Below, piece after piece: positions 1 to 64,000 of a DNA stretch of 64,000 nt. The first letter of the stretch is position 1. Each line of letters begins with the position of its first letter. The notes under the pieces were generated by a model. It did not search any database. It saw only the letters and a program-made list of their open reading frames with translations, and was not told the origin of the DNA. The position numbers and the translations under genes are program-made. This stretch comes from Pseudarthrobacter sp. GA104 (lineage in GTDB: Bacteria; Actinomycetota; Actinomycetes; Actinomycetales; Micrococcaceae). The stretch is from the NCBI RefSeq assembly GCF_009741265.1, contig NZ_WOWL01000001.1, forward strand, positions 310,001-374,000. Reading direction: 5' to 3'.

Positions 1-317
1 CCGCCTGCACCGGAACCATCGGCATCGCCCCCAGCGGCAACATCAACCCCGAACGCAAATTCCCCAGCCTCTTCGAGCCCGTCCACGGCTCCGCCCCGGA
101 CATCGCCGGCAAAGGCATCGCCAACCCCATCGGACAAATCTGGTGCGCCGCCATGATGCTGGACCACCTCGGAGAACCCGCAGCCGCGGCCGCCATCACC
201 ACCGCCATGGAAACCGTGCTGGCCCGTGGATCACATGCCCTGACTCCGGACATGGGTGGTATCGCCACCACTGAAGAACTGGGCAAAGCCGTGGCATCAG
301 CCCTGACCGCACCATGA
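1..317 (+). CDS. Tartrate/D-malate dehydrogenase-family protein, C-terminal part
   Basis: This is the last 104 codons of a gene that begins before the window. The frame opens with TGTIGIAPSGNINPER and contains FEPVHGSAPDIAGKGIANPI, the C-terminal signature of the isocitrate/isopropylmalate dehydrogenase superfamily. The wording GIAPSGNINPER fits the tartrate dehydrogenase/decarboxylase or D-malate dehydrogenase branch better than LeuB. These enzymes oxidatively decarboxylate a 2-hydroxy dicarboxylic acid with NAD and a divalent metal in the cytoplasm. The stop overlaps the next start (ATGA). The CitE-like and FAH-family genes downstream suggest a catabolic operon for a hydroxy-dicarboxylate; the substrate cannot be decided from this fragment. 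Confidence 0.8.
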   Translation, partial: ACTGTIGIAPSGNINPERKFPSLFEPVHGSAPDIAGKGIANPIGQIWCAAMMLDHLGEPAAAAAITTAMETVLARGSHALTPDMGGIATTEELGKAVASALTAP

Positions 318-625
318 CACCATCAACCAGCCCCAGCGAGCAGCAGGGACCTGCCTTCCGAGAGCGGATGATGCTCCGCCAATACATCCATTGGAACCGG
401 CTAATCGGAGCCACCGTTCAGATCCGTTACAACGGCAGGATCATCCGCACCGGAACCATCGATGATGCCATGCCAGACTCCACAGCACTCTGGATCGCAG
501 GCGACGCCGCACAACCACGCACTATGTACGAAGCCGCACGCGGGATCGAGGTGTGGGTCGACCCGGAAGAAGCCGAAGACGGGCTCTGCTACCGCATGAC
601 ATCCACCGCACCATCACATAACTGA
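314..625 (+). CDS. Small hypothetical protein in catabolic operon
   Basis: A 103-residue ORF whose ATG overlaps the stop of the dehydrogenase gene (ATGA), so it is probably translationally coupled. It ends 16 bases before the CitE-like gene. I do not recognise the family. The middle (about residues 30-70) has the alternating hydrophobic look of a small beta-rich domain (IGATVQIRYNGRIIRTGTID) and the protein has no signal peptide or membrane segment. Position suggests a role linked to the neighbouring catabolic enzymes, but nothing in the sequence gives a reaction. Confidence 0.6.
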   Translation: MTPSTSPSEQQGPAFRERMMLRQYIHWNRLIGATVQIRYNGRIIRTGTIDDAMPDSTALWIAGDAAQPRTMYEAARGIEVWVDPEEAEDGLCYRMTSTAPSHN

Positions 626-641
626 CCTAGCAGGGAGACCT

Positions 642-1553
642 ATGACGCAGCCGATTTACATGCCCCAAAGCACCGGACACACCTCCTCCACAGCACTGAC
701 TGATGCGTTCCGAAACTTCACCCCCGAACGCAATATCCCCGCAGAGATCGCCCGCTCCTGGCTCCTGGTCAATGCCATGAAGCCCGAGCTCTTCGACCAG
801 TCGGCCGAGTCCCGCGCCGACTCGATCATCCTGGATATTGAAGATGCCGTGGACCCCTCCCAGAAGGACCAGGCCCGGAACCACGTGATTGACTGGCTCA
901 CCGCAGGCGGCAAGGCCTGGGTCCGGATCAACGACGCCACGAGCCCGTACTGGGCAGACGATCTCGCCGGCCTCCGCGGCACCCCCGGCCTCCTTGGCGT
1001 CATGCTGGCCAAGACCGAATCCGCCGACCAGGTGACCGAAAGCTTCCACCGCATGGACGGCAAGACTCCCGTCATCCCTTTGGTGGAATCCGCCATCGGC
1101 ATCGAGGAAGCCAACCAGATCGCCAAGGCACAGGGCGCCTTCCGCCTGGCCTTCGGCTCCGGTGACTTCCGCCGCGACACCGGCATGGCCGCCACTGCAG
1201 AGGCGATGGCCTACCCGCGCGCCAAGCTCGTGGTAGCCAGCCGCGTCGGCAACCTGCCGGGCCCCATCGACGGCCCCACCGTTGGCACCAACCACCCCAT
1301 CCTGCGCGAGCAGACCGGCATCACGGTGATGATGGGCATGACCGGAAAACTCTGCCTGGCCATCGACCAGACCCCCGTCATCAACGAGGTCATCAGCCCC
1401 ACGCCGTCCGACGTCGCCTGGGCCACCGACTTCATGGCCGACTTCGAAGCCAACGGCCGCGTCATCCGCGACGGCTCCGACCTGCCCCGCCTGGGCCGCG
1501 CCGAAAAGATCATGAAGCTCGCGGTAGCCCTCGCCGTGCAGCCGGCAGGCTAG
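642..1553 (+). CDS. HpcH/HpaI aldolase / citrate lyase beta-like (CitE-like) protein
   Basis: 303 residues, the normal length for CitE-like lyases, with a GGGAG ribosome site six bases before ATG. The (beta/alpha)8 motifs are visible: RSWLLVNAMKPELF near residue 40, the acidic metal site DSIILDIEDAVDP near 65, a WVRIND strand near 95, VIPLVESAIG near 147 and FGSGDFRRD near 170. Family members cleave citryl-, malyl- or citramalyl-CoA-type substrates with Mg. No CoA-transferase or CoA-ligase partner is visible here, so the substrate is open. It sits third in the putative hydroxy-dicarboxylate operon, between the small unknown protein and the FAH-family hydrolase. Confidence 0.85.
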   Translation: MTQPIYMPQSTGHTSSTALTDAFRNFTPERNIPAEIARSWLLVNAMKPELFDQSAESRADSIILDIEDAVDPSQKDQARNHVIDWLTAGGKAWVRINDATSPYWADDLAGLRGTPGLLGVMLAKTESADQVTESFHRMDGKTPVIPLVESAIGIEEANQIAKAQGAFRLAFGSGDFRRDTGMAATAEAMAYPRAKLVVASRVGNLPGPIDGPTVGTNHPILREQTGITVMMGMTGKLCLAIDQTPVINEVISPTPSDVAWATDFMADFEANGRVIRDGSDLPRLGRAEKIMKLAVALAVQPAG

Positions 1554-1667
1554 CGCCTGCGCCGAACCAACCGAAGGCGGCACGGATGCTGATGATGAAC
1601 AACCTTCACCTCCCGCACGTTGCGCGCATTTGCCCAAAACAGTTAGCCCAGATCAGGAAGAGAAAAA

Positions 1668-2489
1668 ATGGCCTACGCAAACTACCGATACAAGGGTCAG
1701 CACTACCTCGGCGAAGTCCACGGCGAATACCTCATCCCGCTCGCCGGGCTCGCCGACGTTGGACCGGAAACATCCGCTGATCTCCTTGCCAGTGCCGCCC
1801 GTCTGACCGAAGCCCGGGTTAGCGTCTCGGAAGTCACCCTGCGCGCTGCGTCACCACGGGCCGGGAAGATCCTGTGCGTGGGCCTGAACTATAAAGACCA
1901 TGCCGACGAGGTCAGCACGGCCGCCTTTCCCGTCCTCTTCCCTAAATACGCATCCACTCTCATCGGACCAGCGGACGACATCGTCCTGCCCCCGGAATCC
2001 ACCCAGGTCGACTTTGAGGGCGAACTCGCCGTCATCATTGGCAAGACAGGCCGCCGCATCAACGAACAGGACGCCATGGACCACGTCCTTGGCTATTGCG
2101 TCTCCAACGACGTGACCATGCGCGACTTCCAGAACAAGTCCCACCAATGGTTGCAGGGCAAGATCTGGGACAACACCACCCCGATCGGCCCATACATCGT
2201 CACCCCTGCAGAAGCCAACATTAGTAGGGCAGGCATCAGCACAACCCTGAACGGGGAAGTCGTACAAAAATCCGACCTTTCCTACCTGATCTTCAGCATT
2301 CCCACACTCATCGCCACCATCTCCGAATTCACCACCTTGGAGCCTGGAGACATCATCCTCACCGGCACACCATCCGGAGTCGGATACCGCAGAGCCCCCC
2401 AACTTTTCCTAAAAGACGGCGACACCATCACCGTGACAGTCGAAGGAGTAGGGAGCATCTCCAACAGGGTCCGGGCAGAATTTGTCTGA
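1668..2489 (+). CDS. Fumarylacetoacetate hydrolase (FAH)-family protein
   Basis: 273 residues. The FAH fold signature is clear: ILCVGLNYKDHADE near residue 67, the metal-binding acidic cluster VDFEGELAVIIGK near 110, the stretch GYCVSNDVTMRDFQ near 142 and TGTPSGVGYRRAP near 233. Members hydrolyse or decarboxylate 2-keto/acylpyruvate compounds with Mg or Mn. An AGGAAGAG ribosome site precedes the ATG. It is last in the + strand catabolic group and about 115 bases after the CitE-like gene. Family assignment is firm; the exact substrate is not. After it come 500 bases without an evident gene and then the conjugation genes. Confidence 0.85.
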   Translation: MAYANYRYKGQHYLGEVHGEYLIPLAGLADVGPETSADLLASAARLTEARVSVSEVTLRAASPRAGKILCVGLNYKDHADEVSTAAFPVLFPKYASTLIGPADDIVLPPESTQVDFEGELAVIIGKTGRRINEQDAMDHVLGYCVSNDVTMRDFQNKSHQWLQGKIWDNTTPIGPYIVTPAEANISRAGISTTLNGEVVQKSDLSYLIFSIPTLIATISEFTTLEPGDIILTGTPSGVGYRRAPQLFLKDGDTITVTVEGVGSISNRVRAEFV

Positions 2490-3008
2490 TCGGACCGTTA
2501 TCCAGAAGACACCAACGCGCGGCCAAATGACGCGGTAGTCAGTTGAAGTACACCCCAAACTGACGTCAGGAAACGCTGAAAGACCGTCAGAATAGGGTGC
2601 GAAAGCCATTTCTGCACATGCCCAGTGAAGAGTCTTAGATTCAAATCTGACTGCCGTCCCTGTTTGCTGAGCTTGTGTCGGCGGGTGCCGGACAATTGTG
2701 CAACAGCGTGTTGCGCAATTGTCCAGATCGCGTCTGGACAATTAAGAATCCAAGCTGCGCGGCCTCCGCCTGTCCGAGCCTTGCCTGTCCTCGAATCTGC
2801 GGCAGCAGTACCACGAGCTGTGTGGGGCTATTCAGCGGTCCGCCTCATCCTCCACACGCCCAGCGTCGATACCGATGCCACAGTTGTTGCAGACCCCCAC
2901 CTGCCCATCACAGGTCAACTGCTCACACCTCTGGCATCCAAGGTCATAAGCGTGAGGACAGCTCACGTCCGGTCATGTCGAAACCCGGCCCCGGACTGAT
3001 GAACCATC
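2490..3008. other. Non-coding interval between catabolic genes and relaxase operon
   Basis: 519 bases with no convincing gene. The ORFs that cross it lack ribosome sites and family features. It contains the composite inverted repeat at 2690-2743 described separately. Its place just upstream of the relaxase unit makes it a candidate for the promoter of that operon and for the origin of transfer. I looked for a copy of the tRNA-Leu 3' end here and did not see one. Confidence 0.5.
2690..2743. repeat. Composite inverted repeat, candidate oriT or regulator site
   Basis: Two overlapping dyads. The first has 16-base arms at 2690-2705 and 2709-2724 with one mismatch and a 3-base spacer (arm GGACAATTGTGCAACA). 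The second has perfect 11-base arms at 2717-2727 and 2733-2743 (AATTGTCCAGA / TCTGGACAATT) with a 5-base spacer. GGACAATT thus appears three times in alternating orientation, and the two hairpins exclude each other. It is 266 bases upstream of the relaxase operon, where oriT sites and autoregulatory operators often lie. Function is inferred from position only. Confidence 0.6.
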
Positions 3009-3518
3009 GTGACCGTCAAGATTTGCGAAGAGTGCACGGGCAGCTTCAAGTCTTCCCGCAAAAGTCAGCGCTTCTGTTCCACGCGCTGCGGCAACAGGAA
3101 GCGGGACAGGATGCGTCGAACTGCCCGCCGTCCTGCCCTGCCGGTAGTGGCTGACGCCGGAGCCGTAGTTGTCAAGGACGAGCTGAAGGTATTGCAGCGC
3201 AAGCTGGCAACTAAGACGAAGATCTGCCAACGCCGCGTCGAGATTCTCCAGTCCAGGCTCCGCTCCCAGTGCTGTGAGATCGATCGCCTCGAAGCTGAGA
3301 ACTCCGAGCAGCGTCGGAGCAACAATGTGCTCCAGCTCGAAGTAGCCCGGCTGAAGCGTGCGCAACGGACCAACGTGCAGGACCTCGCGCATCTCGCAGC
3401 ATGGCTGGTCTCGCTTGCGAACGCAAAAGGTGTCGCCCTGGACCCAGCAACGCTGGACATCCTTAACCGCCGCGGATGGCATCCATCCAAGCGCCAGGCA
3501 GGAGCGGCGCGGCCATGA
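3009..3518 (+). CDS. Zinc-finger/coiled-coil accessory protein, coupled to relaxase
   Basis: 169 residues. The first 30 residues hold four cysteines as CEEC and CSTRC, a small zinc-knuckle arrangement followed by an arginine-rich stretch (RKRDRMRRTARR). Residues about 55-125 are heptad-like and charged, as in a coiled coil. The stop overlaps the relaxase ATG (ATGA), so the two proteins are probably made in fixed ratio. In actinobacterial mobile elements a small DNA-binding protein commonly precedes the MobF relaxase; a role in oriT recognition or relaxosome assembly is inferred. I chose ATG 3009; no strong ribosome site is visible. Confidence 0.7.
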   Translation: MTVKICEECTGSFKSSRKSQRFCSTRCGNRKRDRMRRTARRPALPVVADAGAVVVKDELKVLQRKLATKTKICQRRVEILQSRLRSQCCEIDRLEAENSEQRRSNNVLQLEVARLKRAQRTNVQDLAHLAAWLVSLANAKGVALDPATLDILNRRGWHPSKRQAGAARP

Positions 3519-6500
3519 CGATGTCCATCGCGCGCCTCTCAGCCCAGTCAGGCCTCCGCTACCTGTTCAAGACCACGATGATGGACGACCTCACCACTAC
3601 TCCCCCGGAAAACACCATCTACTATATGAAGGCCGGGACGCCCGAAGGCCGGTGGATCGGCAGCGGATTACCAAGCATCAACAGAGGTCCCTGCGACGTC
3701 GTCTCCGAAACAGACGCGAAAGCAGTGTTCGACCTAGCCGTACATCCGGACACCAACGCTCCGCTGGGCCGCCCGCACAGCCAACCCACCGCCGTCGAAA
3801 ACAAAACCGGCCCACCCACGGTGAGGCACGCCGTCGTTGGTTTCGACCTGACCTTCAGCGTGCCGAAGTCAGTGTCAGTCCTCTGGGCACTCAGCCCACG
3901 CAGCACGCAAGAGCTGATCCTCCGCGTGCACCACGAAGCAGTGGAAGCAACCCTTGCCTGGCTGGAAGAGCACGTCATCCACACCCGCGCCGGACGAAAC
4001 GGCGTCGCCCACGTCGGCACAAAGGGTGCCATCGCCGCCGCCTTCGATCATTGGGAATCCCGCACCGGCGACCCTCAACTTCACACCCATCTCGTGATCA
4101 CCAACCGCATTCAGCGCATCACCGACGGTGCCTGGGTGACCCTCGACTCCCGCACCCTGTACAAGGCTGCGGTCGCCGCCAGCGAACACTACAACGGTCT
4201 CCTATTCGACGCGCTCCACTGCCGCCTTGGCAGCGACACGGACATCCGCGTCCCCGTCATCAACACGGGCAATCCCAGCCAGCAGCTCTCCGGGATCGAT
4301 GAGGACCTCATCCGCGAGTTTTCCAACCGGTCCCGGCTGATCAACGTGGAAACAGACCGCCTCGTCGCGGAGTGGACAAAGGAGCACGGCCTTCCGCCAA
4401 CCACAGCAACGGTCATCAAGCTGCGGCAGCAAGCGACCCTCGCCACACGCGTTCCCAAGTCCGAGCTCCCCACTCCCCTGCACGAGCTATCCAGAGAATG
4501 GAAGGCACGCGCCTCCGCCAAGGGATTCACACCGGACGACGTCATCGCGGCAACGATCAACCGCTCCAGAATTGCCCCATTTGCCTTCACTGATTTGACC
4601 CCTGACTGGATCACCGCCGTCGCCACCCTGACCCGTGAGCGGGTCGCTCACAAACGCTCAACCTGGAACCGCTGGAATCTATTGGCGGAAGCCGAACGCG
4701 TCTGTGCCCAGGTGCGTTGCCGCACGGCGGCGGACAGGAGCACGCTCATGGACGCCATCGCCACCGCAGCCGAACAGCAATCCGTGCCTCTGAATGATTA
4801 CCGGTACACCGTCCCGGCCCACGCCGAGGCAGACGTCCAGCACGGGCCACGAAGCGTCTTCGACTTTCACGGGTCACGCCTCTACACCGATACGTCCACG
4901 CTCGCCTGCGAGGACGCGGTCATGGCAGCAAGGAACGACGACGGCGGCCCGGCAATCCGCGCCGCCGTCATCATGGATCTCCTTGACCAAGTCCAACAGC
5001 CGGAGAGCCGAGTGCTTCACTCCGACCAGCGTGCCGCCGTCGCCGAGGTGGTCCTCAGCGGCAACAGGCTCGACGCGATAGTGGGGCCAGCGGGAACGGG
5101 AAAGACGACAACGCTGAGTGCAGTAAAGGCAGTATGGGAAGCGGATTACGGCGCCGGCAGCGTTGTTGGCCTCGCCCCGGCAGCTGCCAGCGCCGAAGTG
5201 CTGGGCCGCGAACTCGCTATGGCAACCGAGAACGTCACCAAGTGGCTGCATGAATCGGCCGGCCAAGGCGCAAGCTCAAGGGCCGGACGCTTCTTCAGCG
5301 TCCAGGCGCAACTGGCCAAAGCGCACGTCGGCGAGCGCTGGAGCATCGCATTAGCGCAGGAGGCTGCTCGGCTCGCTGCCACCCAGCAACGCTGGTGCTT
5401 CCATGCGAATCAACTTGTCATCGTCGATGAAGCGTCAATGGTCTCGACATTCCAACTCGCAGCTCTCGTACAGCAAGCCCAGGAAGCCGGCGCGAAGATC
5501 CTCCTGGTCGGCGACCCGGGACAGCTGGACGCCATCGACGCCGGTGGCGTACTTGGCTGGCTAGACCGGCAAGGGAAGGCAACACGGCTGAGCACGATCT
5601 GGAGATTCCATGAGGAGTGGGAGCGTGCGTCGTCACTCAAGCTCCGGAAGGGTGACTATTCAGCCATCTCCGACTACGCCCACCATGGAAGGATCCGGCA
5701 CGGCACCTACCTGAATATGGCTGACCAGGCCTACCTCGCCTGGCAGGCAGATACCCGGGCAGGCAAGTCATCCATCCTCATTGCCGCCGACAATGAAACG
5801 GTCGGCATGCTCAATGAACGGGCCCAGGCGGACCGGGTGGCGCAGGGCGAGGTGAATCCTGAGCAAACGATGCTGCTCAGTGATGGGCTATGGGCGGGAC
5901 CCGGTGACACGGTCATCGCCCGCGAAAACAACCGAAAGCTAGTGGACAGTGACGGTAATTTCGTGAGGAACGGCACCCTGTTCGACGTCGAACAGGTCAG
6001 TCGTCGCGACAGCTCGGTGCTGGCACGACGGCGGGACACAGGCGCGAGTGTCCTACTCCCCGGAGCCTATCTGGAGGCGTCCGTCGAGCTGGGCTATGCA
6101 ACAACAGCCCACCGCTCCCAAGGCATCACGGTGGACACCGGCCACACCGTAGTCACTCAGGGCCGGCTCACCCGCGAGCTGCTGTATGTGAGCATGACCC
6201 GTGGCCGCTCCGGCAACTTTGCCTACGTCAGCGAAGGTGACGACGCCGACCATCCGGCAGTCGATCCATCACTGCAGCTCTCATGGCAGGGCATCCTCGG
6301 CGAGGTACTCGCTGCGGAAGGCGCTGAGCGGACCGCCCACGAGATTCGTGACGCGGAGCTTAGGAAGGCGGACAGCCTTGAGCGGCTTTACGCGGAGTAT
6401 GACTACCTCGCCCAGATCGCGGCAGGACTGGATCTTAGGCAGCAGTTGGACGAACAAGCCCCTGGTGCCTCACCGGAATTCGAACAATCTCCGTCGTGGG

Positions 6501-7078
6501 GTGCAGCTGTCGCGGCATGGCGGAAAGCCACAGCCGTCAGCCGGCAGCGTAGCGAGCGCATACTGAGCCAGTTCTGCCAAGAAACTGGCAGTGCCAATGA
6601 TCGCTGCGCTGTCCTCAGCACGCGCTTACGCCGGTTCATGAAAGGAAGGACGACGTCGGTTGAGGAACCTCTGGTTGAAAAGCTCACCATTCCGCGCCCT
6701 GACCTAGCGGAGATGATTCAGCAGGTCAGGGAACGTATATCCCAAAGGACGGAGACCGTGAGCATGGCAGCGCTGACAGCCGATCCTGCGTGGAAACGTG
6801 CTTTGCTTGAAGCCGTCGGAGATAGCGCCAGCGGCGAAACCTGGCAGCTGGTTCGTGACGTTGCCGTCTTTCGCGACAGGTGGGCACTGCCGGACTCTCC
6901 CCTCCCTCTGGGCCCGTCTCCGGCGGATTACGAATGGGAACAAAGGGGCCAGCGTGAACAAATCAATGCAGCAATCAACAATGCTCATCGCCGTAGCACC
7001 GCTCAACTAGATGACTCACCTGTGGATTCAGCCCTTACTCAGCAAGTCGTCCTTACAGGTGCCGGCTGGCAGCTCTAA
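3515..7078 (+). CDS. MobF-family relaxase-helicase (TraA/TrwC-like)
   Basis: 1187 residues from the ATG that overlaps the preceding stop; the open frame reaches back to 3476 but coupling favours 3515. The N-terminal TrwC-type relaxase domain carries the histidine metal site (DPQLHTHLVITN, about residues 186-197) and YYMKAGTPEGRW near 35. A RecD/TraI-like helicase follows: Walker A VGPAGTGKTTTL near 525, Walker B VIVDEASMVS near 635 and the C-terminal TAHRSQGITVDTGHT motif near 864. It would nick oriT, stay bound to the 5' end and unwind the strand for export through the coupling protein encoded at 10626-12449. The final 250 residues are a less conserved, charged tail. This is the strongest marker of conjugation in the window. 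Confidence 0.95.
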   Translation: MTMSIARLSAQSGLRYLFKTTMMDDLTTTPPENTIYYMKAGTPEGRWIGSGLPSINRGPCDVVSETDAKAVFDLAVHPDTNAPLGRPHSQPTAVENKTGPPTVRHAVVGFDLTFSVPKSVSVLWALSPRSTQELILRVHHEAVEATLAWLEEHVIHTRAGRNGVAHVGTKGAIAAAFDHWESRTGDPQLHTHLVITNRIQRITDGAWVTLDSRTLYKAAVAASEHYNGLLFDALHCRLGSDTDIRVPVINTGNPSQQLSGIDEDLIREFSNRSRLINVETDRLVAEWTKEHGLPPTTATVIKLRQQATLATRVPKSELPTPLHELSREWKARASAKGFTPDDVIAATINRSRIAPFAFTDLTPDWITAVATLTRERVAHKRSTWNRWNLLAEAERVCAQVRCRTAADRSTLMDAIATAAEQQSVPLNDYRYTVPAHAEADVQHGPRSVFDFHGSRLYTDTSTLACEDAVMAARNDDGGPAIRAAVIMDLLDQVQQPESRVLHSDQRAAVAEVVLSGNRLDAIVGPAGTGKTTTLSAVKAVWEADYGAGSVVGLAPAAASAEVLGRELAMATENVTKWLHESAGQGASSRAGRFFSVQAQLAKAHVGERWSIALAQEAARLAATQQRWCFHANQLVIVDEASMVSTFQLAALVQQAQEAGAKILLVGDPGQLDAIDAGGVLGWLDRQGKATRLSTIWRFHEEWERASSLKLRKGDYSAISDYAHHGRIRHGTYLNMADQAYLAWQADTRAGKSSILIAADNETVGMLNERAQADRVAQGEVNPEQTMLLSDGLWAGPGDTVIARENNRKLVDSDGNFVRNGTLFDVEQVSRRDSSVLARRRDTGASVLLPGAYLEASVELGYATTAHRSQGITVDTGHTVVTQGRLTRELLYVSMTRGRSGNFAYVSEGDDADHPAVDPSLQLSWQGILGEVLAAEGAERTAHEIRDAELRKADSLERLYAEYDYLAQIAAGLDLRQQLDEQAPGASPEFEQSPSWGAAVAAWRKATAVSRQRSERILSQFCQETGSANDRCAVLSTRLRRFMKGRTTSVEEPLVEKLTIPRPDLAEMIQQVRERISQRTETVSMAALTADPAWKRALLEAVGDSASGETWQLVRDVAVFRDRWALPDSPLPLGPSPADYEWEQRGQREQINAAINNAHRRSTAQLDDSPVDSALTQQVVLTGAGWQL

Positions 7079-7093
7079 TCTGGTAGGGAGGTA

Positions 7094-7630
7094 ATGCGAA
7101 TGGTCGTCAATCCGGCGGTAAGACCCAAGGTAGCGACAACCGGACTAGTGATAGCCAGCGCGGTTGTCTTCATAGCCTGTGCCCTCTCATTCGTAGCCTT
7201 GGCTCCCACGCGACTTCCTCTCGTCATGAAGGTCATCGTTGGCAGCTTGTTGCTGGCAACTGTTCTAGTGCTGGCGCTGTTATGGGGGAAAAGATCTGCC
7301 CAACGGCGGACCTGGCGGGCCAACGCGGCAAACAGATGGCGATCCTTCGACAGCGCTAAGCTCGCCAGCGGGACCACGACCGAGGTGACCCTCCTCAGCG
7401 TCGACGCGGTGCAACCCACCGGCGCGTGGGTCACCATCATGTGGAACCGCTTCAACCACGTTCAGCGTGCCTGGATAGAAGCACTACCCGAACCACTATG
7501 GCCAGGATCCGTCCTACTCATCGCCCCCGACCCCACTCAAGTAATGCCGAGCACACCCTGGCCAGAGACGTACTTCATTCGAGCCGCCGACTGCTTAGCT
7601 TGGGCACCCGCCGAAGGCCGGAGCCCCTAA
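7094..7630 (+). CDS. Hypothetical membrane protein downstream of relaxase
   Basis: 178 residues, with GGGAGG just upstream of ATG 7094, 15 bases after the relaxase stop. Two hydrophobic helices lie at about residues 15-35 and 42-63, followed by a basic stretch and a soluble domain of about 110 residues with no motif I recognise. The arrangement is typical of small accessory membrane proteins in conjugative operons. It is probably co-transcribed with the relaxase. No function can be assigned. Confidence 0.7.
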   Translation: MRMVVNPAVRPKVATTGLVIASAVVFIACALSFVALAPTRLPLVMKVIVGSLLLATVLVLALLWGKRSAQRRTWRANAANRWRSFDSAKLASGTTTEVTLLSVDAVQPTGAWVTIMWNRFNHVQRAWIEALPEPLWPGSVLLIAPDPTQVMPSTPWPETYFIRAADCLAWAPAEGRSP

Positions 7631-7669
7631 GCGGCATCTACTGTTACGACGCTCCGGCGATACAAACAT

Positions 7670-7685
7670 TCGAACGTATGTTCTA
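7670..7685 (+). promoter_or_regulatory. LexA (SOS) box
   Basis: TCGAACGTATGTTCTA matches the actinobacterial LexA operator consensus TCGAAC-N4-GTTCGA at 11 of 12 defined positions. It ends 10 bases before the ATG of the 94-codon gene at 7696, where bound LexA would block that transcript. This suggests DNA-damage induction of that gene. LexA itself is not in the window. Confidence 0.75.
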
Positions 7686-7695
7686 AAATTGCTTC

Positions 7696-7980
7696 ATGAT
7701 CAAGTCCGGCTCCCCTCAAGATGTCGAGCGAATGATGATTCGCATGGACGCCGAAGCAAGCCGGCCGATAGACGACCCGGCACCTATCCGAGAATTCCCG
7801 AAGTATGGGCGTCCGCTTGTGTACGTCAGCGGAATTTACGGCAAAGCGGTCGGGTGGACCCACAAGTACGGCCTCATCGAGTGGCTGGACTCTTCCGGGA
7901 AGTACCACATGGGTTGGGCGCATTCCTCAAGCATCAGGCGTGTAAAGCCTGATGAATGGAAGGGCAGTAGTGCGTTGTAG
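7696..7980 (+). CDS. Small hypothetical protein under an SOS box
   Basis: 94 residues, unrecognised. It starts with an amphipathic stretch (DVERMMIRMDAEASRP) and has an aromatic-rich second half (VYVSGIYGKAVGWTHKYGL, then IEWLDSSGKYHMGWAHSSS), which looks like a small beta-barrel/SH3-like fold. No signal peptide or membrane helix. A LexA box lies directly upstream, so it is probably induced by DNA damage, as conjugation or prophage functions often are. No clear ribosome site is visible, because the SOS box occupies that position; the start is the first ATG after it. Confidence 0.65.
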   Translation: MIKSGSPQDVERMMIRMDAEASRPIDDPAPIREFPKYGRPLVYVSGIYGKAVGWTHKYGLIEWLDSSGKYHMGWAHSSSIRRVKPDEWKGSSAL

Positions 7981-8062
7981 TCGGCAGCCATCCCGGCGAC
8001 GCTCAGGTAATCATCGGGTAGCGCTGTGCGTGTCGAAGAAACGCAAGGCTCGCGGTCGTGCC

Positions 8063-8068
8063 TAGGGT
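8063..8068 (+). promoter_or_regulatory. -10 box for a leaderless small ORF
   Basis: TAGGGT fits the actinobacterial TANNNT -10 element. It ends seven bases before ATG 8076, so transcription would start at or next to the A of the ATG. That is the usual spacing for leaderless mRNA. No firm -35 element is visible. Confidence 0.4.
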
Positions 8069-8075
8069 CGTTGGC

Positions 8076-8219
8076 ATGGAGAGAGATCCCTCAGGGGAGC
8101 TGAGAGGACAGACGTCGATCAACGATCTTCTCGATAAGCAAGTCGGCGCCGCACCGGTCCAGCTCGCGCTGCCGATCCTCGTGCAGGTGAAGCCTGGACA
8201 ATTCCGCCGGCTGTCTTAG
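8076..8219 (+). CDS. 47-residue hypothetical protein, probably leaderless
   Basis: An ORF of 47 codons (MERDPSGELRGQTSINDLLD at the start, GQFRRLS at the end) between the SOS-linked gene and the convergent ssb gene. There is no Shine-Dalgarno sequence, but a TAGGGT -10 box at leaderless spacing supports translation. The N-terminal half is polar and acidic, the second half is hydrophobic and proline-containing (VQLALPILVQVKPG). I do not recognise a family. It may be a small regulator or be spurious; the downstream 100 bases hold a GGCCGAAGGCC hairpin and no other gene. Confidence 0.4.
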   Translation: MERDPSGELRGQTSINDLLDKQVGAAPVQLALPILVQVKPGQFRRLS

Positions 8220-8320
8220 AGCGGCGGCCGAAGGCCGGTCTGAGCGTACAAGCGGAGCGTAGACAAGGTGATGGCCTGGTCCAAATGAGGATCAGGCCAC
8301 CCACTTCCAGCAGCAGTCAG

Positions 8321-8824
8321 CTACATGCTTATGTCAGCTCGCGCCGGCCCGCTTAAAGGGGGCGCGGCCACCGGTCCTTTCGTAGCGATGCTGTAAGCAG
8401 GCTGGGCAGCTTCGGGTGCCGCTTGAAGACCCGCATCTGCAGTAGTGTCCGGACCGGCTACCGCCCGCGGTGAGCGCTGGTAGGCGGCCGTGCCGAACCG
8501 AAGGTCAGGACCGATCGTCTCAGCAACAATCCGGCGGGCTTCCCGCCGCTCGCCGTCCTTTTCGAAGGCACGGAACTCGAGTTCACCCGACACCGTAACG
8601 GGGTCACCCTTCTTCAAGGAGTTCGAAGCATTCTCTGCGAGCGCGCGGAACGCCGAGACGTTGTGGAAGACAGGCTCTCCGTCCTGCCAGGACCCGTCGG
8701 CTCCCTGAATCCGCTGGTTCACAGCAACCCGCAGTTTGGCGTGCGCTACTCCGGACTCACCGTAGGTAAGCTCAGGGTCCGCGACGAGGTTTCCGGCAAT
8801 GTTGACCGGAATCTTGGTACTCAT
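8321..8824 (-). CDS. ssb: Single-stranded DNA-binding protein (ICE-encoded SSB)
   Basis: 167 residues from ATG 8824, which has AAAGGG upstream; the longer frame to 8869 lacks a ribosome site. The OB fold is recognisable: PVNIAGNLVADPELTYGESG at residues 5-24, LRVAVNQR, FHNVSAFRALAENASNSLKK and GDPVTVSGELEFRAFEKDGE. The C-terminal 50 residues are variable, and the tail (ARADISM) lacks the acidic DDDIPF-type tip of housekeeping SSB. Known: conjugative elements often carry SSB to coat the incoming strand. It is the last gene of the leftward transfer operon, after the ArdC-like gene, which fits a role right after entry. Confidence 0.9.
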   Translation of the reverse strand: MSTKIPVNIAGNLVADPELTYGESGVAHAKLRVAVNQRIQGADGSWQDGEPVFHNVSAFRALAENASNSLKKGDPVTVSGELEFRAFEKDGERREARRIVAETIGPDLRFGTAAYQRSPRAVAGPDTTADAGLQAAPEAAQPAYSIATKGPVAAPPLSGPARADISM

Positions 8825-8881
8825 ATCTTCTGCCCTTTCTTTCGCAGACGGGTTTCTCCCGTCCAACACTTCGCGGCCGCC

Positions 8882-10042
8882 CTACGGGCCGGAAATCTCC
8901 AACCCTCGGGATGGTCCGCCGGGCTGCTGCAGGCGTACGTACGAATCCTTGCCTTGCACCTGGGGCGAGACTTCAGCAGTGGGAACCTTCCCGCCAAAAC
9001 CCGGAGGATTGGTGGATTCGAGGATGTTCTTGCTTGCCGCCGTGACGCGGCCTAAGACTGACTTCGCAATATCCACCCGCGAGGCGGGTTGCTTCGGAGA
9101 AGAGCTGCGCACAGCGGCTGAATGCTCCGCCTCAATCACTGCATCAGCCCAGCCTGATAGGTAACTTGCAGACTGCGGACCCCGGTCAATTCCATGAGCC
9201 TTGAGGATCGTGTACGCCACAGACTCGGCCTCGACCTCGGCAAGGCCTCGGTGGTCCACGCTGCTCCCGTAAAGCTTTCCCACCTTGTCATCCGGCCCGT
9301 GTAGCAAAACATGGCCGAGCTCATGCGCCAGGACGGCGACCCGCTCCTCCGGATTCAGCCAGCCACCCACTTGAACCTGGCGCTGCGCGAAGTCGGTGAA
9401 ACCACTCGTCAGGCCGAACTGCGCATCGGTGACCTGGATCGAGAAGCCGTGCGTGCGGGCAACCCGGGCCAGCGACTCCCATAGGTCCGGCGCGTCGAAG
9501 GTCGGGGCATCACTCGGCCTGGGAACCAGCAGCGGAGCCCCCTGGGTCTGCGAAACGTCGAAGACTGCCTGCCCGCGCCAACCCGTGATGAGGGTCTTCT
9601 TCCCCTCGTCGATAGCACCCTTGGGAAGTTTGTCGCCCAGGGGAATGCGCTGGCGCGTACCATCGGGCAGCAGCATCTGCTGCACACGGGCAGTCCGAGG
9701 AGCAATAACCCACAGGGCCTGCTCGCCACGAAGGACAGTGCGGCCGTGCCGTTCCCATTCCTTGTACCCCGCGACGAGCGTCGGCTCGTCCGTACCCCGC
9801 TGCGCCATCTGCATCATGAGCAAGGCGACGTTGCCACCTGAGTACCGCCACAAATTGGCTGAGGCATCCAGCAGAACCTGCCAATGTGAAGGTGACTCGA
9901 CCGCCTCCTCCAGAATCGAGTGCAGGCCATCCATCAATGAGGCGATTCGCTCCTCGGGCGCCATACGGCGAGCGCCGACGCTCGCTTCCGGAGAGCTCTG
10001 GTCGGGCAAACTGCTAGATTGAACTTCAGGTGTAGCGGCCAC
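8882..10042 (-). CDS. ArdC-like antirestriction protein with zinc metallopeptidase motif
   Basis: 386 residues from GTG 10042, which has AAGGG eight bases upstream (the frame also allows GTG 10051). Residues about 40-150 match the ArdC N-terminal domain: HWQVLLDASANLWRYSGGN, TLVAGYKEWERHGR and a GEQALWVIAPR stretch. Residues about 190-300 form a metallopeptidase-like domain with VAVLAHELGHVLLHG and a downstream glutamate region (AEVEAESVAYTIL). ArdC proteins bind ssDNA and protect incoming plasmid DNA from restriction. It lies directly upstream of ssb, so the pair would act during establishment in a new host. Confidence 0.85.
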   Translation of the reverse strand: MAATPEVQSSSLPDQSSPEASVGARRMAPEERIASLMDGLHSILEEAVESPSHWQVLLDASANLWRYSGGNVALLMMQMAQRGTDEPTLVAGYKEWERHGRTVLRGEQALWVIAPRTARVQQMLLPDGTRQRIPLGDKLPKGAIDEGKKTLITGWRGQAVFDVSQTQGAPLLVPRPSDAPTFDAPDLWESLARVARTHGFSIQVTDAQFGLTSGFTDFAQRQVQVGGWLNPEERVAVLAHELGHVLLHGPDDKVGKLYGSSVDHRGLAEVEAESVAYTILKAHGIDRGPQSASYLSGWADAVIEAEHSAAVRSSSPKQPASRVDIAKSVLGRVTAASKNILESTNPPGFGGKVPTAEVSPQVQGKDSYVRLQQPGGPSRGLEISGP

Positions 10043-10126
10043 GACAGCCACCCTTCATGCTTCTTGGACCGCAGCATTGCTGCGCAGACACCCGTTCATG
10101 GTTAAGCACCTCAAGAGCAACATGAC

Positions 10127-10639
10127 TCAGAAGTCAGCAACCAGTTGATGAGCAGCCTTCCGCCACTCAACAAAGTCCGGGTCATCGCCAGACAGGATGC
10201 GAGGCGCAGGCTCCTTGTGTGCCTGCAGGCCCACACACCCGGCAGTCCTGGTGTGCATCCGCAAGCGTTCGACGGCGTGCGGGAGCCTTTCGTGAAAGGC
10301 AAGCGGGCCGAAGCCCGGGTCATCTTGAGTGAAGGAGGCAAGCTCGGCGCGGTGAAGCGCATACAACTCAGCCACAATCTCGGGGTGACGCCACCAGCAG
10401 TCAGGAATGACCGACATCGTCAGCTGATAGGTCGCGACAAGCCATCGCACCCATGAGAAAAGGGCACCCCAGACTTCCTGGGACTGCTCCGGAGTCATTT
10501 CCCGCCAACGGCGGGTCACGCTCTTGGAAGCCGCTGAAGCACCAAAAGCGGATCGAAACAGCTGCGCGGTGATTTCGTCGTCCCCGAAAGAGCCAGCAGA
10601 CGGGACATCGAACTCCTCGGTCTCGTCATTGCTGCGCAT
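10127..10639 (-). CDS. DUF4913-like conjugation-associated protein
   Basis: 170 residues. The centre (about residues 58-100) reads WGALFSWVRWLVATYQLTM then IPDCWWRHPEIVAELYALHR, which I recognise as the DUF4913 pattern found beside TraG/VirD4 genes on actinobacterial mobile elements. It overlaps the coupling-protein gene by 14 bases, so the two are translationally linked. No enzymatic motif is seen; a structural or regulatory role with the coupling protein is an inference. The family label is from memory of the pattern. Confidence 0.7.
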   Translation of the reverse strand: MRSNDETEEFDVPSAGSFGDDEITAQLFRSAFGASAASKSVTRRWREMTPEQSQEVWGALFSWVRWLVATYQLTMSVIPDCWWRHPEIVAELYALHRAELASFTQDDPGFGPLAFHERLPHAVERLRMHTRTAGCVGLQAHKEPAPRILSGDDPDFVEWRKAAHQLVADF

Positions 10640-12449
10640 CCGGCTCCCCTTCGGTCTTTTGCTGACGCTCTCTGTGCCCGTCGGCCAAGATGCGCTCCAT
10701 CTCCGCCTTCAAGCGGCGCAGCTCCCCTGCGTCCTTACGCTTGTGCCACTCGAGTAGGTCGAGCAGGATCGGTCGAGTCCGCCGCCCAAGCATCAGCGCG
10801 GTGCCAGCGGGCAGGCGTCGAATCTCGTCCAGAGCAATTACAGGACTTTCCCGTATCTGCTCCCCGTCCTGCCGGCCAGCGGAAGACCAGGACCGCGTGG
10901 TGAGGGTGAGGCTCCTCTCTCCCAGCAACCCGGCGAGCGAACGCAGGTCCCGTTCGTCAGATCCGCCTCCAAAGATCACTTTGATGATCGCCGAGTCCCA
11001 GATGGTCGATGCCTCATCGATGGACCAGCCCGAACGGGCCTGGGACAACGACTGCAAAACGACGAGCGTTGAGATCCCGATACCGCCGCCGTCGGACAGC
11101 GCCACAGGCAGCCCGGGCCAGGGGGCGAGGTTCGCAATCTCGTCCAGTACTAGGGAAAGCGGTGGCTCAAGCCGCCCGCCTGGTGACACAAAGGCCATCT
11201 CACGGGCTGCATTGTCGATGTCATCGATCAGGGCCGATAGATAAGGCCCGGCAGCAGCTGCCCCCGCCCGAGTGCCGATGAGATACAGAGTCCCCCGTTC
11301 CCGGATGAAGGCTTTCGGATCGAACTCTTCGGATGCGTCCTGGGGATTCAGCGCGGCCAGCACCTTGGGCGATGAGAGAGGCGCCACCGCCGCCGAAACG
11401 CCGATCCACGAGTTAGAAGTATTCCGCGGATCGTCCTCCAGGATCCCCATTAGGTCTGCCTGCCAACCCAGCGCCGCCCCAGGGCTGCCCAGAACCTCGA
11501 GCGCCTCCCGCGCCAGTACCGGGCTGGATGACCAGCGCCGGAATGCCGCCACTCCCTCGCCGCACAGCGCCGCTGCATGCAGCAGGCATTGAAGAACTAT
11601 CAGCGAGCGCTTCTGCCACGCTGCGTTCTCCCCTTTCATCTCGGTGTCCGCGGTAATAACCAACGCCCGCCGGGTAGCAATATCAGGGTCCTCGCACCCA
11701 CGTACGGGTGACCAGCGAAGCGAAGACGGGATCCCCGACATACCCTGTGGGTCAAAGACGGTCACGGGTCGCCCACCGGAAGCCCGCGCCTTCATCGTCA
11801 CCACCAGGTTGTCCGCACGCGTGGATGTCGTGACGACTGCCCCCGGTGCGTCAAGGATCGCGTTGATGACGACATAAAGCCCCTTGCCGGATCGCGGAGC
11901 ACCTTGAATCACCATCGACTCTTCCGTGGAGACATGGACGGTGACACCGCGGGAGCGGCCCAGCGTCCATGACACGTCCTGCACTGAAGGATTCGCGAGT
12001 CCTGGACGCGTGAACTTTCCTCTTTTCCGCACGGCCCTCGCCCCAAAATCGTGAAGAATCTCCGCCCGGCGGGCAACGCCGTCGCGGTTCAGGATGTCTT
12101 GGCGCAGCCAGCCGCCCGATTGCTTCCAACGCCGCCACAGGACCAACGCGCCGACGGCGAGCGCACCCACCAGAAGTAGAGTCGGGCCTAGGACCCACCA
12201 GATGCTGTCTGTGCCAAGCACACAGTCAGCCCGGCGAACAACGATCCATTCCATCCTGTTGGCGACAAGTCCGACGGCGGCGGCAGGGTTAAAGGGCGAC
12301 GGCGGCATGGCGCCGCACTGCCAAGAGCCGGCCACGTGCGCTGCAGCCTGCACTATTGCGCAGAGACATACATACGCCGCCGCGCCGACAAGGCCGACGG
12401 TGACCAATGGATTCTCGTTTGCCGCGCGCGAGCTCACTGGCCGTCTCAC
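10626..12449 (-). CDS. Type IV coupling protein (VirD4/TraG/TraD family)
   Basis: 607 residues from a GTG start whose GTGA overlaps the stop of the VirB4-type ATPase gene. Two membrane helices lie at about residues 15-40 and 85-108. The cytoplasmic ATPase follows with Walker A (IQGAPRSGKGLYVV, near 182) and Walker B (LSLVLDEIANLAPW, near 432), plus the conserved FDPQGMSG and NTSNSWIGV segments. It would dock the relaxase-DNA complex at 3515-7078 to the secretion channel and drive DNA export. The C-terminal 40 residues are charged and coiled (HKRKDAGELRRLKAEMERIL). Order and overlaps put it in one transfer operon. Confidence 0.93.
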   Translation of the reverse strand: MRRPVSSRAANENPLVTVGLVGAAAYVCLCAIVQAAAHVAGSWQCGAMPPSPFNPAAAVGLVANRMEWIVVRRADCVLGTDSIWWVLGPTLLLVGALAVGALVLWRRWKQSGGWLRQDILNRDGVARRAEILHDFGARAVRKRGKFTRPGLANPSVQDVSWTLGRSRGVTVHVSTEESMVIQGAPRSGKGLYVVINAILDAPGAVVTTSTRADNLVVTMKARASGGRPVTVFDPQGMSGIPSSLRWSPVRGCEDPDIATRRALVITADTEMKGENAAWQKRSLIVLQCLLHAAALCGEGVAAFRRWSSSPVLAREALEVLGSPGAALGWQADLMGILEDDPRNTSNSWIGVSAAVAPLSSPKVLAALNPQDASEEFDPKAFIRERGTLYLIGTRAGAAAAGPYLSALIDDIDNAAREMAFVSPGGRLEPPLSLVLDEIANLAPWPGLPVALSDGGGIGISTLVVLQSLSQARSGWSIDEASTIWDSAIIKVIFGGGSDERDLRSLAGLLGERSLTLTTRSWSSAGRQDGEQIRESPVIALDEIRRLPAGTALMLGRRTRPILLDLLEWHKRKDAGELRRLKAEMERILADGHRERQQKTEGEPDAQQ

Positions 12450-13891
12450 AGCATCCTGTCGTCTGTCCCGAAAACAGCAAGCTCGTCAGTGGTCACGCGA
12501 TTGGCAACGATGAAGGAGCGGTTGCCCACTTTCCAGAGCCCGACGCCCTTCGGAAGGTTCTCCACATGCTCGCACTCCGCTTCGGTCAGGCCGAGCGCTT
12601 CCTTGGTCAGGCGCATCGCGTCGTGCTTCTGCCGGTAGATGACCCTGGTGTCAGCCTCAGTCAGCAGGCCCAGCGCTTTCTGCCGGTGTCCGCTGGTGCT
12701 GTCACCGATCTCGTTGAGGTCGGCGACCTTGTGCATGATGAGCAGGTTCGCGATCCCGTACGTTCTGGCGAGCCGCCACTGTTCGCTCATCTTTGCCAAC
12801 ATGTAGGGATCTGCGAGCATCCGCCACCCCTCGTCGTACACCACCAGCCGCTTCCCGCCGTCGGGATTGGTGATGGCGGCTTCCAACCACGTGGCACCGC
12901 AGGCGGCGGCCAACGAAAGGGCCTGCTCCGACGCTCCGATCAGCGCTGAGGTATCCATCACCATCATCGGGGCATCAGCGTCGAAGGCCACCGTGGATGG
13001 CGCATCGAACATGCCCTCGAGATCACCGGACACAGTACGTCGCAGGGAATGGCTGACGGCGGTTGCTCCGTCAGTTCCAACCAGGGCGGTCATCTCCTTC
13101 GACGGTTTGAGGAGGTGGTCCAGCACCATGGGCAGGGTCGGGTTCGAATTCTCGGCCATGGTTTCCATGAGGGCTATGTCCAAGGCTGTGTGCTCCACGG
13201 GCCTAAGGGGCGTCCCCTGCCGCATGAGTGAAACCAAGGCCCCCAGGAGATACCGACGGCGTTGCCTCACCACCGCTTGCCACTGAGCCTCGGTAAGGGC
13301 AGTGGAGCGGGGACCGGCGTCGAGGGGATTCACCCTCGCAGGACGGCCAGGGCCAATGGAGATGACCTTGCCGCCGACAGCCTCCGCTACAGCAACCCAC
13401 TCGCCCTTGGGATCAGACGCGACGGCGGCCTTTCGGCCCAGTGTGATTGACCGCGTCACCAGCGACTTGCCGCACATCGACTTGCCGGTGCCGACCGTCC
13501 CGATCACGACAATGGACGGGCCACTGATGATCCCCTTGTCGTACAGGATCCATGGATCGTAGGAGAAGGCTCCAGATCCGAAAACGTCGGTGCCGATGTA
13601 GGTTCCCTCGTGCCCCAGCCCCGACTCTGTAAGGAACGGGTAGGCGGCGGCAAACGTCATGGTCGATGCGCGGTGGGGCGCGGGCCGCAACCGATGCGGA
13701 CCCCGCAGGGAGTTCGGATCATTACTCCCCCAGTCACCCGCGAGGCGAAAGGCACTGAATTCCTGCAGCCTATCCTCTGCCGCGGTGCTCGCCGGCACTG
13801 CCCCGGAAGGCGAGATCCGCCGTCGTGCTTTCCGTTCCGTCCCTTTCTTTCCCGACGGCAGGTACTCGAAGCTAGTGGATGCTCGCTTCAA
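12446..13891 (-). CDS. VirB4-type conjugation ATPase, catalytic half
   Basis: 481 residues from a TTG start at 13891 that overlaps the stop of the previous gene (TTGA) and has GGAAGGGGA five bases upstream; the ATG-type start at 13939 would lie inside the neighbour and has no ribosome site. Walker A is IGTVGTGKSMCGKSL near residue 130; Walker B is LVVYDEGWRMLA near 365; the IMHKVADL segment follows. The C-terminal half of VirB4/TraE-family ATPases is covered, while the usual N-terminal domain is missing here and supplied by the neighbour at 13888-15393. It would power channel assembly and substrate transfer at the inner face of the membrane. Confidence 0.9.
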   Translation of the reverse strand: MKRASTSFEYLPSGKKGTERKARRRISPSGAVPASTAAEDRLQEFSAFRLAGDWGSNDPNSLRGPHRLRPAPHRASTMTFAAAYPFLTESGLGHEGTYIGTDVFGSGAFSYDPWILYDKGIISGPSIVVIGTVGTGKSMCGKSLVTRSITLGRKAAVASDPKGEWVAVAEAVGGKVISIGPGRPARVNPLDAGPRSTALTEAQWQAVVRQRRRYLLGALVSLMRQGTPLRPVEHTALDIALMETMAENSNPTLPMVLDHLLKPSKEMTALVGTDGATAVSHSLRRTVSGDLEGMFDAPSTVAFDADAPMMVMDTSALIGASEQALSLAAACGATWLEAAITNPDGGKRLVVYDEGWRMLADPYMLAKMSEQWRLARTYGIANLLIMHKVADLNEIGDSTSGHRQKALGLLTEADTRVIYRQKHDAMRLTKEALGLTEAECEHVENLPKGVGLWKVGNRSFIVANRVTTDELAVFGTDDRML

Positions 13892-15393
13892 CGCAGTCCC
13901 CTTCCAAGCGGCAGACCGCCGGCAACAAACGCGGCCCATTGCTGTCCGTAGAGAAGCCGAAGCTCAACGAATGCCCCGGCCGCAGCGGACTCAAGTTCCT
14001 GGCGATGCCTTGCCAAGTCCTCCAACGTGGTCGCCGTGACGGTGATGTAGGCAGCCGGGCGGACGTCACCATGGCCGGTGACGATCTCTTCCTCCCTCTG
14101 GATTACTTCTTCTTCCTCGGCCTTTTGCTCACGGGTAAGCGGCCTGTCAAAGCGGGCATTGATGCGGCGGCGGGTCTCATGCGCCTCCTGCGCGGAACGG
14201 ATGTCACGAAGGGCTTCAGCAGTAGGAACCGCCCGGATGACTTCCGTAAACGTGTGGCGGAATTCGCCCACGTAGATCAGCGGGTGCAGGAAGCCCGGAA
14301 ACACTTTCTGGCGCGGCCATTCAGCAATCCAGAAAGTCTGGTGGAACCCGGTGTCGGTCCGCAGGTAGGTCCAGTGTTCCTCAACGGCCATCGGGCCATG
14401 GCGGTGGAGGGTATCCATCTCCTCTTTTGCCCCCTCGTCCGACGGCGGGGCTGTCGCCACCGACCCTTTGGTAGCCGGTAAAGCAGCGGGATCGAATGCA
14501 CCACGAATGATCCCTAACAATCCCGGTTCCCCAATCCACTCCTCTACCTTCACGCTGTGGGTACCGAGCGACGTTTTCATTGCCTCGACTTCCAGCCGCA
14601 GGACGCGTTCCAGGCCTACCAGTCCCCCGCCCGACTCCTTGATCCGCCGTCGAGCCTTGCTGGTATCCAGGACGACCGCCACGAGGAGTTCATGGCTCAT
14701 GGTTGATTCGGCTGCACCGAGCAAGTCCTCATAGGCGCGTTGTCCCCACGCGATCTTCTCTCCGGTTTGGGCCGTGATGGCGTTGTCCTTATAGAACTCC
14801 CAGAGCGCCGACGACGGATAGGGCACGGTGTAATCCTGGACCGCGATCCGGGCCACGCTTGGCCGCTGGGCCATGCCCGCTTGCACACGCGACCAGGCCT
14901 GGACCGCCCAGGCTTTGTCGTCTGCGTCCAAGAGTGCAAAAGACCTCGTGCTGCACCGCAGCACCGCGATTGCCTCCCTGCCGTGGCGGTCGACCATGAA
15001 GCATTCACCGCTGGCCGTTGTTCGGATCTCCAGGTTGCCGAGACCGCCCGGGAGGGCGAGCCGACCAGCCAATTGCGGGACCGCGGGTTTTGCAAGGAAC
15101 CGTGTTTGTCCTGCCGCTGCCCGGTAGAAGAACACAGCGAGCTGTTTCGCCCATACGGGATAAGGAATGCGGGAATACTGGAGGAGCCCGAGCAGCATAA
15201 GCCCAAGCCAGAGGGGTCCGGAGGAAAAAAGGCCAACCGGCCCACTGCTGGCAGAAGCCACTATGGCAACCACGCCGCCCCCTGCGACTATCAACAACTG
15301 GTACCACTTAAGGCCAAGGAAGAACCCGCGGCGCTCGTATCTGGGGAATTTGACGGCCTCGAGGGCACGGGCATCGTCAGACATGTGGGGCAC
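13888..15393 (-). CDS. SCO6880-family protein: VirB3/PrgI-like helices plus VirB4 N-terminal-like domain
   Basis: 501 residues. Two adjacent membrane helices at about residues 27-50 and 55-73 follow the basic start VKFPRYERRGFFLGLKW, the pattern of PrgI/VirB3-type proteins. The remainder is a large soluble domain resembling the N-terminal part of VirB4 proteins (FMVDRHGREAIAVLRC, LRTDTGFHQTFWIAEWPR). No Walker A is present. Its stop overlaps the TTG start of the catalytic VirB4 half, so together they look like one VirB3-VirB4 module split into two coupled genes. The name SCO6880 family is from memory of the Streptomyces family. It overlaps the VirB6-like gene upstream by 17 bases. Confidence 0.82.
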   Translation of the reverse strand: MPHMSDDARALEAVKFPRYERRGFFLGLKWYQLLIVAGGGVVAIVASASSGPVGLFSSGPLWLGLMLLGLLQYSRIPYPVWAKQLAVFFYRAAAGQTRFLAKPAVPQLAGRLALPGGLGNLEIRTTASGECFMVDRHGREAIAVLRCSTRSFALLDADDKAWAVQAWSRVQAGMAQRPSVARIAVQDYTVPYPSSALWEFYKDNAITAQTGEKIAWGQRAYEDLLGAAESTMSHELLVAVVLDTSKARRRIKESGGGLVGLERVLRLEVEAMKTSLGTHSVKVEEWIGEPGLLGIIRGAFDPAALPATKGSVATAPPSDEGAKEEMDTLHRHGPMAVEEHWTYLRTDTGFHQTFWIAEWPRQKVFPGFLHPLIYVGEFRHTFTEVIRAVPTAEALRDIRSAQEAHETRRRINARFDRPLTREQKAEEEEVIQREEEIVTGHGDVRPAAYITVTATTLEDLARHRQELESAAAGAFVELRLLYGQQWAAFVAGGLPLGRGLR

Positions 15394-16750
15394 CTCCGTT
15401 CGGAGGGTCGATTCTTGGTGGATGGGGTTTCGGAGGCCGCACCCTCGAAGGGGCCGGTGGGCTTGCGTTGGGATGCGCTCGCGGTTCGGCCTCTCCGAGT
15501 GGGGCCTGCCGCGCGGATGCCGGGGCGGTACCGCTGTTTTCGCGAGGGTCTATGCGCGCTAAGCCCTGCTGCGACCCCGGTGGGTGAAGGGTGTTCGGGC
15601 CTCCGTTGGAGGGCGCGGTTCTCAAGGCCAACTGGCCGCCGCCACCCTGAGGCGACGGCATCCCGGACCGGACAGTGGGTGCCAACACTTGTGTCGGGAA
15701 GAGGCTGCGGCTTGAGCTGATGGGCCGGGTCATGGCCGACCGACTCACCAAGCCCGCAAGCGTTAGGCGACCACCCGTCTGCCGACTGATCTGGCTAGCT
15801 GCCACGCTGCTGCTCCGGGACAGGACGTGGCCGCCACCCGCCGTTTGGGCCGCTGCCGCAAGTTCCCCACCTGCGAAGCTAACCAAGCGCAGAGCCATCA
15901 ACGGTGCGCCGCAGGCAAGCGCCATGCCCACCGTTCCGGCAGCCAAACCCGCAAAGGACTTTGACTCCGCAAAGAGCTTCACTGCAACGGCCAAAACAGT
16001 TGCGGCTAAGGGTTTTGCCAACACCAGGGCAATGACCACCTCGCACCAGCGGCGAGCCCAGGACTTTGTCTTTTCCCAGGGCAGCAGCATCAAGGCAACC
16101 GGAGCGACAGCGGCCAGGACTACGAGTGCAAAGGAGCGGAAGATCATCGAGCACATCAAGATGAAGGCAAGGATCCACACGACAATAACTGCCATCACTG
16201 TAACGACGACGGCACCGGCTGGGCCCCCTGTCGTCCCAGGTGCCAGCGAGACCAAGTTCCATTCCCGACCACTTCCTTCTGGTGCCCGTTCAAATCCGAA
16301 AAGCCTCATGAACACGAGGTATGGGTCCGAACCAATCGATTCGAGCAGCGCGGCTGAGGCTAAATCACTCGCCCGCGTCAGTTGCCGGACGAGATACACG
16401 GCAGCCCCGACCAGTGGAATGGCGGCAGCGCCACCAAGCATCGCGCGGCCGATGCGTCTCGGCTGCTGACTGAGCAGACCCGACAGGACCTGGAGGATCA
16501 TCACGACGACGAGCGGCGTCATCATGACGACCACCCACCAGCTCGTCAGCCCCTCGATGGAGAGCCATTGGGAGTCGTCCACGTCCGACACGGTGAAGGC
16601 GCCAGTGATGAAGGCCCAAAGCCAGGACGCCATGTTTTGGAGGATGTTTGCGAAGAGGGACGTGACTGCGCCCAGGGCGTTGTCGTTGGCCTGTGAGACC
16701 AAACCGCAGCCGGGCGGCCACCATCCATTGAGGTCGCACTCAACAGGCAT
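15377..16750 (-). CDS. VirB6/TrbL-like multi-pass conjugation protein (SCO6881-like)
   Basis: 457 residues with about six to eight membrane segments between residues 35 and 300, for example WWVVVMMTPLVVVMILQVL, GAVVVTVMAVIVVWILAFIL and FALVVLAAVAPVALMLLPW. The motif LPWEKTKSWARRWCEVVIAL resembles the conserved loop of actinobacterial VirB6/TrbL homologues. The last 150 residues are soluble, proline- and serine-rich, ending PHPPRIDPPNGGAPHV. It would form the inner channel with the VirB3/VirB4-like proteins encoded downstream. It starts three bases after the small membrane protein gene and overlaps the SCO6880-type gene. Confidence 0.8.
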   Translation of the reverse strand: MPVECDLNGWWPPGCGLVSQANDNALGAVTSLFANILQNMASWLWAFITGAFTVSDVDDSQWLSIEGLTSWWVVVMMTPLVVVMILQVLSGLLSQQPRRIGRAMLGGAAAIPLVGAAVYLVRQLTRASDLASAALLESIGSDPYLVFMRLFGFERAPEGSGREWNLVSLAPGTTGGPAGAVVVTVMAVIVVWILAFILMCSMIFRSFALVVLAAVAPVALMLLPWEKTKSWARRWCEVVIALVLAKPLAATVLAVAVKLFAESKSFAGLAAGTVGMALACGAPLMALRLVSFAGGELAAAAQTAGGGHVLSRSSSVAASQISRQTGGRLTLAGLVSRSAMTRPISSSRSLFPTQVLAPTVRSGMPSPQGGGGQLALRTAPSNGGPNTLHPPGSQQGLARIDPRENSGTAPASARQAPLGEAEPRAHPNASPPAPSRVRPPKPHPPRIDPPNGGAPHV

Positions 16751-16753
16751 GAG

Positions 16754-17041
16754 TTAGAACCCAAGCGGGAAGGCGGTCTGTGACCAGAGGATGTAGCCGT
16801 TTATGCCGCCGAGAATGGCAGCTACGGGCCCTGTCCAGAGGAGGATCACGCCACCGCCGGAAGCAAGGCGTGACGACTGGCTAAGTTTGCCGGCCAGCAG
16901 CATCGCGGCACCGATGATAGCCACGATAGCAATGATGATGAAGGCGCCGACGAGGATGCCGCCGCCGATCTGTTTGAGCGATTCCAGGAAGGGAAAGCTC
17001 GCGTTCGGGGTGATCCCCGGGTCCACCGCTGCGAAAAACAT
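16754..17041 (-). CDS. Small two-helix membrane protein, pilin-like position
   Basis: 95 residues with a GGAG ribosome site before ATG 17041. Two membrane helices at about 28-50 and 62-84 (ILVGAFIIIAIVAIIGAAML and GGGVILLWTGPVAAILGGI) are separated by a short basic loop (GKLSQSSRLAS). Size, two helices and the position directly before the VirB6-like gene are those of VirB2-like pilins or small channel subunits in actinobacterial conjugation clusters, but no pilin signature or signal peptide is obvious. It is first in the tightly packed - strand run that ends at ssb. Confidence 0.7.
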   Translation of the reverse strand: MFFAAVDPGITPNASFPFLESLKQIGGGILVGAFIIIAIVAIIGAAMLLAGKLSQSSRLASGGGVILLWTGPVAAILGGINGYILWSQTAFPLGF

Positions 17042-17180
17042 TGGTGCTCCGTCCGTTGTGTTCCATGGAGTGAGCAGATGAGCTCACGGGTTCATGGAGG
17101 TGGCAGGGACGGAGCGACATGATCGCATTGCATAATCATCGGCAGAGAGCCTTCGTCGCGACATCGGTTTTGCCTGCCTA

Positions 17181-17220
17181 ACGAGAACCCCGCCAGCAAC
17201 GGGGCTGACGGGGTTCTCGT
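17181..17220. terminator. GC-rich hairpin before transfer operon
   Basis: Perfect 11-base arms (ACGAGAACCCC at 17181-17191 and its complement at 17210-17220) around an 18-base loop. There is no T-run on either side. It lies between the 44-codon ORF and the T4SS genes on the - strand, so it may terminate or attenuate transcription coming from 17479, or be an mRNA-stability hairpin. Confidence 0.5.
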
Positions 17221-17344
17221 ATAGATGAGCGTTAGCTCAGCAGCGTCTCGCCGTGCTCGGTACGTGACCGGACAAAGGGACGCGGGTACTTGGGTGAGCC
17301 CCAGAAGAAGTGTTCTTCTTCATCAGTGGAGCTCTGCTCTGCCT

Positions 17345-17479
17345 TCACTTGCCCTTGCCCTTCTGGGAAAGGGCACTGGCTGCGGCGGTCTTCTCGGCTT
17401 TGGTGGAGCTAGGGTTGCGCAAGACTTTGCTTGCGGCGGTTGCAGCTTTGCTGCTGGTTTGGCGGCTGTTCTTAGCCAT
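17345..17479 (-). CDS. 44-residue Ala/Lys/Ser-rich small protein
   Basis: ATG 17479 is preceded by GAAGGAACAGGATT, a good ribosome site. The protein begins MAKNSRQTSSKAATAASKVL and ends ALSQKGKGK, rich in Ala, Ser, Lys and Thr with no cysteine or aromatic residue. I recall very similar short, basic, low-complexity proteins (TSSKAATAASK... TAAASALSQ) as conserved hypotheticals in Arthrobacter and other actinobacteria; function unknown. A DNA- or nucleoid-binding role is only a guess from charge. It lies downstream of the 21-codon ORF and upstream of the T4SS genes on the same strand. Confidence 0.7.
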   Translation of the reverse strand: MAKNSRQTSSKAATAASKVLRNPSSTKAEKTAAASALSQKGKGK

Positions 17480-17576
17480 AATCCTGTTCCTTCAGGTCGA
17501 TCCATTTGAAAAGGTGGGACCGGCGCTTTGATTCGAGCGATCCCAGCACCGGGCCCGGGGCCTCCAACTCAGCGCC

Positions 17577-17642
17577 TTAGCGCTGGGTCGGGCGGATACG
17601 GATGGTCCGCTTAATGCGGATCCGTACTACACGTGTAGCCAT
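17577..17642 (-). CDS. 21-residue Arg/Ile-rich micro-ORF
   Basis: ATG 17642 has a near-ideal ribosome site (GGAAAGGAG, eight bases upstream). The 21 residues (MATRVVRIRIKRT, then IRIRPTQR) alternate basic and branched hydrophobic residues, an amphipathic beta-like pattern with nine Lys/Arg. The stop lies in an AGCGC-CTTA-GCGCT hairpin. It may be a leader peptide controlling the downstream 44-codon ORF and transfer operon, or a free micropeptide. The strong ribosome site in a region otherwise empty of genes is the only evidence. Confidence 0.45.
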   Translation of the reverse strand: MATRVVRIRIKRTIRIRPTQR

Positions 17643-17828
17643 TTGTGGCTACTCCTTTCCGGGATCACCGGGCACAAGACACGAAACGTTGTCAAGATTG
17701 ACGAATGTTCTAACCGCTCGTAGTCTGTTCTGACGTTCCTAGTTCGAACGAAAACGACAAAACACAATATCTTGGGCCGTTGCGCACCCTCTTTGGCTGC
17801 GTGGCGTAGTCCCTATTTGGTTGTAAAT

Positions 17829-17865
17829 GAAGCGCATGTTTGGGTACCAGCCGAACGTGCGCTTC
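17829..17865. repeat. 15-base-arm inverted repeat in transfer region
   Basis: Arms GAAGCGCATGTTTGG (17829-17843) and CCGAACGTGCGCTTC (17851-17865) with a 7-base loop; 13 of 15 pairs match in DNA, and the two mismatches become G-U pairs in a + strand transcript. It could be the hairpin of an oriT, a replication or regulator site, or fold as an RNA. The neighbouring CCTAGAT-5-ATCTAGG dyad is listed separately. Confidence 0.6.
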
Positions 17866-17897
17866 GTTGCGTGATCCACCATCTGGATGAACCCGTA

Positions 17898-17916
17898 CCT
17901 AGATACTACATCTAGG
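17898..17916. repeat. 7-base-arm palindrome
   Basis: CCTAGAT and ATCTAGG are perfect inverted arms around ACTAC. The size fits a dimeric regulator's operator. It is 32 bases beyond the larger inverted repeat, in the same non-coding interval. Confidence 0.4.
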
Positions 17917-18379
17917 GCTGACGCCTCTTAGGAACCCCAAGATGATGTATTACAAGGATGTCATTTAATGCACCTTTAATCCACAGGCAGGTGCCCTTAG
18001 AATGCCCGGAAAACCGCGATCCTGAGGGCGAAATCCACATCCTGTGGAGTACTTAGCCACATTTAACGCTCAGCGTGTCGTGGAAAAAACGGCGTGTCGC
18101 ACCTCGGCAAAAGGGTTTTCTGGTAGCCTCCAAGCCCTCAATTGCCCAAGATGGCAGACAATCGTCGCAGTCAGTAGGGGTGAATCTCTAGGGGTCTGTA
18201 TCGAGGGCACTAAAGGTCAATCGAGACAGCGAAACCGGCAGCTTCCCCAAGCTCTTATGCGTTGAAATCTAGCCGGGATTCGGCGATGAGCGCGTGAACC
18301 GAACGCCTACCCGGCGGGCGTGTAAAGCACGACCAGTGGGTCGGGTACCGTCCGCGTCTCGCCAATCGCAGAAAGTTCC

Positions 18380-19501
18380 TCAGTGACCTAACAGGTCAAA
18401 GTAGGCCGCACCAGGATTCCAGCTCACGGGATGCAGCAATGTCCCTACCGCCGGGTTGAGGGCACTCCACATCATGCCGTCACCCGCGTAGATACCGACG
18501 TGGCCCCAGTTGTCGGGTCCCTGCGGATTTTGAACCACTAGGTCTCCTGGTTGTGGATCCTCTGTTCGGACACCAACGCGCCATTGTTCTACTCGGGGCA
18601 GCTCGATTCCGGCTTGCCTGTAGATCCACTGCACATAGCCGGAGCAATCCCAGGCTTTGAAGGCAGTCCCTCCCCACACATATCTTCCGCCCAAACCTTC
18701 TTTGGTGAACTTCAGAATGTCCTGACGCAACTGGCTCAAGTTACGGGAAGATGCTCCGGGCCGCGGCGCTGGCGACGAATCTGCACAGGAGGCAGGAGCA
18801 GTGCCACCCTCAAGCGCAGCAACGATTGCCGTGGCCGCCGGCTCCCAACGCGCATACAGTTCGGGAAAAGCAGACACCTGGACTGCTTGAGCCGCCAAAC
18901 CTTTGTCCATTCCCTGCCAACCGGGAATGTCCAGGAGCCCTCGAGGACTGCCGCGGTTCGGTCCCGACGGCCCGCCATAGAACGCGCGCGCGTTATAGGA
19001 GGGGTCCATAAGCTGCGCAACTGTCCCCCAGCCCGCCGCCGGACGCTGTTGGGCTGAACCGATCGAGTCGTGGTCCCGCCCAACACCGTCATTGGGGAGA
19101 TGTAAGGAAGCCGGCACGCTGGGGTTCGCGAGCATGCGCAGGCTAGACTCTTGCAGCGCCATCATGATGGCGATGATCTGCCCGGAGCGCGGTATTCCAA
19201 GCTGCTTACCTACCGCGATGTATGTCCGTGCAACGCTCTCCTGCCGAGGCGTCAGCCCGTAGAGCAAGCGCCCAGCGTTCCGAACTTCCAAGCCGGCACC
19301 AGTGACGTTAGGGTCAGTGGCTATCCCTGATCCCGCTGGTGTACAGGCAACTGCAGATTGCCGCGCCACACCAGTTAGCGCCGCCACGCCTCCGGCAAAT
19401 GCCATGGCGCCAACAAGCAGAGCGAGGGAAGCGGCCGCCGATACGACCTTCACCAATGCCCGGCGCCGCATGAGGCCTGCAACGGCAACCAGCCCAGCCA
19501 C
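18380..19501 (-). CDS. NlpC/P60 wall hydrolase of the conjugation system (VirB1-like)
   Basis: 373 residues from GTG 19501, which overlaps the last base of the VirB8-like gene's stop (TAGTG); the open frame to 19582 would run deep into that gene. A basic start and membrane segment (MRRRALVKVV, then ASLALLVGAMAFAGGVAAL) anchors or exports it. Residues about 85-230 include transglycosylase-like text (IAIMMALQESSLRMLANP). The last 120 residues are NlpC/P60 with catalytic Cys in WDCSGYVQWIYRQAG (near 282) and His in WGHVGIYAGDG (near 333). It would open peptidoglycan locally so the channel can be assembled. Confidence 0.88.
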   Translation of the reverse strand: MAGLVAVAGLMRRRALVKVVSAAASLALLVGAMAFAGGVAALTGVARQSAVACTPAGSGIATDPNVTGAGLEVRNAGRLLYGLTPRQESVARTYIAVGKQLGIPRSGQIIAIMMALQESSLRMLANPSVPASLHLPNDGVGRDHDSIGSAQQRPAAGWGTVAQLMDPSYNARAFYGGPSGPNRGSPRGLLDIPGWQGMDKGLAAQAVQVSAFPELYARWEPAATAIVAALEGGTAPASCADSSPAPRPGASSRNLSQLRQDILKFTKEGLGGRYVWGGTAFKAWDCSGYVQWIYRQAGIELPRVEQWRVGVRTEDPQPGDLVVQNPQGPDNWGHVGIYAGDGMMWSALNPAVGTLLHPVSWNPGAAYFDLLGH

Positions 19502-20214
19502 TAGTAGACGATTCTCTCTGCTGTCGCGTAGAAAGCAACCATGGCGCAGCGCCCAGTTGGAGCGGTGGTGGCAGGAGGACAATTGACCAACACCGTGACA
19601 GGTGCCGCATAGGCACTTCTGCCGTTACTGGACTCGTCCACAACTTGCACCGTCACCGTGCATACGTGAAGGCCCTCCCACGGGGCCGGATACTCCTGAA
19701 CCTTGGCCAACTCGAGATCGCAGCGTAGGGACTCAGCGGTGCCGCTTCGGCGAGCCGACTGTTCTGCCAGGCTGGTGAACGTCCCCGCGGTCACGCCAGT
19801 CCCTTCAAACTCTCGAACCAACACAGATAAGGGATTCGACCCATCAGGCAGCAACTCCCACCACGACCGCACCTTGGCATATACATCCGAGTACGACGAC
19901 GAACGGCTGTCCCAGCTATAGATTCCCTTTGCTGCCGCTACAGCGAGCGCCCGGTAATCGCGGGTACGCGGCAAATCATCCGGCGTTGCCTCCGCCGTAA
20001 CGACCGGCTCGTCAGGAACACCGGACGTACTGCCTGGTGCAGTGGCAGTGCCTGATGGCTTCGCCGTTGACGGCGCGGTTGCGGACGATGTCGGCGGGAC
20101 TTGTCCGCGGGGGCTATCGGCAGGCCAAAGTAGGAAGACTGCACTAATCATGAGCAGGGCAACCAGTCCTGCCGCCAGCCACTCCCGGCGGTCAACTCTA
20201 CGGAACCAATTCAT
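19501..20214 (-). CDS. VirB8/TcpC-like single-pass conjugation protein
   Basis: 237 residues: a short basic cytoplasmic start (MNWFRRVDRREW), one membrane helix at about 13-30 (LAAGLVALLMISAVFLLW), a Pro/Ser/Thr-rich linker to about 85, then an extracytoplasmic domain of 150 residues. That layout and the place between the wall hydrolase and a regulator fit VirB8/TcpC-type channel scaffolds of Gram-positive conjugation systems. No catalytic motif is seen. Two cysteines (DLELAKVQ region and VNCPP) could form a disulfide outside the cell. The family assignment rests on architecture and context, not a sequence signature. Confidence 0.65.
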   Translation of the reverse strand: MNWFRRVDRREWLAAGLVALLMISAVFLLWPADSPRGQVPPTSSATAPSTAKPSGTATAPGSTSGVPDEPVVTAEATPDDLPRTRDYRALAVAAAKGIYSWDSRSSSYSDVYAKVRSWWELLPDGSNPLSVLVREFEGTGVTAGTFTSLAEQSARRSGTAESLRCDLELAKVQEYPAPWEGLHVCTVTVQVVDESSNGRSAYAAPVTVLVNCPPATTAPTGRCAMVAFYATAERIVY

Positions 20215-20243
20215 CGTCCAAACCGATGTCCGAAACCCAAGAC

Positions 20244-21143
20244 CTACAGAGCCGGTCCATGCACTTCATGCTGAAGCACGCGCCATGCTGCCTGGTACAA
20301 CTGCCGGGCAAATCCGATGTTGACCGCAATGTACCTTTCGGTGACACCGAGCTCACAGGCCAGAGCAGCCATCTGGACGGACCTATCCAGTCCCCGCAGT
20401 CCGGGACGGACAATAGTCTCCGCGACGCTCCGAAGAACGTTTGTGGGAAGGCAGTTCGCAGCGCACCGGCAGAGATCGTCGATGTCTAACCCGGGCTCGG
20501 GGTGGCAGTTCAGTGCCGTGTTGATCGTTTTGGCCGTCTGCCGAACGACGGTTACGGCATGCCACCGACGCCGGTCTTTGGGAGACGGTGGTCCGTAATG
20601 CCTCGGCCCCGTGAGGCTGGATACGGCAAGCCTCCAGGTTTCCTCACTGACGCTGCGCTGGACCAGGCCCAGCATGGCGTGTGCCCAAGCCTGATCAACA
20701 TAGTTCTCGACGTCGTTTCCTGACGCCCCAGCATGGATGACAGCAAGAACCTCCGGTGAGCTTTCCGTCGTCGTGAAGTCAACAAGCAAGGGCAACGTTT
20801 GATGGCTAAGCTCGCGCCGGATATGGGCAGCGCAGATCTTGTTGCAGATACCTTGAACCCACGCCTCAAACGGGATGCCGGGCAGCTCCCGGTAGCGTCC
20901 CCGCGCAACCCCGTCCCACACGGCGACTCGGATATCCTGCATGACGTCGTCCACGTCGCAGGCTCGCCCAATCCGCGCGAGCCGGGAAACGACGTAACGG
21001 TGCACCCCATCAACCGCGACCATGATCCGGTCGATCTGGATGACGGGTTCTCCCGGCGGAGGTGCGCTTCGCAATGAGACATCCACGTCAGCGACCGTCT
21101 CTGGTCCCTTTGTAGATTGATATGCCTTGGCTTCAATTTCCAT
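20244..21143 (-). CDS. Sigma-factor-like regulatory protein of the element
   Basis: 299 residues. Residues about 38-105 resemble sigma-70 region 2: VHRYVVSRLARIGRACDVDD, VMQDIRVAVWDGVARGRY, then FEAWVQGICNKICAAHIRR. The C-terminal 45 residues contain a helix-turn-helix-like stretch (AALACELGVTERYIAVNIGF) where region 4 would be. The middle 130 residues are unlike a standard ECF factor. Inferred: a sigma-like activator of the transfer operon that begins just downstream. It could instead be a degenerate sigma homologue that binds DNA only. It is divergent from the winged-helix regulator at 21330. Confidence 0.65.
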   Translation of the reverse strand: MEIEAKAYQSTKGPETVADVDVSLRSAPPPGEPVIQIDRIMVAVDGVHRYVVSRLARIGRACDVDDVMQDIRVAVWDGVARGRYRELPGIPFEAWVQGICNKICAAHIRRELSHQTLPLLVDFTTTESSPEVLAVIHAGASGNDVENYVDQAWAHAMLGLVQRSVSEETWRLAVSSLTGPRHYGPPSPKDRRRWHAVTVVRQTAKTINTALNCHPEPGLDIDDLCRCAANCLPTNVLRSVAETIVRPGLRGLDRSVQMAALACELGVTERYIAVNIGFARQLYQAAWRVLQHEVHGPAL

Positions 21144-21329
21144 GGCTTCACCGCTTTGACTGTTCAGATCGAGTAGTTCGCAGAGTTGCGCAAACGGCCA
21201 CCCCAGTTAGTGGATGCGGAGATCCAACAACGATCAGAAGAAGCTATAGGAATTATTGTCGAAGATAACTAAAGTATCGTCAAGAGTGCTGTTCTTACTT
21301 TTTGCGCTGCCTTCGGGAAGAATGACCTT

Positions 21330-21653
21330 ATGCCGAGAATTACGCAGCCTCACGACGCCGCCTGGTCGGCCGACGTCGAGGCTGCCGTCGCAACCTTCGG
21401 CAACCGGGCGCGAAACGAGATTCTTCGATTCCTCACGGCCACTGGGCCCGCGACGCGCGGAGACATCGTCGCTGCTGTCAGCGCGGGCGATCCCAGCGTG
21501 GCCAAGCATCTGGCGGCGCTCGAAGAGGCAGGCGTGGTGATGGTCGACGTCGAGCCTGGACGTAGACACGGACGGTCACCGAGGTATTCCGCGAACCCTG
21601 TCCGGATCAAGGAACTGCTCGACGCTCACCTTAAGTACTTGCTGGAAAAGTAA
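21330..21653 (+). CDS. ArsR-like winged-helix regulator
   Basis: 107 residues. VATFGNRARNEILRFLTATG then RGDIVAAVSAGDPSVAKHLA and LEEAGVVMVDVEPGRRHGRS show an ArsR/MarR-type winged helix with recognition helix and wing. No metal-binding CxC motif, so it is not a typical metal sensor. It is divergent from the sigma-like gene and convergent with the EspR-like gene. The core aligns without gaps with the protein at 22384-22722. A role in controlling element genes is inferred from position. Confidence 0.75.
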   Translation: MPRITQPHDAAWSADVEAAVATFGNRARNEILRFLTATGPATRGDIVAAVSAGDPSVAKHLAALEEAGVVMVDVEPGRRHGRSPRYSANPVRIKELLDAHLKYLLEK

Positions 21654-21684
21654 CCTCAGTGCTTTGGAAAGATGAGTCGGACGT

Positions 21685-22194
21685 TTAGTCCGCGCGCTCC
21701 GGCGCCTCATCCGCGTCCAACTGCGGACTGGCCTCGGCCCTCTCCCCTTCCGGCCGACGGCCAATGTCCTTATTCAAGTACTCTGTGATCGCCCGAAGCG
21801 TCTCGGGCGACACGTCACCAAGGGTCCGCGCCGCGAACGTCTTCACCCTCGCAGCGCGGAGAGATTTCACAAACTCAAGCTGGGAATCAATGCGCTCGGG
21901 AAGATCTGAGGCGTCGCTGCCCATCAGGTAATTTGGATCCACATTAAAGATGTCGCACAGGGCGCCTAGCAGCGCGGGGTCGCTCACCAGCCTGCCTGTG
22001 CCGTCTTTCATGTAGAACCAGCGGGCTCTGGAAAGCTTGATGCCCTTCTCCGCCAGCTTCTGCTGGACTTCGCGGAACGTGACGGGTTGTCCTCGCTCTG
22101 CAACGACGACGTCGAGCAGCAGGTTTAGGCGCCGTGCAAGTTCGGCTTGGGGAGAGAGTTCCGCGCCTTTGAGACCTTCTTCGTCTCCGGACAC
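21685..22194 (-). CDS. EspR-like helix-turn-helix regulator (copy 1)
   Basis: 169 residues from GTG 22194 with a perfect GGGAGG ribosome site. Layout matches mycobacterial EspR: ARRLNLLLDVVVAERGQPVT at the start, an HTH with REVQQKLAEKGIKLSRARWF, a short wing-like GRLVSDPALLGALCDIFNVD, then a helical dimerisation tail. EspR-type proteins bind DNA as dimers of dimers and act as global regulators. The copy at 23776-24219 aligns with it along most of its length (for example ARVKTFAARTLGDVSPETLR versus ARVKNFAARQLQELSPETLA). Probably controls its own region or the element. Confidence 0.75.
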   Translation of the reverse strand: MSGDEEGLKGAELSPQAELARRLNLLLDVVVAERGQPVTFREVQQKLAEKGIKLSRARWFYMKDGTGRLVSDPALLGALCDIFNVDPNYLMGSDASDLPERIDSQLEFVKSLRAARVKTFAARTLGDVSPETLRAITEYLNKDIGRRPEGERAEASPQLDADEAPERAD

Positions 22195-22327
22195 GATTCA
22201 CCTCCCAAACCAGACCTGACTATCGTCAGCGAGTCACTAATTGTTGCCCAGTATTGCCTTGGCCAAGTCCACATGCAATAAGCGGGGCTTCGTCCTTCCA
22301 TCCGTATGTGGATGAGCGTATCGTTCT

Positions 22328-22347
22328 GCTGTAGACCCGTCTACAGC
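22328..22347. promoter_or_regulatory. Palindromic operator candidate
   Basis: GCTGTAGA-CCCG-TCTACAGC has perfect 8-base arms. It lies 36 bases upstream of the ATG of the winged-helix gene at 22384, in the divergent region shared with the EspR-like gene. That is the expected place for an autoregulatory site of either protein. Confidence 0.55.
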
Positions 22348-22383
22348 GGGGTACAGGAATTCCCTCGTCACCTGGTGGTCTCC

Positions 22384-22722
22384 ATGGCGAACATCTTGAT
22401 GAACCGGACGCGAAGCCGCCTTATTCGCTATTTGATCACCCACGGCCCGGCGACCTGCCGTGAGGTCGCTGCAGCCCTCACCATTTCTGCTTCCTCTGTC
22501 CGCAAACACCTCAGTCTTCTATGCGAGGCAGGCGTAGTCATCCTCGGTTCGGGAACGTACAAGGCGCGGCCGGATATTGTCGAAAGGGAGCTTGCGGACC
22601 TTGCGGCCACGTTTCAGTCAGCGGGCAGCGACCTCAGGAACTGCGTAACGGACGACTCCCACTTCACGGTATCGGCGTTCCACTCGAGTGAATGCCCCGG
22701 AACATCGAAGCGAACCAACTGA
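22384..22722 (+). CDS. ArsR-like winged-helix regulator (second copy)
   Basis: 112 residues from ATG 22384 (the frame opens at 22306 but the homologous region begins here). MNRTRSRLIRYLITHGPATC then REVAAALTISASSVRKHLSL and LCEAGVVILGSGTYKARPD form a winged helix closely related to the protein at 21330-21653. The last 36 codons overlap the 3' end of the alpha/beta hydrolase gene on the other strand (109 bases tail to tail), and this tail is probably not conserved. A palindrome lies just upstream. Confidence 0.7.
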   Translation: MANILMNRTRSRLIRYLITHGPATCREVAAALTISASSVRKHLSLLCEAGVVILGSGTYKARPDIVERELADLAATFQSAGSDLRNCVTDDSHFTVSAFHSSECPGTSKRTN

Positions 22723-23789
22723 ACGAGGTCTGGTCGTAGTTCGGCGAATCGTTCAGAGACTGCGACCGGCGTCGATTTGTCATCGACCCCGTGCAATATG
22801 AGCGTCGGTGTCTTTAGGTCACCAGCGCGGGTTAACCAGTCCAGCGCGGAGAGGTCAATGGATTGCTTGAGACCCGTGACCCAGCGGCCCGCATTCGAAC
22901 CCAACAAACTCAGCCCAGCCCTGGCGATAGCCTTAGGCAATCCACTGGCACTCCCGTTAGACGTCAGAGTCTCGGCCCAATCCAGGACGGGAGCCACGAG
23001 CACCAGGCCGATGATCCGATTAGAATGGGCTGAGAGATTTGCCGCACGCAGAGCCATGGAACCGCCCAGAGACCATCCAAACAATACGAGCCGCTCGGCG
23101 CCACGGTCCACGGCGTACCTAATGGCTGCTTCGACATCCAACCACTCATTCTGGCCCAATGAGTACCGGGAATCGTTCGACGGCGGCGCTTCGCCGTCGT
23201 TCCGGAATGACACGACCAGGGATGTAATTCCGAGTCTTGTCGCAACAGGAACACCGCGAAGGGCGCCGGCTCGTTTTCCACCCATTCCATGCGCGTGGAT
23301 GGCCCATGTCGAAGACGCCGGACCGGCCGCCGTTGGCGCGAATTTCCATGCAGGCGCCATACCGCCGTCGACCTGAATCTCCACGTTCTGAAAAGGCAGG
23401 CCCAGTTGCTCTGGTTTGGAGTACGCGTACCCGCTCCAGATGCCGGCGGTAGCAGCGTGTAAGTCACCGGAGTCGACTCGCTCCACAAGACGAGTCACTG
23501 TTCCCTTATCCGTCTCTTCATCTACGACAGGACCGATGCAGGCGTGGCCCTTCCCGTTGCCGAACCACAAACTGTATCGGCCCGGCGCCCTTGTCAATGG
23601 GGTCGCTGGCAGTTCAATCCTCAGTGTTCCATCCTCGCCGGAGAAGACTTGCCTGATGGAAAGATCCTCCCGTCGCGTAGTACTCGGCACCACCACCCGG
23701 CGCGCAAAATAGGCGGCACCGAGGAACGTTATTGAGGATGCGCATACAGCTGCGACGGCTAGCGGGGCCAGCACTTTAGGAGCCTTCAT
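22614..23789 (-). CDS. Membrane-anchored alpha/beta hydrolase
   Basis: 391 residues from ATG 23789, which has AGGAG six bases upstream; the TTG at 23813 is less likely. A signal-anchor helix (LAPLAVAAVCASSITFLGAA) is near the start. The hydrolase core has the oxyanion-loop-like HAHGMGGKRAG, nucleophile GWSLGGSMAL, acid in LILHGVDDKSTP and histidine in DVPGHSLEWN. It is a serine hydrolase of unknown substrate. It aligns along its C-terminal half with the chromosomal hydrolase at 63483-64000. It overlaps the EspR-like gene by 14 bases and is last in the ImmA/membrane/EspR run. Confidence 0.85.
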   Translation of the reverse strand: MKAPKVLAPLAVAAVCASSITFLGAAYFARRVVVPSTTRREDLSIRQVFSGEDGTLRIELPATPLTRAPGRYSLWFGNGKGHACIGPVVDEETDKGTVTRLVERVDSGDLHAATAGIWSGYAYSKPEQLGLPFQNVEIQVDGGMAPAWKFAPTAAGPASSTWAIHAHGMGGKRAGALRGVPVATRLGITSLVVSFRNDGEAPPSNDSRYSLGQNEWLDVEAAIRYAVDRGAERLVLFGWSLGGSMALRAANLSAHSNRIIGLVLVAPVLDWAETLTSNGSASGLPKAIARAGLSLLGSNAGRWVTGLKQSIDLSALDWLTRAGDLKTPTLILHGVDDKSTPVAVSERFAELRPDLVQLVRFDVPGHSLEWNADTVKWESSVTQFLRSLPAD

Positions 23790-24219
23790 CTTCGCTCCTG
23801 ACGTGCTTGTCAATGACCTCCCTAAGTCGCGCCAGAGTTTCGGGAGACAACTCCTGCAATTGCCTTGCTGCGAAATTTTTGACGCGAGCCTCTCGCATCG
23901 ACCTAAGGAGGTTGAGCTGGGCTTCCACTAGTTCGGGTATCTCTGTTGAGTCATCCAGAAGGTAACGGCGATCCACGCCGAAGAATGTCGCGAGGTTCTG
24001 CAGCAGATCCTGGTCCATAGCGAGGGAGCTATCACCGCTGCGCATGTAGGCCCACCTTGACCGCGACAACGGCGTGCCATGTTCAGTCATTGCTTCGCTG
24101 ACTTCCCTGAAAGACAAGGGCCCTGTTCCTCGGGACTCATACAAATCCAGCAGGAGATTGATCTTGCGAGCGAGCCTGGCCTGCGGCGAGTCCGAGTGTT
24201 CTACGGCATCATCTGCCAC
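23776..24219 (-). CDS. EspR-like helix-turn-helix regulator (copy 2)
   Basis: 147 residues from GTG 24219 with a GGGGGAGGGG stretch upstream; the frame also opens at GTG 24264. The 24219 start gives the same distance to the ARKINLLLDL segment as in copy 1. HTH text REVSEAMTEHGTPLSRSRWA is followed by QDLLQNLATFFGVDRRYLLD and a helical tail ending KHVRSEDEGS. It overlaps the membrane-protein gene by 11 bases and the hydrolase by 14, so all three are one transcript. Probably the regulator of this small operon. Confidence 0.72.
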   Translation of the reverse strand: MADDAVEHSDSPQARLARKINLLLDLYESRGTGPLSFREVSEAMTEHGTPLSRSRWAYMRSGDSSLAMDQDLLQNLATFFGVDRRYLLDDSTEIPELVEAQLNLLRSMREARVKNFAARQLQELSPETLARLREVIDKHVRSEDEGS

Positions 24220-25246
24220 TTGGGTTCTTCCCCCTCCCCCATCGCGTCGTGCCCAATCGAACACCCTGCGTGTCCCTATGGGAAGCGAGGTAGGTCTCTG
24301 TTCGAGTCAATGTTTGAAAATCAGCTTCATCCAGCAACTTAGCAGCAGCGGGATCCATCAGGAGAGCATCCTCGATCTCGACGAGCATCCGATGAAGCCT
24401 CCGCGTCTCTGGGTCTCCCCGCTCGATGACTCCAGCGGGCGTCGCCAGGCGACCATCCTTGCGGGTAGCGGTCGCTTTTTCCCAAGTGGATGTGAGGTTT
24501 TTCAGTAAGCCAGCTTGAGTCCTCTGTTGCGTTCGTTGAACGATGCGGCGCGCTACTGGTGGCAGGGCCAGGCCAGCACACAGGAACAACATCGCCCCGA
24601 CAAAACTGGAGTCGTAGATAGCCGCCAACTGCTGCATGGTCGACTGGTCACCGAGAAGATGGGCTAGGTCCATTCCCAAGACTGAGAACACTACGACGAG
24701 AGCCAGGAAGCAGCCGATGCCGATGAGGGTGAAGGCGACGCGAAAGTAGGAGGCGGCCATCCGCCGTCGGAATCTAAAGCACACGTATCCGGTGACGCCG
24801 ATGACCACCCCGATGTAAACAAACTGGATGGTGGAATAGAGGGCGGCAGCAGGCTGGTCCCCGTAATCCAACATGAATCTCGTTGAGGACACGGGTGCTT
24901 CGATGCGGAGGAATGCAAGGACGAGCCCGGCGGAGACTAGACCCAAAACCATAAGGCCAAGACGATCCTTACCAACAGGTGCATCGTTGAGCTCTGCAGC
25001 CCGGAGGATGGCCTGGGAAAGGAAGTAGATTCCAACGACCATCAAGATGTTCGCGAACAGATCTAGGAGGTTGCGGCCACCGAGGGCTCGATCACCCGTG
25101 ATATAGATCGGGTCGACATTCAAGGAAAGCGCGATGGCGATCGCCACGGCGGCAACTAGGATGCTGTGGTCTTTTCTGGCGCGGGCGCCGGGCAGCAGGC
25201 ACAGAACGAGGCACCAGATGACAGCGGCGGCGACTGCCTGGATCAC
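24209..25246 (-). CDS. Multi-pass membrane protein (MAB_1171c-type putative transporter)
   Basis: 345 residues. Seven or so hydrophobic helices fill residues 1-240 (for example AVAAAVIWCLVLCLLPG, LFANILMVVGIYFLSQAIL, FVYIGVVIGVTGYVCFRF). The last 100 residues are a soluble helical tail with RRLHRMLVEIEDALLMDPAA. The layout and the partner, an ImmA-type metallopeptidase gene overlapping by 4 bases, match what I recall as the MAB_1171c family, common in mycobacteria and Streptomyces beside ImmA and HTH genes. What it transports, if anything, is unknown. Confidence 0.65.
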   Translation of the reverse strand: MIQAVAAAVIWCLVLCLLPGARARKDHSILVAAVAIAIALSLNVDPIYITGDRALGGRNLLDLFANILMVVGIYFLSQAILRAAELNDAPVGKDRLGLMVLGLVSAGLVLAFLRIEAPVSSTRFMLDYGDQPAAALYSTIQFVYIGVVIGVTGYVCFRFRRRMAASYFRVAFTLIGIGCFLALVVVFSVLGMDLAHLLGDQSTMQQLAAIYDSSFVGAMLFLCAGLALPPVARRIVQRTQQRTQAGLLKNLTSTWEKATATRKDGRLATPAGVIERGDPETRRLHRMLVEIEDALLMDPAAAKLLDEADFQTLTRTETYLASHRDTQGVRLGTTRWGRGKNPSGR

Positions 25247-25731
25247 CCGAAGACCTGTTCAAATGATCTTGGCTCCATAGTGCTGTCGCGGATAGCGCCG
25301 GCAAGAAGATCAGCGAGAGTCTCAGCTGCAGCCTCCAGATCGTCGACGAAGCTACTCCGTGCCAGAGCTCTTGACACCATCTCTCCGTCAAGATTTGGGA
25401 AAAGACTGCCCGCATATTCGGAGGAGATCCCCAACTCATCGTGGCGCAGGATCATATGTCCAAGTTCATGAAGGATGAACTGCTGCCTATGGAGCGCTGA
25501 GTCCGTGAATGCGTGCAGAATGATTTCCCGAGTATCCGTCGACAACCAGAGACCGCAGACGGACGTGCCGTTGAGGATCGTCGTGGCTTCGATCTCGATT
25601 CGACGCCTACGTCGGGCGGCCACGATTGCTATGAGCCTCTCCAGCGTCAGGTGGCTCGGTAGCCGCAGTGATACGAATGCCTCGGCCGCAACCTGAGCTG
25701 GCCCCTGTCCTTCCGATTTTTGCTCGTCCAT
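25243..25731 (-). CDS. ImmA/IrrE-type metallopeptidase (ParH-like)
   Basis: 162 residues from ATG 25731, which has an AGGAGG ribosome site; the open frame to 25812 has none. The zinc site QFILHELGHMILRHDE is near residues 84-99 with a downstream acidic region (LEAAAETLADLLAGA) that supplies the third ligand in this family. ImmA-type proteases cleave regulators, often an HTH repressor in the same operon. Here a membrane protein and an EspR-like HTH follow in overlapping order, so cleavage of the EspR-like protein is a testable idea. First gene of the four-gene run. Confidence 0.8.
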   Translation of the reverse strand: MDEQKSEGQGPAQVAAEAFVSLRLPSHLTLERLIAIVAARRRRRIEIEATTILNGTSVCGLWLSTDTREIILHAFTDSALHRQQFILHELGHMILRHDELGISSEYAGSLFPNLDGEMVSRALARSSFVDDLEAAAETLADLLAGAIRDSTMEPRSFEQVFG

Positions 25732-25826
25732 ACCGCCCCTCCTTGCAGCGGACAGCAAGCGTGACTGCCATTGCCAGCTGCCACCGGAGCGCACAGGGCG
25801 CCCCAACTTCAATTGAACTCCCCCGC

Positions 25827-25842
25827 TCTGGACATGTCCAGA
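25827..25842. promoter_or_regulatory. Perfect 16-base palindrome, operator candidate
   Basis: TCTGGACATGTCCAGA is a perfect palindrome 96 bases upstream of the ImmA-type gene. Size and symmetry fit a dimeric HTH protein such as the EspR-like product of the same operon. It is not a LexA box (no GAAC/GTTC halves). Confidence 0.55.
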
Positions 25843-26002
25843 ACAGAGGCGCGAAGTTGAACCAATATGGACGACGGATTTTAGAGACGTACAGTTCTTC
25901 CCGACGGTATCAGGGGTGGTGCAGCTATGACGCTCACACCAAGTGCGGCATAAACCCGAAGTCCACTTTGGGGTTCCGCCCCAGTGTTCCCAGTGCGTTG
26001 CC

Positions 26003-26032
26003 CGGTTCCGGTGTGGTCAGGCACCGGAACCG
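26003..26032. terminator. GC-rich hairpin
   Basis: CGGTTCCGGTG and its perfect complement CACCGGAACCG flank an 8-base loop. No T-run follows on either strand, and no gene ends nearby, so termination is uncertain. It may be an operator or RNA structure in the leader of the unit at 26287. Confidence 0.4.
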
Positions 26033-26286
26033 AGAGTGGCTGCCAGCCTGTCCTGCTGTACAGGGTAGAGAGCGTCATCAGTCTCCTCCCACTCCCCCGT
26101 GAGTTGGGCACCAGTACAGTTGAGGCACAGCGGCATAGCTGTTACCAAAACCAAGTGAAGCCACGGAATCCCACCGCTCCCGGCTTCTACATTGTTAGAT
26201 TCTGCACTCTCGTCGGGAAGAATCACCTCTCTAAACTGTGGGCGCAGATGGAAGAGCGCGAGATCTTTTCACGTTAGGATTTGGGA

Positions 26287-27435
26287 ATGACGACACCGGG
26301 GGCAGCGCCGAGCCCCGATATTCCCCAGGAAGCGCTAGAGGACATTCAAAAGAGTTTTCTGCACATGCGGTTTCGGGGTGGGCGTTTCGAAGGCGCCACT
26401 GGAATGCCCATGGCAGCGATGGGTGAGCTCGCTTCACTAAACGAAATCATTATGGAACTGGCAAAGGTCCTCTGGCGTCGTAAGCTCGGCAAACAACGCG
26501 TTCGAGGTGGCTACCCGAGCCCGCCCACACTTCGAGTTGAAAAATTTGCGCAGGGAAGCACGATCCCACTGATCCAGCGTGATGGACCACCGTCCACTCT
26601 GTTGGATGACCCCTACGACGCTAGCCGCGATCTGCTTGAGCGTACGTTTTGGGCCATCGTGTCTGAGAACAAGATTCCTGACGAATTTCCAACAGAATGT
26701 ATCGACCGTCTACGAAGATTCGGAAAGGGCTTTCACTCCGGTGAGGCTGCCGGTTTCCTCAGGCGCGATCAAGCCGGAACCTGGTCTGAAGCTCTTTTCA
26801 CTTCTGCGGTGCGCCAACACTTTTGGGAGTCTTTCGACACTACTAGCGTGGCAACTGAAACGCTGATCGGCAAAATGGATTCTTTGGATCGGAACAAGTC
26901 CCGCTTCATGTTCCGCAGGGAATCAGGGCAGGCGCTGCCGGGAGGTTTCGCAAATGCCGTTGTTTGGGACGATCTCCATAAGGCCCTCGGGAGCGCCGAA
27001 AAATATCCCTTCTGTCGACTGTCCGCTCAAGTTGAGCGGGACTATCTAGGAAGGCCGACGTCCATCCTCGACGTCAATAAAGTGGAAGTTATTGAGGTGG
27101 AAGCCGTGGGGTGGAAGGATCGATTCCTGCAATTAGCCGACGACGCCTACAACGCTGAGGGTGGCCTACCACCGGTTGCGGCGGACTCCCTCGAACGAGC
27201 CGACCTCCTAATAGAGGCCACGACTAGCATTGGCCTCTATCTCCCGGCCATTTTTGCTTCGAGCGAGGGTGGCATCAATTTGGTATGGCAGGCGAGCCAG
27301 GATCGAACCACGGTCTACATCGAACCAGACGAACCCTACGAGATAGAGAATGTTCCGTTCGGGAGTCTGGAGCCGATCGTGTCCGACGACGTAACCGAAG
27401 TCGCCCAAGCTGTAAAAGAGTTAGTAGATGCCTGA
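26287..27435 (+). CDS. Unknown protein, first gene of a two-gene unit
   Basis: 382 residues from ATG 26287 with AGGA upstream. No signal peptide, membrane helix or catalytic motif that I can name. The N-terminal half is charged and partly arginine-rich (KVLWRRKLGKQRVRGGYPS). The C-terminal 75 residues (SIGLYLPAIFASSEGGINLV, then TVYIEPDEPYEIE) follow a pattern, LP.I..S..GGI.L.W then an I-E strand, that I remember from other uncharacterised bacterial gene pairs. It overlaps the next gene by 8 bases. Lower GC than the chromosome and position on the island suggest cargo. Confidence 0.7.
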   Translation: MTTPGAAPSPDIPQEALEDIQKSFLHMRFRGGRFEGATGMPMAAMGELASLNEIIMELAKVLWRRKLGKQRVRGGYPSPPTLRVEKFAQGSTIPLIQRDGPPSTLLDDPYDASRDLLERTFWAIVSENKIPDEFPTECIDRLRRFGKGFHSGEAAGFLRRDQAGTWSEALFTSAVRQHFWESFDTTSVATETLIGKMDSLDRNKSRFMFRRESGQALPGGFANAVVWDDLHKALGSAEKYPFCRLSAQVERDYLGRPTSILDVNKVEVIEVEAVGWKDRFLQLADDAYNAEGGLPPVAADSLERADLLIEATTSIGLYLPAIFASSEGGINLVWQASQDRTTVYIEPDEPYEIENVPFGSLEPIVSDDVTEVAQAVKELVDA

Positions 27436-27931
27436 AGACAAAACGGATACCACTGTGGAAGTCGCCTTCAATTGGCCAGATCTCCTAGACGGGGAAACAC
27501 CCATTGAGGACGCGTCCCAGATCTTGTGGCGACAGGTGCATCCAAACCACGTCTCCCCGGCCGGCGTTATTGATGGCGTTGCTTTCGAAGAGATTGTCAC
27601 ACTCGAGGCTATTAACGGCACCGAAGATGCCCGGGACGAGGTTTCGATGACGCAAGGTACGTTAATCTCCGCCGAGGAGGCGTACGTTAATTGGACTGGA
27701 CTTGGAAAGACGAGTGCCGGGAGCTACGGGGTAACAGTTGAGGAGGTTGTCAATGCCAAAGCTCGCGCAGTTGACGACTCACGTCTTCAAGATGGAGAAG
27801 AAGCAATCCCGGGGCACGCGTACATAGACCTCCGGGGATTCCCCAATAAGCCCAAGACTCACAAACGCCGTGCCAAAAGCATCTTGGCGGCTGCTGCTAC
27901 CTACCGCCGTCGGCAATTTCCAAAGGACTAA
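27428..27931 (+). CDS. Unknown protein, second gene of the two-gene unit
   Basis: 167 residues, starting inside the end of the previous gene. Recognisable pattern: ILWRQVHPNHVSPAGVIDGV near residue 32, the LISAEEAYVNW segment near 77, GSYGVTVEEV near 97 and the C-terminal PGHAYIDLRGFPNKPKTHKR followed by a basic helix. The order RQ.HP, ISAEEA, GVTV.E, PGHA.ID recurs, as I remember, in small uncharacterised proteins encoded after a partner like the one at 26287. The function is unknown to me; a defence or toxin role is possible but unsupported. Confidence 0.7.
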   Translation: MPEDKTDTTVEVAFNWPDLLDGETPIEDASQILWRQVHPNHVSPAGVIDGVAFEEIVTLEAINGTEDARDEVSMTQGTLISAEEAYVNWTGLGKTSAGSYGVTVEEVVNAKARAVDDSRLQDGEEAIPGHAYIDLRGFPNKPKTHKRRAKSILAAAATYRRRQFPKD

Positions 27932-28034
27932 CGGCGGACCTTGAAGCCGCTGCAGTATCGACAACTGCGCTTGGGCGCGACGGCAGCGGCGGGCTCGTCC
28001 ACGCTGGCACCTTGTCAGCACGGAGCGACTCTTC

Positions 28035-28595
28035 CACGCCTCACAGGGGGTCCCGTCGAATTACATGAAACTCGGCATCGAACCGCCTGACCACGCGATC
28101 GGACGTTCCCGCGGTGGCTTGACGTCCAAGCTGCACATGGCCACTGACGGCAAAGGGCGGATGCTCTCAGCCGTTCTTACGGCCGGCAACATCAATGACA
28201 CGACCATGATGGCCGCCACCCTCGAGGAGATACGGGTCCCACGGCCTGGAAGGGGAAGACCGCGCACCCGTCCGGACCGCGTCCTGGCGGACAAGGGTTA
28301 CGCGTCCAAGGCCAACCGCAGCTGGCTGGCCGAGCGGGGCATCAAGGCCACCATCCCGGAAAAGTCTGACCAGGCAGCGAACCGGAAGAGAAAGGGCTCC
28401 GCTGGCGGGCGCCCGCCAGCGTTCGATGGTGAGGCCTACAAGGGGCGCAACGTCGTCGAACGGGGATTCAATCGACTCAAGAACTGGCGGGGCCTCGCGA
28501 TGAGATCGCACAAAACCGCACGCAACTACCTCGCCGCCGTCCAGCTCGGTGCATCGCTCGTCTGGCTAAAAGCCAGCTTTAGCAACACTCCCTAG
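28035..28595 (+). pseudogene. IS5-family transposase, C-terminal fragment
   Basis: The in-frame stretch from about 28035 reads ...GVPSNYMKLGIEPPDHAIGR..., the IS5/IS427-group DDE transposase text, and continues with SRGGLTSKLHMATDGKGRML, LADKGYASKANRSWL (second catalytic Asp) and the glutamate helix YKGRNVVERGFNRLKNWRGL. The N-terminal half, with the first catalytic Asp, is absent or scrambled at 27932-28034, so this is a dead remnant. The right edge lies close to 28595. I could not define terminal inverted repeats. It has truncated a lipoprotein gene on the opposite strand. Confidence 0.85.
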
Positions 28596-28763
28596 GGCCT
28601 TGGCGGCAGTTGCCGGATCTACCGTGCTCGAGGCACCGATGCCTGGAGCAGGGTCGATGATCTCAAGGGTGTTGGCTGCGGCGTCGCAACCCGCCAATGA
28701 TCCCGCCAGCATCATCGCGGTGACAACGGTCAGGACTTTGGCGGGAGAACAGGTGGTCTTCAT
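28566..28763 (-). pseudogene. Truncated secreted lipoprotein gene (cut by IS remnant)
   Basis: ATG 28763 with AGAAGGAGC directly upstream begins a signal peptide (KVLTVVTAMMLAGSLAGC) with the lipobox LAGC. About 40 residues of mature protein follow (AAANTLEIIDPAPGIGASST then VDPATAAKALGSV) before the frame runs into the IS remnant and stops after 65 codons. The VDPATAAKAL segment resembles the start of actinobacterial lipoproteins carrying an HNH/DUF1524 nuclease domain, which would make the lost part an extracellular nuclease; that is tentative. Probably non-functional. Confidence 0.65.
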
Positions 28764-28944
28764 GCTCCTTCTGGGTATACGGCGCTGTTCCACGCTAGCT
28801 TCGACCACCACCTGCTGCGGGTAACTCAGTCCGTGGTGCCTGCACACGTCCGCGCCCTTAGTACTCCGCGCTAGGTCCGCTTCGGGTGCCACTGGTTTGC
28901 CTCAACTGTTCAGACCATGGCCCTCACGGAAGCGTCACGCTTAC

Positions 28945-29352
28945 TCAACGCGCCGTCGCCAGTCTGACTTTGGACCGAGTACCGATGAGCCTCTCCTTCG
29001 TCACGGGCCCACTGCCGGAGAGCGGGGAGCCAGTGCTGCCGGGAAGGATCTCACTCAACTTTGCGATTTCCAGGATGTGTTCGGAGGTAAAAATGATCTT
29101 TCCTTTTCCCCAGCACGCATGCGGGAAGCGCCCGCTAGCGGCGCCGTCGCGGAGCCATGATTCGGTGCAGCGCATCAGCGCGGCTGCTTCTGCGGGTTCA
29201 AAGAATTCGATCTCCACGGGATCTCCAAAAGGAAGGCGGTTGCTTTCCACTTTCATGACGGCTTGGAGACCGACCGACATGACCGGCGCTGCGCGGCGGG
29301 CAAGGGAACCCGGGGACACACATTCCGCCGTGCTGAGTAGTAGGACGGTCAC
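28945..29352 (-). CDS. Excisionase-like helix-turn-helix protein
   Basis: 135 residues from GTG 29352, whose GTGA overlaps the integrase stop; internal ATGs at 29280 and 29256 are alternatives and none has a good ribosome site. The core VEIEFFEPAEAAALMRCTES, then WLRDGAASGRFPHACWGKGK, is a MerR/excisionase-type DNA-binding domain in which a helix-turn-helix reads the site and a wing (KIIFTSEHILEIA) follows. Known: such proteins direct tyrosine integrases to excise. Coupling after int, rather than before it, is an unusual order. The C-terminal 30 residues are basic. Confidence 0.7.
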   Translation of the reverse strand: MTVLLLSTAECVSPGSLARRAAPVMSVGLQAVMKVESNRLPFGDPVEIEFFEPAEAAALMRCTESWLRDGAASGRFPHACWGKGKIIFTSEHILEIAKLSEILPGSTGSPLSGSGPVTKERLIGTRSKVRLATAR

Positions 29353-30479
29353 CGCAGGAAAGCCGTTATCGACCGCTCAGTCGCGTCAGCACCAGCCTGA
29401 AGCGCCTCCGGCATCAAGTGCCCGTACACCTGCTCAGTAGTCCTGGTAGAGGCATGCCCCAGCCGACGCGAGATGGTGAACAAGGGCACACCATCCTGGA
29501 TCAGCCATGAAGCGTGAGTGTGGCGGAGGTCGTGGATCCGCGGATTCTTGGTCAGGCCGATTGCCTGGGCCGTGCGAACGGCAGGCACCCAGTAGTGGTG
29601 CCAGTAAAGCTTGTGGATGATGCGCGCGCCCGAAGGTGTTGTAAACACGAGGTCCTTGCCCGGTCTGCTGGCGACCAAGGGAATCAACAACTCCACCAAG
29701 GCAGGGTTCAACCCTATGGTTCGCTTGCCGGCACCTGTCTTCGTCGCCCCGATGTAGAACTGGTTCTGGCCGTCCCGTTTCCAGGCCTTGTTGATCCGGG
29801 CCGTAGGCGGTTTCGAGAGCAGGTCGACGTCAGCAACAGTAAGGGCGGTGGCCTCCCCGAAGCGGGTACCGGTCATGACCAGGAAGTTAGTGAAGGCCTT
29901 GTACCGCTCCCCCATCCCCTCCATGATGAGGCTGAACTCCGCGTGGGTCAGGAACATTGCCTCGTCCTCGGCCTTTTCAATCCCGGGGAGCTGCACGCCG
30001 CGGCAAGGGTTCCGCGAAATATAGCCGAGCATCTCAGCAGTATTCATTGATGCCGAAATCAGGCCATGAACATTGTGGATCGTCTTTGGCGCCTTGCCCT
30101 TGGCCATCATGGACTTCACCCAGTGGGCGATCAGACGGTAATCGAGCTTGTCTACGGGGACGCGGCCGATGACGTTCCGGATGTGCAGGTCCAGCATGGT
30201 CTGGTACGTCTTCGTGGTTCCACTCGACGGCCGGATCAGAAGGTCGATGTGCTCCTGGATGACTTCAGCAACAGTCGGTGTGCGCTTCTCGTTGGAGAGG
30301 ATGGCGTGCTGCGCGATTTCGAAGGACTGGCCGTTGGCGTCCAGCAGCCTCTTCAGGGTCTCAGCTTCGACGATCGTGGCAACTGTCAGGCCCTGCTGCT
30401 CGCGGCTCTTCGGGTCCCGCCACAACACCATGTAGGACGCAGAGCCGTCCTTTTTGGTGCGTTTTCGAATGCTTGCCAC
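29349..30479 (-). CDS. int: Tyrosine recombinase / integrase of the element
   Basis: 376 residues from GTG 30479. N-terminal arm-binding domain (MASIRKRTKKDGSASYMVLW), SAM-like core-binding domain at about 70-160, and a catalytic domain with Arg in MTGTRFGEATAL (near 205), HDLRHTHASWL (near 316), GHASTRTTEQ and the nucleophile Tyr in QVYGHLMPEAL (near 350). The complete R-K-H-R-H-Y set appears present. It is 87 bases from the 3' end of tRNA-Leu(CAA), the expected target. Two direct repeats of TGTCAACAC lie in that gap. It would insert and excise the island. Confidence 0.93.
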   Translation of the reverse strand: MASIRKRTKKDGSASYMVLWRDPKSREQQGLTVATIVEAETLKRLLDANGQSFEIAQHAILSNEKRTPTVAEVIQEHIDLLIRPSSGTTKTYQTMLDLHIRNVIGRVPVDKLDYRLIAHWVKSMMAKGKAPKTIHNVHGLISASMNTAEMLGYISRNPCRGVQLPGIEKAEDEAMFLTHAEFSLIMEGMGERYKAFTNFLVMTGTRFGEATALTVADVDLLSKPPTARINKAWKRDGQNQFYIGATKTGAGKRTIGLNPALVELLIPLVASRPGKDLVFTTPSGARIIHKLYWHHYWVPAVRTAQAIGLTKNPRIHDLRHTHASWLIQDGVPLFTISRRLGHASTRTTEQVYGHLMPEALQAGADATERSITAFLR

Positions 30480-30498
30480 ACCAAAAACGGTACGCCGC

Positions 30499-30528
30499 TG
30501 TCAACACTTTGGGCGGTTTTGTCAACAC
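30499..30528. repeat. Direct repeats, candidate integrase arm sites
   Basis: TGTCAACAC occurs at 30499-30507 and again at 30520-30528, same orientation, 21 bases apart (two helical turns). They lie between the integrase gene and the tRNA 3' end, where lambda-type integrases bind arm sites. Inferred only from position and spacing. Confidence 0.5.
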
Positions 30529-30566
30529 CCAAAGAGGGAACAGGCCCTTGACCTGCGGAAACACTG

Positions 30567-30648
30567 TGCCCGAGGTGGGACTCGAACCCACACACCTTTC
30601 GATACCGCATTTTGAGTGCGGCGCGTCTGCCAATTCCGCCACTCGGGC
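30567..30648 (-). tRNA. tRNA-Leu (CAA), integration target
   Basis: 82 bases with acceptor stem GCCCGAG/CTCGGGC, discriminator A, D-loop text TGGCGGAATTGGCAGACGC, anticodon stem-loop CCGCA-CTCAAAA-TGCGG giving CAA, long variable arm (ATCGAAAGGTGT) and GGTTCGAGTCC. CCA is not encoded. The element lies off its 3' end, so the right attachment site should be within the 3' half of this gene. The gene is complete and should be functional. Confidence 0.95.
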
Positions 30649-30851
30649 GCGGAATACATGACGCAAACCGGTACGCCCACAGCTGATTGTGAGCAACGCG
30701 ATCGCTTCACGTACGCGGAATTACTCTACATCCAGATAGGCTGAATTCCAGAATCGCGCCGCTGACGCCGCAACCGACCATGCAGATCAAGTACCGGACC
30801 GGGCGCACCTAAGATAGTGATGTCCCCGCCGTACCTTTCCAAGGAGATCCC

Positions 30852-31457
30852 GTGACTGAACAGACGGAGTCAAAACCCACGTCCCAGCCGGCGCGCCGCG
30901 TCATTGTGGCGGAGGATGAAACCCTCATCCGCCTCGACATCATCGAAATCCTGCGCGGCGAAGGCTATGACGTTGTGGGCGAGGCAGACAACGGCGAGAA
31001 GGCTGTCCAGCTCGCCGAGGAACTGAAGCCGGACCTGGTCCTGATGGACGTCAAGATGCCCGTCATGGACGGTATCTCGGCCGCCGAGAAGATCGTCAAG
31101 GCGCGCATTGCCCCCGTCGTGCTGCTGACCGCATTCAGCCAGAAGGAACTAGTGGAGCGTGCCCGCGACGCCGGCGCCATGGCATACGTCGTGAAGCCGT
31201 TCACCCCCGCGGACCTCATCCCCGCGCTGGAGATCGCCCTCTCCCGCCACGAGGAGATCAAGGCCCTCGAAAGCGAGGTCTCCGACCTCCAGGAGCAGTT
31301 CGCCACCCGCAAGCTTGTGGAGCGCGCCAAGAGCCTGCTCACCACCAAGATGGGCCTCACGGAGCCGGAAGCCTTCCGGTGGATCCAGAAGACGTCCATG
31401 GACCGCCGCCTGAGCATGCGCGAAGTCGCCGAGACCATCATCAACCAGGTCAACTGA
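30852..31457 (+). CDS. pdtaR: ANTAR-domain response regulator (PdtaR/Rv1626-like)
   Basis: 201 residues from GTG 30852 with AAGGAG upstream; a TAAGAT -10-like box is at 30810. Receiver domain at about 16-130 with phosphoacceptor D66 in DLVLMDVKMPVMDG, acidic pocket VAEDE, T in VVLLTAFSQ and K in YVVKPF. The C-terminal ANTAR domain (about 140-198) binds paired RNA hairpins to prevent transcription termination. In actinobacteria this family pairs with the kinase PdtaS, which is not in the window. It is the first core gene right of the island and converges on pyk. Confidence 0.93.
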   Translation: MTEQTESKPTSQPARRVIVAEDETLIRLDIIEILRGEGYDVVGEADNGEKAVQLAEELKPDLVLMDVKMPVMDGISAAEKIVKARIAPVVLLTAFSQKELVERARDAGAMAYVVKPFTPADLIPALEIALSRHEEIKALESEVSDLQEQFATRKLVERAKSLLTTKMGLTEPEAFRWIQKTSMDRRLSMREVAETIINQVN

Positions 31458-31516
31458 CTGCCGCTGGCTGGGCCTGCCGCAAAGCCGGCAGGTCCAGCCG
31501 CAAAGCACAGAGCAAA

Positions 31517-31556
31517 CCGAAAAGGACCCCTGCCAACCGGCAGGGGTCCTTTTCGG
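31517..31556. terminator. Bidirectional terminator between pdtaR and pyk
   Basis: Perfect 18-base arms (CCGAAAAGGACCCCTGCC and complement) with the loop AACC. The A4 and T4 runs inside the arms make it work on both strands. It lies between the convergent ends of pdtaR and pyk. Confidence 0.9.
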
Positions 31557-31567
31557 TGTCCGAAAGC

Positions 31568-33058
31568 CTAGGCCTTCTTCTTCTTTTCCGGCCAGGGGCC
31601 GAGCTTTTCCCTGTTGCTGACTGCTTCGCCGACGCGGGTGGAGTCGGCGAGGTCGCCCACCTTGTGCACCTTCAGCGAGTTCGTGGAGCCGGCTTTTCCG
31701 GGAGGCGAACCGGCGGCGATGACCACCAGGTCACCGTCCTCAACGAGGTCCATCTCCAGCAGGCTGCGGTCCACCTGCGCGGTCATCTCGTCGGTGTGGT
31801 CCACCATCTGGACCAGCACCGGCTGGATGCCCCAGGTCAGCGCAAGCTGGTTCCAGACCTGCTCCACCGGGGTGAAGGCGAAGACCGGCTTGATGGGGCG
31901 CAGGCGGGAGAGCCGGCGTGCGGAGTCACCGGACTGGGTGAACGCACAGATGTACTTGGCGTCCAGCTGGTCGGCGATTTCGACGGCGGCACGGGTGATG
32001 GCGCCGCCGCGGGTCTTGGGCTTGGTGCCCAGCGGGGGGACGCGCTCCAGGCCGTGGACCTCGGTGGACTCGATGATCCGGGCCATGACCTTGACGGTTT
32101 CGATCGGGTACTTGCCCACGCTGGTCTCACCGGAGAGCATGACCGCGTCGGCACCGTCCAGCACTGCGTTGGCGCAGTCGGAGGCCTCGGCGCGGGTGGG
32201 GCGCGGGTTGTCGATCATGGATTCGAGGACCTGGGTGGCCACGATGACCGGCTTGGCCCAGCGGCGGGCCAGCTCAATGGCACGCTTCTGCACGATCGGC
32301 ACTTCCTCCAGCGGAAGCTCCACACCGAGGTCGCCACGGGCCACCATGATGGCGTCGAACGCGTCGATGATCTCGGGCAGCTGCTCCACTGCCTGCGGCT
32401 TTTCGATCTTGGCGATGACCGGCACGCGGCGGCCTTCCTCGTCCATGATCTCGTGCACGCGGGTGATGTCGGAGGCATCGCGGACGAAAGACAGGGCCAC
32501 CAGGTCAACGCCGCGGCGCATGGCCCAGCGCAGGTCGTCCTCGTCCTTTTCGCTCAGCGCGGGCACGTTGACGGCCACGCCGGGAAGGTTGATGCCCTTG
32601 TTGTTGGAAACCATGCCGCCAACGGTCACCTCGGCGACCACCTTGACGTCGTCGACGGCGATGGCACGCAGTGCCACCTTGCCGTCGTCGATCAGAAGGG
32701 CATCACCCACGTTGACGTCCTCGGTGAGGCTCTTCAGCGTGGTGGAGCAGATTTCCTTGGTGCCGGGAACGTCCTCGGTGGTGATGGTGAAGGTGTCTCC
32801 AACAGCCAGCAAGTGCGGTCCGTCAACGAAACGGCCCAGGCGGATCTTGGGACCCTGCAGGTCAGCCATGATGGCCACGGCCTTGCCGAGGTCTGCAGCT
32901 GCCTTCCGGACGTTTTCGTAGGTGTTGTCATGCACGGAGTAGTCGCCGTGGCTCATGTTCATGCGGGCGACGTCAACGCCGGCTTCCAGCACCGCGAGGG
33001 TGTTCTCGTAGCTGGCGATTGCCGGGCCGAACGTAGCCACAATTTTTGCGCGTCTCAT
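31568..33058 (-). CDS. pyk: Pyruvate kinase
   Basis: 496 residues, full length. MRRAKIVATFGPAIASYENT, ARMNMSHGDYSVHD and the catalytic segment VIAKIEKPQAVEQLPEIIDA followed by AIMVARGDLGVELP (Mg-binding) are classic. The C-terminal domain contains TQSGDSARRLSRLRP. It converts phosphoenolpyruvate and ADP to pyruvate and ATP, the last step of glycolysis. The C-terminal end is lysine-rich (GPWPEKKKKA). It converges on pdtaR across a shared terminator and follows gltB-gltD on the same strand after 63 bases. Confidence 0.97.
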   Translation of the reverse strand: MRRAKIVATFGPAIASYENTLAVLEAGVDVARMNMSHGDYSVHDNTYENVRKAAADLGKAVAIMADLQGPKIRLGRFVDGPHLLAVGDTFTITTEDVPGTKEICSTTLKSLTEDVNVGDALLIDDGKVALRAIAVDDVKVVAEVTVGGMVSNNKGINLPGVAVNVPALSEKDEDDLRWAMRRGVDLVALSFVRDASDITRVHEIMDEEGRRVPVIAKIEKPQAVEQLPEIIDAFDAIMVARGDLGVELPLEEVPIVQKRAIELARRWAKPVIVATQVLESMIDNPRPTRAEASDCANAVLDGADAVMLSGETSVGKYPIETVKVMARIIESTEVHGLERVPPLGTKPKTRGGAITRAAVEIADQLDAKYICAFTQSGDSARRLSRLRPIKPVFAFTPVEQVWNQLALTWGIQPVLVQMVDHTDEMTAQVDRSLLEMDLVEDGDLVVIAAGSPPGKAGSTNSLKVHKVGDLADSTRVGEAVSNREKLGPWPEKKKKA

Positions 33059-33121
33059 ATACCTACCCTATTGGTCTCTTGCATTGGTTAGTTGTCGTGG
33101 AGGTGAACCCCCGATGCATGC

Positions 33122-34579
33122 CTAGAGCACGGCGATGGCGCGGTCCGTGGGGGCCACGGGGGCGGGAAGGATGGTGCTCCCCATCAGGAACTTGTCCACT
33201 GCTGCAGCCGCGGCGCGGCCTTCGGCGATGGCCCACACAATGAGGGACTGTCCGCGGCCCGCGTCGCCGGCCACGAAGACGCCCTCGGTGTTGGTCATGT
33301 AGTAGCCGTCGCGGGACACATTGCCGCGGCCGTCGAACTCAGCCTTGACCTGTTCGGTGATCCCGGCGGGCTCGGCGCCGGTGAATCCCAGCGACAGGAA
33401 CACCAGGTCCGCGGGGATGATCCGCTCGGTGCCGGCCTTGGGCAGGCGCTTGCCGTCCACGAATTCAGTCTCGGCAACCTTGACGCCGGTCAGCTTGCCG
33501 TTCTCGCCCACGAACTCGACGGTGGAGGCAAGGTACGTGCGCTCACCGCCTTCCTCGTGGGCGCTGGCTACCTCGAAGAGGTTGGGGAACGTGGGCCACG
33601 GCTGGTGGCTGGCACGCTCGGCCGGCGGCTGCTTGCCGATGGCGAGGGTGGTCACCGATGCCGCACCGTGGCGGTGCGCGGTGCCCAGGCAGTCCGCCCC
33701 GGTGTCACCGCCGCCGAGGATCACTACATGCTTGCCCTGGGCGTGGATCTGGTTTTCGATGTGCTCCCCCGCAACGGCGCGGTTTGCCGGGACCAGGTAG
33801 TCCATGGCGAAGTGCACGCCGTCAAGGTCCCGGCCCGGGATGGGCAGGTCGCGCGGCACGGTGGCGCCCGTGCAGACCACGACGGCGTCATAGCGCCGGC
33901 GCAGCTGCTCCCACGTCACGTCGGTGCCCACGGCGACGCCGGTCCGGAAGCGGGTGCCTTCCGCCTTCATCTGCTCGACGCGGCGGTCCACCTGCTCCTT
34001 CTCCATCTTGAAGTCGGGGATCCCGTAGCGCAGCAGGCCGCCGATCTTGTCGTCGCGTTCGTACACCGCGACGGTGTGGCCCACGCGCGTCAGCTGCTGG
34101 GCCACCGCCAGGCCGGCGGGTCCGGAGCCAACGACGGCCACCGTCTTGCCGGTCAACCGGGCGGGAGGCAGCGGCTCCACCCAGCCGTTGTCCCAGGCCT
34201 CGTCGATGATGGAAACTTCCACCTGCTTGATGGTGACGGCAGGCTGGTTGATCCCCAGGACGCAGGACGCCTCGCACGGAGCGGGGCACAGGCGGCCGGT
34301 GAATTCCGGGAAGTTGTTCGTGGCGTGCAGGCGCTCGATCGCTTCCTCGCCCTTGTCCCGCCACATGAGGTCGTTCCACTCGGGAATCAGGTTGCCCAGC
34401 GGGCAGCCCTGGTGGCAGAACGGGACGCCGCAGTCCATGCAGCGGCCGGCCTGCGCCTTCAGCGTGCCCTTTTCCTGCGCCTCGTACACTTCCTTCCAGT
34501 CCATGATGCGGACGGAAACGGGACGGCGCGGCTGGGTTTCCCGCTGGCGTACTTTCAGAAATCCGCGTGGATCAGCCAC
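33122..34579 (-). CDS. gltD: Glutamate synthase, small subunit
   Basis: 485 residues from GTG 34579, overlapping the end of gltB by 8 bases. N-terminal iron-sulfur cysteines are in [20 protein letters not shown] and [13 protein letters not shown]-binding [13 protein letters not shown] is near 150; NADPH-binding [13 protein letters not shown] is near 285; the C-terminal FAD segment [20 protein letters not shown] is near 440. It passes electrons from NADPH to the large subunit for glutamate formation from glutamine and 2-oxoglutarate. Operon with gltB. Confidence 0.97.
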
Positions 34580-37500
34580 CGGTCACCTCCAGGATTCGAG
34601 ACCATACTTCTTCGCCGTCGGGGTCCAGGCCCTCTTCGATGGCGTCGAGACGGGTTTGCAGCACGGCCGCGTAGTCGCGCGGCAGCACCTTGGTAATGCG
34701 GGCTGCGGTGTCATCGAAATTCTCGAGGAGCCGCGCAGCCAGCTGGGAATCAGTTTCTTCAACGTGCTTGACCAGCAGACCGTGCACGATGTCGCGGTCC
34801 TCGGCATCCAGCTCGCGGAGCTGGAGTTCGCCGGACTGCAGGGCTTCCTTGTTGACCCGGGCGGTGTCCAGGTCCAGGACGTAGGCGGTTCCGCCGGACA
34901 TGCCGGCGCCGAAGTTCCGGCCTGTGCGGCCGATGATCAGCGTCTGGCCGCCGGTCATGTACTCGCAGCCGTGGTCACCGATGCCTTCGACGACGGCGGT
35001 GGCACCCGAGTTGCGGACCAGGAAGCGTTCGCCCACCTGGCCGCGGAGGAACATCTCGCCGCTGGTGGCGCCGTAGCCAATCACGTTGCCCGCGATGACA
35101 TTCGTCTCCGCCTTGAACACGTTGGTCCGGTCCGGGCGGACGATGATGCGGCCGCCGGAGAGGCCCTTGCCCACATAGTCGTTCGAGTCGCCGTACAGCC
35201 GCAGCGTGATGCCTGCGGGCAGGAAGGCGCCCAGCGACTGGCCGGCGGTGCCGCTAAGGGTGATGTCGATGGTATCCGTCGCCAGGACATCCGTGCCGAA
35301 CGTCTTGGTCACGACGTGGCCCAGCATGGTGCCCACCGAGCGGTCGGTGTTGATGACGTCGACGGCGATCTTCACCGGGCTGCGGTCGGTCAGCGCCTCC
35401 GTGGCCATGGTGATCAGGCGCTGGTCGAAGTGCTTGTCCAGCTCGTGGTTCTGGCCTGTCAGGTTCCGCAGCGGAGCGTCGTCGTCGAACTCCAGCCCGT
35501 GCAGGATGGGGTCCAGGTCCAGGCCGTCGGCCTTCCAGTGGTTGACGGCGTCCCGGGCGTCCAGCACCTCGGCGTGGCCGATTGCCTCCTCCAGGCTGCG
35601 GAAGCCCAGCTCCGCCAGGATCTCGCGGACTTCCTCGGCCAGGAACTCGAAGAAGTTGACCACGAACTCCGGCTTGCCGGTGAAGCGGGCTCGCAGCTCA
35701 GGATTCTGCGTCGCGACGCCCACCGGGCAGGTGTCCAGGTGGCAGACGCGCATCATGATGCAGCCTTCAACCACCAGCGGGGCGGTGGCGAAGCCGAACT
35801 CCTCGCCGCCCAGCAGCGCGGCGATCACAACGTCTCGTCCGGTCTTGAGCTGGCCGTCCACCTGCACCACCACGCGGTCGCGCAGGCCGTTGAGCATCAG
35901 GGTCTGCTGGGTCTCGGCCAGGCCGAGCTCCCACGGGACACCGGCATGCTTGAGCGAGTTCAGCGGCGAGGCGCCGGTTCCGCCGTCGTGGCCGGAGACC
36001 AGGACGACGTCGGCCTTCGCCTTGGTGACACCGGCGGCAACTGTGCCGATGCCCACCTCGGAGACGAGCTTGACGTGCACCCGGGCCGAGGGGTTGGCGC
36101 GCTTAGCGTCATAAATCAGCTGCGCGAGGTCCTCGATCGAGTAGATGTCGTGGTGCGGGGGCGGGGAAATGAGCCCGACGCCGGGGGTCGAGTGGCGGGT
36201 GCGGGCCACCCACGGGTAGACCTTCTGCGCCATCAGCTGGCCGCCCTCGCCGGGCTTTGCGCCCTGGGCCATCTTGATCTGAATGTCGTCGGCGTTGGTC
36301 AGGTACAGGCTGGTCACGCCGAAACGGCCGGACGCGATCTGCTTGACCGCGGAACGGCGCTTCGGGTCGAGCAGGCGGTCCACGTCCTCGCCGCCCTCGC
36401 CGGTGTTGGACTTGCCGCCCAGCTGGTTCATGGCGATGGCCAGCGTTTCGTGGGCCTCCTGGGAGATGGAGCCGTAGCTCATGGCACCCGTGGAGAACCG
36501 CTTGACGATGCTTGACACCGGCTCCACTTCCTCAAGCGGAACGGCGGGGCGCTCGTTCTTGAACTTGAGGAGGCCGCGGAGGGTCATCAGGTTCTGCGAC
36601 TGGTCGTCCACGCCGCGGGTGTAGGCCTTAAAGATGTCGTAGCGGCGCTCACGGGTTGCGTGCTGCAGCCGGAAGACGGTCTCCGGGTTGAACAGGTGGG
36701 GCTCGCCGTCACGGCGCCACTGGTATTCGCCGCCGCCCAGCAGCGGGCGGTGGGGCTGCTCGATGCCGCCCTCGGGGTAGGCCATCTGGTGGCGGGCCGA
36801 AACTTCCGCGGCGATGACGTCCAGGCCCACGCCGCCCAGCTGCGAGTGGGTGCCGGCGAAGAATTCGTCCACGAGGTCCTGGCCCAGGCCAAGCGCTTCG
36901 AATGTCTGGGCGCCGGTGTAGGAAGCCACCGTGGAGATGCCCATCTTGGACATGATCTTCAGGACGCCCTTGCCGAGGCCCTTGATCAGGTTGTAGACGC
37001 CGTCCTGCGGGGTGACCCCGGTGACGTCGCCGGCAGCGATGAGCTGCTCCACGGATTCCATGGCCAGGTACGGGTTGACCGCGGAAGCGCCGTAGCCAAT
37101 CAGGACTGCCACATGGTGCGTCTCGCGGACGTCGCCGGCCTCGACCACCAGTGCGGTCTTGGTGCGGTTGGCGCTGCGGAGCAGGTGGTGGTGCACGGCG
37201 CTGACAAGCAGCAGCGACGGGATGGGCGCCCACTGCGCGTTGGAGTCGCGGTCGGACAGCACCACGTACTGGACTCCGCGGTTGATGGCGCCGGAGACCT
37301 GCTCGCAGATCTCGGTGAGCCGGGCACGGAGCGCGTTCTCGCCGCCCTCCGGGCGGTAAAGCCCGCGGACCTTCATGGCCACCTTGTCGCCGTCGGCGTT
37401 CTCGATGTTGGCGATCTTGGCGAGCTGGTCGTTGTTGATGACCGGGAACGGAAGCTGGACCTGCGGCTGGCGCACCTGCTTGGTGTCCAGGAGGTTGCCG

Positions 37501-39185
37501 TTGGGCCCGATGGCACAGGTCAGCGACGTGACGAGTTCTTCGCGGATGGCATCCAGCGGCGGGTTGGTCACCTGCGCGAAGGACTGCACGAAGTAGTCGA
37601 AAAGCAGGCGCGGGCGCTTGGACAGCACGGCCACCGGGGTGTCCGAGCCCATGGCGCCCAGCGGCTCTGCGCCGGTGCGGGCCATCGGGCCGAGCAGGAT
37701 CTTCAGTTCCTCGGTGGTGTAGCCGAAGGTGCGCTGGCGGATGTTCACCGACGCGGCGGTGTGGACCACGTGCTCGCGCTCGGGAAGGTCGTTGAGGTCG
37801 ATCAGGTTGTCCTTGACCCACTCCGCCCACGGGTTGGCGGCGGCGACTTCGGCCTTGACCTCTTCGTCGTCGATGATGCGGCCGGCGTCGGTGTCCACCA
37901 GGAACATCTTGCCCGGGGAGACGCGGCCCTTCTTGACCACCTTGGAGGGTTCGACGTCGATGACGCCCACTTCGGACGCGAAGACGATCAGGCCGTCCTC
38001 GGTGATCCAGAAGCGGCCAGGGCGCAGTCCGTTGCGGTCCAGGGTGGCGCCCACGAGGTTGCCGTCGGTGAAGGAGACGGCCGCCGGGCCGTCCCACGGT
38101 TCCATCAGGAGGGAGTGGTACTCGTAGAACGCACGGCGGGCCGGATCCATGGTGGCGTGGTTTTCCCAGGCCTCGGGGATCATCATCATGATGGAGTGCG
38201 TGATGGGGCGGCCGGAGAGCCACAGCAGCTCGGCCACCTCGTCGAAGGACGCGGAGTCCGAGGCACCAGGGGTGCAGATCGGGTACAGCTCTTCCGGCGT
38301 ATCGCCCAGCAGCGGGTTGGCGAGCTGGGACTGGCGGGCGCGCATCCAGTTCCGGTTGCCCTTGACGGTGTTGATTTCACCGTTGTGGGCGATAGTGCGG
38401 AACGGCTGGGCCAGGGGCCAGGAGGGGAACGTGTTGGTGGAGAAGCGCGAGTGGACGATCGCCAGCTTGGTCTTGAAGCGCTTGTCCGAAAGGTCCGGGT
38501 AGAACGGCTCAAGCTGTGCAGTGGTGAGCATGCCCTTGTAGACAATGGTGCGCGAGGACAGCGACGGGAAGTACACGCCGAACTTGTTCTGGGCGCGTTT
38601 GCGGATCCGCCACGCGCGGGAGTCCAGTTCGTTGCGGTCAAGTTCCTCGCCGGTGGCGGAGGCCAGGAACGGCTGGGAGAAGTAGGGCATGCAGGCGCGT
38701 GCCATGGCACCCACCAGGTCGGCGACGATAGGCACTTCGCGCCAGCCGAGGACCTTCAGGCCCTCGTCAGCCGCGAGGCCCTCGATCCCGGCCTTGGCGG
38801 CGTCTGCCTCGCGCTGTTCGGCGGGAAGGAAAGCGGTGCCGGCCACGTACTGGCCGGGGGCGGGAAGTTCGAAGTCCGTAACTGCACGGAAGAATTCGTC
38901 CGGGATCTGCATGAGGAGGCCGGCGCCGTCACCGGTGCCCTCGTCCGCACCCACCGCACCGCGGTGCTCAAGGTTGCGCAGGGCGGTGAGGGCGGCGTCC
39001 ACGATGTCATAGCCGGGCTCTCCGCGGAGGGTGGCGATGATCGCAAGACCGCAGGCGTCCTTCTCCTGCTCCGGGTTGTAGAGCCCGTGTGCCTCCGGAA
39101 GGGCCGCGAAGCGCTTGAACGGCGACATGGCAGTCTCAGGCTGATCTGGTTCAGACCAGCTGGGAGTGTGAAGAGTTTGGGTCAT
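34572..39185 (-). CDS. gltB: Glutamate synthase, large subunit
   Basis: 1537 residues from ATG 39185 (the open frame extends to 39257; AGGAGGAAGGA lies 13 bases before 39185). The N-terminal glutaminase cysteine is in [15 protein letters not shown] near residue 45, so a propeptide is removed. Central and FMN-binding domains show [20 protein letters not shown] and the 3Fe-4S cysteines [19 protein letters not shown]. The C-terminal beta-helix repeats contain GGRIIVRP and [14 protein letters not shown]. It makes glutamate from glutamine and 2-oxoglutarate with GltD. Very large antisense ORFs here are codon-bias shadows. Confidence 0.97.
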
Positions 39186-39449
39186 GGGAGACGTCCTTCC
39201 TCCTGATCGTGCGTATGGAAGGGACACCGTTGGCCCCACTCGTCGGGCGCCGCTCACATGGGCACAACAAAGTGTTATTTACTGGAAATTGTAGGTCAGC
39301 ATGGCCTGCTGAACTAACAGTTACGCAGGCCCCTGCCCCGGGCAACACCTGACAGCATTTCCATGCTGTCCGGGGCGGCCCCGCTGCCACGACGCTGTGG
39401 TGATTGGGCGCTTCGAGCGGTGGCTCTGCTGCCCTGCCTGGCCCGCGCG

Positions 39450-40604
39450 CTACTTGGTAGTGCCGGCTTCCGGCGCGCTTCCTGTGGCTGTGCTGCCGGA
39501 CTTTCCGGCAACTGTTGCGTCCGGTCCGGGCGTGGGGCCCGCCGGCGCAGCCGCGGCCTCTTCCGTTGGGACGGAAGCATGCCGGGAACCGCTTTGGTTA
39601 TCAGGGAGATTATCACGCGATTCACTATCTGAGACAACAGGGTCCGGATCCCGGACCTCGTCGCCGCCCTCCACGGCCGCCGTCCGATCATCATCCCCGG
39701 CGGGCTCCCGGCCCGGAAGATAGGGGCTGTCCGGGTCTGTCCGCTTCTTCATGCCCAGCAGGATGAACGCCACGAGCGCGGCCAGGAACACGAAAATGCT
39801 GGTCCACACGTTCAGGCGGGTGGTGATGCCGAACAGGGAGATCTGCTCGGCGTCGTCGATGCGCATCGCCTCGATCCACACCCGGCCCAGCGTGTAGTAC
39901 ATGGCATAAAGCCAGAACAGCCGGCTGCGGCGGAAGTTGAACTTCCGGTCCAGCGCGAGCAGGATGACGACGCCGGCCACGTTCCACAGTGATTCGTACA
40001 GGAACGTGGGGTGGAACAGGGTGTCCGCCGGGGTTCCGGCCGGAAAGTTCGGGTTGTCTGCGTCAATCTGCAGGCCCCACGGCAGGGTGGTGGGCCCGCC
40101 GAAGAGTTCCTGGTTGAAGTAGTTGCCCCAGCGGCCCACGGCCTGGGCCAGCAGCAGTCCGGGCGCCGCCGCGTCCAGGAAGGCGCTGAGCTTGACGCCG
40201 CTGCGGCGGCAGCCGATCCACGCGCCCACGACGCCGAGGACCACGGCACCCCAGATGCCGAGGCCGCCGCGCTGGATCTGCGGGATCAGGGAAAGGTCGC
40301 CTGTGCCGTCAAAACCGGGGCCGAAGTAGGCGTCCGGCGACGAGACCACATGGTACAGGCGGCCGCCGATGATGCCGAAGGGAATGGCCCAGACCACGAT
40401 GTCCCAGACGCTTCCTTCAGGTGCTCCGCGCTTGGCCCAGCGGACGGAGGTGAGCCACAGGCCCGCCACAATGCCTGCCAGGATGCACAGGGCGTAGGCG
40501 TGGATGCGCAGCGTTCCCCACGGCAGGGGAATGTCGAAGCCGGACCAGTCCGGGCTCGGAATGCTGGCCGGCACCATTGCTGCTGCCTGGAGGAGGGTCT
40601 GCAT
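39450..40604 (-). CDS. lgt: Prolipoprotein diacylglyceryl transferase
   Basis: 384 residues. Family signature GRWGNYFNQELFGGP near 158 and GGRLYHVVSSPDAYF near 80, with about seven membrane helices to residue 285. The last 90 residues are an acidic, Pro/Ala-rich cytoplasmic extension (DDDRTAAVEGGDEVRDPDP), common in actinobacterial Lgt. It attaches diacylglycerol to the lipobox Cys of prelipoproteins. It begins three bases after the trpA stop, with no own ribosome site, so it is probably translated with trpA. Confidence 0.95.
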   Translation of the reverse strand: MQTLLQAAAMVPASIPSPDWSGFDIPLPWGTLRIHAYALCILAGIVAGLWLTSVRWAKRGAPEGSVWDIVVWAIPFGIIGGRLYHVVSSPDAYFGPGFDGTGDLSLIPQIQRGGLGIWGAVVLGVVGAWIGCRRSGVKLSAFLDAAAPGLLLAQAVGRWGNYFNQELFGGPTTLPWGLQIDADNPNFPAGTPADTLFHPTFLYESLWNVAGVVILLALDRKFNFRRSRLFWLYAMYYTLGRVWIEAMRIDDAEQISLFGITTRLNVWTSIFVFLAALVAFILLGMKKRTDPDSPYLPGREPAGDDDRTAAVEGGDEVRDPDPVVSDSESRDNLPDNQSGSRHASVPTEEAAAAPAGPTPGPDATVAGKSGSTATGSAPEAGTTK

Positions 40605-40607
40605 GGC

Positions 40608-41428
40608 CTAGGCTTCTTCCCTGGTCAGTCCGGTGCGGCTCAGTCCGGTGCTGAGGTCCTTGGTGAGGGCGGCTACTGCGTCCACCCCGCCGTCGCGGAT
40701 TGCGGCCACCAGGGCGGTGCCCACAATGACGCCTTCGGCGTAGGCGGCGATCTCGCGGACCTGGTCCGCAGTGGAGACGCCCAGTCCGACGCACACGCGT
40801 TCGGCGCCTGCGGCGTGTGCCGCCGCCACCACGTCCTTGGCTGCGGTGCTGACGGACGTCCGGGCGCCGGTGACGCCCATGATGGACACTGCGTAGACGA
40901 AGCCGCGGCTCGCGTCCACGGTGCGCTGCATGCGCTCGGCCGTGGACGACGGCGCCACGAGGAACACCCGGTCCAGCCCGTATTTATCCGATGCTTCCAT
41001 CCACTCCGCTGCCTCATCGGGGATGAGGTCAGGGGTGATGAGCCCTGCTCCCCCGGCTTCGGACAGGCGGCGGGAGAACTCGTCCACGCCCATCCGGACC
41101 ACGGGATTCCAGTAGGTCATCACCAGGACGGCGGCGTCCGTCTTGCTGGTGATGCCGGCAACCACATCAAAGACCTGGCGCACGGAGAAGCCCTTGGCAA
41201 GCGCCTCGGTGGTGGCGGCCTGGATGACCTGGCCGTCCATGACGGGGTCGGAGTAGGGAATACCGATCTCGATCAGGTCGGCACCATTCTCAGCCAGGGC
41301 AATGCCTGCGGCGATGGTCTCCTCCACGCTGGGGTAGCCGGCGGGCAGGTAGCCGATCAGCGCGGCGCGGCCTTCAGCACGGGCCTTGTCAATGGCCGCG
41401 GCTGACTTGCTGGTGGTCTGTGCGGTGC

Positions 41429-41432
<4 letters not shown>
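40608..41432 (-). CDS. trpA: Tryptophan synthase alpha chain
   Basis: 274 residues from GTG 41432, which overlaps the trpB stop (GTGA); the longer frame to 41495 would lie inside trp[21 protein letters not shown] contains the usual start, [20 protein letters not shown] holds the catalytic Glu and Asp, and [15 protein letters not shown] the phosphate site. It cleaves indole-3-glycerol phosphate to indole, which passes to TrpB. Operon trpC-trpB-trpA-lgt. Confidence 0.97.
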
Positions 41433-42757
<1,325 letters not shown>

Positions 42758-42875
42758 CAGTCCCGTCCTGTTCGAGTTGGTGGTGCAAAAGTGTGTCGTC
42801 CCGGCAGGGCAGCCTGCCGGGCGTGCTCGGCGGGCGGGATCCATCCCCGCCCGCCTGTGCGCAGGTGCGTTGGCC

Positions 42876-43697
42876 TCAGCCCCGGGCTGCTATGGCGGCG
42901 GCGCCGGCTGCCTTGAACTCGGCGATCCGCTCCCGCGGCGACGAGTGGCTGACCAGCGCCTCGCCCACAAGCACGGCGTTGGCGCCGCTGGCGGCGTAGT
43001 GGGTGACGTCGCCGGCGTCGCGGACGCCGGACTCGGCTACCACGACTGCGCCGGCCGGGATCCGCCCGGCCAGGGAGGCGAAAACTGAACGGTCGACGTC
43101 GAGCGTCTTCAGGTTCCGCACGTTGACGCCGATGATGCGCGCCTGCGCGGCCACTGCCCGCTCGATTTCCTCTTCCGTGTGCGTCTCCACAAGGACGTTC
43201 ATGCCAAGTTCGTGGCTGAGGCCGCTGAATTCGGCGAGCTGGGCGTCCGAGAGTGCAGCAACGATGAGCAGGATCAGGTCCGCGCCGTGGGCGCGGGCCT
43301 CCCAGATCTGGTACTCGTCCAGCGTGAAGTCTTTCCGCAGCAGCGGCACGTCGACGGCGGCGCGCACCGCATCGAGGTCGGCCAGGGACCCGTTGAAGCG
43401 GCGCTGCTCGGTGAGGACGCTGATCACGGAGGCACCGCCGTCGGCGTACTGCCGGGCGAGGGACGCGGGATCGCCGATGGCGGCGAGGTCACCCTTGGAG
43501 GGGCTGCGGCGTTTGATTTCCGCGATGACCTTGAGCTCGTTCCGTGACGGGGAGGTTCCGCCAAGGGCTGCCCACGCGTCGCGGGCAGGTGCCGCCGCCT
43601 CCGCCAGGTCCTTCAGTTCAGCCAGCGAAACGAGCTGCTTCCGGGCCTCCATATCCTCCCTGACACCAGCGTTGATGTCATCGAGAACAGTGGACAT
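42876..43697 (-). CDS. trpC: Indole-3-glycerol phosphate synthase
   Basis: 273 residues, ATG overlapping the last base of the HGxxPAAW-gene stop. [54 protein letters not shown] and [13 protein letters not shown] carry the catalytic Lys, Glu and Asn of TrpC. It closes the indole ring of the tryptophan pathway. Part of the run trpE-trpP-(HGxxPAAW)-trpC-trpB-trpA. Confidence 0.97.
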
Positions 43698-43984
43698 CAG
43701 TGGCCGGAGTTCTTCAGCTTGCTGCCTTCGACGCCGTAGCCTGCCTTACGCATGACGTATCCGAGGATCAGGCCCAGCACCATGACGCCGGCGCCGGCGA
43801 TGAAGATGGGCGTGCTGGCGATCACGAAGGCAATGGATGCGATGAGGGCGCCCACCAGCATGACGATGACGCAGGTCCAGGCTGCGGGGCTGTTGCCGTG
43901 GCCGAGTTCCTGGCTGTGGTCGATGGCGCCGGGGGCCACCGTTCGGGTGCCGGACTTGGAAACGGATGCAGGTGCTTTGCTCAT
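43697..43984 (-). CDS. HGxxPAAW-family small membrane protein
   Basis: 95 residues with the family motif in SQELGHGNSPAAWTCVIVML and two membrane helices (about 36-58 and 62-82). This conserved actinobacterial protein is regularly found between trp genes; function unknown. ATG 43984 is 104 bases after trpP, and its stop overlaps the trpC start. It is probably part of the trp transcript. Confidence 0.9.
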   Translation of the reverse strand: MSKAPASVSKSGTRTVAPGAIDHSQELGHGNSPAAWTCVIVMLVGALIASIAFVIASTPIFIAGAGVMVLGLILGYVMRKAGYGVEGSKLKNSGH

Positions 43985-44088
43985 GGAAATCTCCTCAGGG
44001 TGAATACTGCTTACATTCTGCCATTTTTTGGCCGGTGACCGGTTATCCGCCGGGACCCTGCCGGGAGCGGCGGTGCGTATCCGCCGGG

Positions 44089-44724
44089 TCAGGTGGGATC
44101 GTCGCCTCGTGACAGCCGGTCCCAGCTGTCGATTTCATCCACGGGACCGGAGGCGGCAACGCTGCCCGTGGCCGGCACGTCATATTTCGTCCGCGCCTTC
44201 CAGTGCCGCGCGGCGAAGGGAATAACCAGCGCGGCGAGGGCCAGCAGGCAGCCTGCGACGACGGCGAGGACGGGAAAGGCGGTGACGGCAACAAGCGCCT
44301 GGCTTCCGGTGATGCCGGTCGCTTCCGCAATGGAGCCCTGGGCGGCCGCCAGCGGGTTGGCCAGGACTGTTGCTGCTGCGGCGACAATTCCAGCGGAGGC
44401 AAGGACAATGATGGCGGTGATGATCCACCGCGCAATCCTGCCCGCTATGGCTGCCGCCAGGCCGCCGGCGAGGGCCACCAGCGCCAGTGCAGTGACGGTG
44501 GTGGCAGCCTTGCTTCCCTGGACCTCAAGCGCGTCCTGCGCGGCCCCGGCCTGGCCCACCTGGTTCGGATCGAGCGTGACGGTCATCCAGGTTTGGGTGG
44601 TGGTGCCGAAGACCGCCAGCGCCAGGACCGCAATAAGCAGCACCAGCGTGGACTTGCGTGCCCACGCCGGCGTGCGCCTGCCGGCAGTCCCCGTTTGCGC
44701 TGCCGCCGGTCCGCTGCCAGTCAC
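44089..44724 (-). CDS. Trp-operon-associated membrane protein
   Basis: 211 residues from GTG 44724 overlapping the trpE stop (GTGA). About four membrane helices (STLVLLIAVLALAVFGTTTQ, ALALVALAGGLAAAIAG, ITAIIVLASAGIVAAAATVL, FPVLAVVAGCLLALAALVI) and a TWMTVTL loop fit the actinobacterial tryptophan-biosynthesis-associated membrane family. The role is unknown; transport or regulation of tryptophan intermediates is inferred from its constant place after trpE. The C-terminal 40 residues are soluble and acidic. Confidence 0.85.
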   Translation of the reverse strand: MTGSGPAAAQTGTAGRRTPAWARKSTLVLLIAVLALAVFGTTTQTWMTVTLDPNQVGQAGAAQDALEVQGSKAATTVTALALVALAGGLAAAIAGRIARWIITAIIVLASAGIVAAAATVLANPLAAAQGSIAEATGITGSQALVAVTAFPVLAVVAGCLLALAALVIPFAARHWKARTKYDVPATGSVAASGPVDEIDSWDRLSRGDDPT

Positions 44725-46283
44725 CGGGAGTCCGCCCCGGGCAGCGAGTCCGCCGAAATGTTCTGCAGGGAACCGGCCGTGTGGACCGCCCGGAGCGGTG
44801 CCGCTGCCTTGTTGACCGTTTCCAGGGCCTCCGTCGGGTTGACCGAATCAGCAACGATCCCGCCTCCGGCCTGGACGTACGCACGCCCGTCCCGGATCAG
44901 CGCCGAACGAATGGCAATGGCCATGTCCATGTCGCCCGCGAAGTCCAGGTAGCCCACCACGCCGCCGTAGATACCCCGGCGGTGCGGCTCGAGTTCGTCC
45001 AGGAGGCGCAGGGCGCGGGGTTTCGGGGCCCCGGACAGGGTGCCGGCCGGGAACGTGGCCTTGAGCACGTCATAGGCCTTGGCCTTGGGCGAGAGCCGGC
45101 CAACGACGGTGGACACCAGGTGCATGATGTGGCTGAAGCGTTCCACCTCCATGAACTGCGTGACGTCCACGGTTCCCGCTACGCAGACCTTGGAGAGATC
45201 GTTGCGTGAGAGGTCCACGAGCATCAGGTGTTCGGCGCGTTCCTTCTGGTCCGCCAGCAACTCGTCGGCGAGGGCTTTGTCCGCCTCCACCGTCTTGCCG
45301 CGCGGGCGCGAGCCGGCGATGGGGTGGGTGATGACTTCTTCACCGGTCACCGTGACGAGGGCCTCCGGCGAGGAACCCACAATCGAGTACTCCCGGCCGT
45401 CGGCGTCCTCGAGGCTGAAAATGTACATGTACGGGCTGGGGTTGGTGTTCCGCAGGACCCGGTAGACGTCCAAGGCAGACGCCTTGCATTCCATCTCGAA
45501 GCGGCGCGAGATGACCACCTGGAACACCTCACCGTCAACGATGGCTTCCTTGCCACGGTCCAGGGCCGCCAGGTACTCGGCTTCGTCCCAGCGTTCCTGG
45601 ACGCTGGAGGCGAAGTCCAGTGCCGCCGGAGCGAGGACGGACACGGGCTGCGCAACGGGGCTGCTGACCTTGGCAAGGAGCGCCTTGACCCTGGCCACGG
45701 CGTCGTGCCAGGCCTCATCCACCCGTTCGGAGCTGTTGTCGAAGTTGATGGCGTTGGCAATGAGCAGCACCGTGCCGTCAACGTTGTCGTGGACGGCCAT
45801 GTCGGTCACCAGGTTCAGCGCCATTTCCGGCAGGTGCAGGTCGTCCTCCGGAGGGCTCACCAGGCGTTCCCAGTGCCGGACGGTCTCCCAGCCCAGGAAT
45901 CCCACCAGGCCGGAGGTGAACGGCGGCAGCCCCTCGAACCTGTCGGTGCGGAGGGCTTCGATGGTGTCGCGGATGGCGTCGACGGGGCTGCCGTCCACGG
46001 GAACACCCGCCGGCGGTTCACCCAGCCAGTGCGCGTGGCCGTCCTTGGTGGTCAATGTCGCCCGGGATTTGGCGCCGATGAACGAGTAACGGGACCAGGC
46101 GCCGCCCACCGCAGCGGATTCCATCAGGAAGGTGCCAGGCTGCCCCTGCGCCAGCTTGCGGTAAAGGCCGATGGGCGTCTCGGCGTCCGCGAGCACCTTG
46201 AGCCGGACGGGGATGACGCGGCTATGGCCGGCCAGTTCCCGGAACTCCTCAAGGCCGGGGCTGATGATTCCAAGGTCCTGCAT
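44721..46283 (-). CDS. trpE: Anthranilate synthase component I
   Basis: 520 residues. Chorismate-binding motifs: LRNTNPSPYMYIFSLEDADG, ITHPIAGSRPRGKTVEADKA, DLSRNDLSKVCVAGTVD, and FPAGTLSGAPKPRALRLLDE followed by YGGVVGYLDFAGDMD. The N-terminal LMESAAVGGAWSRYSFIGAK segment is the tryptophan feedback site region. It makes anthranilate with the glutaminase TrpG, which is not in the window. No leader peptide with Trp codons was seen in the 135 bases upstream. First trp gene of this run. Confidence 0.97.
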   Translation of the reverse strand: MQDLGIISPGLEEFRELAGHSRVIPVRLKVLADAETPIGLYRKLAQGQPGTFLMESAAVGGAWSRYSFIGAKSRATLTTKDGHAHWLGEPPAGVPVDGSPVDAIRDTIEALRTDRFEGLPPFTSGLVGFLGWETVRHWERLVSPPEDDLHLPEMALNLVTDMAVHDNVDGTVLLIANAINFDNSSERVDEAWHDAVARVKALLAKVSSPVAQPVSVLAPAALDFASSVQERWDEAEYLAALDRGKEAIVDGEVFQVVISRRFEMECKASALDVYRVLRNTNPSPYMYIFSLEDADGREYSIVGSSPEALVTVTGEEVITHPIAGSRPRGKTVEADKALADELLADQKERAEHLMLVDLSRNDLSKVCVAGTVDVTQFMEVERFSHIMHLVSTVVGRLSPKAKAYDVLKATFPAGTLSGAPKPRALRLLDELEPHRRGIYGGVVGYLDFAGDMDMAIAIRSALIRDGRAYVQAGGGIVADSVNPTEALETVNKAAAPLRAVHTAGSLQNISADSLPGADSR

Positions 46284-46418
46284 GGCTATGCTGTTCCGCC
46301 TGTTCTGGTAGGGGCCGGTTCTGGAAGGGCCAGGTGCCTGGGGCCGGGAATCCCGGCGGTGGTTGCGCTTGGAGGGGGTGGCCCGGCCCCCTTCCGCAGC
46401 GGGCTGTCAGAAAAAGGG

Positions 46419-46862
46419 TCAGCCTGCCTGGCCTGTGGCAACAGCCAGGTCCCGGCCGTCGAAGCACGTGCGTGTGCCGGTGTGGCACGCGGCCCCCACC
46501 TGGTCAACGCGCACAAGCAGCGCGTCGCCGTCGCAGTCCATCGCCACCGATTTGACCCACTGCACATGCCCGGAGGTGTCCCCCTTGCGCCAGTACTCCT
46601 GGCGGGAGCGCGAGTAGAAGGTAACGCGGCCGGTGGTCATGGTCCGGTGCAGGGCTTCGTCATCCATCCAGCCCAGCATCAGGACCTCGTTGGTGTCGTA
46701 CTGCTGGACGACGGCGGCCACCAGGCCGGCGCTGTCACGCTTCAGCGCGGCTGCCAGCTCCGCGGGAAGCGGGCTCGCCAGCGGGGCCGGGGACTGGCCG
46801 GGCGAAGTGGCTGCGGGCGCGGCAATACCGGGGTTCAGGACGGGGGCGGGCTGCTCAGACAT
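46419..46862 (-). CDS. hisI: Phosphoribosyl-AMP cyclohydrolase
   Basis: 147 residues from ATG 46862. [57 protein letters not shown] and [10 protein letters not shown] carry the metal-binding Asp, Cys and His residues of HisI. It opens the purine ring in histidine synthesis. The first 30 residues (Pro/Ala-rich) are an N-terminal extension. It lies upstream of trpE on the same strand, 135 bases apart, apart from the other his genes here. Confidence 0.95.
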
Positions 46863-46974
46863 CAGGTCAAGTCTAGTGCCTCCACCCGGCCCCCGATTGT
46901 GTGTGAACGACGGCACGCCAGCAGGGGCGGACGTGCTGCCCAACCCTGCGCGTGTCGTGCTAGTTTCACAAGTG

Positions 46975-47619
46975 ATGCATTTCGTCGAACCGTCCCGAGA
47001 AGTCCTTGCCGAGACCCTGCTTGCGGCGGGACCTGACGCGCCCACGCTCTGCAAGGGCTGGCGTACCAGGGACCTTGCCGCCCACCTTTACCTGCGCGAA
47101 CGCAAGGCGGCCGTGGGGCTGGGCCTGATCATCAAGCGCCTCGCCAAGGCCTCGGACCAGGCGACTGCCAGGCTCGCCGCGAAGCTCACCACGCCCGAGG
47201 AGTACGCGAAACTCGTCAACACCTTCCGCGCGGGGCCCCCGGCACTGTCGCCGATGAACATCAAGGCGCTGGACGAAAGCTCCAACCTCATCGAGTACTT
47301 CGTCCACACGGAGGATATCCGCCGGGCGGTTGACCGCTGGGCGCCCCGGGCACTGGACGAGGCCTACTCGGAAGCCCTGTGGGACGAACTCGTCAAACGC
47401 GCCGCCATCCTGTACCGCGGTGTGGACCTGGGCATCGTCCTGGTGCGCCCGTCCGGGCCTCGCCATGTGGCCAAGCGGGCCCCTGTTTCGGTGGCCATCG
47501 TGGGCGAGCCGGGCGAACTGCTGATGCATGCCCACGGCCGGACCCGCCACGCGCTGGTGACCTTCGAAGGCCAGCCGGACGCCGTCGCGCTGCTCCAGTC
47601 AGCGGAAGTCGGGCTCTAA
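46975..47619 (+). CDS. TIGR03085-type metal-binding (DinB/maleylpyruvate-isomerase-like) protein
   Basis: 214 residues. [20 protein letters not shown] contains the W.T.DLA.HL signature with the metal-binding His, and [16 protein letters not shown] gives a second H..D motif. This is the actinobacterial mycothiol-dependent-isomerase-like fold; the substrate is unknown. There is no Shine-Dalgarno; TAGTTT at 46961-46966 ends eight bases before ATG, so the mRNA may be leaderless. It is divergent from hisI and convergent with hisF. Confidence 0.85.
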
Positions 47620-47622
47620 AAA

Positions 47623-47685
47623 CAACGCGGGGTCACATCCGGCTCAATAAACCAAGGTTTTTGGGCTGGAAGTGACCCCGCGTTG
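47623..47685. terminator. Long-loop bidirectional terminator
   Basis: Perfect 14-base arms CAACGCGGGGTCAC (47623-47636) and complement (47672-47685), with a 35-base loop. It lies between the convergent ends of the TIGR03085-type gene and hisF. The + strand A-run before and T-rich bases inside the loop suit termination but the loop is unusually long. Confidence 0.55.
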
Positions 47686-47692
47686 CTATTGG

Positions 47693-48469
47693 TCAGCGGA
47701 CTTCGAAACCCGCGTCCCGGATGGCGTCCTTGACCTGCGACATCATGTTGTCCGGGCCCCAGTGGAAGATGGATGCTGCCAGGACGGCGTCAGCTCCGGC
47801 CGCGACGGCGGGCGGAAAGTGCGCAGGCTCTCCCGCGCCGCCGGAGGCGATGATGGGCACCTTGACGGCGGCCCGGACCAGCTTGATCAGTTCGAGGTCG
47901 AACCCGTCCTTGGTGCCGTCGGCATCAATGGAGTTCAGCAGGATCTCCCCCACGCCGCGGTCCGCGGCTTCCCTGGCCCATTCAATGGCGTCGATCCCGG
48001 TGCCTGTGCGTCCGCCGTGGGTAGTCACTTCAAATCCCGACGGCGTTGGCCGGGATCCCGGGCGGGTGCGGCGGGCGTCCACGGACAGGACGAGGACCTG
48101 GGAACCGAAGTGCCGGGTAATCTCGTTGATGACATCCGGCCGCGCCACCGCCGCCGTGTTGATGGACGCCTTGTCCGCGCCGTAGCGCAGCAGCTTGTCC
48201 ACCTCCGCGACTCCCCGCACGCCGCCCCCAACGCACAGCGGGATGAAGACCTCTTCGGCCGTCCTGCGGACTACATCGAACGTGGTTTCGCGGTTGCCGG
48301 AGGACGCCGTCACGTCCAGGAAGGTCAGTTCATCCGCCCCGGCGTTGTCGTAGCGGTGGGCGAGCTCCACGGGGTCGCCGGCGTCGCGCAGGCCCTCGAA
48401 GTTGACGCCTTTGACGACGCGCCCGGCGTCCACGTCGAGGCAGGGAATGACTCGTACAGCTACAGCCAT
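47693..48469 (-). CDS. hisF: Imidazole glycerol phosphate synthase, cyclase subunit
   Basis: 258 residues from ATG 48469. [20 protein letters not shown] (catalytic Asp), [33 protein letters not shown] and [18 protein letters not shown] (second catalytic Asp) are typical. It makes imidazole glycerol phosphate and AICAR with HisH, which is not here. It follows hisG after 16 bases on the - strand. Confidence 0.97.
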
Positions 48470-48485
48470 GGGATTCTCCTGGAAA

Positions 48486-49346
48486 TCAGATGCGGCAGGC
48501 GTGGATGCTGCTGACCAGGATGGCGCGGGCGCCGAGATCGTACAGCTCGTCCATGATCCGGTTGGTTTCCTTCTTGGGCACCATGGACCGGACGGCAACC
48601 CAGTCCGAGTCGCGCAGCGGCGAGACCGTGGGCGATTCCAGGCCTGGCGTGAGGGCAGCGGCCTGTTCCACGAGCTCCTTGCGGATGTCGTAGTCCATCA
48701 GCACGTACTGGCGTGCCACCAGCACGCCCTGGAGCCGGCGGATCAGGACCTCGATCTCCTTGGCCGTGCCGTTCGCGGCACCGCCTTCGCCGGTCCGGCG
48801 GATCAGGACGGCTTCGGACTTCAGGATGGGTTCGCCGAAGATCTCCATCCCGGCGGCCTTGAGGGTGTTGCCGGTTTCGACGACATCCGCGATGGCGTCC
48901 GCGACGCCCAGGCGGACCGAGGACTCCACGGCGCCGTCCAGGCGGACCACCTTGGCCTTGATGCCGCGCCCGGCAAGGTAGCCGCGGAGGAGGCCGTCGT
49001 AGCTCGTGGCAAGCCGCTTCCCTTCCAGTTCCTCAACCTTGGCGAAGTCTCCCACGGGACCCGCAAAACGGAACGTGGAGGCAGCAAAACCAAGCGGAAG
49101 GAGCTCTTCAGCCTCCACCTCGGCGTCCAGGAGCAGGTCGCGGCCGGTGATGCCGACGTCGAGCGTTCCCTGGCCGACGTACACGGCGATGTCGCGGGGA
49201 CGGAGGAAGAAGAACTCAATCTCGTTGTCCGGGTCCACCATCACCAGCTCGCGGGAATCACGGCGCTGGCGGTACCCCGCCTCGGACAGCATGGCGGATG
49301 CGGCTTCGGACAGGGAGCCCTTGTTGGGGACGGCAACTCGCAGCAT
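48486..49346 (-). CDS. hisG: ATP phosphoribosyltransferase (long form)
   Basis: 286 residues with ATG 49346. [40 protein letters not shown] and [19 protein letters not shown] are the catalytic-core motifs; the C-terminal [20 protein letters not shown] is the ACT-like regulatory domain of the long form, bound by histidine. It commits PRPP and ATP to histidine synthesis. It follows hisE after 91 bases. Confidence 0.97.
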
Positions 49347-49437
49347 GGAAGGTCTTTCTGGGTGGAGGGAGGTCTAGGTGTGCAGGCAATGCAGGCCACG
49401 GCGGGCACCGGCGGCGTGGGGCGCGCCGGGCCGGTGG

Positions 49438-49701
49438 CTACAGATGCTTGTAGACGTCTTCCAGGGTGAGGCCTTTGGCGAGCATCAGGACCTGCAGGTG
49501 GTACAGCAGCTGGGAGATTTCCTCGGCCGCGGCTTCATCGGATTCATATTCGGCAGCCATCCACACTTCGGCTGCTTCCTCAACGACTTTCTTGCCGATG
49601 CCGTGAACACCGGACTCCAATTCAGCGACGGTGCGGGAGCCTTCCGGGCGGGTGGCTGCCTTCTCGCTGAGCTCAGCGAACAGCGTCTCGAAATTCTTCA
49701 C
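49438..49701 (-). CDS. hisE: Phosphoribosyl-ATP pyrophosphatase
   Basis: 87 residues, normal length. [16 protein letters not shown] and [15 protein letters not shown] carry the acidic Mg-binding helices of the MazG-like fold; the start [20 protein letters not shown] is typical. Second step of histidine synthesis. Gene order hisE-hisG-hisF, downstream of the riboflavin operon. Confidence 0.95.
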
Positions 49702-49749
49702 GCCCTACAGCCTACTTGCTGCGGCCCAAAGGGCGCTTCCCGGGCCGTT

Positions 49750-49794
49750 GCATGACGGGCGCGATGTGAGCGAATACACACGCGCCCGCCATGC
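49750..49794 (-). terminator. Hairpin between ribH and hisE
   Basis: Arms GCATGACGGGCGCG and CGCGCCCGCCATGC pair with one mismatch around a 17-base loop. No T-run follows on the - strand, so it may be a Rho-independent-like pause or a processing site at the end of the rib operon. Confidence 0.5.
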
Positions 49795-49802
49795 GGGGCG
49801 TG

Positions 49803-50291
49803 CTACTTGCCGTACTGCTTGAGCACAACGGCAGTGGCGAGGGCCGCGGTGACGGCCTCGTGGCCTTTGTCTTCCTTGGAGCCCGGCAGGCCCGCACGGT
49901 CCAGGCCCTGCTGTTCCGTATCGCACGTCAGGACGCCGAAGCCCACCGGGACCCCGGTGCGCACGCTGACATCGGTGAGGCCCGACGTCGCGGCCTGGCA
50001 CACGTAGTCAAAGTGCGGGGTTCCGCCACGGATGACGACGCCGAGGGCAACCACGGCGTCAAAGTGCGGCGCCAGCCGCGCGGCAGCCACGGGAAGCTCA
50101 AAGCTGCCGGGGACGCGCAGGACAGTGGGCTCGGCAATCCCGGCGTCCTTGGCGGCCCGCAGGGCGCCGTCCAGGAGGCCATCCATGATCTGCGTGTGCC
50201 AGCTTGCTGCCACGATGGCCAGCCGCAGCTGCGAGGTTTCCGCGGGGTTGAGGGTGGTGAGGTCGATGTCGGGGGCGCCGTGTCCGCTCAT
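49803..50291 (-). CDS. ribH: 6,7-dimethyl-8-ribityllumazine synthase
   Basis: 162 residues. [58 protein letters not shown] and [20 protein letters not shown] match the lumazine synthase core, with the phosphate site and catalytic His. It joins the ribitylamino-uracil from RibD products with the butanone from RibB. Last gene of the rib operon, 36 bases after ribA. Confidence 0.97.
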
Positions 50292-50326
50292 AAGTCAGTT
50301 CTGTTCCGTTCAGTCTTGTGGTGTGG

Positions 50327-51067
50327 TCAGTCTTGTTCGTGGTCAAAGGAATCAGCGGCGGCGGGGACGGCGGCCACGTGGGTATCGAGCGTCAGCCGGT
50401 GCTCCATGCGGTCCTTCTTGGTCTGCAGGTACCGGATGTTCTGGTCGCGGGAGGGCACCTCCGTGGGGACCATCTCCACCACCCTGACACCGGCCTTCGC
50501 CAGCCTGTTCTGCTTGTCCGGATTGTTGCTCAGGAGCCGCACCTCGTGCAGCCCCATTTCCGCGAGCACCTGGGCGGCAGCCTTGTAGCAGCGGGCATCC
50601 ACCGGCAGGCCCAGCTGCTCGTTGGCCTCGACGGTGTCGAAGCCGGCTTCCTGCAGCGCGTAGGCCTTGATCTTGTTGGCGAGGCCGATGCCGCGGCCCT
50701 CCTGGCCGCGCAGGTACAGCAGGGTGCCGCCCTGCTCGCCGATCATCTCCAGGGCGTAGGCAAGCTGTTCCCCGCAGTCGCAGCGGTAGGAGCCGAAGAC
50801 ATCCCCGGTCAGGCACTCGGAGTGCAGCCGGACCAGGGGTGCTTTCCCGTCCTTGGGCGGGTTGGGGGAGCTGACGGCAAGGTGCTCGTGGCCGGTGACC
50901 AGGTCCGTCCACGCCTGGGCAATGAAGTCGCCGAAAGCCGTCGGCAGCTGCACGATGGGTCCGCCGCTGACGGGATGGGGCATCTGGCCGTTGCCCGCCT
51001 CCAGGTGGTGGCCGTTGCCCGACCCTGAAGGGTGGTGGCCGTTGCCCGAAGCTCCGGAAGCCGTCAT
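50327..51067 (-). CDS. ribA: GTP cyclohydrolase II
   Basis: 246 residues. Zinc cysteines in [37 protein letters not shown], and the catalytic ELGLPVD-equivalent [20 protein letters not shown]. The first 35 residues repeat GNGHH twice ([20 protein letters not shown]), an odd low-complexity extension. It opens GTP to start riboflavin synthesis. Its start overlaps the ribB stop, so ribB and ribA are separate but coupled. Confidence 0.96.
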
Positions 51068-51816
51068 CGTATCTCCTCTTCTCCGCCCGCGCGTCCTGCC
51101 CGGGTATTGCTGCCAACCGATGTGCCCGCTGCCTCGAGGTAGGCCACCAGGTCTTCAATCGAGATCAGTGGGCACCCGTGTTCGGCAGCGAAGGCGCGAA
51201 GCCCGTCCAGCCGCATCATCTCACCGTCGTCGTAGACAACTTCGGCGATTACGCCCACAGCTTCCAGTCCGGCGAGCCGGCACAGGTCCACGGCCGCTTC
51301 GGTGTGGCCGGGGCGTTCCCGCACTCCCCCTTTAACGGCCCGCAGCGGGAAAATATGCCCCGGACGGGTCACGGCCTCCGGCCCGGCCTGCGGATCCGCG
51401 AGGACGCGGGCCGTCAGGGCCCGGTCAGTTGCGGAGATCCCGGTGCTCACACCCAAGGCGGCATCACAGGACACCGTGTAGGCCGTACCTTTGGCGTCCT
51501 CGTTGACCGCCACCATCGGCGGCAGTGCCAGGGCGTCCGCCCGGTCCCCGGACAGCGGAACACAGATAACACCGGAGCTGTAGCGGATGGTCCACCCCAT
51601 CAGGGCCGGGGTGGCATGCTGGGCGGCGAAGATGATGTCGCCCTCGTTCTCCCGGTCCTCGTTGTCCACCACCAGCACGGGCCTGCCGGCGGCGATGGCC
51701 CGTACGGCTTCTTCGATGGTGTCGAGTCCAAGGGCAGCCGCTGGCCCGCCGGTTCGGGCAGCAGGGGCGGCGGATCCGGCCGGCCCTGCCTGTTCCAGCT
51801 TTACTGCGGCGTTCAT
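51064..51816 (-). CDS. ribB: 3,4-dihydroxy-2-butanone 4-phosphate synthase
   Basis: 250 residues. [20 protein letters not shown] (metal-binding acidic loop), [58 protein letters not shown] and [19 protein letters not shown] are all present. It makes the four-carbon riboflavin precursor from ribulose 5-phosphate. It overlaps ribE and ribA by 4 bases each. In many actinobacteria ribB and ribA are fused; here they are not. Confidence 0.96.
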
Positions 51817-52457
51817 CGGGTCCCTCCCTCAACGGCGGCGGGCGACGGGGCATTGAACGCCAGCAGGCGTTCGGTGTACTTGGCCAGGACGTCCACTTCC
51901 AGGTTCACCCGGCTGCCGGTGCTCTTGGCGCCGAGGCCGGTTTCAGCCAGGGTTGTGGGAATGAGCCCCACCTCAAACCAGGGCGCCTGCTCACTGGCCT
52001 CACTGACTGCGGTCACCGTGAGCGAGACGCCGTCGATGGCGATGGAGCCCTTTTCCGCTATGTAGCGCGCCAGGTTGGCGGGCACGCCGAACCGAAGCCG
52101 CTCCCAGTTGCCGAGGGCCTCGCGTTCCAGCAGCACCCCGACGCCGTCCACGTGCCCCTGCACCACATGCCCGTCAAGCCGGCCGCCGGCCGGAACGCAG
52201 CGTTCAAGGTTGACCGAATCACCCGGCGCAAGTTCGCCAATGGTGCTGCGGACCAGGGTTTCCCCCATCACGTCAACGCTGAATTCCTTGCCGTTGATCT
52301 CCGTGGCCGTGAGGCACACCCCGTTGACGGCGATGGAGCCGCCGAGCGCGAGCCCTTCGGTGGTGCCGGGCGCGTGGAGCCGTACGGTGGCGCTGGCGTT
52401 CCCGTCCCGCTCCACGGACAGGACGTGCCCTTGTTCGGCAATAATTCCGGTAAACAT
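51813..52457 (-). CDS. ribE: Riboflavin synthase alpha chain
   Basis: 214 residues. The N-terminal [34 protein letters not shown] and [20 protein letters not shown], and the repeat half [16 protein letters not shown] with [16 protein letters not shown], show the duplicated lumazine-binding domain. It dismutates two lumazines to riboflavin. Overlaps ribD by one base and ribB by four. Confidence 0.97.
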
Positions 52458-53641
52458 CAGTAGCCTCCCTGGGCTGGCTCCGCGCTGTCGCGGGTTGGTT
52501 GAGGATCCAGTGCAACGGTCCGTTGCGGTCTAAGGTGAAGTCGCAGGTCCCGGCCCAGCTTTCGCACGGCACCGCCGTCGGACCCGTCCCAGTCCCATTG
52601 CTGGGCATCGGCGAGGGTGGTGATCCCCAGGCTCCCGAGGGCCGGCGTACCGGAGCCCAGCAGGGTGGGCGCCAAATACACGATGAGTTCATCGACCAGC
52701 CCGGCAGAGAGGAACGCGCTCAGGATGCGCGAGCCTCCCTCCACCATGACGTGGCGTGTCCCGGATCGGTACAGCATGGTCAGTGCCTCGCGCGGGTCAC
52801 GGGTGCGGAGATGCGCCACGAGTCCGTCTGTTCCGCGTACGGCGGCGCCGGCGGGGACGTCCCGCAGCCCCATAACGGCCCGCACCGGCTGGCTCGCCGC
52901 CAGTGCTCCCGATGCGTTCCGGGCGGTGAGCCGCGGATTGTCCACCAGGACGGTCTGGGTGCCCACCAGGATGGCATCGATCCGGCTGCGGATGGCATGG
53001 TTGTCGGCCAGGGATTCCGGGCTGGAAATCCACTGGCTGGTGCCGTCCTCGGCCGCGATGCGGCTGTCCAGCGTCTGGGCGATGTGGAGGGTGACGAAAG
53101 GCCGTTTCGCCGTCACAGCCTCAAACCATTGGCGGTTCAGGTCCAGGGACTCCGCGGCCCCGAGCCCGCTGCGGACGCGGACGCCCGCGGCGCGCAGCGT
53201 TGCCGCTCCGCCTGCTGCCGGGTCATGCGGATCATCCACCGCGTACACCACGTCCGTTATTCCGGCGGCAATGATGGCCTCGGCGCAAGGGCCTGTGCGT
53301 CCCACGTGGTTGCAGGGTTCCAGGGTAACCACCATGGTGCAGCCGGAGAGATCCAGGCCCGCGGCTGTTGCCTGGCTGATCGCATCCGCCTCTGCATGCG
53401 CGGTGCCGGCGCCGCGGTGGAAACCGGTGACGAGGTGGCGGCCTGCAGGATCCACGACGACGGCGCCCACCAACGGGTTCGCCCCCCGCGGGCCCCGCAG
53501 GGCTGCCTTGAGGGCAGCCCCCATGGCTCCGGACTCGGCAGCACTGAAGGCGGTAACCACCCCGTCAGCGTGCCCCGGGGGGTGGCCCGGATGCGGCTCC
53601 GTGCTGATTGCGTCAGCCGTGGCCGGGTTGCCCGCCGTCAT
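52457..53641 (-). CDS. ribD: Riboflavin biosynthesis deaminase/reductase
   Basis: 394 residues from ATG 53641, which overlaps the stop of a 27-codon leader ORF (ATGA); an ATG at 53707 in frame has no better site. Deaminase zinc motif: GTAHAEADAISQAT and VVTLEPCNHVGRTGPCAEAI. Reductase domain: KRPFVTLHIAQTLDSRIAAE and RHVMVEGGSRILSAFLSAGL. First enzyme gene after the FMN riboswitch. Confidence 0.96.
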   Translation of the reverse strand: MTAGNPATADAISTEPHPGHPPGHADGVVTAFSAAESGAMGAALKAALRGPRGANPLVGAVVVDPAGRHLVTGFHRGAGTAHAEADAISQATAAGLDLSGCTMVVTLEPCNHVGRTGPCAEAIIAAGITDVVYAVDDPHDPAAGGAATLRAAGVRVRSGLGAAESLDLNRQWFEAVTAKRPFVTLHIAQTLDSRIAAEDGTSQWISSPESLADNHAIRSRIDAILVGTQTVLVDNPRLTARNASGALAASQPVRAVMGLRDVPAGAAVRGTDGLVAHLRTRDPREALTMLYRSGTRHVMVEGGSRILSAFLSAGLVDELIVYLAPTLLGSGTPALGSLGITTLADAQQWDWDGSDGGAVRKLGRDLRLHLRPQRTVALDPQPTRDSAEPAQGGY

Positions 53642-53721
53642 GCGGCGACCGGCGCGGCGGCTGCGCCCTCCGGTGAAGCGGCAGGGTGTTTGGCATCGAA
53701 GAGCCATCGCTTGGGGTTCAT
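53638..53721 (-). CDS. 27-residue leader ORF of the riboflavin operon
   Basis: ATG 53721 has a GGGAAGGAAC ribosome site; the peptide starts MNPKRWLFDAKHPAASPEGA and ends AAAPVAA, with its TGA overlapping ribD's ATG (ATGA). RibD has no ribosome site of its own, so translation of the leader probably delivers ribosomes to ribD. It lies directly downstream of the FMN riboswitch. The peptide may have no role of its own. Confidence 0.6.
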   Translation of the reverse strand: MNPKRWLFDAKHPAASPEGAAAAPVAA

Positions 53722-53821
53722 TCCGTGTCGTTCCTTCCCTCTCGAACCGCGATGGCTCCGGGGGTTTACGACAGCAGAAGGCTGCGGCGCCGGAATGGCC
53801 CCACAGATACAGCTGTACGTG

Positions 53822-53960
53822 CTTCTCTCATCCAGACTTTAACTGTCGGTACCGGAATTTCACCGGTTCAACCGTCCGCCGGGATTTCCTTGCGGAAACC
53901 ACCGGCTCGCGGGTCGCGGACTGTCACCGCCGGTTCGGACTTACACCGACCCCGGAGCAC
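53822..53960 (-). promoter_or_regulatory. FMN riboswitch (RFN element)
   Basis: On the - strand: GGGGTCGGTGTAAGTCCGAA, then CCGGCGGTGACAGTCCGCGA, GAGCCGGTGGTTTCCGC, CCGGTGAAATTCCGGTACCG and GTCTGGATGAGAGAAG. These are the conserved RFN helices in order. FMN binding lowers expression of the downstream ribD-ribH operon. No clear terminator follows, so control may be on the leader ORF's translation or by Rho. Confidence 0.95.
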
Positions 53961-54003
53961 GTATGTGTGTTGCTATTGTGCCATAACCGGCACCGGCTCC
54001 CGG

Positions 54004-54684
54004 CTATTCCCCCGTCACCGCGTGTAACGTCCTGCCTGCCTCCCGGCGCAGCCTCTCGATGGCCGCCGCGGGGTCTTCGGCGCCGTAGACGGCGGAGCCG
54101 GCAACGAATACGTTGGCGCCTGCTTCCGCGGCCCGGACGATTGTTTCTTCAGTGATGCCGCCGTCAACCTGGATGGCCACCCCGATCCCGGAGCCGTCGA
54201 TGGCAGCCCTGGCCCGCCGGATCTTGGGCAGGGTGAGGTCCAGGAAGGCCTGGCCGCCGAATCCGGGCTCCACCGTCATGATGAGCAGCATGTCCAGCTC
54301 GGACAGCATGTCCAGGTAGGGCTCCACGGGGGTAGCCGGCCGGATTGCCATGCCGGCTTTCGACCCCCTGCTGCGAAGTTCGCGCGCCAGCTTCACGGGC
54401 GCGATCGACGCCTCCGCGTGAAACGTGACGGACGCCAGGCCGGCGTCGGCGAAGCCCGGCGCCCAACGATCTGCGTCAGCGATCATCAGGTGCGCGTCCA
54501 GGGGTATGGGGCTCACCTCTTGGATGCGCTGCACCACAGGCAGTCCGATGGTCAGGTTGGGGACGAAGTGGTTGTCCATGACGTCCACGTGCACGGCGTC
54601 AGCGGTGCTGATGCGCTGCAGCTCGGCCTCCAGGTTGACGAAGTCGGCTGAGAGGATGCTCGGATTGATGCAGCATTGCGTCAC
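54004..54684 (-). CDS. rpe: Ribulose-phosphate 3-epimerase
   Basis: 226 residues from GTG 54684 with AAAGG seven bases upstream; the frame opens at 54699. [67 protein letters not shown] and [12 protein letters not shown] carry the metal-binding and catalytic Asp and His residues. It interconverts ribulose 5-phosphate (RibB's substrate) and xylulose 5-phosphate. Follows rsmB after 18 bases. Confidence 0.96.
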
Positions 54685-54702
54685 GGGGGAACCTTTCACG
54701 GG

Positions 54703-56277
54703 TCAGGGCTTCTTATGGATGAGCGCGAGGAACATGGCGTCTGTGCCGTGGACATGCGGCCAAAGCTGGGCCGTGGAGTCATGCCCGGCGTCCAGCTTTC
54801 CGGGGAGGCTGACGGCGTCCAGCGCCGCTCCGGCGTCAAGGAGTTCCAGGTCATCGCGTTTGCGGAGGGCATCAGCCACGACGGCCGTCGTCTCCGCCGG
54901 ATGCGGTGAACAGGTCACATAGGCCACCACTCCCCCCGGACGAACCGCTGCCAGGGCGGAGGCCAGCAGCTCGCGCTGCAGTGGACCGAGGTCCGCGAGG
55001 TCCTTGGGTGAACGGCGCCACCGGGATTCCGGCCGGCGCCGCAATGCGCCGAGGCCGCTGCAGGGGACGTCCACGAGGACACGGTCGAATGATTCGGGCG
55101 CTTCGGATCCGACCTCGCGGCCGTCTCCGGTCCGGACCTGCCAGGTTTCCGGCGGCACGGCCGAGAGCGCCTGGCTGACGAGCTTGGCGCGGTGGGGAGC
55201 GGGTTCATTGGCCAGCAGCGTTGCGCCCCGCTGCCTGGCCAGGGCGCCCAGCAGGGCTGCCTTTCCGCCGGGGCCGGCGCAGAGGTCCAGCCACGCCTCC
55301 GCCTTCGAATTGCCTGTCCCGCCTGCCGGCACGTCGAGTTGAACGGCGGCCATGGCGCGGGCCACCAGCTGCGAGCCAACGTCCTGGACCCGGGTGGTTC
55401 CTTCCCGGACGGAGGAGTACCGCCCCAGGTCACCGCCGCTGGAAAGGGCAGAACCCTGGACGAGCTCGCCCGGAATGGCACCGTTCTCCAGCACCTCGTC
55501 CAGGTTGCCCAGGCCTGGCAGGGCCACCAGGTTGACCACGGGGGCGGCGTTGTCCGCTTCCAGGAGGTCGTTCACTTCGCTGGCCTGCCGGCCATGCGCC
55601 ACCAGGGACTGGCGCATGGCGCGGACGATCCATTCCGGGTGGGCGTAGCGGAGTGCAGCGATTCTTGTTTCGTCGGTCTCTCCGGCCACCAGCACGTCCA
55701 GCCACTCCTCAAGGGTGCGTGCAGCAACCTTGCGGAGGACAGCGTTAATGAGCGCTGAGGGCCCTGCTCCGATCACGGCACGCGCCAGGCCGACGGTCTG
55801 GTCGAGGGCGGCGTGTGCAGGGACGCGCATGGCCAGCAGCTGGTGGGTTCCGATTCGCAGCGCGTCCAGGACTGCCGGGTCAAGCTGGTCAAGCGGGCGG
55901 TCCACGCAGCGCGCCAGGATGGCGTCGTAGGTGCCTTGGCCCCGCAGGGCACCGTACGTAAGTTCGGTGGCGAAGCCGGCGTCGCGCTTGTCCAGCCCGT
56001 GGTGGCGGATCCGTGCCGGCAGCACGAGGTTGGCGTAGGCGTCCTCGGCAGCGACGGCGCGCAGGACTTCGAAGGCCACCAGCCGCGCGGGATCGGCCCG
56101 GCGGGTCCGTTGGGAGGGCGCGTTTTCCGTGAAGCTGCGCTGCGGACCGCGGTTGCGTTCACGGCCCTGGGCATTCCGCCGGCTGCTGTCCCGGGATCCC
56201 CCCTTGCCGCGGCCGCCGCCCGCAGCGCCGCGCCCGGCGTTGCCGCCTCCGCCTGGATTGCCGCCGGACGCGCTCAT
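54703..56277 (-). CDS. rsmB: 16S rRNA m5C methyltransferase RsmB (Fmu/Sun family)
   Basis: 524 residues. The first 65 residues are a Gly/Arg-rich tail (GGGNAGRGAAGGGRGKGGSR). A NusB-like RNA-binding domain follows (VAFEVLRAVAAEDAYANLVL). The SAM-binding motif is WLDLCAGPGGKAALLGALAR near 345; catalytic cysteines are in VLVDVPCSGLGALRRRPESR and YVTCSPHPAETTAVV. It methylates a cytosine in 16S rRNA. The ATG overlaps the fmt stop (ATGA). Confidence 0.95.
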   Translation of the reverse strand: MSASGGNPGGGGNAGRGAAGGGRGKGGSRDSSRRNAQGRERNRGPQRSFTENAPSQRTRRADPARLVAFEVLRAVAAEDAYANLVLPARIRHHGLDKRDAGFATELTYGALRGQGTYDAILARCVDRPLDQLDPAVLDALRIGTHQLLAMRVPAHAALDQTVGLARAVIGAGPSALINAVLRKVAARTLEEWLDVLVAGETDETRIAALRYAHPEWIVRAMRQSLVAHGRQASEVNDLLEADNAAPVVNLVALPGLGNLDEVLENGAIPGELVQGSALSSGGDLGRYSSVREGTTRVQDVGSQLVARAMAAVQLDVPAGGTGNSKAEAWLDLCAGPGGKAALLGALARQRGATLLANEPAPHRAKLVSQALSAVPPETWQVRTGDGREVGSEAPESFDRVLVDVPCSGLGALRRRPESRWRRSPKDLADLGPLQRELLASALAAVRPGGVVAYVTCSPHPAETTAVVADALRKRDDLELLDAGAALDAVSLPGKLDAGHDSTAQLWPHVHGTDAMFLALIHKKP

Positions 56278-57194
56278 TCGAACACCACACTTTCAAGGGA
56301 AGCCATGCCGCGTGCCCAGTCGGCAGCGGCCATCATTTTTTTGCCCGCAGGCTGGATGCGGGTCAGTTCCACGGCGTGCGATCCCGTGCCGACCAGCACG
56401 CTCTTGCCTTCGAGGAACAGGGTCCCGGGGGCAAGGCCGGTGACATCGGGCCGCAGCCGGACCGGTTCCAGCTTGACGCGCTGTCCGTCCAGGAAGGTCC
56501 ACGCACCGGGTTCGGGGGTTACGCCCCGGGCCTGCCGCCCGATCGCCAGCGCCGGATGGTTCCACTGAAGGTGGCCATCTTCGAGGGTCAACTTCGGCGC
56601 GTGGGAAACCTCGCCCGCCTGGGGTTGCGGGAAGGCCTTCCCTGCCTCGATGGCGGACAATGTCTGGGCCAGGAGCACGCCGCCGCTGTGGGACAGCCGC
56701 TCAAGGAGCTCTCCCGCCGTGTCCTCCGGCCCCACTGATTCCGTGAGGGTGCCGAACACGGGTCCCGTATCCAGTCCTTCCTCCAGCTGGAAGGTCACCG
56801 CTCCGGTGACATCGTCCCCTGCCATGATGGCGCGCTGTACCGGGGCCGCGCCGCGCCAGGCCGGCAGCAGGGAAAAGTGCAGGTTGATCCAGCCGTGCCG
56901 CGGGATCGCGAGGGCGGCCGGCGGAACCAGTCCGCCGTAGGCCACGATGGCGGCGACGTCAGGGTTTACCCCGGAGATCCTGGCCGTTGCCTCCGCGTCC
57001 ACGCGGGCGGCGTGGATGACCTCGATTCCCAGGTCAGCCGCGCGCGCAGCGACGGGGGACGGCGTGAGCACGCGCTTGCGGCCCACGGGGGCATCCGGGC
57101 GCGTCAGGACAGCAGCAACCTCGAAGCCGGCTTTTACGAGCGCATCCAGCGAAGGGACGGCGACGGCGGGGGTTCCCGCAAACAGGACCCTCAC
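56274..57194 (-). CDS. fmt: Methionyl-tRNA formyltransferase
   Basis: 306 residues from GTG 57194 overlapping the def stop. VLFAGTPAVAVPSLDALVKA, WINLHFSLLPAWRGAAPVQR, GVTFQL-equivalent GAVTFQLEEGLDTGPVFGTL and the C-terminal LEDGHLQWNHPALAIGRQAR. It formylates initiator Met-tRNA. The def-fmt-rsmB run is the usual translation-initiation cluster. Confidence 0.96.
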   Translation of the reverse strand: MRVLFAGTPAVAVPSLDALVKAGFEVAAVLTRPDAPVGRKRVLTPSPVAARAADLGIEVIHAARVDAEATARISGVNPDVAAIVAYGGLVPPAALAIPRHGWINLHFSLLPAWRGAAPVQRAIMAGDDVTGAVTFQLEEGLDTGPVFGTLTESVGPEDTAGELLERLSHSGGVLLAQTLSAIEAGKAFPQPQAGEVSHAPKLTLEDGHLQWNHPALAIGRQARGVTPEPGAWTFLDGQRVKLEPVRLRPDVTGLAPGTLFLEGKSVLVGTGSHAVELTRIQPAGKKMMAAADWARGMASLESVVFE

Positions 57195-57802
57195 CCTGCG
57201 CCGCCGGCTGCCCCGGCGCCAAAGCTCGAGCCCCGCGGGGAGCCTTGGGCGGGGCCGCCGAAACTGGACCCGACAGTCCTGGCGCGTTTCGTCGTCGTAC
57301 GTTCGGCGATGGAGTCGTAGTTGGCGTTGCGGATGGACCGCAGGGCGGTCTTCCGGTCCTCACCCTCGAGCCGGTCCGTGTAGAGGATGCCGTCCAGATG
57401 GTCGTTCTCGTGCTGGAAGCAGCGGGCCAGGAGCCCCTCCCCCTCCACCGTGACAGGGTTGCCGTGCATGTCGACGCCGGTGACGCGGGTGGCGCGGAAA
57501 CGCCGCACCGGAAAGCTGAGGCCGGGGATGGACAGGCAGCCTTCCACATGGTCGGGCTGGTAGTCCTCGCTGTTTTCCAGCACAGGATTGATGATGTGGC
57601 CCTCGACGCCGTCGATGCGGTAGGTAAAAACGCGCTGGCTTACGCCTACCTGCGGCGCGGCCAGGCCTGCACCGTCCACGTCCTCCATGGTTTCGGTCAT
57701 GTCCGCGACCAGCTTGGCCAGCTCCGGCCCGAATTCCGTCACGGGATCGGCAACTGTGCGCAGCACAGGGTCACCAATGATGCGGATATTCAGGATAGCC
57801 AT
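57191..57802 (-). CDS. def: Peptide deformylase
   Basis: 203 residues from ATG 57802 with GAGGAA upstream. Motif I GAGLAAPQVGVSQRV, motif II VEGCLSIPGLSFPV (metal Cys) and motif III LARCFQHENDHLDGILYTDR (metal His, catalytic Glu) are complete. It removes formyl from new proteins. The C-terminal 40 residues are a Gly/Ser-rich tail that is rarely this long (SSFGGPAQGSPRGSSFGAG). Confidence 0.96.
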   Translation of the reverse strand: MAILNIRIIGDPVLRTVADPVTEFGPELAKLVADMTETMEDVDGAGLAAPQVGVSQRVFTYRIDGVEGHIINPVLENSEDYQPDHVEGCLSIPGLSFPVRRFRATRVTGVDMHGNPVTVEGEGLLARCFQHENDHLDGILYTDRLEGEDRKTALRSIRNANYDSIAERTTTKRARTVGSSFGGPAQGSPRGSSFGAGAAGGAG

Positions 57803-57865
57803 GCGCTGTAGTTCCTCACGATTGACGGCAAAGGGGACCAATCCAGTTTAGGCGCAGAGAAACTG

Positions 57866-58726
57866 CTAGGCCGTTTGCACCTGCGCCAGCGGCGGCGGGG
57901 CGATGGGAAGCAGCGCCGCGCCGGCGCTGATGGTGTCCGCGGACAGCTCCCAGACCCGCCGCAGGGCGCAGAACTTCCACCAGTGATGCTTCAGGACTTC
58001 CGGGTTGGCGCGCACGGGACGGACCTCCGTCTCACCGATGGCCACCGCCAGCAGGACAGGGTTTTCACCGTACTGCCAGGGCTCCCACGTCCCTGCCTCG
58101 GGGTCCACCAGGCTTTCTTCGGCCTTCATGCCGGCCACCAGCTGCATCACCACTTTGTCATCGAGCGGCTTGACCAGGCCGTCCCGCGTGGTGCCCTTGG
58201 TCTTGTAATCGATCAGGCAGACGCGGCCGTTGATGCGGGCCACCAGGTCCAGGGTGCCGGCGTACCCCACGGCGTTGTTCCAGACGGTGATTTCCGGGGC
58301 GATGGGTTCCACCCGGAACAGGTCCCACCATTCATCGAACCGGACAGCGAAGGCCTCTTCCCCGTTGGCGGCCAAGGCCTCGCGGGCCTCCTTCATGGCG
58401 TGGGGACGCCCCAACGCACGAAGCGCCACCTGCTCGCAATAGTTATGTACCCGGTCCCCGCGCTTCGCCGCGTCATCGCGGTAGTTTTCGGCAGCCTTGG
58501 CCGCACGGTTGACGGCCTGCTTAATTTTGGCCGGGCTCCCCAGGCAGTCCGCCAGCAGCGGATCCTTGGCCAGGCTGCTCGCTCCCATGTACCCGAACCA
58601 GCCGTCCAGTCCGTGCGGCTGCTGGCTGATGACCGTGGTGATGGAGGGAACCGAGAACTGCTCCGACGTGGAGCGGGCGTACATCCGGCCGTATTCGGTG
58701 GCATGGGCGAGGAGTGGAGCTGTCAT
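57866..58726 (-). CDS. PD-(D/E)XK nuclease-like protein
   Basis: 286 residues. The PD-(D/E)XK core appears as RGDRVHNYCEQVALRALG near 90, EITVWNNAVGYAGTLDLVAR (Asp) near 148, and CLIDYKTKG (Glu replaced by Asp, then K) near 175. This order, GxxxH, E.V, GTLDLV, DYKTK, is the RecB/Cas4-type nuclease arrangement. Role unknown; it stands alone, between def and a tRNA gene, with no helicase or recombination partner. Starts at ATG 58726; unusual as a single-gene nuclease in core chromosome. Confidence 0.7.
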   Translation of the reverse strand: MTAPLLAHATEYGRMYARSTSEQFSVPSITTVISQQPHGLDGWFGYMGASSLAKDPLLADCLGSPAKIKQAVNRAAKAAENYRDDAAKRGDRVHNYCEQVALRALGRPHAMKEAREALAANGEEAFAVRFDEWWDLFRVEPIAPEITVWNNAVGYAGTLDLVARINGRVCLIDYKTKGTTRDGLVKPLDDKVVMQLVAGMKAEESLVDPEAGTWEPWQYGENPVLLAVAIGETEVRPVRANPEVLKHHWWKFCALRRVWELSADTISAGAALLPIAPPPLAQVQTA

Positions 58727-58828
58727 AGAAAAACTCTTTCACAGGGGGCCGACAAAATCTGCAGGCAGGATCCGCAAACAAAAAGGCCCGTTTCCGCTGC
58801 GAACGAGCGGAAACGGACCTCTGTGCGG

Positions 58829-58900
58829 TGGGCGATACTGGGTTCGAACCAGTGACCTCTTCGGTGTGAACGAAGCGCGCTACCACTGCGCCAATCGCCC
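58829..58900 (-). tRNA. tRNA-Val (CAC)
   Basis: 72 bases with acceptor GGGCGAT/ATCGCCC, discriminator A, anticodon stem CTTCG/CGAAG, loop TTCACAC giving CAC, and GGTTCGAACC T-arm. CCA is not encoded in full (ACC follows). Confidence 0.93.
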
Positions 58901-59197
58901 TGATGCATTTGAATGCTAGCCGACGTTTACGTAATTCAAAAATCGCCGGCCTCGACCCGCCCGGGCCGCCCTGCTGCGGCCCCGCAACAGGGCAAGGGAA
59001 GAGCCAAAAGGTCCCCGTCCGCCGTCGTGAATTACACCCCTGTAACTCACCTGCTTCCGCGCCAGCACTGGGAAGCACGGTCACGCCGCGCGCACCTGGC
59101 GGGGGCGATTTGGAGAATCCCTGAACCTCCTATATTGTTTTTACTCGTTGGAACGCGAGGAAATGCCGGGAACGGCAAGGAATCAACCCTCCAAAAT

Positions 59198-59270
<73 letters not shown>

Positions 59271-59317
59271 CGCAGGACACTGTCACAGCAAAAGTTCTCC
59301 GGAACCGACGCTTACAC

Positions 59318-59388
59318 GGTGGGTTGGCCGAGAGGCGAGGCAGCGGCCTGCAAAGCCGTATACACGGGTTCGAATCCCGTACCCACCT
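59318..59388 (+). tRNA. tRNA-Cys (GCA)
   Basis: 71 bases: acceptor GGTGGGT/ACCCACC, discriminator T, loop CTGCAAA giving GCA, GGTTCGAATCCCG T-arm. Lies between the Gly and Val genes. Confidence 0.94.
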
Positions 59389-59427
59389 CGGTGAAAACCA
59401 TGGTTTCCGGATTGAACCGGATGCAAT

Positions 59428-59502
59428 GGGCGATTGGCGCAGCGGTAGCGCGCTTCCCTGACACGGAAGAGGTCACTGGTTCGATCCCAGTATCGCCCAC
59501 CA
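59428..59502 (+). tRNA. tRNA-Val (GAC), copy 1
   Basis: 75 bases including an encoded CCA at 59500-59502: acceptor GGGCGAT/ATCGCCC, loop CTGACAC giving GAC. Body identical to copy 2 at 59673, which lacks the encoded CCA. Confidence 0.94.
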
Positions 59503-59560
59503 AGCAAGGAAACTTGCTTCATGCAGTACGCACCGGCTCCGGCCGGAACGCACTTCATAC

Positions 59561-59633
<73 letters not shown>

Positions 59634-59672
59634 CTCTTACTCTAAAATCCCATAAGCCGGGCTTCCGGTTCC

Positions 59673-59744
59673 GGGCGATTGGCGCAGCGGTAGCGCGCTT
59701 CCCTGACACGGAAGAGGTCACTGGTTCGATCCCAGTATCGCCCA
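59673..59744 (+). tRNA. tRNA-Val (GAC), copy 2
   Basis: 72 bases, same body as copy 1 with loop CTGACAC. The downstream CAT shows CCA is not encoded. Last tRNA of the cluster; a terminator follows seven bases later. Confidence 0.94.
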
Positions 59745-59750
59745 CATGCA

Positions 59751-59776
59751 GCAGCTCCCCGGAGCTGCTTTTTTCT
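59751..59776 (+). terminator. Rho-independent terminator of tRNA cluster
   Basis: GCAGCTCC-CC-GGAGCTGC hairpin followed by TTTTTTC. Strong and correctly placed after the last tRNA. Confidence 0.9.
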
Positions 59777-59903
59777 TGCCCGGTAGCCTGCATCCGCTAC
59801 GGGCGAACGGCCAAAGCCCCCGGTTTCCTTGTTGGGTGTTCCCCGCAGGGCTAGGATCGAACGCGGAGGAGCGACCTGGCTCCGCGATTGAAGGGAGGTG
59901 CTC

Positions 59904-60167
59904 GTGGGACTGATTGACGATCTAAAGGGCAAGGCTCAGGGTCTCATCCGCGGCAACGAGCAGGCCATCAAGAACGGCATCAACAAGGCCGGTGATTTCG
60001 TCGACACCAAGACCGGAGGCAAGTACTCGGGCCACGTCGACAAAGTCCAGAATGGCGCTTCCAAGCTCATTGACAAGAACGGAACCCCGGGCCAGGCACC
60101 TGCCGCTGAGCAGGTTCCGCCGGTCACTCCCGTCAACCCGGTTCCGCCGGCTGACAGGACTCCGTAA
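59904..60167 (+). CDS. MT0933-like antitoxin-family small protein
   Basis: 87 residues from GTG 59904, five bases after GGGAGG; the GTG at 59898 overlaps that site. The start LIDDLKGKAQGLIRGNEQAI then GDFVDTKTGGKYSGHVDKVQ follows the mycobacterial MT0933/Rv0909 antitoxin pattern (charged amphipathic helices). The last 25 residues are proline-rich (PPVTPVNPVPPADRTP). No toxin gene is next to it, so an antitoxin role is only by family name; a stress-related CsbD-like role is equally possible. Confidence 0.8.
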   Translation: MGLIDDLKGKAQGLIRGNEQAIKNGINKAGDFVDTKTGGKYSGHVDKVQNGASKLIDKNGTPGQAPAAEQVPPVTPVNPVPPADRTP

Positions 60168-60206
60168 CAAGGATTTGGCCAGGGTCTTGCCCTAGCACGT
60201 CAAGGG

Positions 60207-60240
60207 GGTGCAGGTCCCGCCGGGAGGCGGCACCTGCACC
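60207..60240 (+). terminator. Terminator-like hairpin after the MT0933-type gene
   Basis: GGTGCAGGT and ACCTGCACC are perfect 9-base arms with inner GCCGGGAGGCGGC pairing, followed by TTTGGCGTTT. It lies between the convergent ends of the small protein gene and zapE. Confidence 0.65.
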
Positions 60241-60303
60241 TTTGGCGTTTAAGGACTGCCGGCATTCAAGGACGACGGCGGGTGGCCGGCAGCCGCCTGA
60301 GGC

Positions 60304-61341
60304 CTAGGACGGCTCGTGGTTCTGGCCCTCGCGGGCCAGCGCGGTGAGGCGGGAGACAGCGCGGAAGTACTTCTTCATGTAGCCGCCGGTCATCATGTCC
60401 TCGGTGAAGAGCTGGTCGAACGGCACGCCGCTGGCAAGGATGGGCACGTCCTTGTCGTACAGCCTGTCGGCAAGCACCACGAACCTGAGCGCCACAGCCT
60501 GCTCCGTGATGGTGTGCACGTTGCGCCACACCACCCCGTCAATGCCGTCGATCAGCTGGCGGTAGCGGCTGGGGTGCACCCCGGCCAGGTGCGCAATCAG
60601 GGTGCTGAACTCGTCCTGCGCAACCGTCTTTCCGTCGAACTCCGCCTTCATGTGGGAGGACAGTTCGCTGTTCTTCAGCGGGGCCGGCGCCGCGGGCAGG
60701 CCCCGGTGGCGGAAGTCTTCCCCGTCAATCCGGATGACGTCGAACTGGTCCGCCAGCACCTGGATCTCGCGCTGGAAGTCCACCGCCGCGAACCTGCCGT
60801 CGCCCAGCGATCCTGGCAGCGTGTTGGAGGTGGCTGCCAGTTTCACCCCGGCGTCGGCCAGCTCGCGCATCAGCCGGGACATCAGGACAGTGTCGCCCGG
60901 ATCGTCGAGCTCGAATTCATCGATGCAGACAAGTTTGTAGCTGCTGAGCGCCTCAACTGTCTTGCGAAAGGACAGGGCACCCACCAGGTTGGTGTACTCC
61001 ACGAACGTGCCGAAGGCCTTCGGGCCGGGCGCCGCGTGCCACAACGAGGCCAGCAGGTGGGTCTTGCCGACGCCGAACCCGCCGTCAAGGTAGATGCCGG
61101 CGCGGGAACCGTCCTTCTTCGCGAACAGTTTCTTGAACAGCCCCCCACCGCCGTTGGAACCGACGCCGTCGGCAAAGCCCTCCAACGCCCGCACGGCGGC
61201 GGACTGGCTGGGCTGCTTGGGATCGGGGCGGTAGCTGGCAAAGGAAACCTGGCCGAATCGCGGTGACGGGTAAAACCCTTTAAGGAGTTCATCCACCGAA
61301 ACTGCCGGAGTGCGGGCGGCAAGCTGTTCGATCTGTACCAA
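60304..61341 (-). CDS. zapE: ZapE/AFG1-like ATPase
   Basis: 345 residues from TTG 61341 (no ATG fits; the ribosome site is weak). Walker A is [20 protein letters not shown] near 90 and Walker [21 protein letters not shown] near 148; [20 protein letters not shown] and [14 protein letters not shown] (sensor region) complete the AFG1-like AAA core. In E. coli ZapE acts on the Z-ring; AFG1 relatives are chaperone-like. Divergent from the sulfurtransferase gene. Confidence 0.88.
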
Positions 61342-61557
61342 GGTGGTCCGTTCTGCTGGTGGGTGGTCCCCAGAAAGGATACCGGCATTGCGCCCGGGCT
61401 TTTAATGCCGCAGGTCCCTGTGGCGGCCGGCGTGATGAAGGCAACATTGCGCCCTGTTAACGGAATGCGGACATGGCCCGGGGCGCTGGCTAGGGTGGAA
61501 CCAGGTCCCCTTCAGGTCCAGCAGGCCGCCCGTGTCCTCAATGAAAGGCCAGGAAAA

Positions 61558-62481
61558 ATGCCCTATCCCGTTGAACAGAATGAGAAGTTCGCCGCCTACG
61601 CCCACCCGGAGCGGCTGGTTTCCACGGAGTGGCTTGCTGCCGCCCTGGAAAGTGGCGCTGCCGCCAACGGAGAGCTGGTGGTAGTGGAATCCGACGAGGA
61701 CGTGCTCCTGTACGAAACCGGCCACATCCCCGGCGCCGTAAAGATCGACTGGCACACGGACCTCAATGACGAAGTGACCCGCGACTACGTGGACGGGGCC
61801 GCGTTCGCGGAACTGGCGGCGTCGAAGGGGATTTCCCGTGACAGCACCGTGGTCATCTACGGAGACAAGTCCAACTGGTGGGCCGCCTACGCCCTGTGGG
61901 TCTTCACCCTTTTCGGCCACGAGGATGTGCGGCTCCTCGACGGCGGCCGGGACAAGTGGATTGCCGAAGGACGCGAACTCACCACGGAGAAGCCGGCACC
62001 TGCCAGGGCCGACTACCCGGTTGTTGAGCGCAACGACGCTCCCATCCGCGCCTTCAAGGAAGACGTCCTTGCGCACTTCGGCAAGCCGCTCATCGATGTC
62101 CGCTCCCCCGAGGAATACACCGGCCAGCGCACCCACATGCCGGCGTACCCGGAAGAAGGCGCCCTGCGCGGCGGCCACATTCCCACTGCTGCGTCGATCC
62201 CGTGGGCACGCGCTGCCGCCGCGGACGGCACCTACCGCAGCCGGGAGGAACTTGAAGCCCTCTATCTTGGCGAAGCAGGCCTGAAGGCAGGCGACGACGT
62301 CGTGGCCTACTGCCGTATCGGCGAACGTTCCAGTCACACCTGGTTCGCCCTCAAATACCTCCTCGGCTTCGACACCGTCCGTAACTACGACGGCTCCTGG
62401 ACCGAATGGGGCAACGCCGTGCGCGTACCGATCGCCAAGGGTGCGGAACGCGGTTCCGTCCCTGCCGCCGTCGGCGCCTGA
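61558..62481 (+). CDS. sseA: Thiosulfate/3-mercaptopyruvate sulfurtransferase (two rhodanese domains)
   Basis: 307 residues from ATG 61558 with AGGAA upstream. The inactive N-terminal rhodanese domain (about 20-145, [20 protein letters not shown]) lacks the Cys; the C-terminal domain (about 170-295) has the active-site loop [20 protein letters not shown]. It transfers sulfane sulfur to cyanide or other acceptors. The SufE-like gene follows 38 bases later, which suggests a joint sulfur-handling role. Confidence 0.9.
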
Positions 62482-62519
62482 CGCGGCCCGCGGCGGCGTA
62501 ATTGCGTAGACTTGGACTG

Positions 62520-62978
62520 ATGACTACTCAAGCCTTGCCTTCCGCCCTGGCGGCAATCGTGGACGACTTCCAGGCCCTCACTGAACCCGAGCGGCTCCAG
62601 TTGCTGCTGGAATTCTCCCAGGGCCTCCCGGAACTGCCGGACCGGCTCAAGGACCACCCCGAACTGCTGGAACAGGTCGTGGAGTGCCAGTCTCCGCTCT
62701 TCCTGACCATCGAGACGGAGAGTGAGGGCGGGCCCGGCGCCGCCGTGCGGCTGTTCTTCAAGGCCCCTGCGGAGGCTCCCACAACACGCGGCTTCGCCGG
62801 CGTGCTCCATGAGGGCCTGGACGGGCTGTCCGCCGAGGAGATCCTCTCGGTTCCGGACGACATGCCCGAGCTCCTGGGGCTCACCAGGGCCATCACGCCC
62901 CTGCGCATGCGGGGCATGACCGCGATGCTGGGGAGGATCAAGCGCAGGGTCGCTGCGGCTACTGCCGGACGTTCCTAG
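62520..62978 (+). CDS. SufE-like cysteine-desulfurase accessory protein
   Basis: 152 residues from ATG 62520. The active Cys is in LEQVVECQSPLFLTIETES near 50-68, as in SufE (GCQS). The C-terminal half fits SufE (GFAGVLHEGLDGLSAEEILS, LLGLTRAITPLRMRGMTAML). TAGACT at 62507-62512 ends seven bases before ATG, with no Shine-Dalgarno, so leaderless translation is likely. It probably accepts sulfur for iron-sulfur cluster assembly; the adjacent sulfurtransferase fits. Confidence 0.88.
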   Translation: MTTQALPSALAAIVDDFQALTEPERLQLLLEFSQGLPELPDRLKDHPELLEQVVECQSPLFLTIETESEGGPGAAVRLFFKAPAEAPTTRGFAGVLHEGLDGLSAEEILSVPDDMPELLGLTRAITPLRMRGMTAMLGRIKRRVAAATAGRS

Positions 62979-62999
62979 CACCCGCGGCGGAAAGCACCC

Positions 63000-63506
63000 A
63001 TGGCACGCAAGAGCGCAGCACAGGGAACCCCGGCAACAGCGGCTCTGGCCGCGGCCGGGGTTCCCTTTGTGCTCCACCCGTATACCCACGATCCCGCAGC
63101 CGCTAGCTACGGTGCGGAAGCGGCCGAGGTCCTGGGCGTCGATCCATCGAGGGTCTTCAAGACCCTCATGGTGGAAGTGGAGGGGCGGCTGGCCGTGGGA
63201 ATCGTACCGGTCAGCGGAACCCTTGACCTGAAGGCGTTCGCCGCAGCACTGGGAGCCAAGAAGGCGGCAATGGCAGATCCCGCGGCGGCCCAACGGCGCA
63301 CCGGCTACGTGCTCGGCGGCATTTCACCGCTGGGCCAGCGGCTGCCGTCCCCCACTGTGCTGGACGCCAGCGCCCTGGCGCTGGACACCCTGCTGGTCTC
63401 CGGTGGCAGGCGCGGGCTGGACATCGAGCTGGCACCGGCGGACCTGGTCCGCCTCACGGACGCCGTCACGGCCTCCATCAGCTCACTCGCCCCCGGAAGC
63501 CATTGA
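63000..63506 (+). CDS. ybaK: YbaK/EbsC-family Cys-tRNA(Pro) deacylase
   Basis: 168 residues. AALAAAGVPFVLHPYTHDPA, GVDPSRVFKTLMVEVEGRLA (conserved Lys), VPVSGTLDLKAFAAALGAKK and GYVLGGISPLGQRLPSPTVL give the full YbaK pattern. It removes Cys wrongly attached to tRNA-Pro. Its 3' end overlaps the convergent hydrolase gene by 24 bases. Confidence 0.93.
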   Translation: MARKSAAQGTPATAALAAAGVPFVLHPYTHDPAAASYGAEAAEVLGVDPSRVFKTLMVEVEGRLAVGIVPVSGTLDLKAFAAALGAKKAAMADPAAAQRRTGYVLGGISPLGQRLPSPTVLDASALALDTLLVSGGRRGLDIELAPADLVRLTDAVTASISSLAPGSH

Positions 63507-64000
63507 GCTCAAGGCGCCCGGGTTGAGCCTGGGAGCCAGCTGCTGCCGCAGCCAGGCCTTGACCTGGCCTTCCCAGCGGTCGGGGTCGACATTCCATTCC
63601 TTGGTGTGCCGGGCCTGGTGGAAGGGCTCGAAGGTCACCATCTCCGGGTTTCGCTCCGCAAGCAGGGCCGAAGGCTCGTAGGGCACATATTCGTCGTCCA
63701 CGCTGTGGAGGATCAGGGTGGGCGTCCGCAGCTCAACTGCGCGGGACACCCAGTCCATCACCTTCAGGTCCACGGGCGCGGACAGTCCGGTGAGCCGCCT
63801 GCCCAGGGGGTGCCCCAGCATAAGCTGGCCATACCGCCCCACCAGGGAGGGGATCCTGTTCAGCTGTGCGTGGTGGGCCAGCACATTGACCCAGTCGGTG
63901 ACGGGCGCATCGAGCACCATGGCCCGGATCAGGTGCCGGTAGCGGGACAGGTCGGCGGTCTGCAGGCAGATGGCGCCTCCCATCGACCAGCCGAACAGCA
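63483..64000 (-). CDS. Alpha/beta hydrolase, 5' end outside window
   Basis: The visible 172 codons begin LFGWSMGGAICLQTADLSRY (nucleophile Ser) and include LRTPTLILHSVDDEYVPYEP (acid) and QARHTKEWNVDPDRWEGQVK (histidine). It is a serine hydrolase of unknown substrate. It aligns residue by residue with the island hydrolase at 22614-23789 over this part, so the two are paralogues or one was captured by the element. Confidence 0.88.
   Translation of the reverse strand, partial: LFGWSMGGAICLQTADLSRYRHLIRAMVLDAPVTDWVNVLAHHAQLNRIPSLVGRYGQLMLGHPLGRRLTGLSAPVDLKVMDWVSRAVELRTPTLILHSVDDEYVPYEPSALLAERNPEMVTFEPFHQARHTKEWNVDPDRWEGQVKAWLRQQLAPRLNPGALSSMASGGE

Follow-up and report, generated by a model that had tools for sequence, protein, structure and literature searches.

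In the BlaR1/BlaI system, a membrane sensor and a zinc protease remove a repressor. ImmR/ImmA modules, as described for ICEBs1 of Bacillus subtilis and for TnSmu1, consist of an HTH repressor and an HExxH metalloprotease encoded on an integrative conjugative element (PMC6540685, PMC10233336). The four-gene operon analyzed here is located in a window of 64 kb (the whole stretch of DNA that was analyzed) and encodes a zinc metallopeptidase, a seven-helix membrane protein, an EspR-like HTH protein (HTH1) and an anchored hydrolase (Table 1). In the open-licence papers searched, no description was found of what this gene set does.

Table 1. Features of the operon and of its surroundings in the window.
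Feature	Position	Strand	Basis or remark
TrwC-type relaxase-helicase	3476..7078	+	Pfam TrwC 3e-72
Type IV secretion region	10626..20214	-	Pfam
VirD4/TraG	10626-12449	-	Pfam
VirB4-like	12446-13939	-	Pfam, weak matches
TrbL/VirB6	15377-16750	-	Pfam
NlpC/P60	18380-19582	-	Pfam
Sigma-70 region-2-like protein, head of transfer region	20244..21143	-	weak profile matches
ArsR-like regulator ArsR1	21330..21653	+	Pfam HTH_5 5.3e-7
Second EspR-like HTH protein (HTH2)	21685..22194	-	45% identity to HTH1
ArsR-like regulator ArsR2	22306..22722	+	Pfam HTH_20 2.8e-9
O2, second palindrome GCTGTAGACCCGTCTACAGC	22328..22347		between divergent ArsR2 and HTH2
Membrane-anchored alpha/beta hydrolase	22614..23789	-	Pfam Abhydrolase_1 2.1e-10; GWSLGG; longest ORF 22614-23813
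EspR-like HTH protein (HTH1)	23776..24264	-	profile match to EspR 3r1f; longest ORF 23776-24264
Seven-helix membrane protein with cytosolic helical tail, MAB_1171c/DUF6545-like	24209..25246	-	topology and model; longest ORF 24209-25246
ImmA/IrrE-like zinc metallopeptidase, 162 aa	25243..25731	-	HELGH motif; longest ORF 25243-25812, opening at TTG 25812
Predicted promoter (putative role)	25812..25840	-	-35 TGGACA 25840-25835 (within palindrome), 17-base spacer, -10 TTCAAT 25817-25812
O1, palindrome TCTGGACATGTCCAGA	25827..25842		exact; candidate operator
Tyrosine integrase	29349..30479	-	Pfam Phage_integrase 8.4e-21
tRNA-Leu(CAA)	30566..30648	-	ARAGORN

The host of the operon is an Arthrobacter-like bacterium. 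Because a relaxase, type IV secretion genes and an integrase at tRNA-Leu are all present in the window, the operon is carried by an integrated conjugative element, the location that is also a feature of ImmR/ImmA modules. The element is likely integrated at the 3' end of tRNA-Leu(CAA). No repeat of the tRNA end of at least 12 bases was found within positions 1-29000 of the window. A match to the tRNA-Leu 3' end (22 bases with one mismatch) exists at C1:233711; with this match as the left end, which is unproven, the element would span about 107 kb. The sigma-70-like protein showed weak matches to Pfam Sigma70_r2 (1.8e-4, 21.7 bits, cut-off 24) and NCBIfam ShbA (2.1e-7, 30.9 bits, cut-off 209). 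The HTH2 gene, the two ArsR-like genes, the conjugation-gene setting and the exchangeable fourth gene were absent from the earlier note on this DNA.

The four overlapping ORFs in one operon order that the earlier note claimed are all present on the minus strand, and the 16-base palindrome that it placed upstream is exact. The successive longest ORFs overlap by 4, 56 and 38 nt. Since TTG 25812 falls within the predicted -10 box, the protease likely starts at ATG 25731, behind AAGGAGGGG, which gives a product of 162 aa. For the hydrolase ATG 23789 is the most likely start, and HTH1 may start at GTG 24219. With the starts corrected from alignments and upstream sequences, the overlaps are about 4, 11-56 and 14 nt.

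In the protease, H88, E89, H92 and E137 are invariant in an alignment of 30 sequences, and H88, E89 and H92 form the HExxH motif. Its predicted model matched IrrE (3dte) with a Z of 9.7 (rmsd 3.1, 106 aligned) and CapP (7t5t) with a Z of 8.2, and BlaR1 was among the fold matches (Z 3.9). By sequence, no credible relative was found in the PDB (best E 0.37). The match to Pfam Peptidase_M78 (PF06114; 15.4 bits, E 0.017) is under the curated cut-off of 22, and the match to PADLOC capP is weak (E 4.9e-3). HTH1 is probably a repressor. It had no Pfam match and a weak match to PADLOC capH (E 2.3e-4), and positions 15-145 of 152 of its family profile (A4) matched EspR 3r1f with an E of 2.9e-19, so the homology covers both the HTH and the C-terminal part. 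The hydrolase has one N-terminal TM segment, which is N-in by charge, and a motif-assigned triad (S240, D337, H366) that is invariant in 14 sequences.

The membrane protein matched the MAB_1171c family (NF042915) with 86.9 bits (E 1.3e-24), below the curated cut-off of 100; matches above this cut-off exist in 7 of 197 genomes of the host's family. The match to DUF6545 is weak (13.1 bits), and no credible relative was found in the PDB by sequence (best E 0.1). In a comparison with the GPCR fold, its model aligned to VIA with a Z of 15.5 (rmsd 4.0, 237 aligned, 8% identity), where helical models often reach about 14, and the best Foldseek E was 0.015. According to a report on Mycobacterium abscessus, a knockout of MAB_1171c formed about half the biofilm of the reference strain, and its clarithromycin and cefoxitin MICs were below those of that strain (PMC8707978). 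The metallopeptidase, the EspR-like regulator and the multi-pass membrane protein that had been proposed earlier are consistent with the IrrE/CapP-like predicted fold with its HELGH, the profile match to EspR, and the seven helices found by topology prediction and structure modelling. The hydrolase had been called secreted or anchored; the N-terminal TM segment, with the triad kept behind it, points to the anchored form.

The gene set recurs at other loci, and the lack of co-occurrence that the earlier note would have taken as a refutation was not observed. All four genes were present in 48 of the 49 named loci, which were fetched by the membrane protein, and an EspR-like HTH match was found in 48 of 49, so that HTH and protease are paired as in ImmR/ImmA modules. 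Class-wide, with the membrane protein as query, an ImmA-like gene was located within two genes of it in 107 of 123 loci; ImmA and HTH were accepted on either strand, L032, L036, L041 and L042 were excluded, and loci in which no membrane protein was labelled were dropped. The fourth gene varies among loci, being a hydrolase, PAP2-like, an MpaB oxygenase, a P450, an FAD enzyme, an amidase or an amidohydrolase. In the 106 rows where an ImmA neighbour lies on the same strand, the enzyme type clusters on the receptor tree, although no fewer than six changes among three types are required, and the distances of membrane protein, ImmA and HTH correlate (r 0.80, 0.72 and 0.73; n=81; 0 of 500 permutations as high), which may in part come from whole elements having a common ancestry. 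The counts do not represent independent events, since near-copies are frequent among the loci and different counts share some of their loci (e.g. L063/L209, L064/L187); they are also rough, because the gene caller misses some genes (annotated genes in the ImmA position on L032 and L036 were unlabelled).

T4SS or relaxase matches were found in 40 of the 49 named loci. With queries derived from the window, the fractions were 15 of 59 for the shorter loci in the host's family, 4 of 10 for plasmid regions and 6 of 60 for loci of other Actinomycetes. Transfer control is therefore not the general role of the module. The module adjoins ParA/ParB, lytic or transfer genes in 7 of the 10 plasmid regions read, and the conjugative catabolic plasmid pAO1 carries it.

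With up to three mismatches, TCTGGACATGTCCAGA had 2 matches in 64 kb versus 0.25 expected. In 30 of 31 close relatives, an exact copy of its 12-base core lies no more than 400 bp upstream of the protease gene, against 0.001 expected per locus, and O1 is therefore more than chance; all 16 bases are kept in 27 of the 31 loci. The core covers the -35 box of the predicted promoter, whose spacing is 17 in 29 of the 31 loci and 18 in one, the pattern being missing in the last. Allowing two mismatches, the 30-base site-plus-promoter pattern, counted without regard to adjoining genes, was found in 41 of 198 genus genomes and its reversed control in none. The arms flanking O1 covary, with 24, 22 and 17 of 30 paired at distances 10-12 versus shuffled means of 15.6, 8.6 and 7.7, and this covariation is beyond what a plain operator explains. 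A plain terminator, which the covariation had raised, was rejected, since no T run follows the site and the site overlaps a promoter with a 17-base spacer.

The core of O2 (TGTAGAC..GTCTACA) is present in all 17 loci examined, the window among them. Plasmid-type relatives use a different palindrome, AAACATGTTT, which occurs in two places in all 11 loci carrying it: one copy precedes the protease match by 99-186 bp, and the other follows the HTH match by 14-57 bp and stands in front of the transfer genes. One locus has a third copy, and 0.006 is expected per locus. Palindromes of other sequences were also paired in this way in 10 of 17 loci tested, versus a random-window mean of 0.88 (max 3) and 0 with shuffled letters; the pair is missing in the remaining 7. 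Eight loci had been dropped before this test, L095 with its membrane protein unlabelled and L097, L098, L100, L121, L124, L137 and L159 with the downstream HTH missing. Among 18 more distant named loci, both palindromes are missing in 7. In the window's own clade, no second O1 was found before the transfer genes (31 loci, up to two mismatches), so transfer control there must be indirect. Four extra O1-like sites with up to two mismatches exist in these 31 loci, one of which is exact and adjoins a relaxase match; in the window, only a one-mismatch 10-mer was found, at 20097 inside an ORF.

We consider it about an even chance that the four genes work together as a repressor/antirepressor switch that has a membrane input, for which we infer the binding, cleavage, gating, ligand and enzyme role. 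HTH1 would dimerise on the palindrome over the -35 box and repress its own operon, and it would also repress the transfer genes of the element, directly or via the adjoining HTH2/ArsR/sigma cascade. A small molecule, either extracellular or carried in the membrane, would be sensed by the 7TM protein, whose cytosolic tail would license the ImmA-like protease. Cleavage of HTH1 by this protease is plausible, and the inactivation of HTH1 would switch on the operon and the transfer genes. The hydrolase, whose active site would face the exterior, would make or destroy the ligand; in other copies of the operon, its place would be taken by a different enzyme that acts on small molecules or lipids. Such a switch probably helps to decide when the element is transferred to another cell. 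Because the operators are invariant, the question is directly testable.

A cytosolic signal such as ssDNA could instead activate the protease, as in a DNA-damage-type ImmR/ImmA or CapH/CapP switch, with the membrane protein and the hydrolase as effectors or cargo. PprI and CapP are described as ssDNA-activated (PMC10904395, PMC13373217), and the protease model is closest to IrrE/PprI and CapP, with the weak capH/capP profile matches in the same direction. However, the protease remains near the membrane protein in those 107 of 123 loci while the enzyme varies. IrrE-type proteins are also longer (the 3dte chain has 247 residues and is matched over 8-126), so the ssDNA-sensing parts may be absent from the protease, and this explanation is unlikely. 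The range of partner enzymes (hydrolase, MpaB oxygenase, P450, FAD enzymes, amidase and amidohydrolase) fits a detoxification or stress-response operon, whose membrane protein would sense an envelope-active compound that the enzyme destroys, the conjugative location being cargo. The biofilm and MIC effects of the MAB_1171c knockout (PMC8707978) and the 54 of 60 loci outside the host's family without a T4SS or relaxase match agree with it, but on plasmid-type loci the palindrome pairs connect the module with the transfer region, and the plasmid regions mostly place it beside ParA/ParB, lytic or transfer genes, which makes this reading improbable.

It is very improbable that the genes form a toxin-antitoxin or phage-defence unit in which the protease or the hydrolase acts as the toxin. 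Xre-COG2856 pairs had at one time been suggested to be toxin-antitoxin systems (PMC2701414), and distant phage-family relatives of the protease (0.0016) and hydrolase (1e-11) are present in PHROGs. In contrast, among the six window proteins scanned PADLOC gave only weak capH, capP and RmrA matches and no CBASS match, and the membrane protein had no match in 50,697 phage records or in viral contigs. A phage origin of the operon was rejected on the latter result, the other parts having, in PHROGs only, weak matches and one esterase match (1e-11). Where the earlier note had named signalling or immunity, the co-occurrence, protease fold, EspR-like HTH, seven helices and anchored hydrolase with its triad speak for signalling, while the weak PADLOC matches, the membrane protein without phage or viral match and the conjugation setting speak against immunity.

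If true, a receptor-protease-repressor switch with a swappable enzyme would let a mobile element sense its environment in a way that is new. It would be relevant to conjugative catabolic plasmids, pAO1 among them, and the MAB_1171c/DUF6545-ImmA-HTH sets that occur throughout the class would gain a function. A wider reading, which we regard as doubtful, is that Actinomycetota possess a modular system of mating signals that are not peptides. In this system, a 7TM receptor resembling GPCRs would gate a soluble zinc protease, which would destroy the repressor specific to the element; an envelope enzyme that can be exchanged would write or erase a lipid-like signal, and the receptor, enzyme and operator code of each element type would set the timing of its transfer.

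Compared with the known systems, the membrane protein is a relative of the MAB_1171c family, which is named a putative transporter and whose cut-off it does not reach. HTH1 is homologous to EspR but, unlike EspR, is encoded in a mobile-element operon together with a protease. CapH/CapP and DdrO/IrrE(PprI) resemble the window operon in the predicted protease fold and in the weak profile matches, whereas here the protease is shorter and a membrane partner is present. With BlaR1/BlaI the operon shares the idea of a membrane sensor and a zinc protease removing a repressor, but sensor and protease are separate proteins and the sensor model is a 7TM bundle. As in ImmR/ImmA of ICEBs1 and TnSmu1, an HTH protein and an HExxH protease are paired on a conjugative element; in contrast, the HTH protein of the window is EspR-like, and its operon also encodes a 7TM protein and an enzyme.

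The operon consists of four overlapping minus-strand genes encoding an ImmA/IrrE-like peptidase, a seven-helix membrane protein, an EspR-like HTH protein (HTH1) and an alpha/beta hydrolase. In the family scan, the hydrolase matched Abhydrolase_1 (2.1e-10), the protease scored 15.4 bits against the ImmA/IrrE family M78, below the cut-off of 22, and the membrane protein matched the MAB_1171c family profile NF042915 with 86.9 bits (E 1.3e-24), below the cut-off of 100. HTH1 had no match in the Pfam scan, and its alignment matched EspR structures (E 2.9e-19). The ATG is the likely start codon of the protease gene, because the TTG sits within the predicted -10 box.

Positions of the operon and associated features
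Feature	Position	Comment
Operon	22614-25842	minus strand
O1, putative operator	25827-25842	palindrome TCTGGACATGTCCAGA
O2, second palindrome	22328-22347	
HTH2, second EspR-like gene	21685-22194	
Protease start, ATG	25731	favoured
Protease start, TTG	25812	
Last tRNA-Leu 3' copy	30567-30588	
Stretch with tRNA-Leu 3' copies	C1:30507 to 340567	contig of the window's own genome
Lone hydrolase paralog	63483-63983	L170:1544-2614

The protease residues H88, E89, H92 and E137 are kept in all 30 sequences. Its model (pLDDT 79) gave Z scores of 9.7 to IrrE (3dte), 9.1 to PprI and 8.2 to CapP, and Foldseek matched it to CapP with E 5.7e-3. PADLOC weakly matched HTH1 to capH and the protease to capP. The membrane protein has seven helices; charge places its N-terminus outside and its C-terminus inside. 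In its tail, H285, R286, E290 and D293 are invariant. Its model (pLDDT 77) ranked GPCR-type bundles at the top with a best Z of 15.5; helical models commonly score about 14, so the similarity indicates arrangement rather than kinship. The catalytic triad of the hydrolase is invariant (14 sequences) and is preceded by a single N-terminal helix, so that the catalytic domain would face the cell exterior.

The gene set recurs in relatives. Within the family, 66 of 197 genomes have an NF042915 match, and at E 1e-10 the class-wide figure is 69 of 394 genomes. Neighbourhoods were fetched for 60 loci inside the family and 60 outside it but within the class. By home-made gene calls, ImmA lies within two genes of the membrane protein in 107 of the 123 loci counted, and an EspR-like HTH within four genes in 92. 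Among 49 loci from the named-genome scan, 48 contain protease, membrane protein, EspR-like gene and hydrolase; the exception (L222) has only the protease and a partial membrane protein. Some of these loci are, by their matching lengths, the same contigs as other fetched loci, so the sets are not independent. Named loci whose membrane protein is about 90% identical to that of the window are Arthrobacter, which suggests an Arthrobacter-like host (Micrococcaceae). The membrane protein was also matched in 16 plasmid records, 11 of them typed conjugative, including pAO1, and 7 of the 10 plasmid regions read have ParA/ParB, lytic or transfer genes next to the module.

The enzyme gene is the variable member. 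A second copy in the window's own genome has a PAP2-like gene instead of the hydrolase (PAP2 matches of relatives score under the Pfam cut-off), and other loci have MpaB oxygenase, SRPBCC, DUF4192, P450, amidase, amidohydrolase, FAD enzyme or methyltransferase neighbours. ImmA and HTH are present with none of the three commonest enzyme types in 44 of the 123 loci. On the membrane-protein tree, a quick tree of 106 rows with several long branches, partner type is clustered, with 16 changes of four states versus a shuffled mean of 48.1, and at least 6 changes among three named types. Four loci (L094, L096, L098, L100) have an alternative pair without ImmA, similarly placed next to ArsR-like or transfer-region genes: a short membrane protein of about 242 aa and a protein of about 243 aa, for which the one copy scanned had no Pfam match. 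Separately, a hydrolase paralog about 39 kb from the operon is 45% identical over 361 aa, and no protease, membrane-protein or HTH relative was found in the 8 kb read around it.

In 30 of 31 loci with at least 50% membrane-protein identity, the O1 core TGGACATGTCCA is found no more than 400 bp before the protease gene; the remaining locus (L201) has one mismatch. All 16 bases are exact in 27, and the predicted promoter TGGACA-17 bases-TTCAAT is found in 29, with an 18-base spacing in one more. No conservation is visible 5' of O1 in the upstream rows of relatives compared. The 30-base site-plus-promoter pattern (up to 2 mismatches) occurs in 41 of 198 genus genomes versus 0 for the reversed control, and is absent from the one other same-species genome examined. 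In ten relaxase-type loci, O1 lies between relaxase and protease gene. The arms flanking the core differ between 30 distinct loci yet tend to stay mutually complementary, one locus (L184) reaching a 40-base perfect palindrome; this could reflect selection for symmetry or a hairpin.

In eleven plasmid-type loci, O1 is replaced by AAACATGTTT, which stands 99–186 bp before the protease match and again 14–57 bp beyond the HTH match, in front of the transfer genes (two copies in 10 loci, three in one; several loci are near-copies). A matching palindrome pair was found in 10 of 17 loci having a transfer-region lytic gene, versus a mean of 0.88 (maximum 3) for random windows and 0 for shuffled letters. 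The pair sequence differs from module to module, as orthogonal repressors would require. O2 is invariant between HTH2 and the ArsR-like gene ArsR2 in 17 of 17 loci. In 8 of 8 loci read (L207, L208, L209, L211, L214, L215, L217, L221), the distance from the centre of the second operator to a following start codon is exactly 26 nt, and the ORF opened by this codon runs antisense to the ArsR-like gene; the transfer transcript may begin there without a leader, or the spacing may be a coincidence among near-copies.

The left half of the window has lower GC and carries genes for TrwC relaxase, ArdC-like, VirD4, weakly VirB4-like and TrbL/VirB6 proteins and an NlpC/P60 enzyme, and a tyrosine integrase adjoins tRNA-Leu(CAA). 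From this gene content, the region is taken to belong to an integrative conjugative element. Its left end was not found among repeats of the tRNA-Leu end in the window and its own genome. The second EspR-like gene, two ArsR-like genes and one weakly sigma-like gene separate the operon from the secretion genes. With the window's own proteins as queries, which miss distant T4SS genes, and with stretch lengths differing between sets, T4SS/relaxase matches were found in 40 of 49 named loci (stretches up to 17 kb), 15 of 59 shorter family loci, 4 of 10 plasmid regions and 6 of 60 loci elsewhere in the class. The 22-base tRNA-Leu 3' sequence (up to 1 mismatch) has 15 copies on one strand over 310 kb. 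Among nine copies read, left flanks are alike in all and right flanks in the eight non-tRNA copies. Only 5 integrase-family places were found in the whole genome, 3 of them within this stretch. The arrangement resembles islands that have accumulated in tandem at common attachment sites and mostly lack an integrase of their own.

The operon parts are of known kinds. No description of the gene combination, the swappable enzyme or the paired operators was found in the literature searched, where PMC8707978 was the only paper found naming MAB_1171c; it reports that the knockout formed roughly half as much biofilm as the reference strain and had lower MICs of clarithromycin and cefoxitin.

The palindrome covers the predicted -35 box, which points to repression there, presumably by the EspR-like HTH protein. 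Given the clustering of enzyme type on the receptor tree, the membrane protein would be the natural input of the switch and the exposed enzyme the natural handler of its ligand. The plasmid-type relatives give the best support for control of transfer; in the window's clade, any such control would be indirect or use other sites. Release would likely come from inactivation of the HTH protein by the protease, by analogy with ImmR/ImmA, present on conjugative elements (PMC6540685, PMC10233336), and with CapH/CapP and DdrO/PprI.
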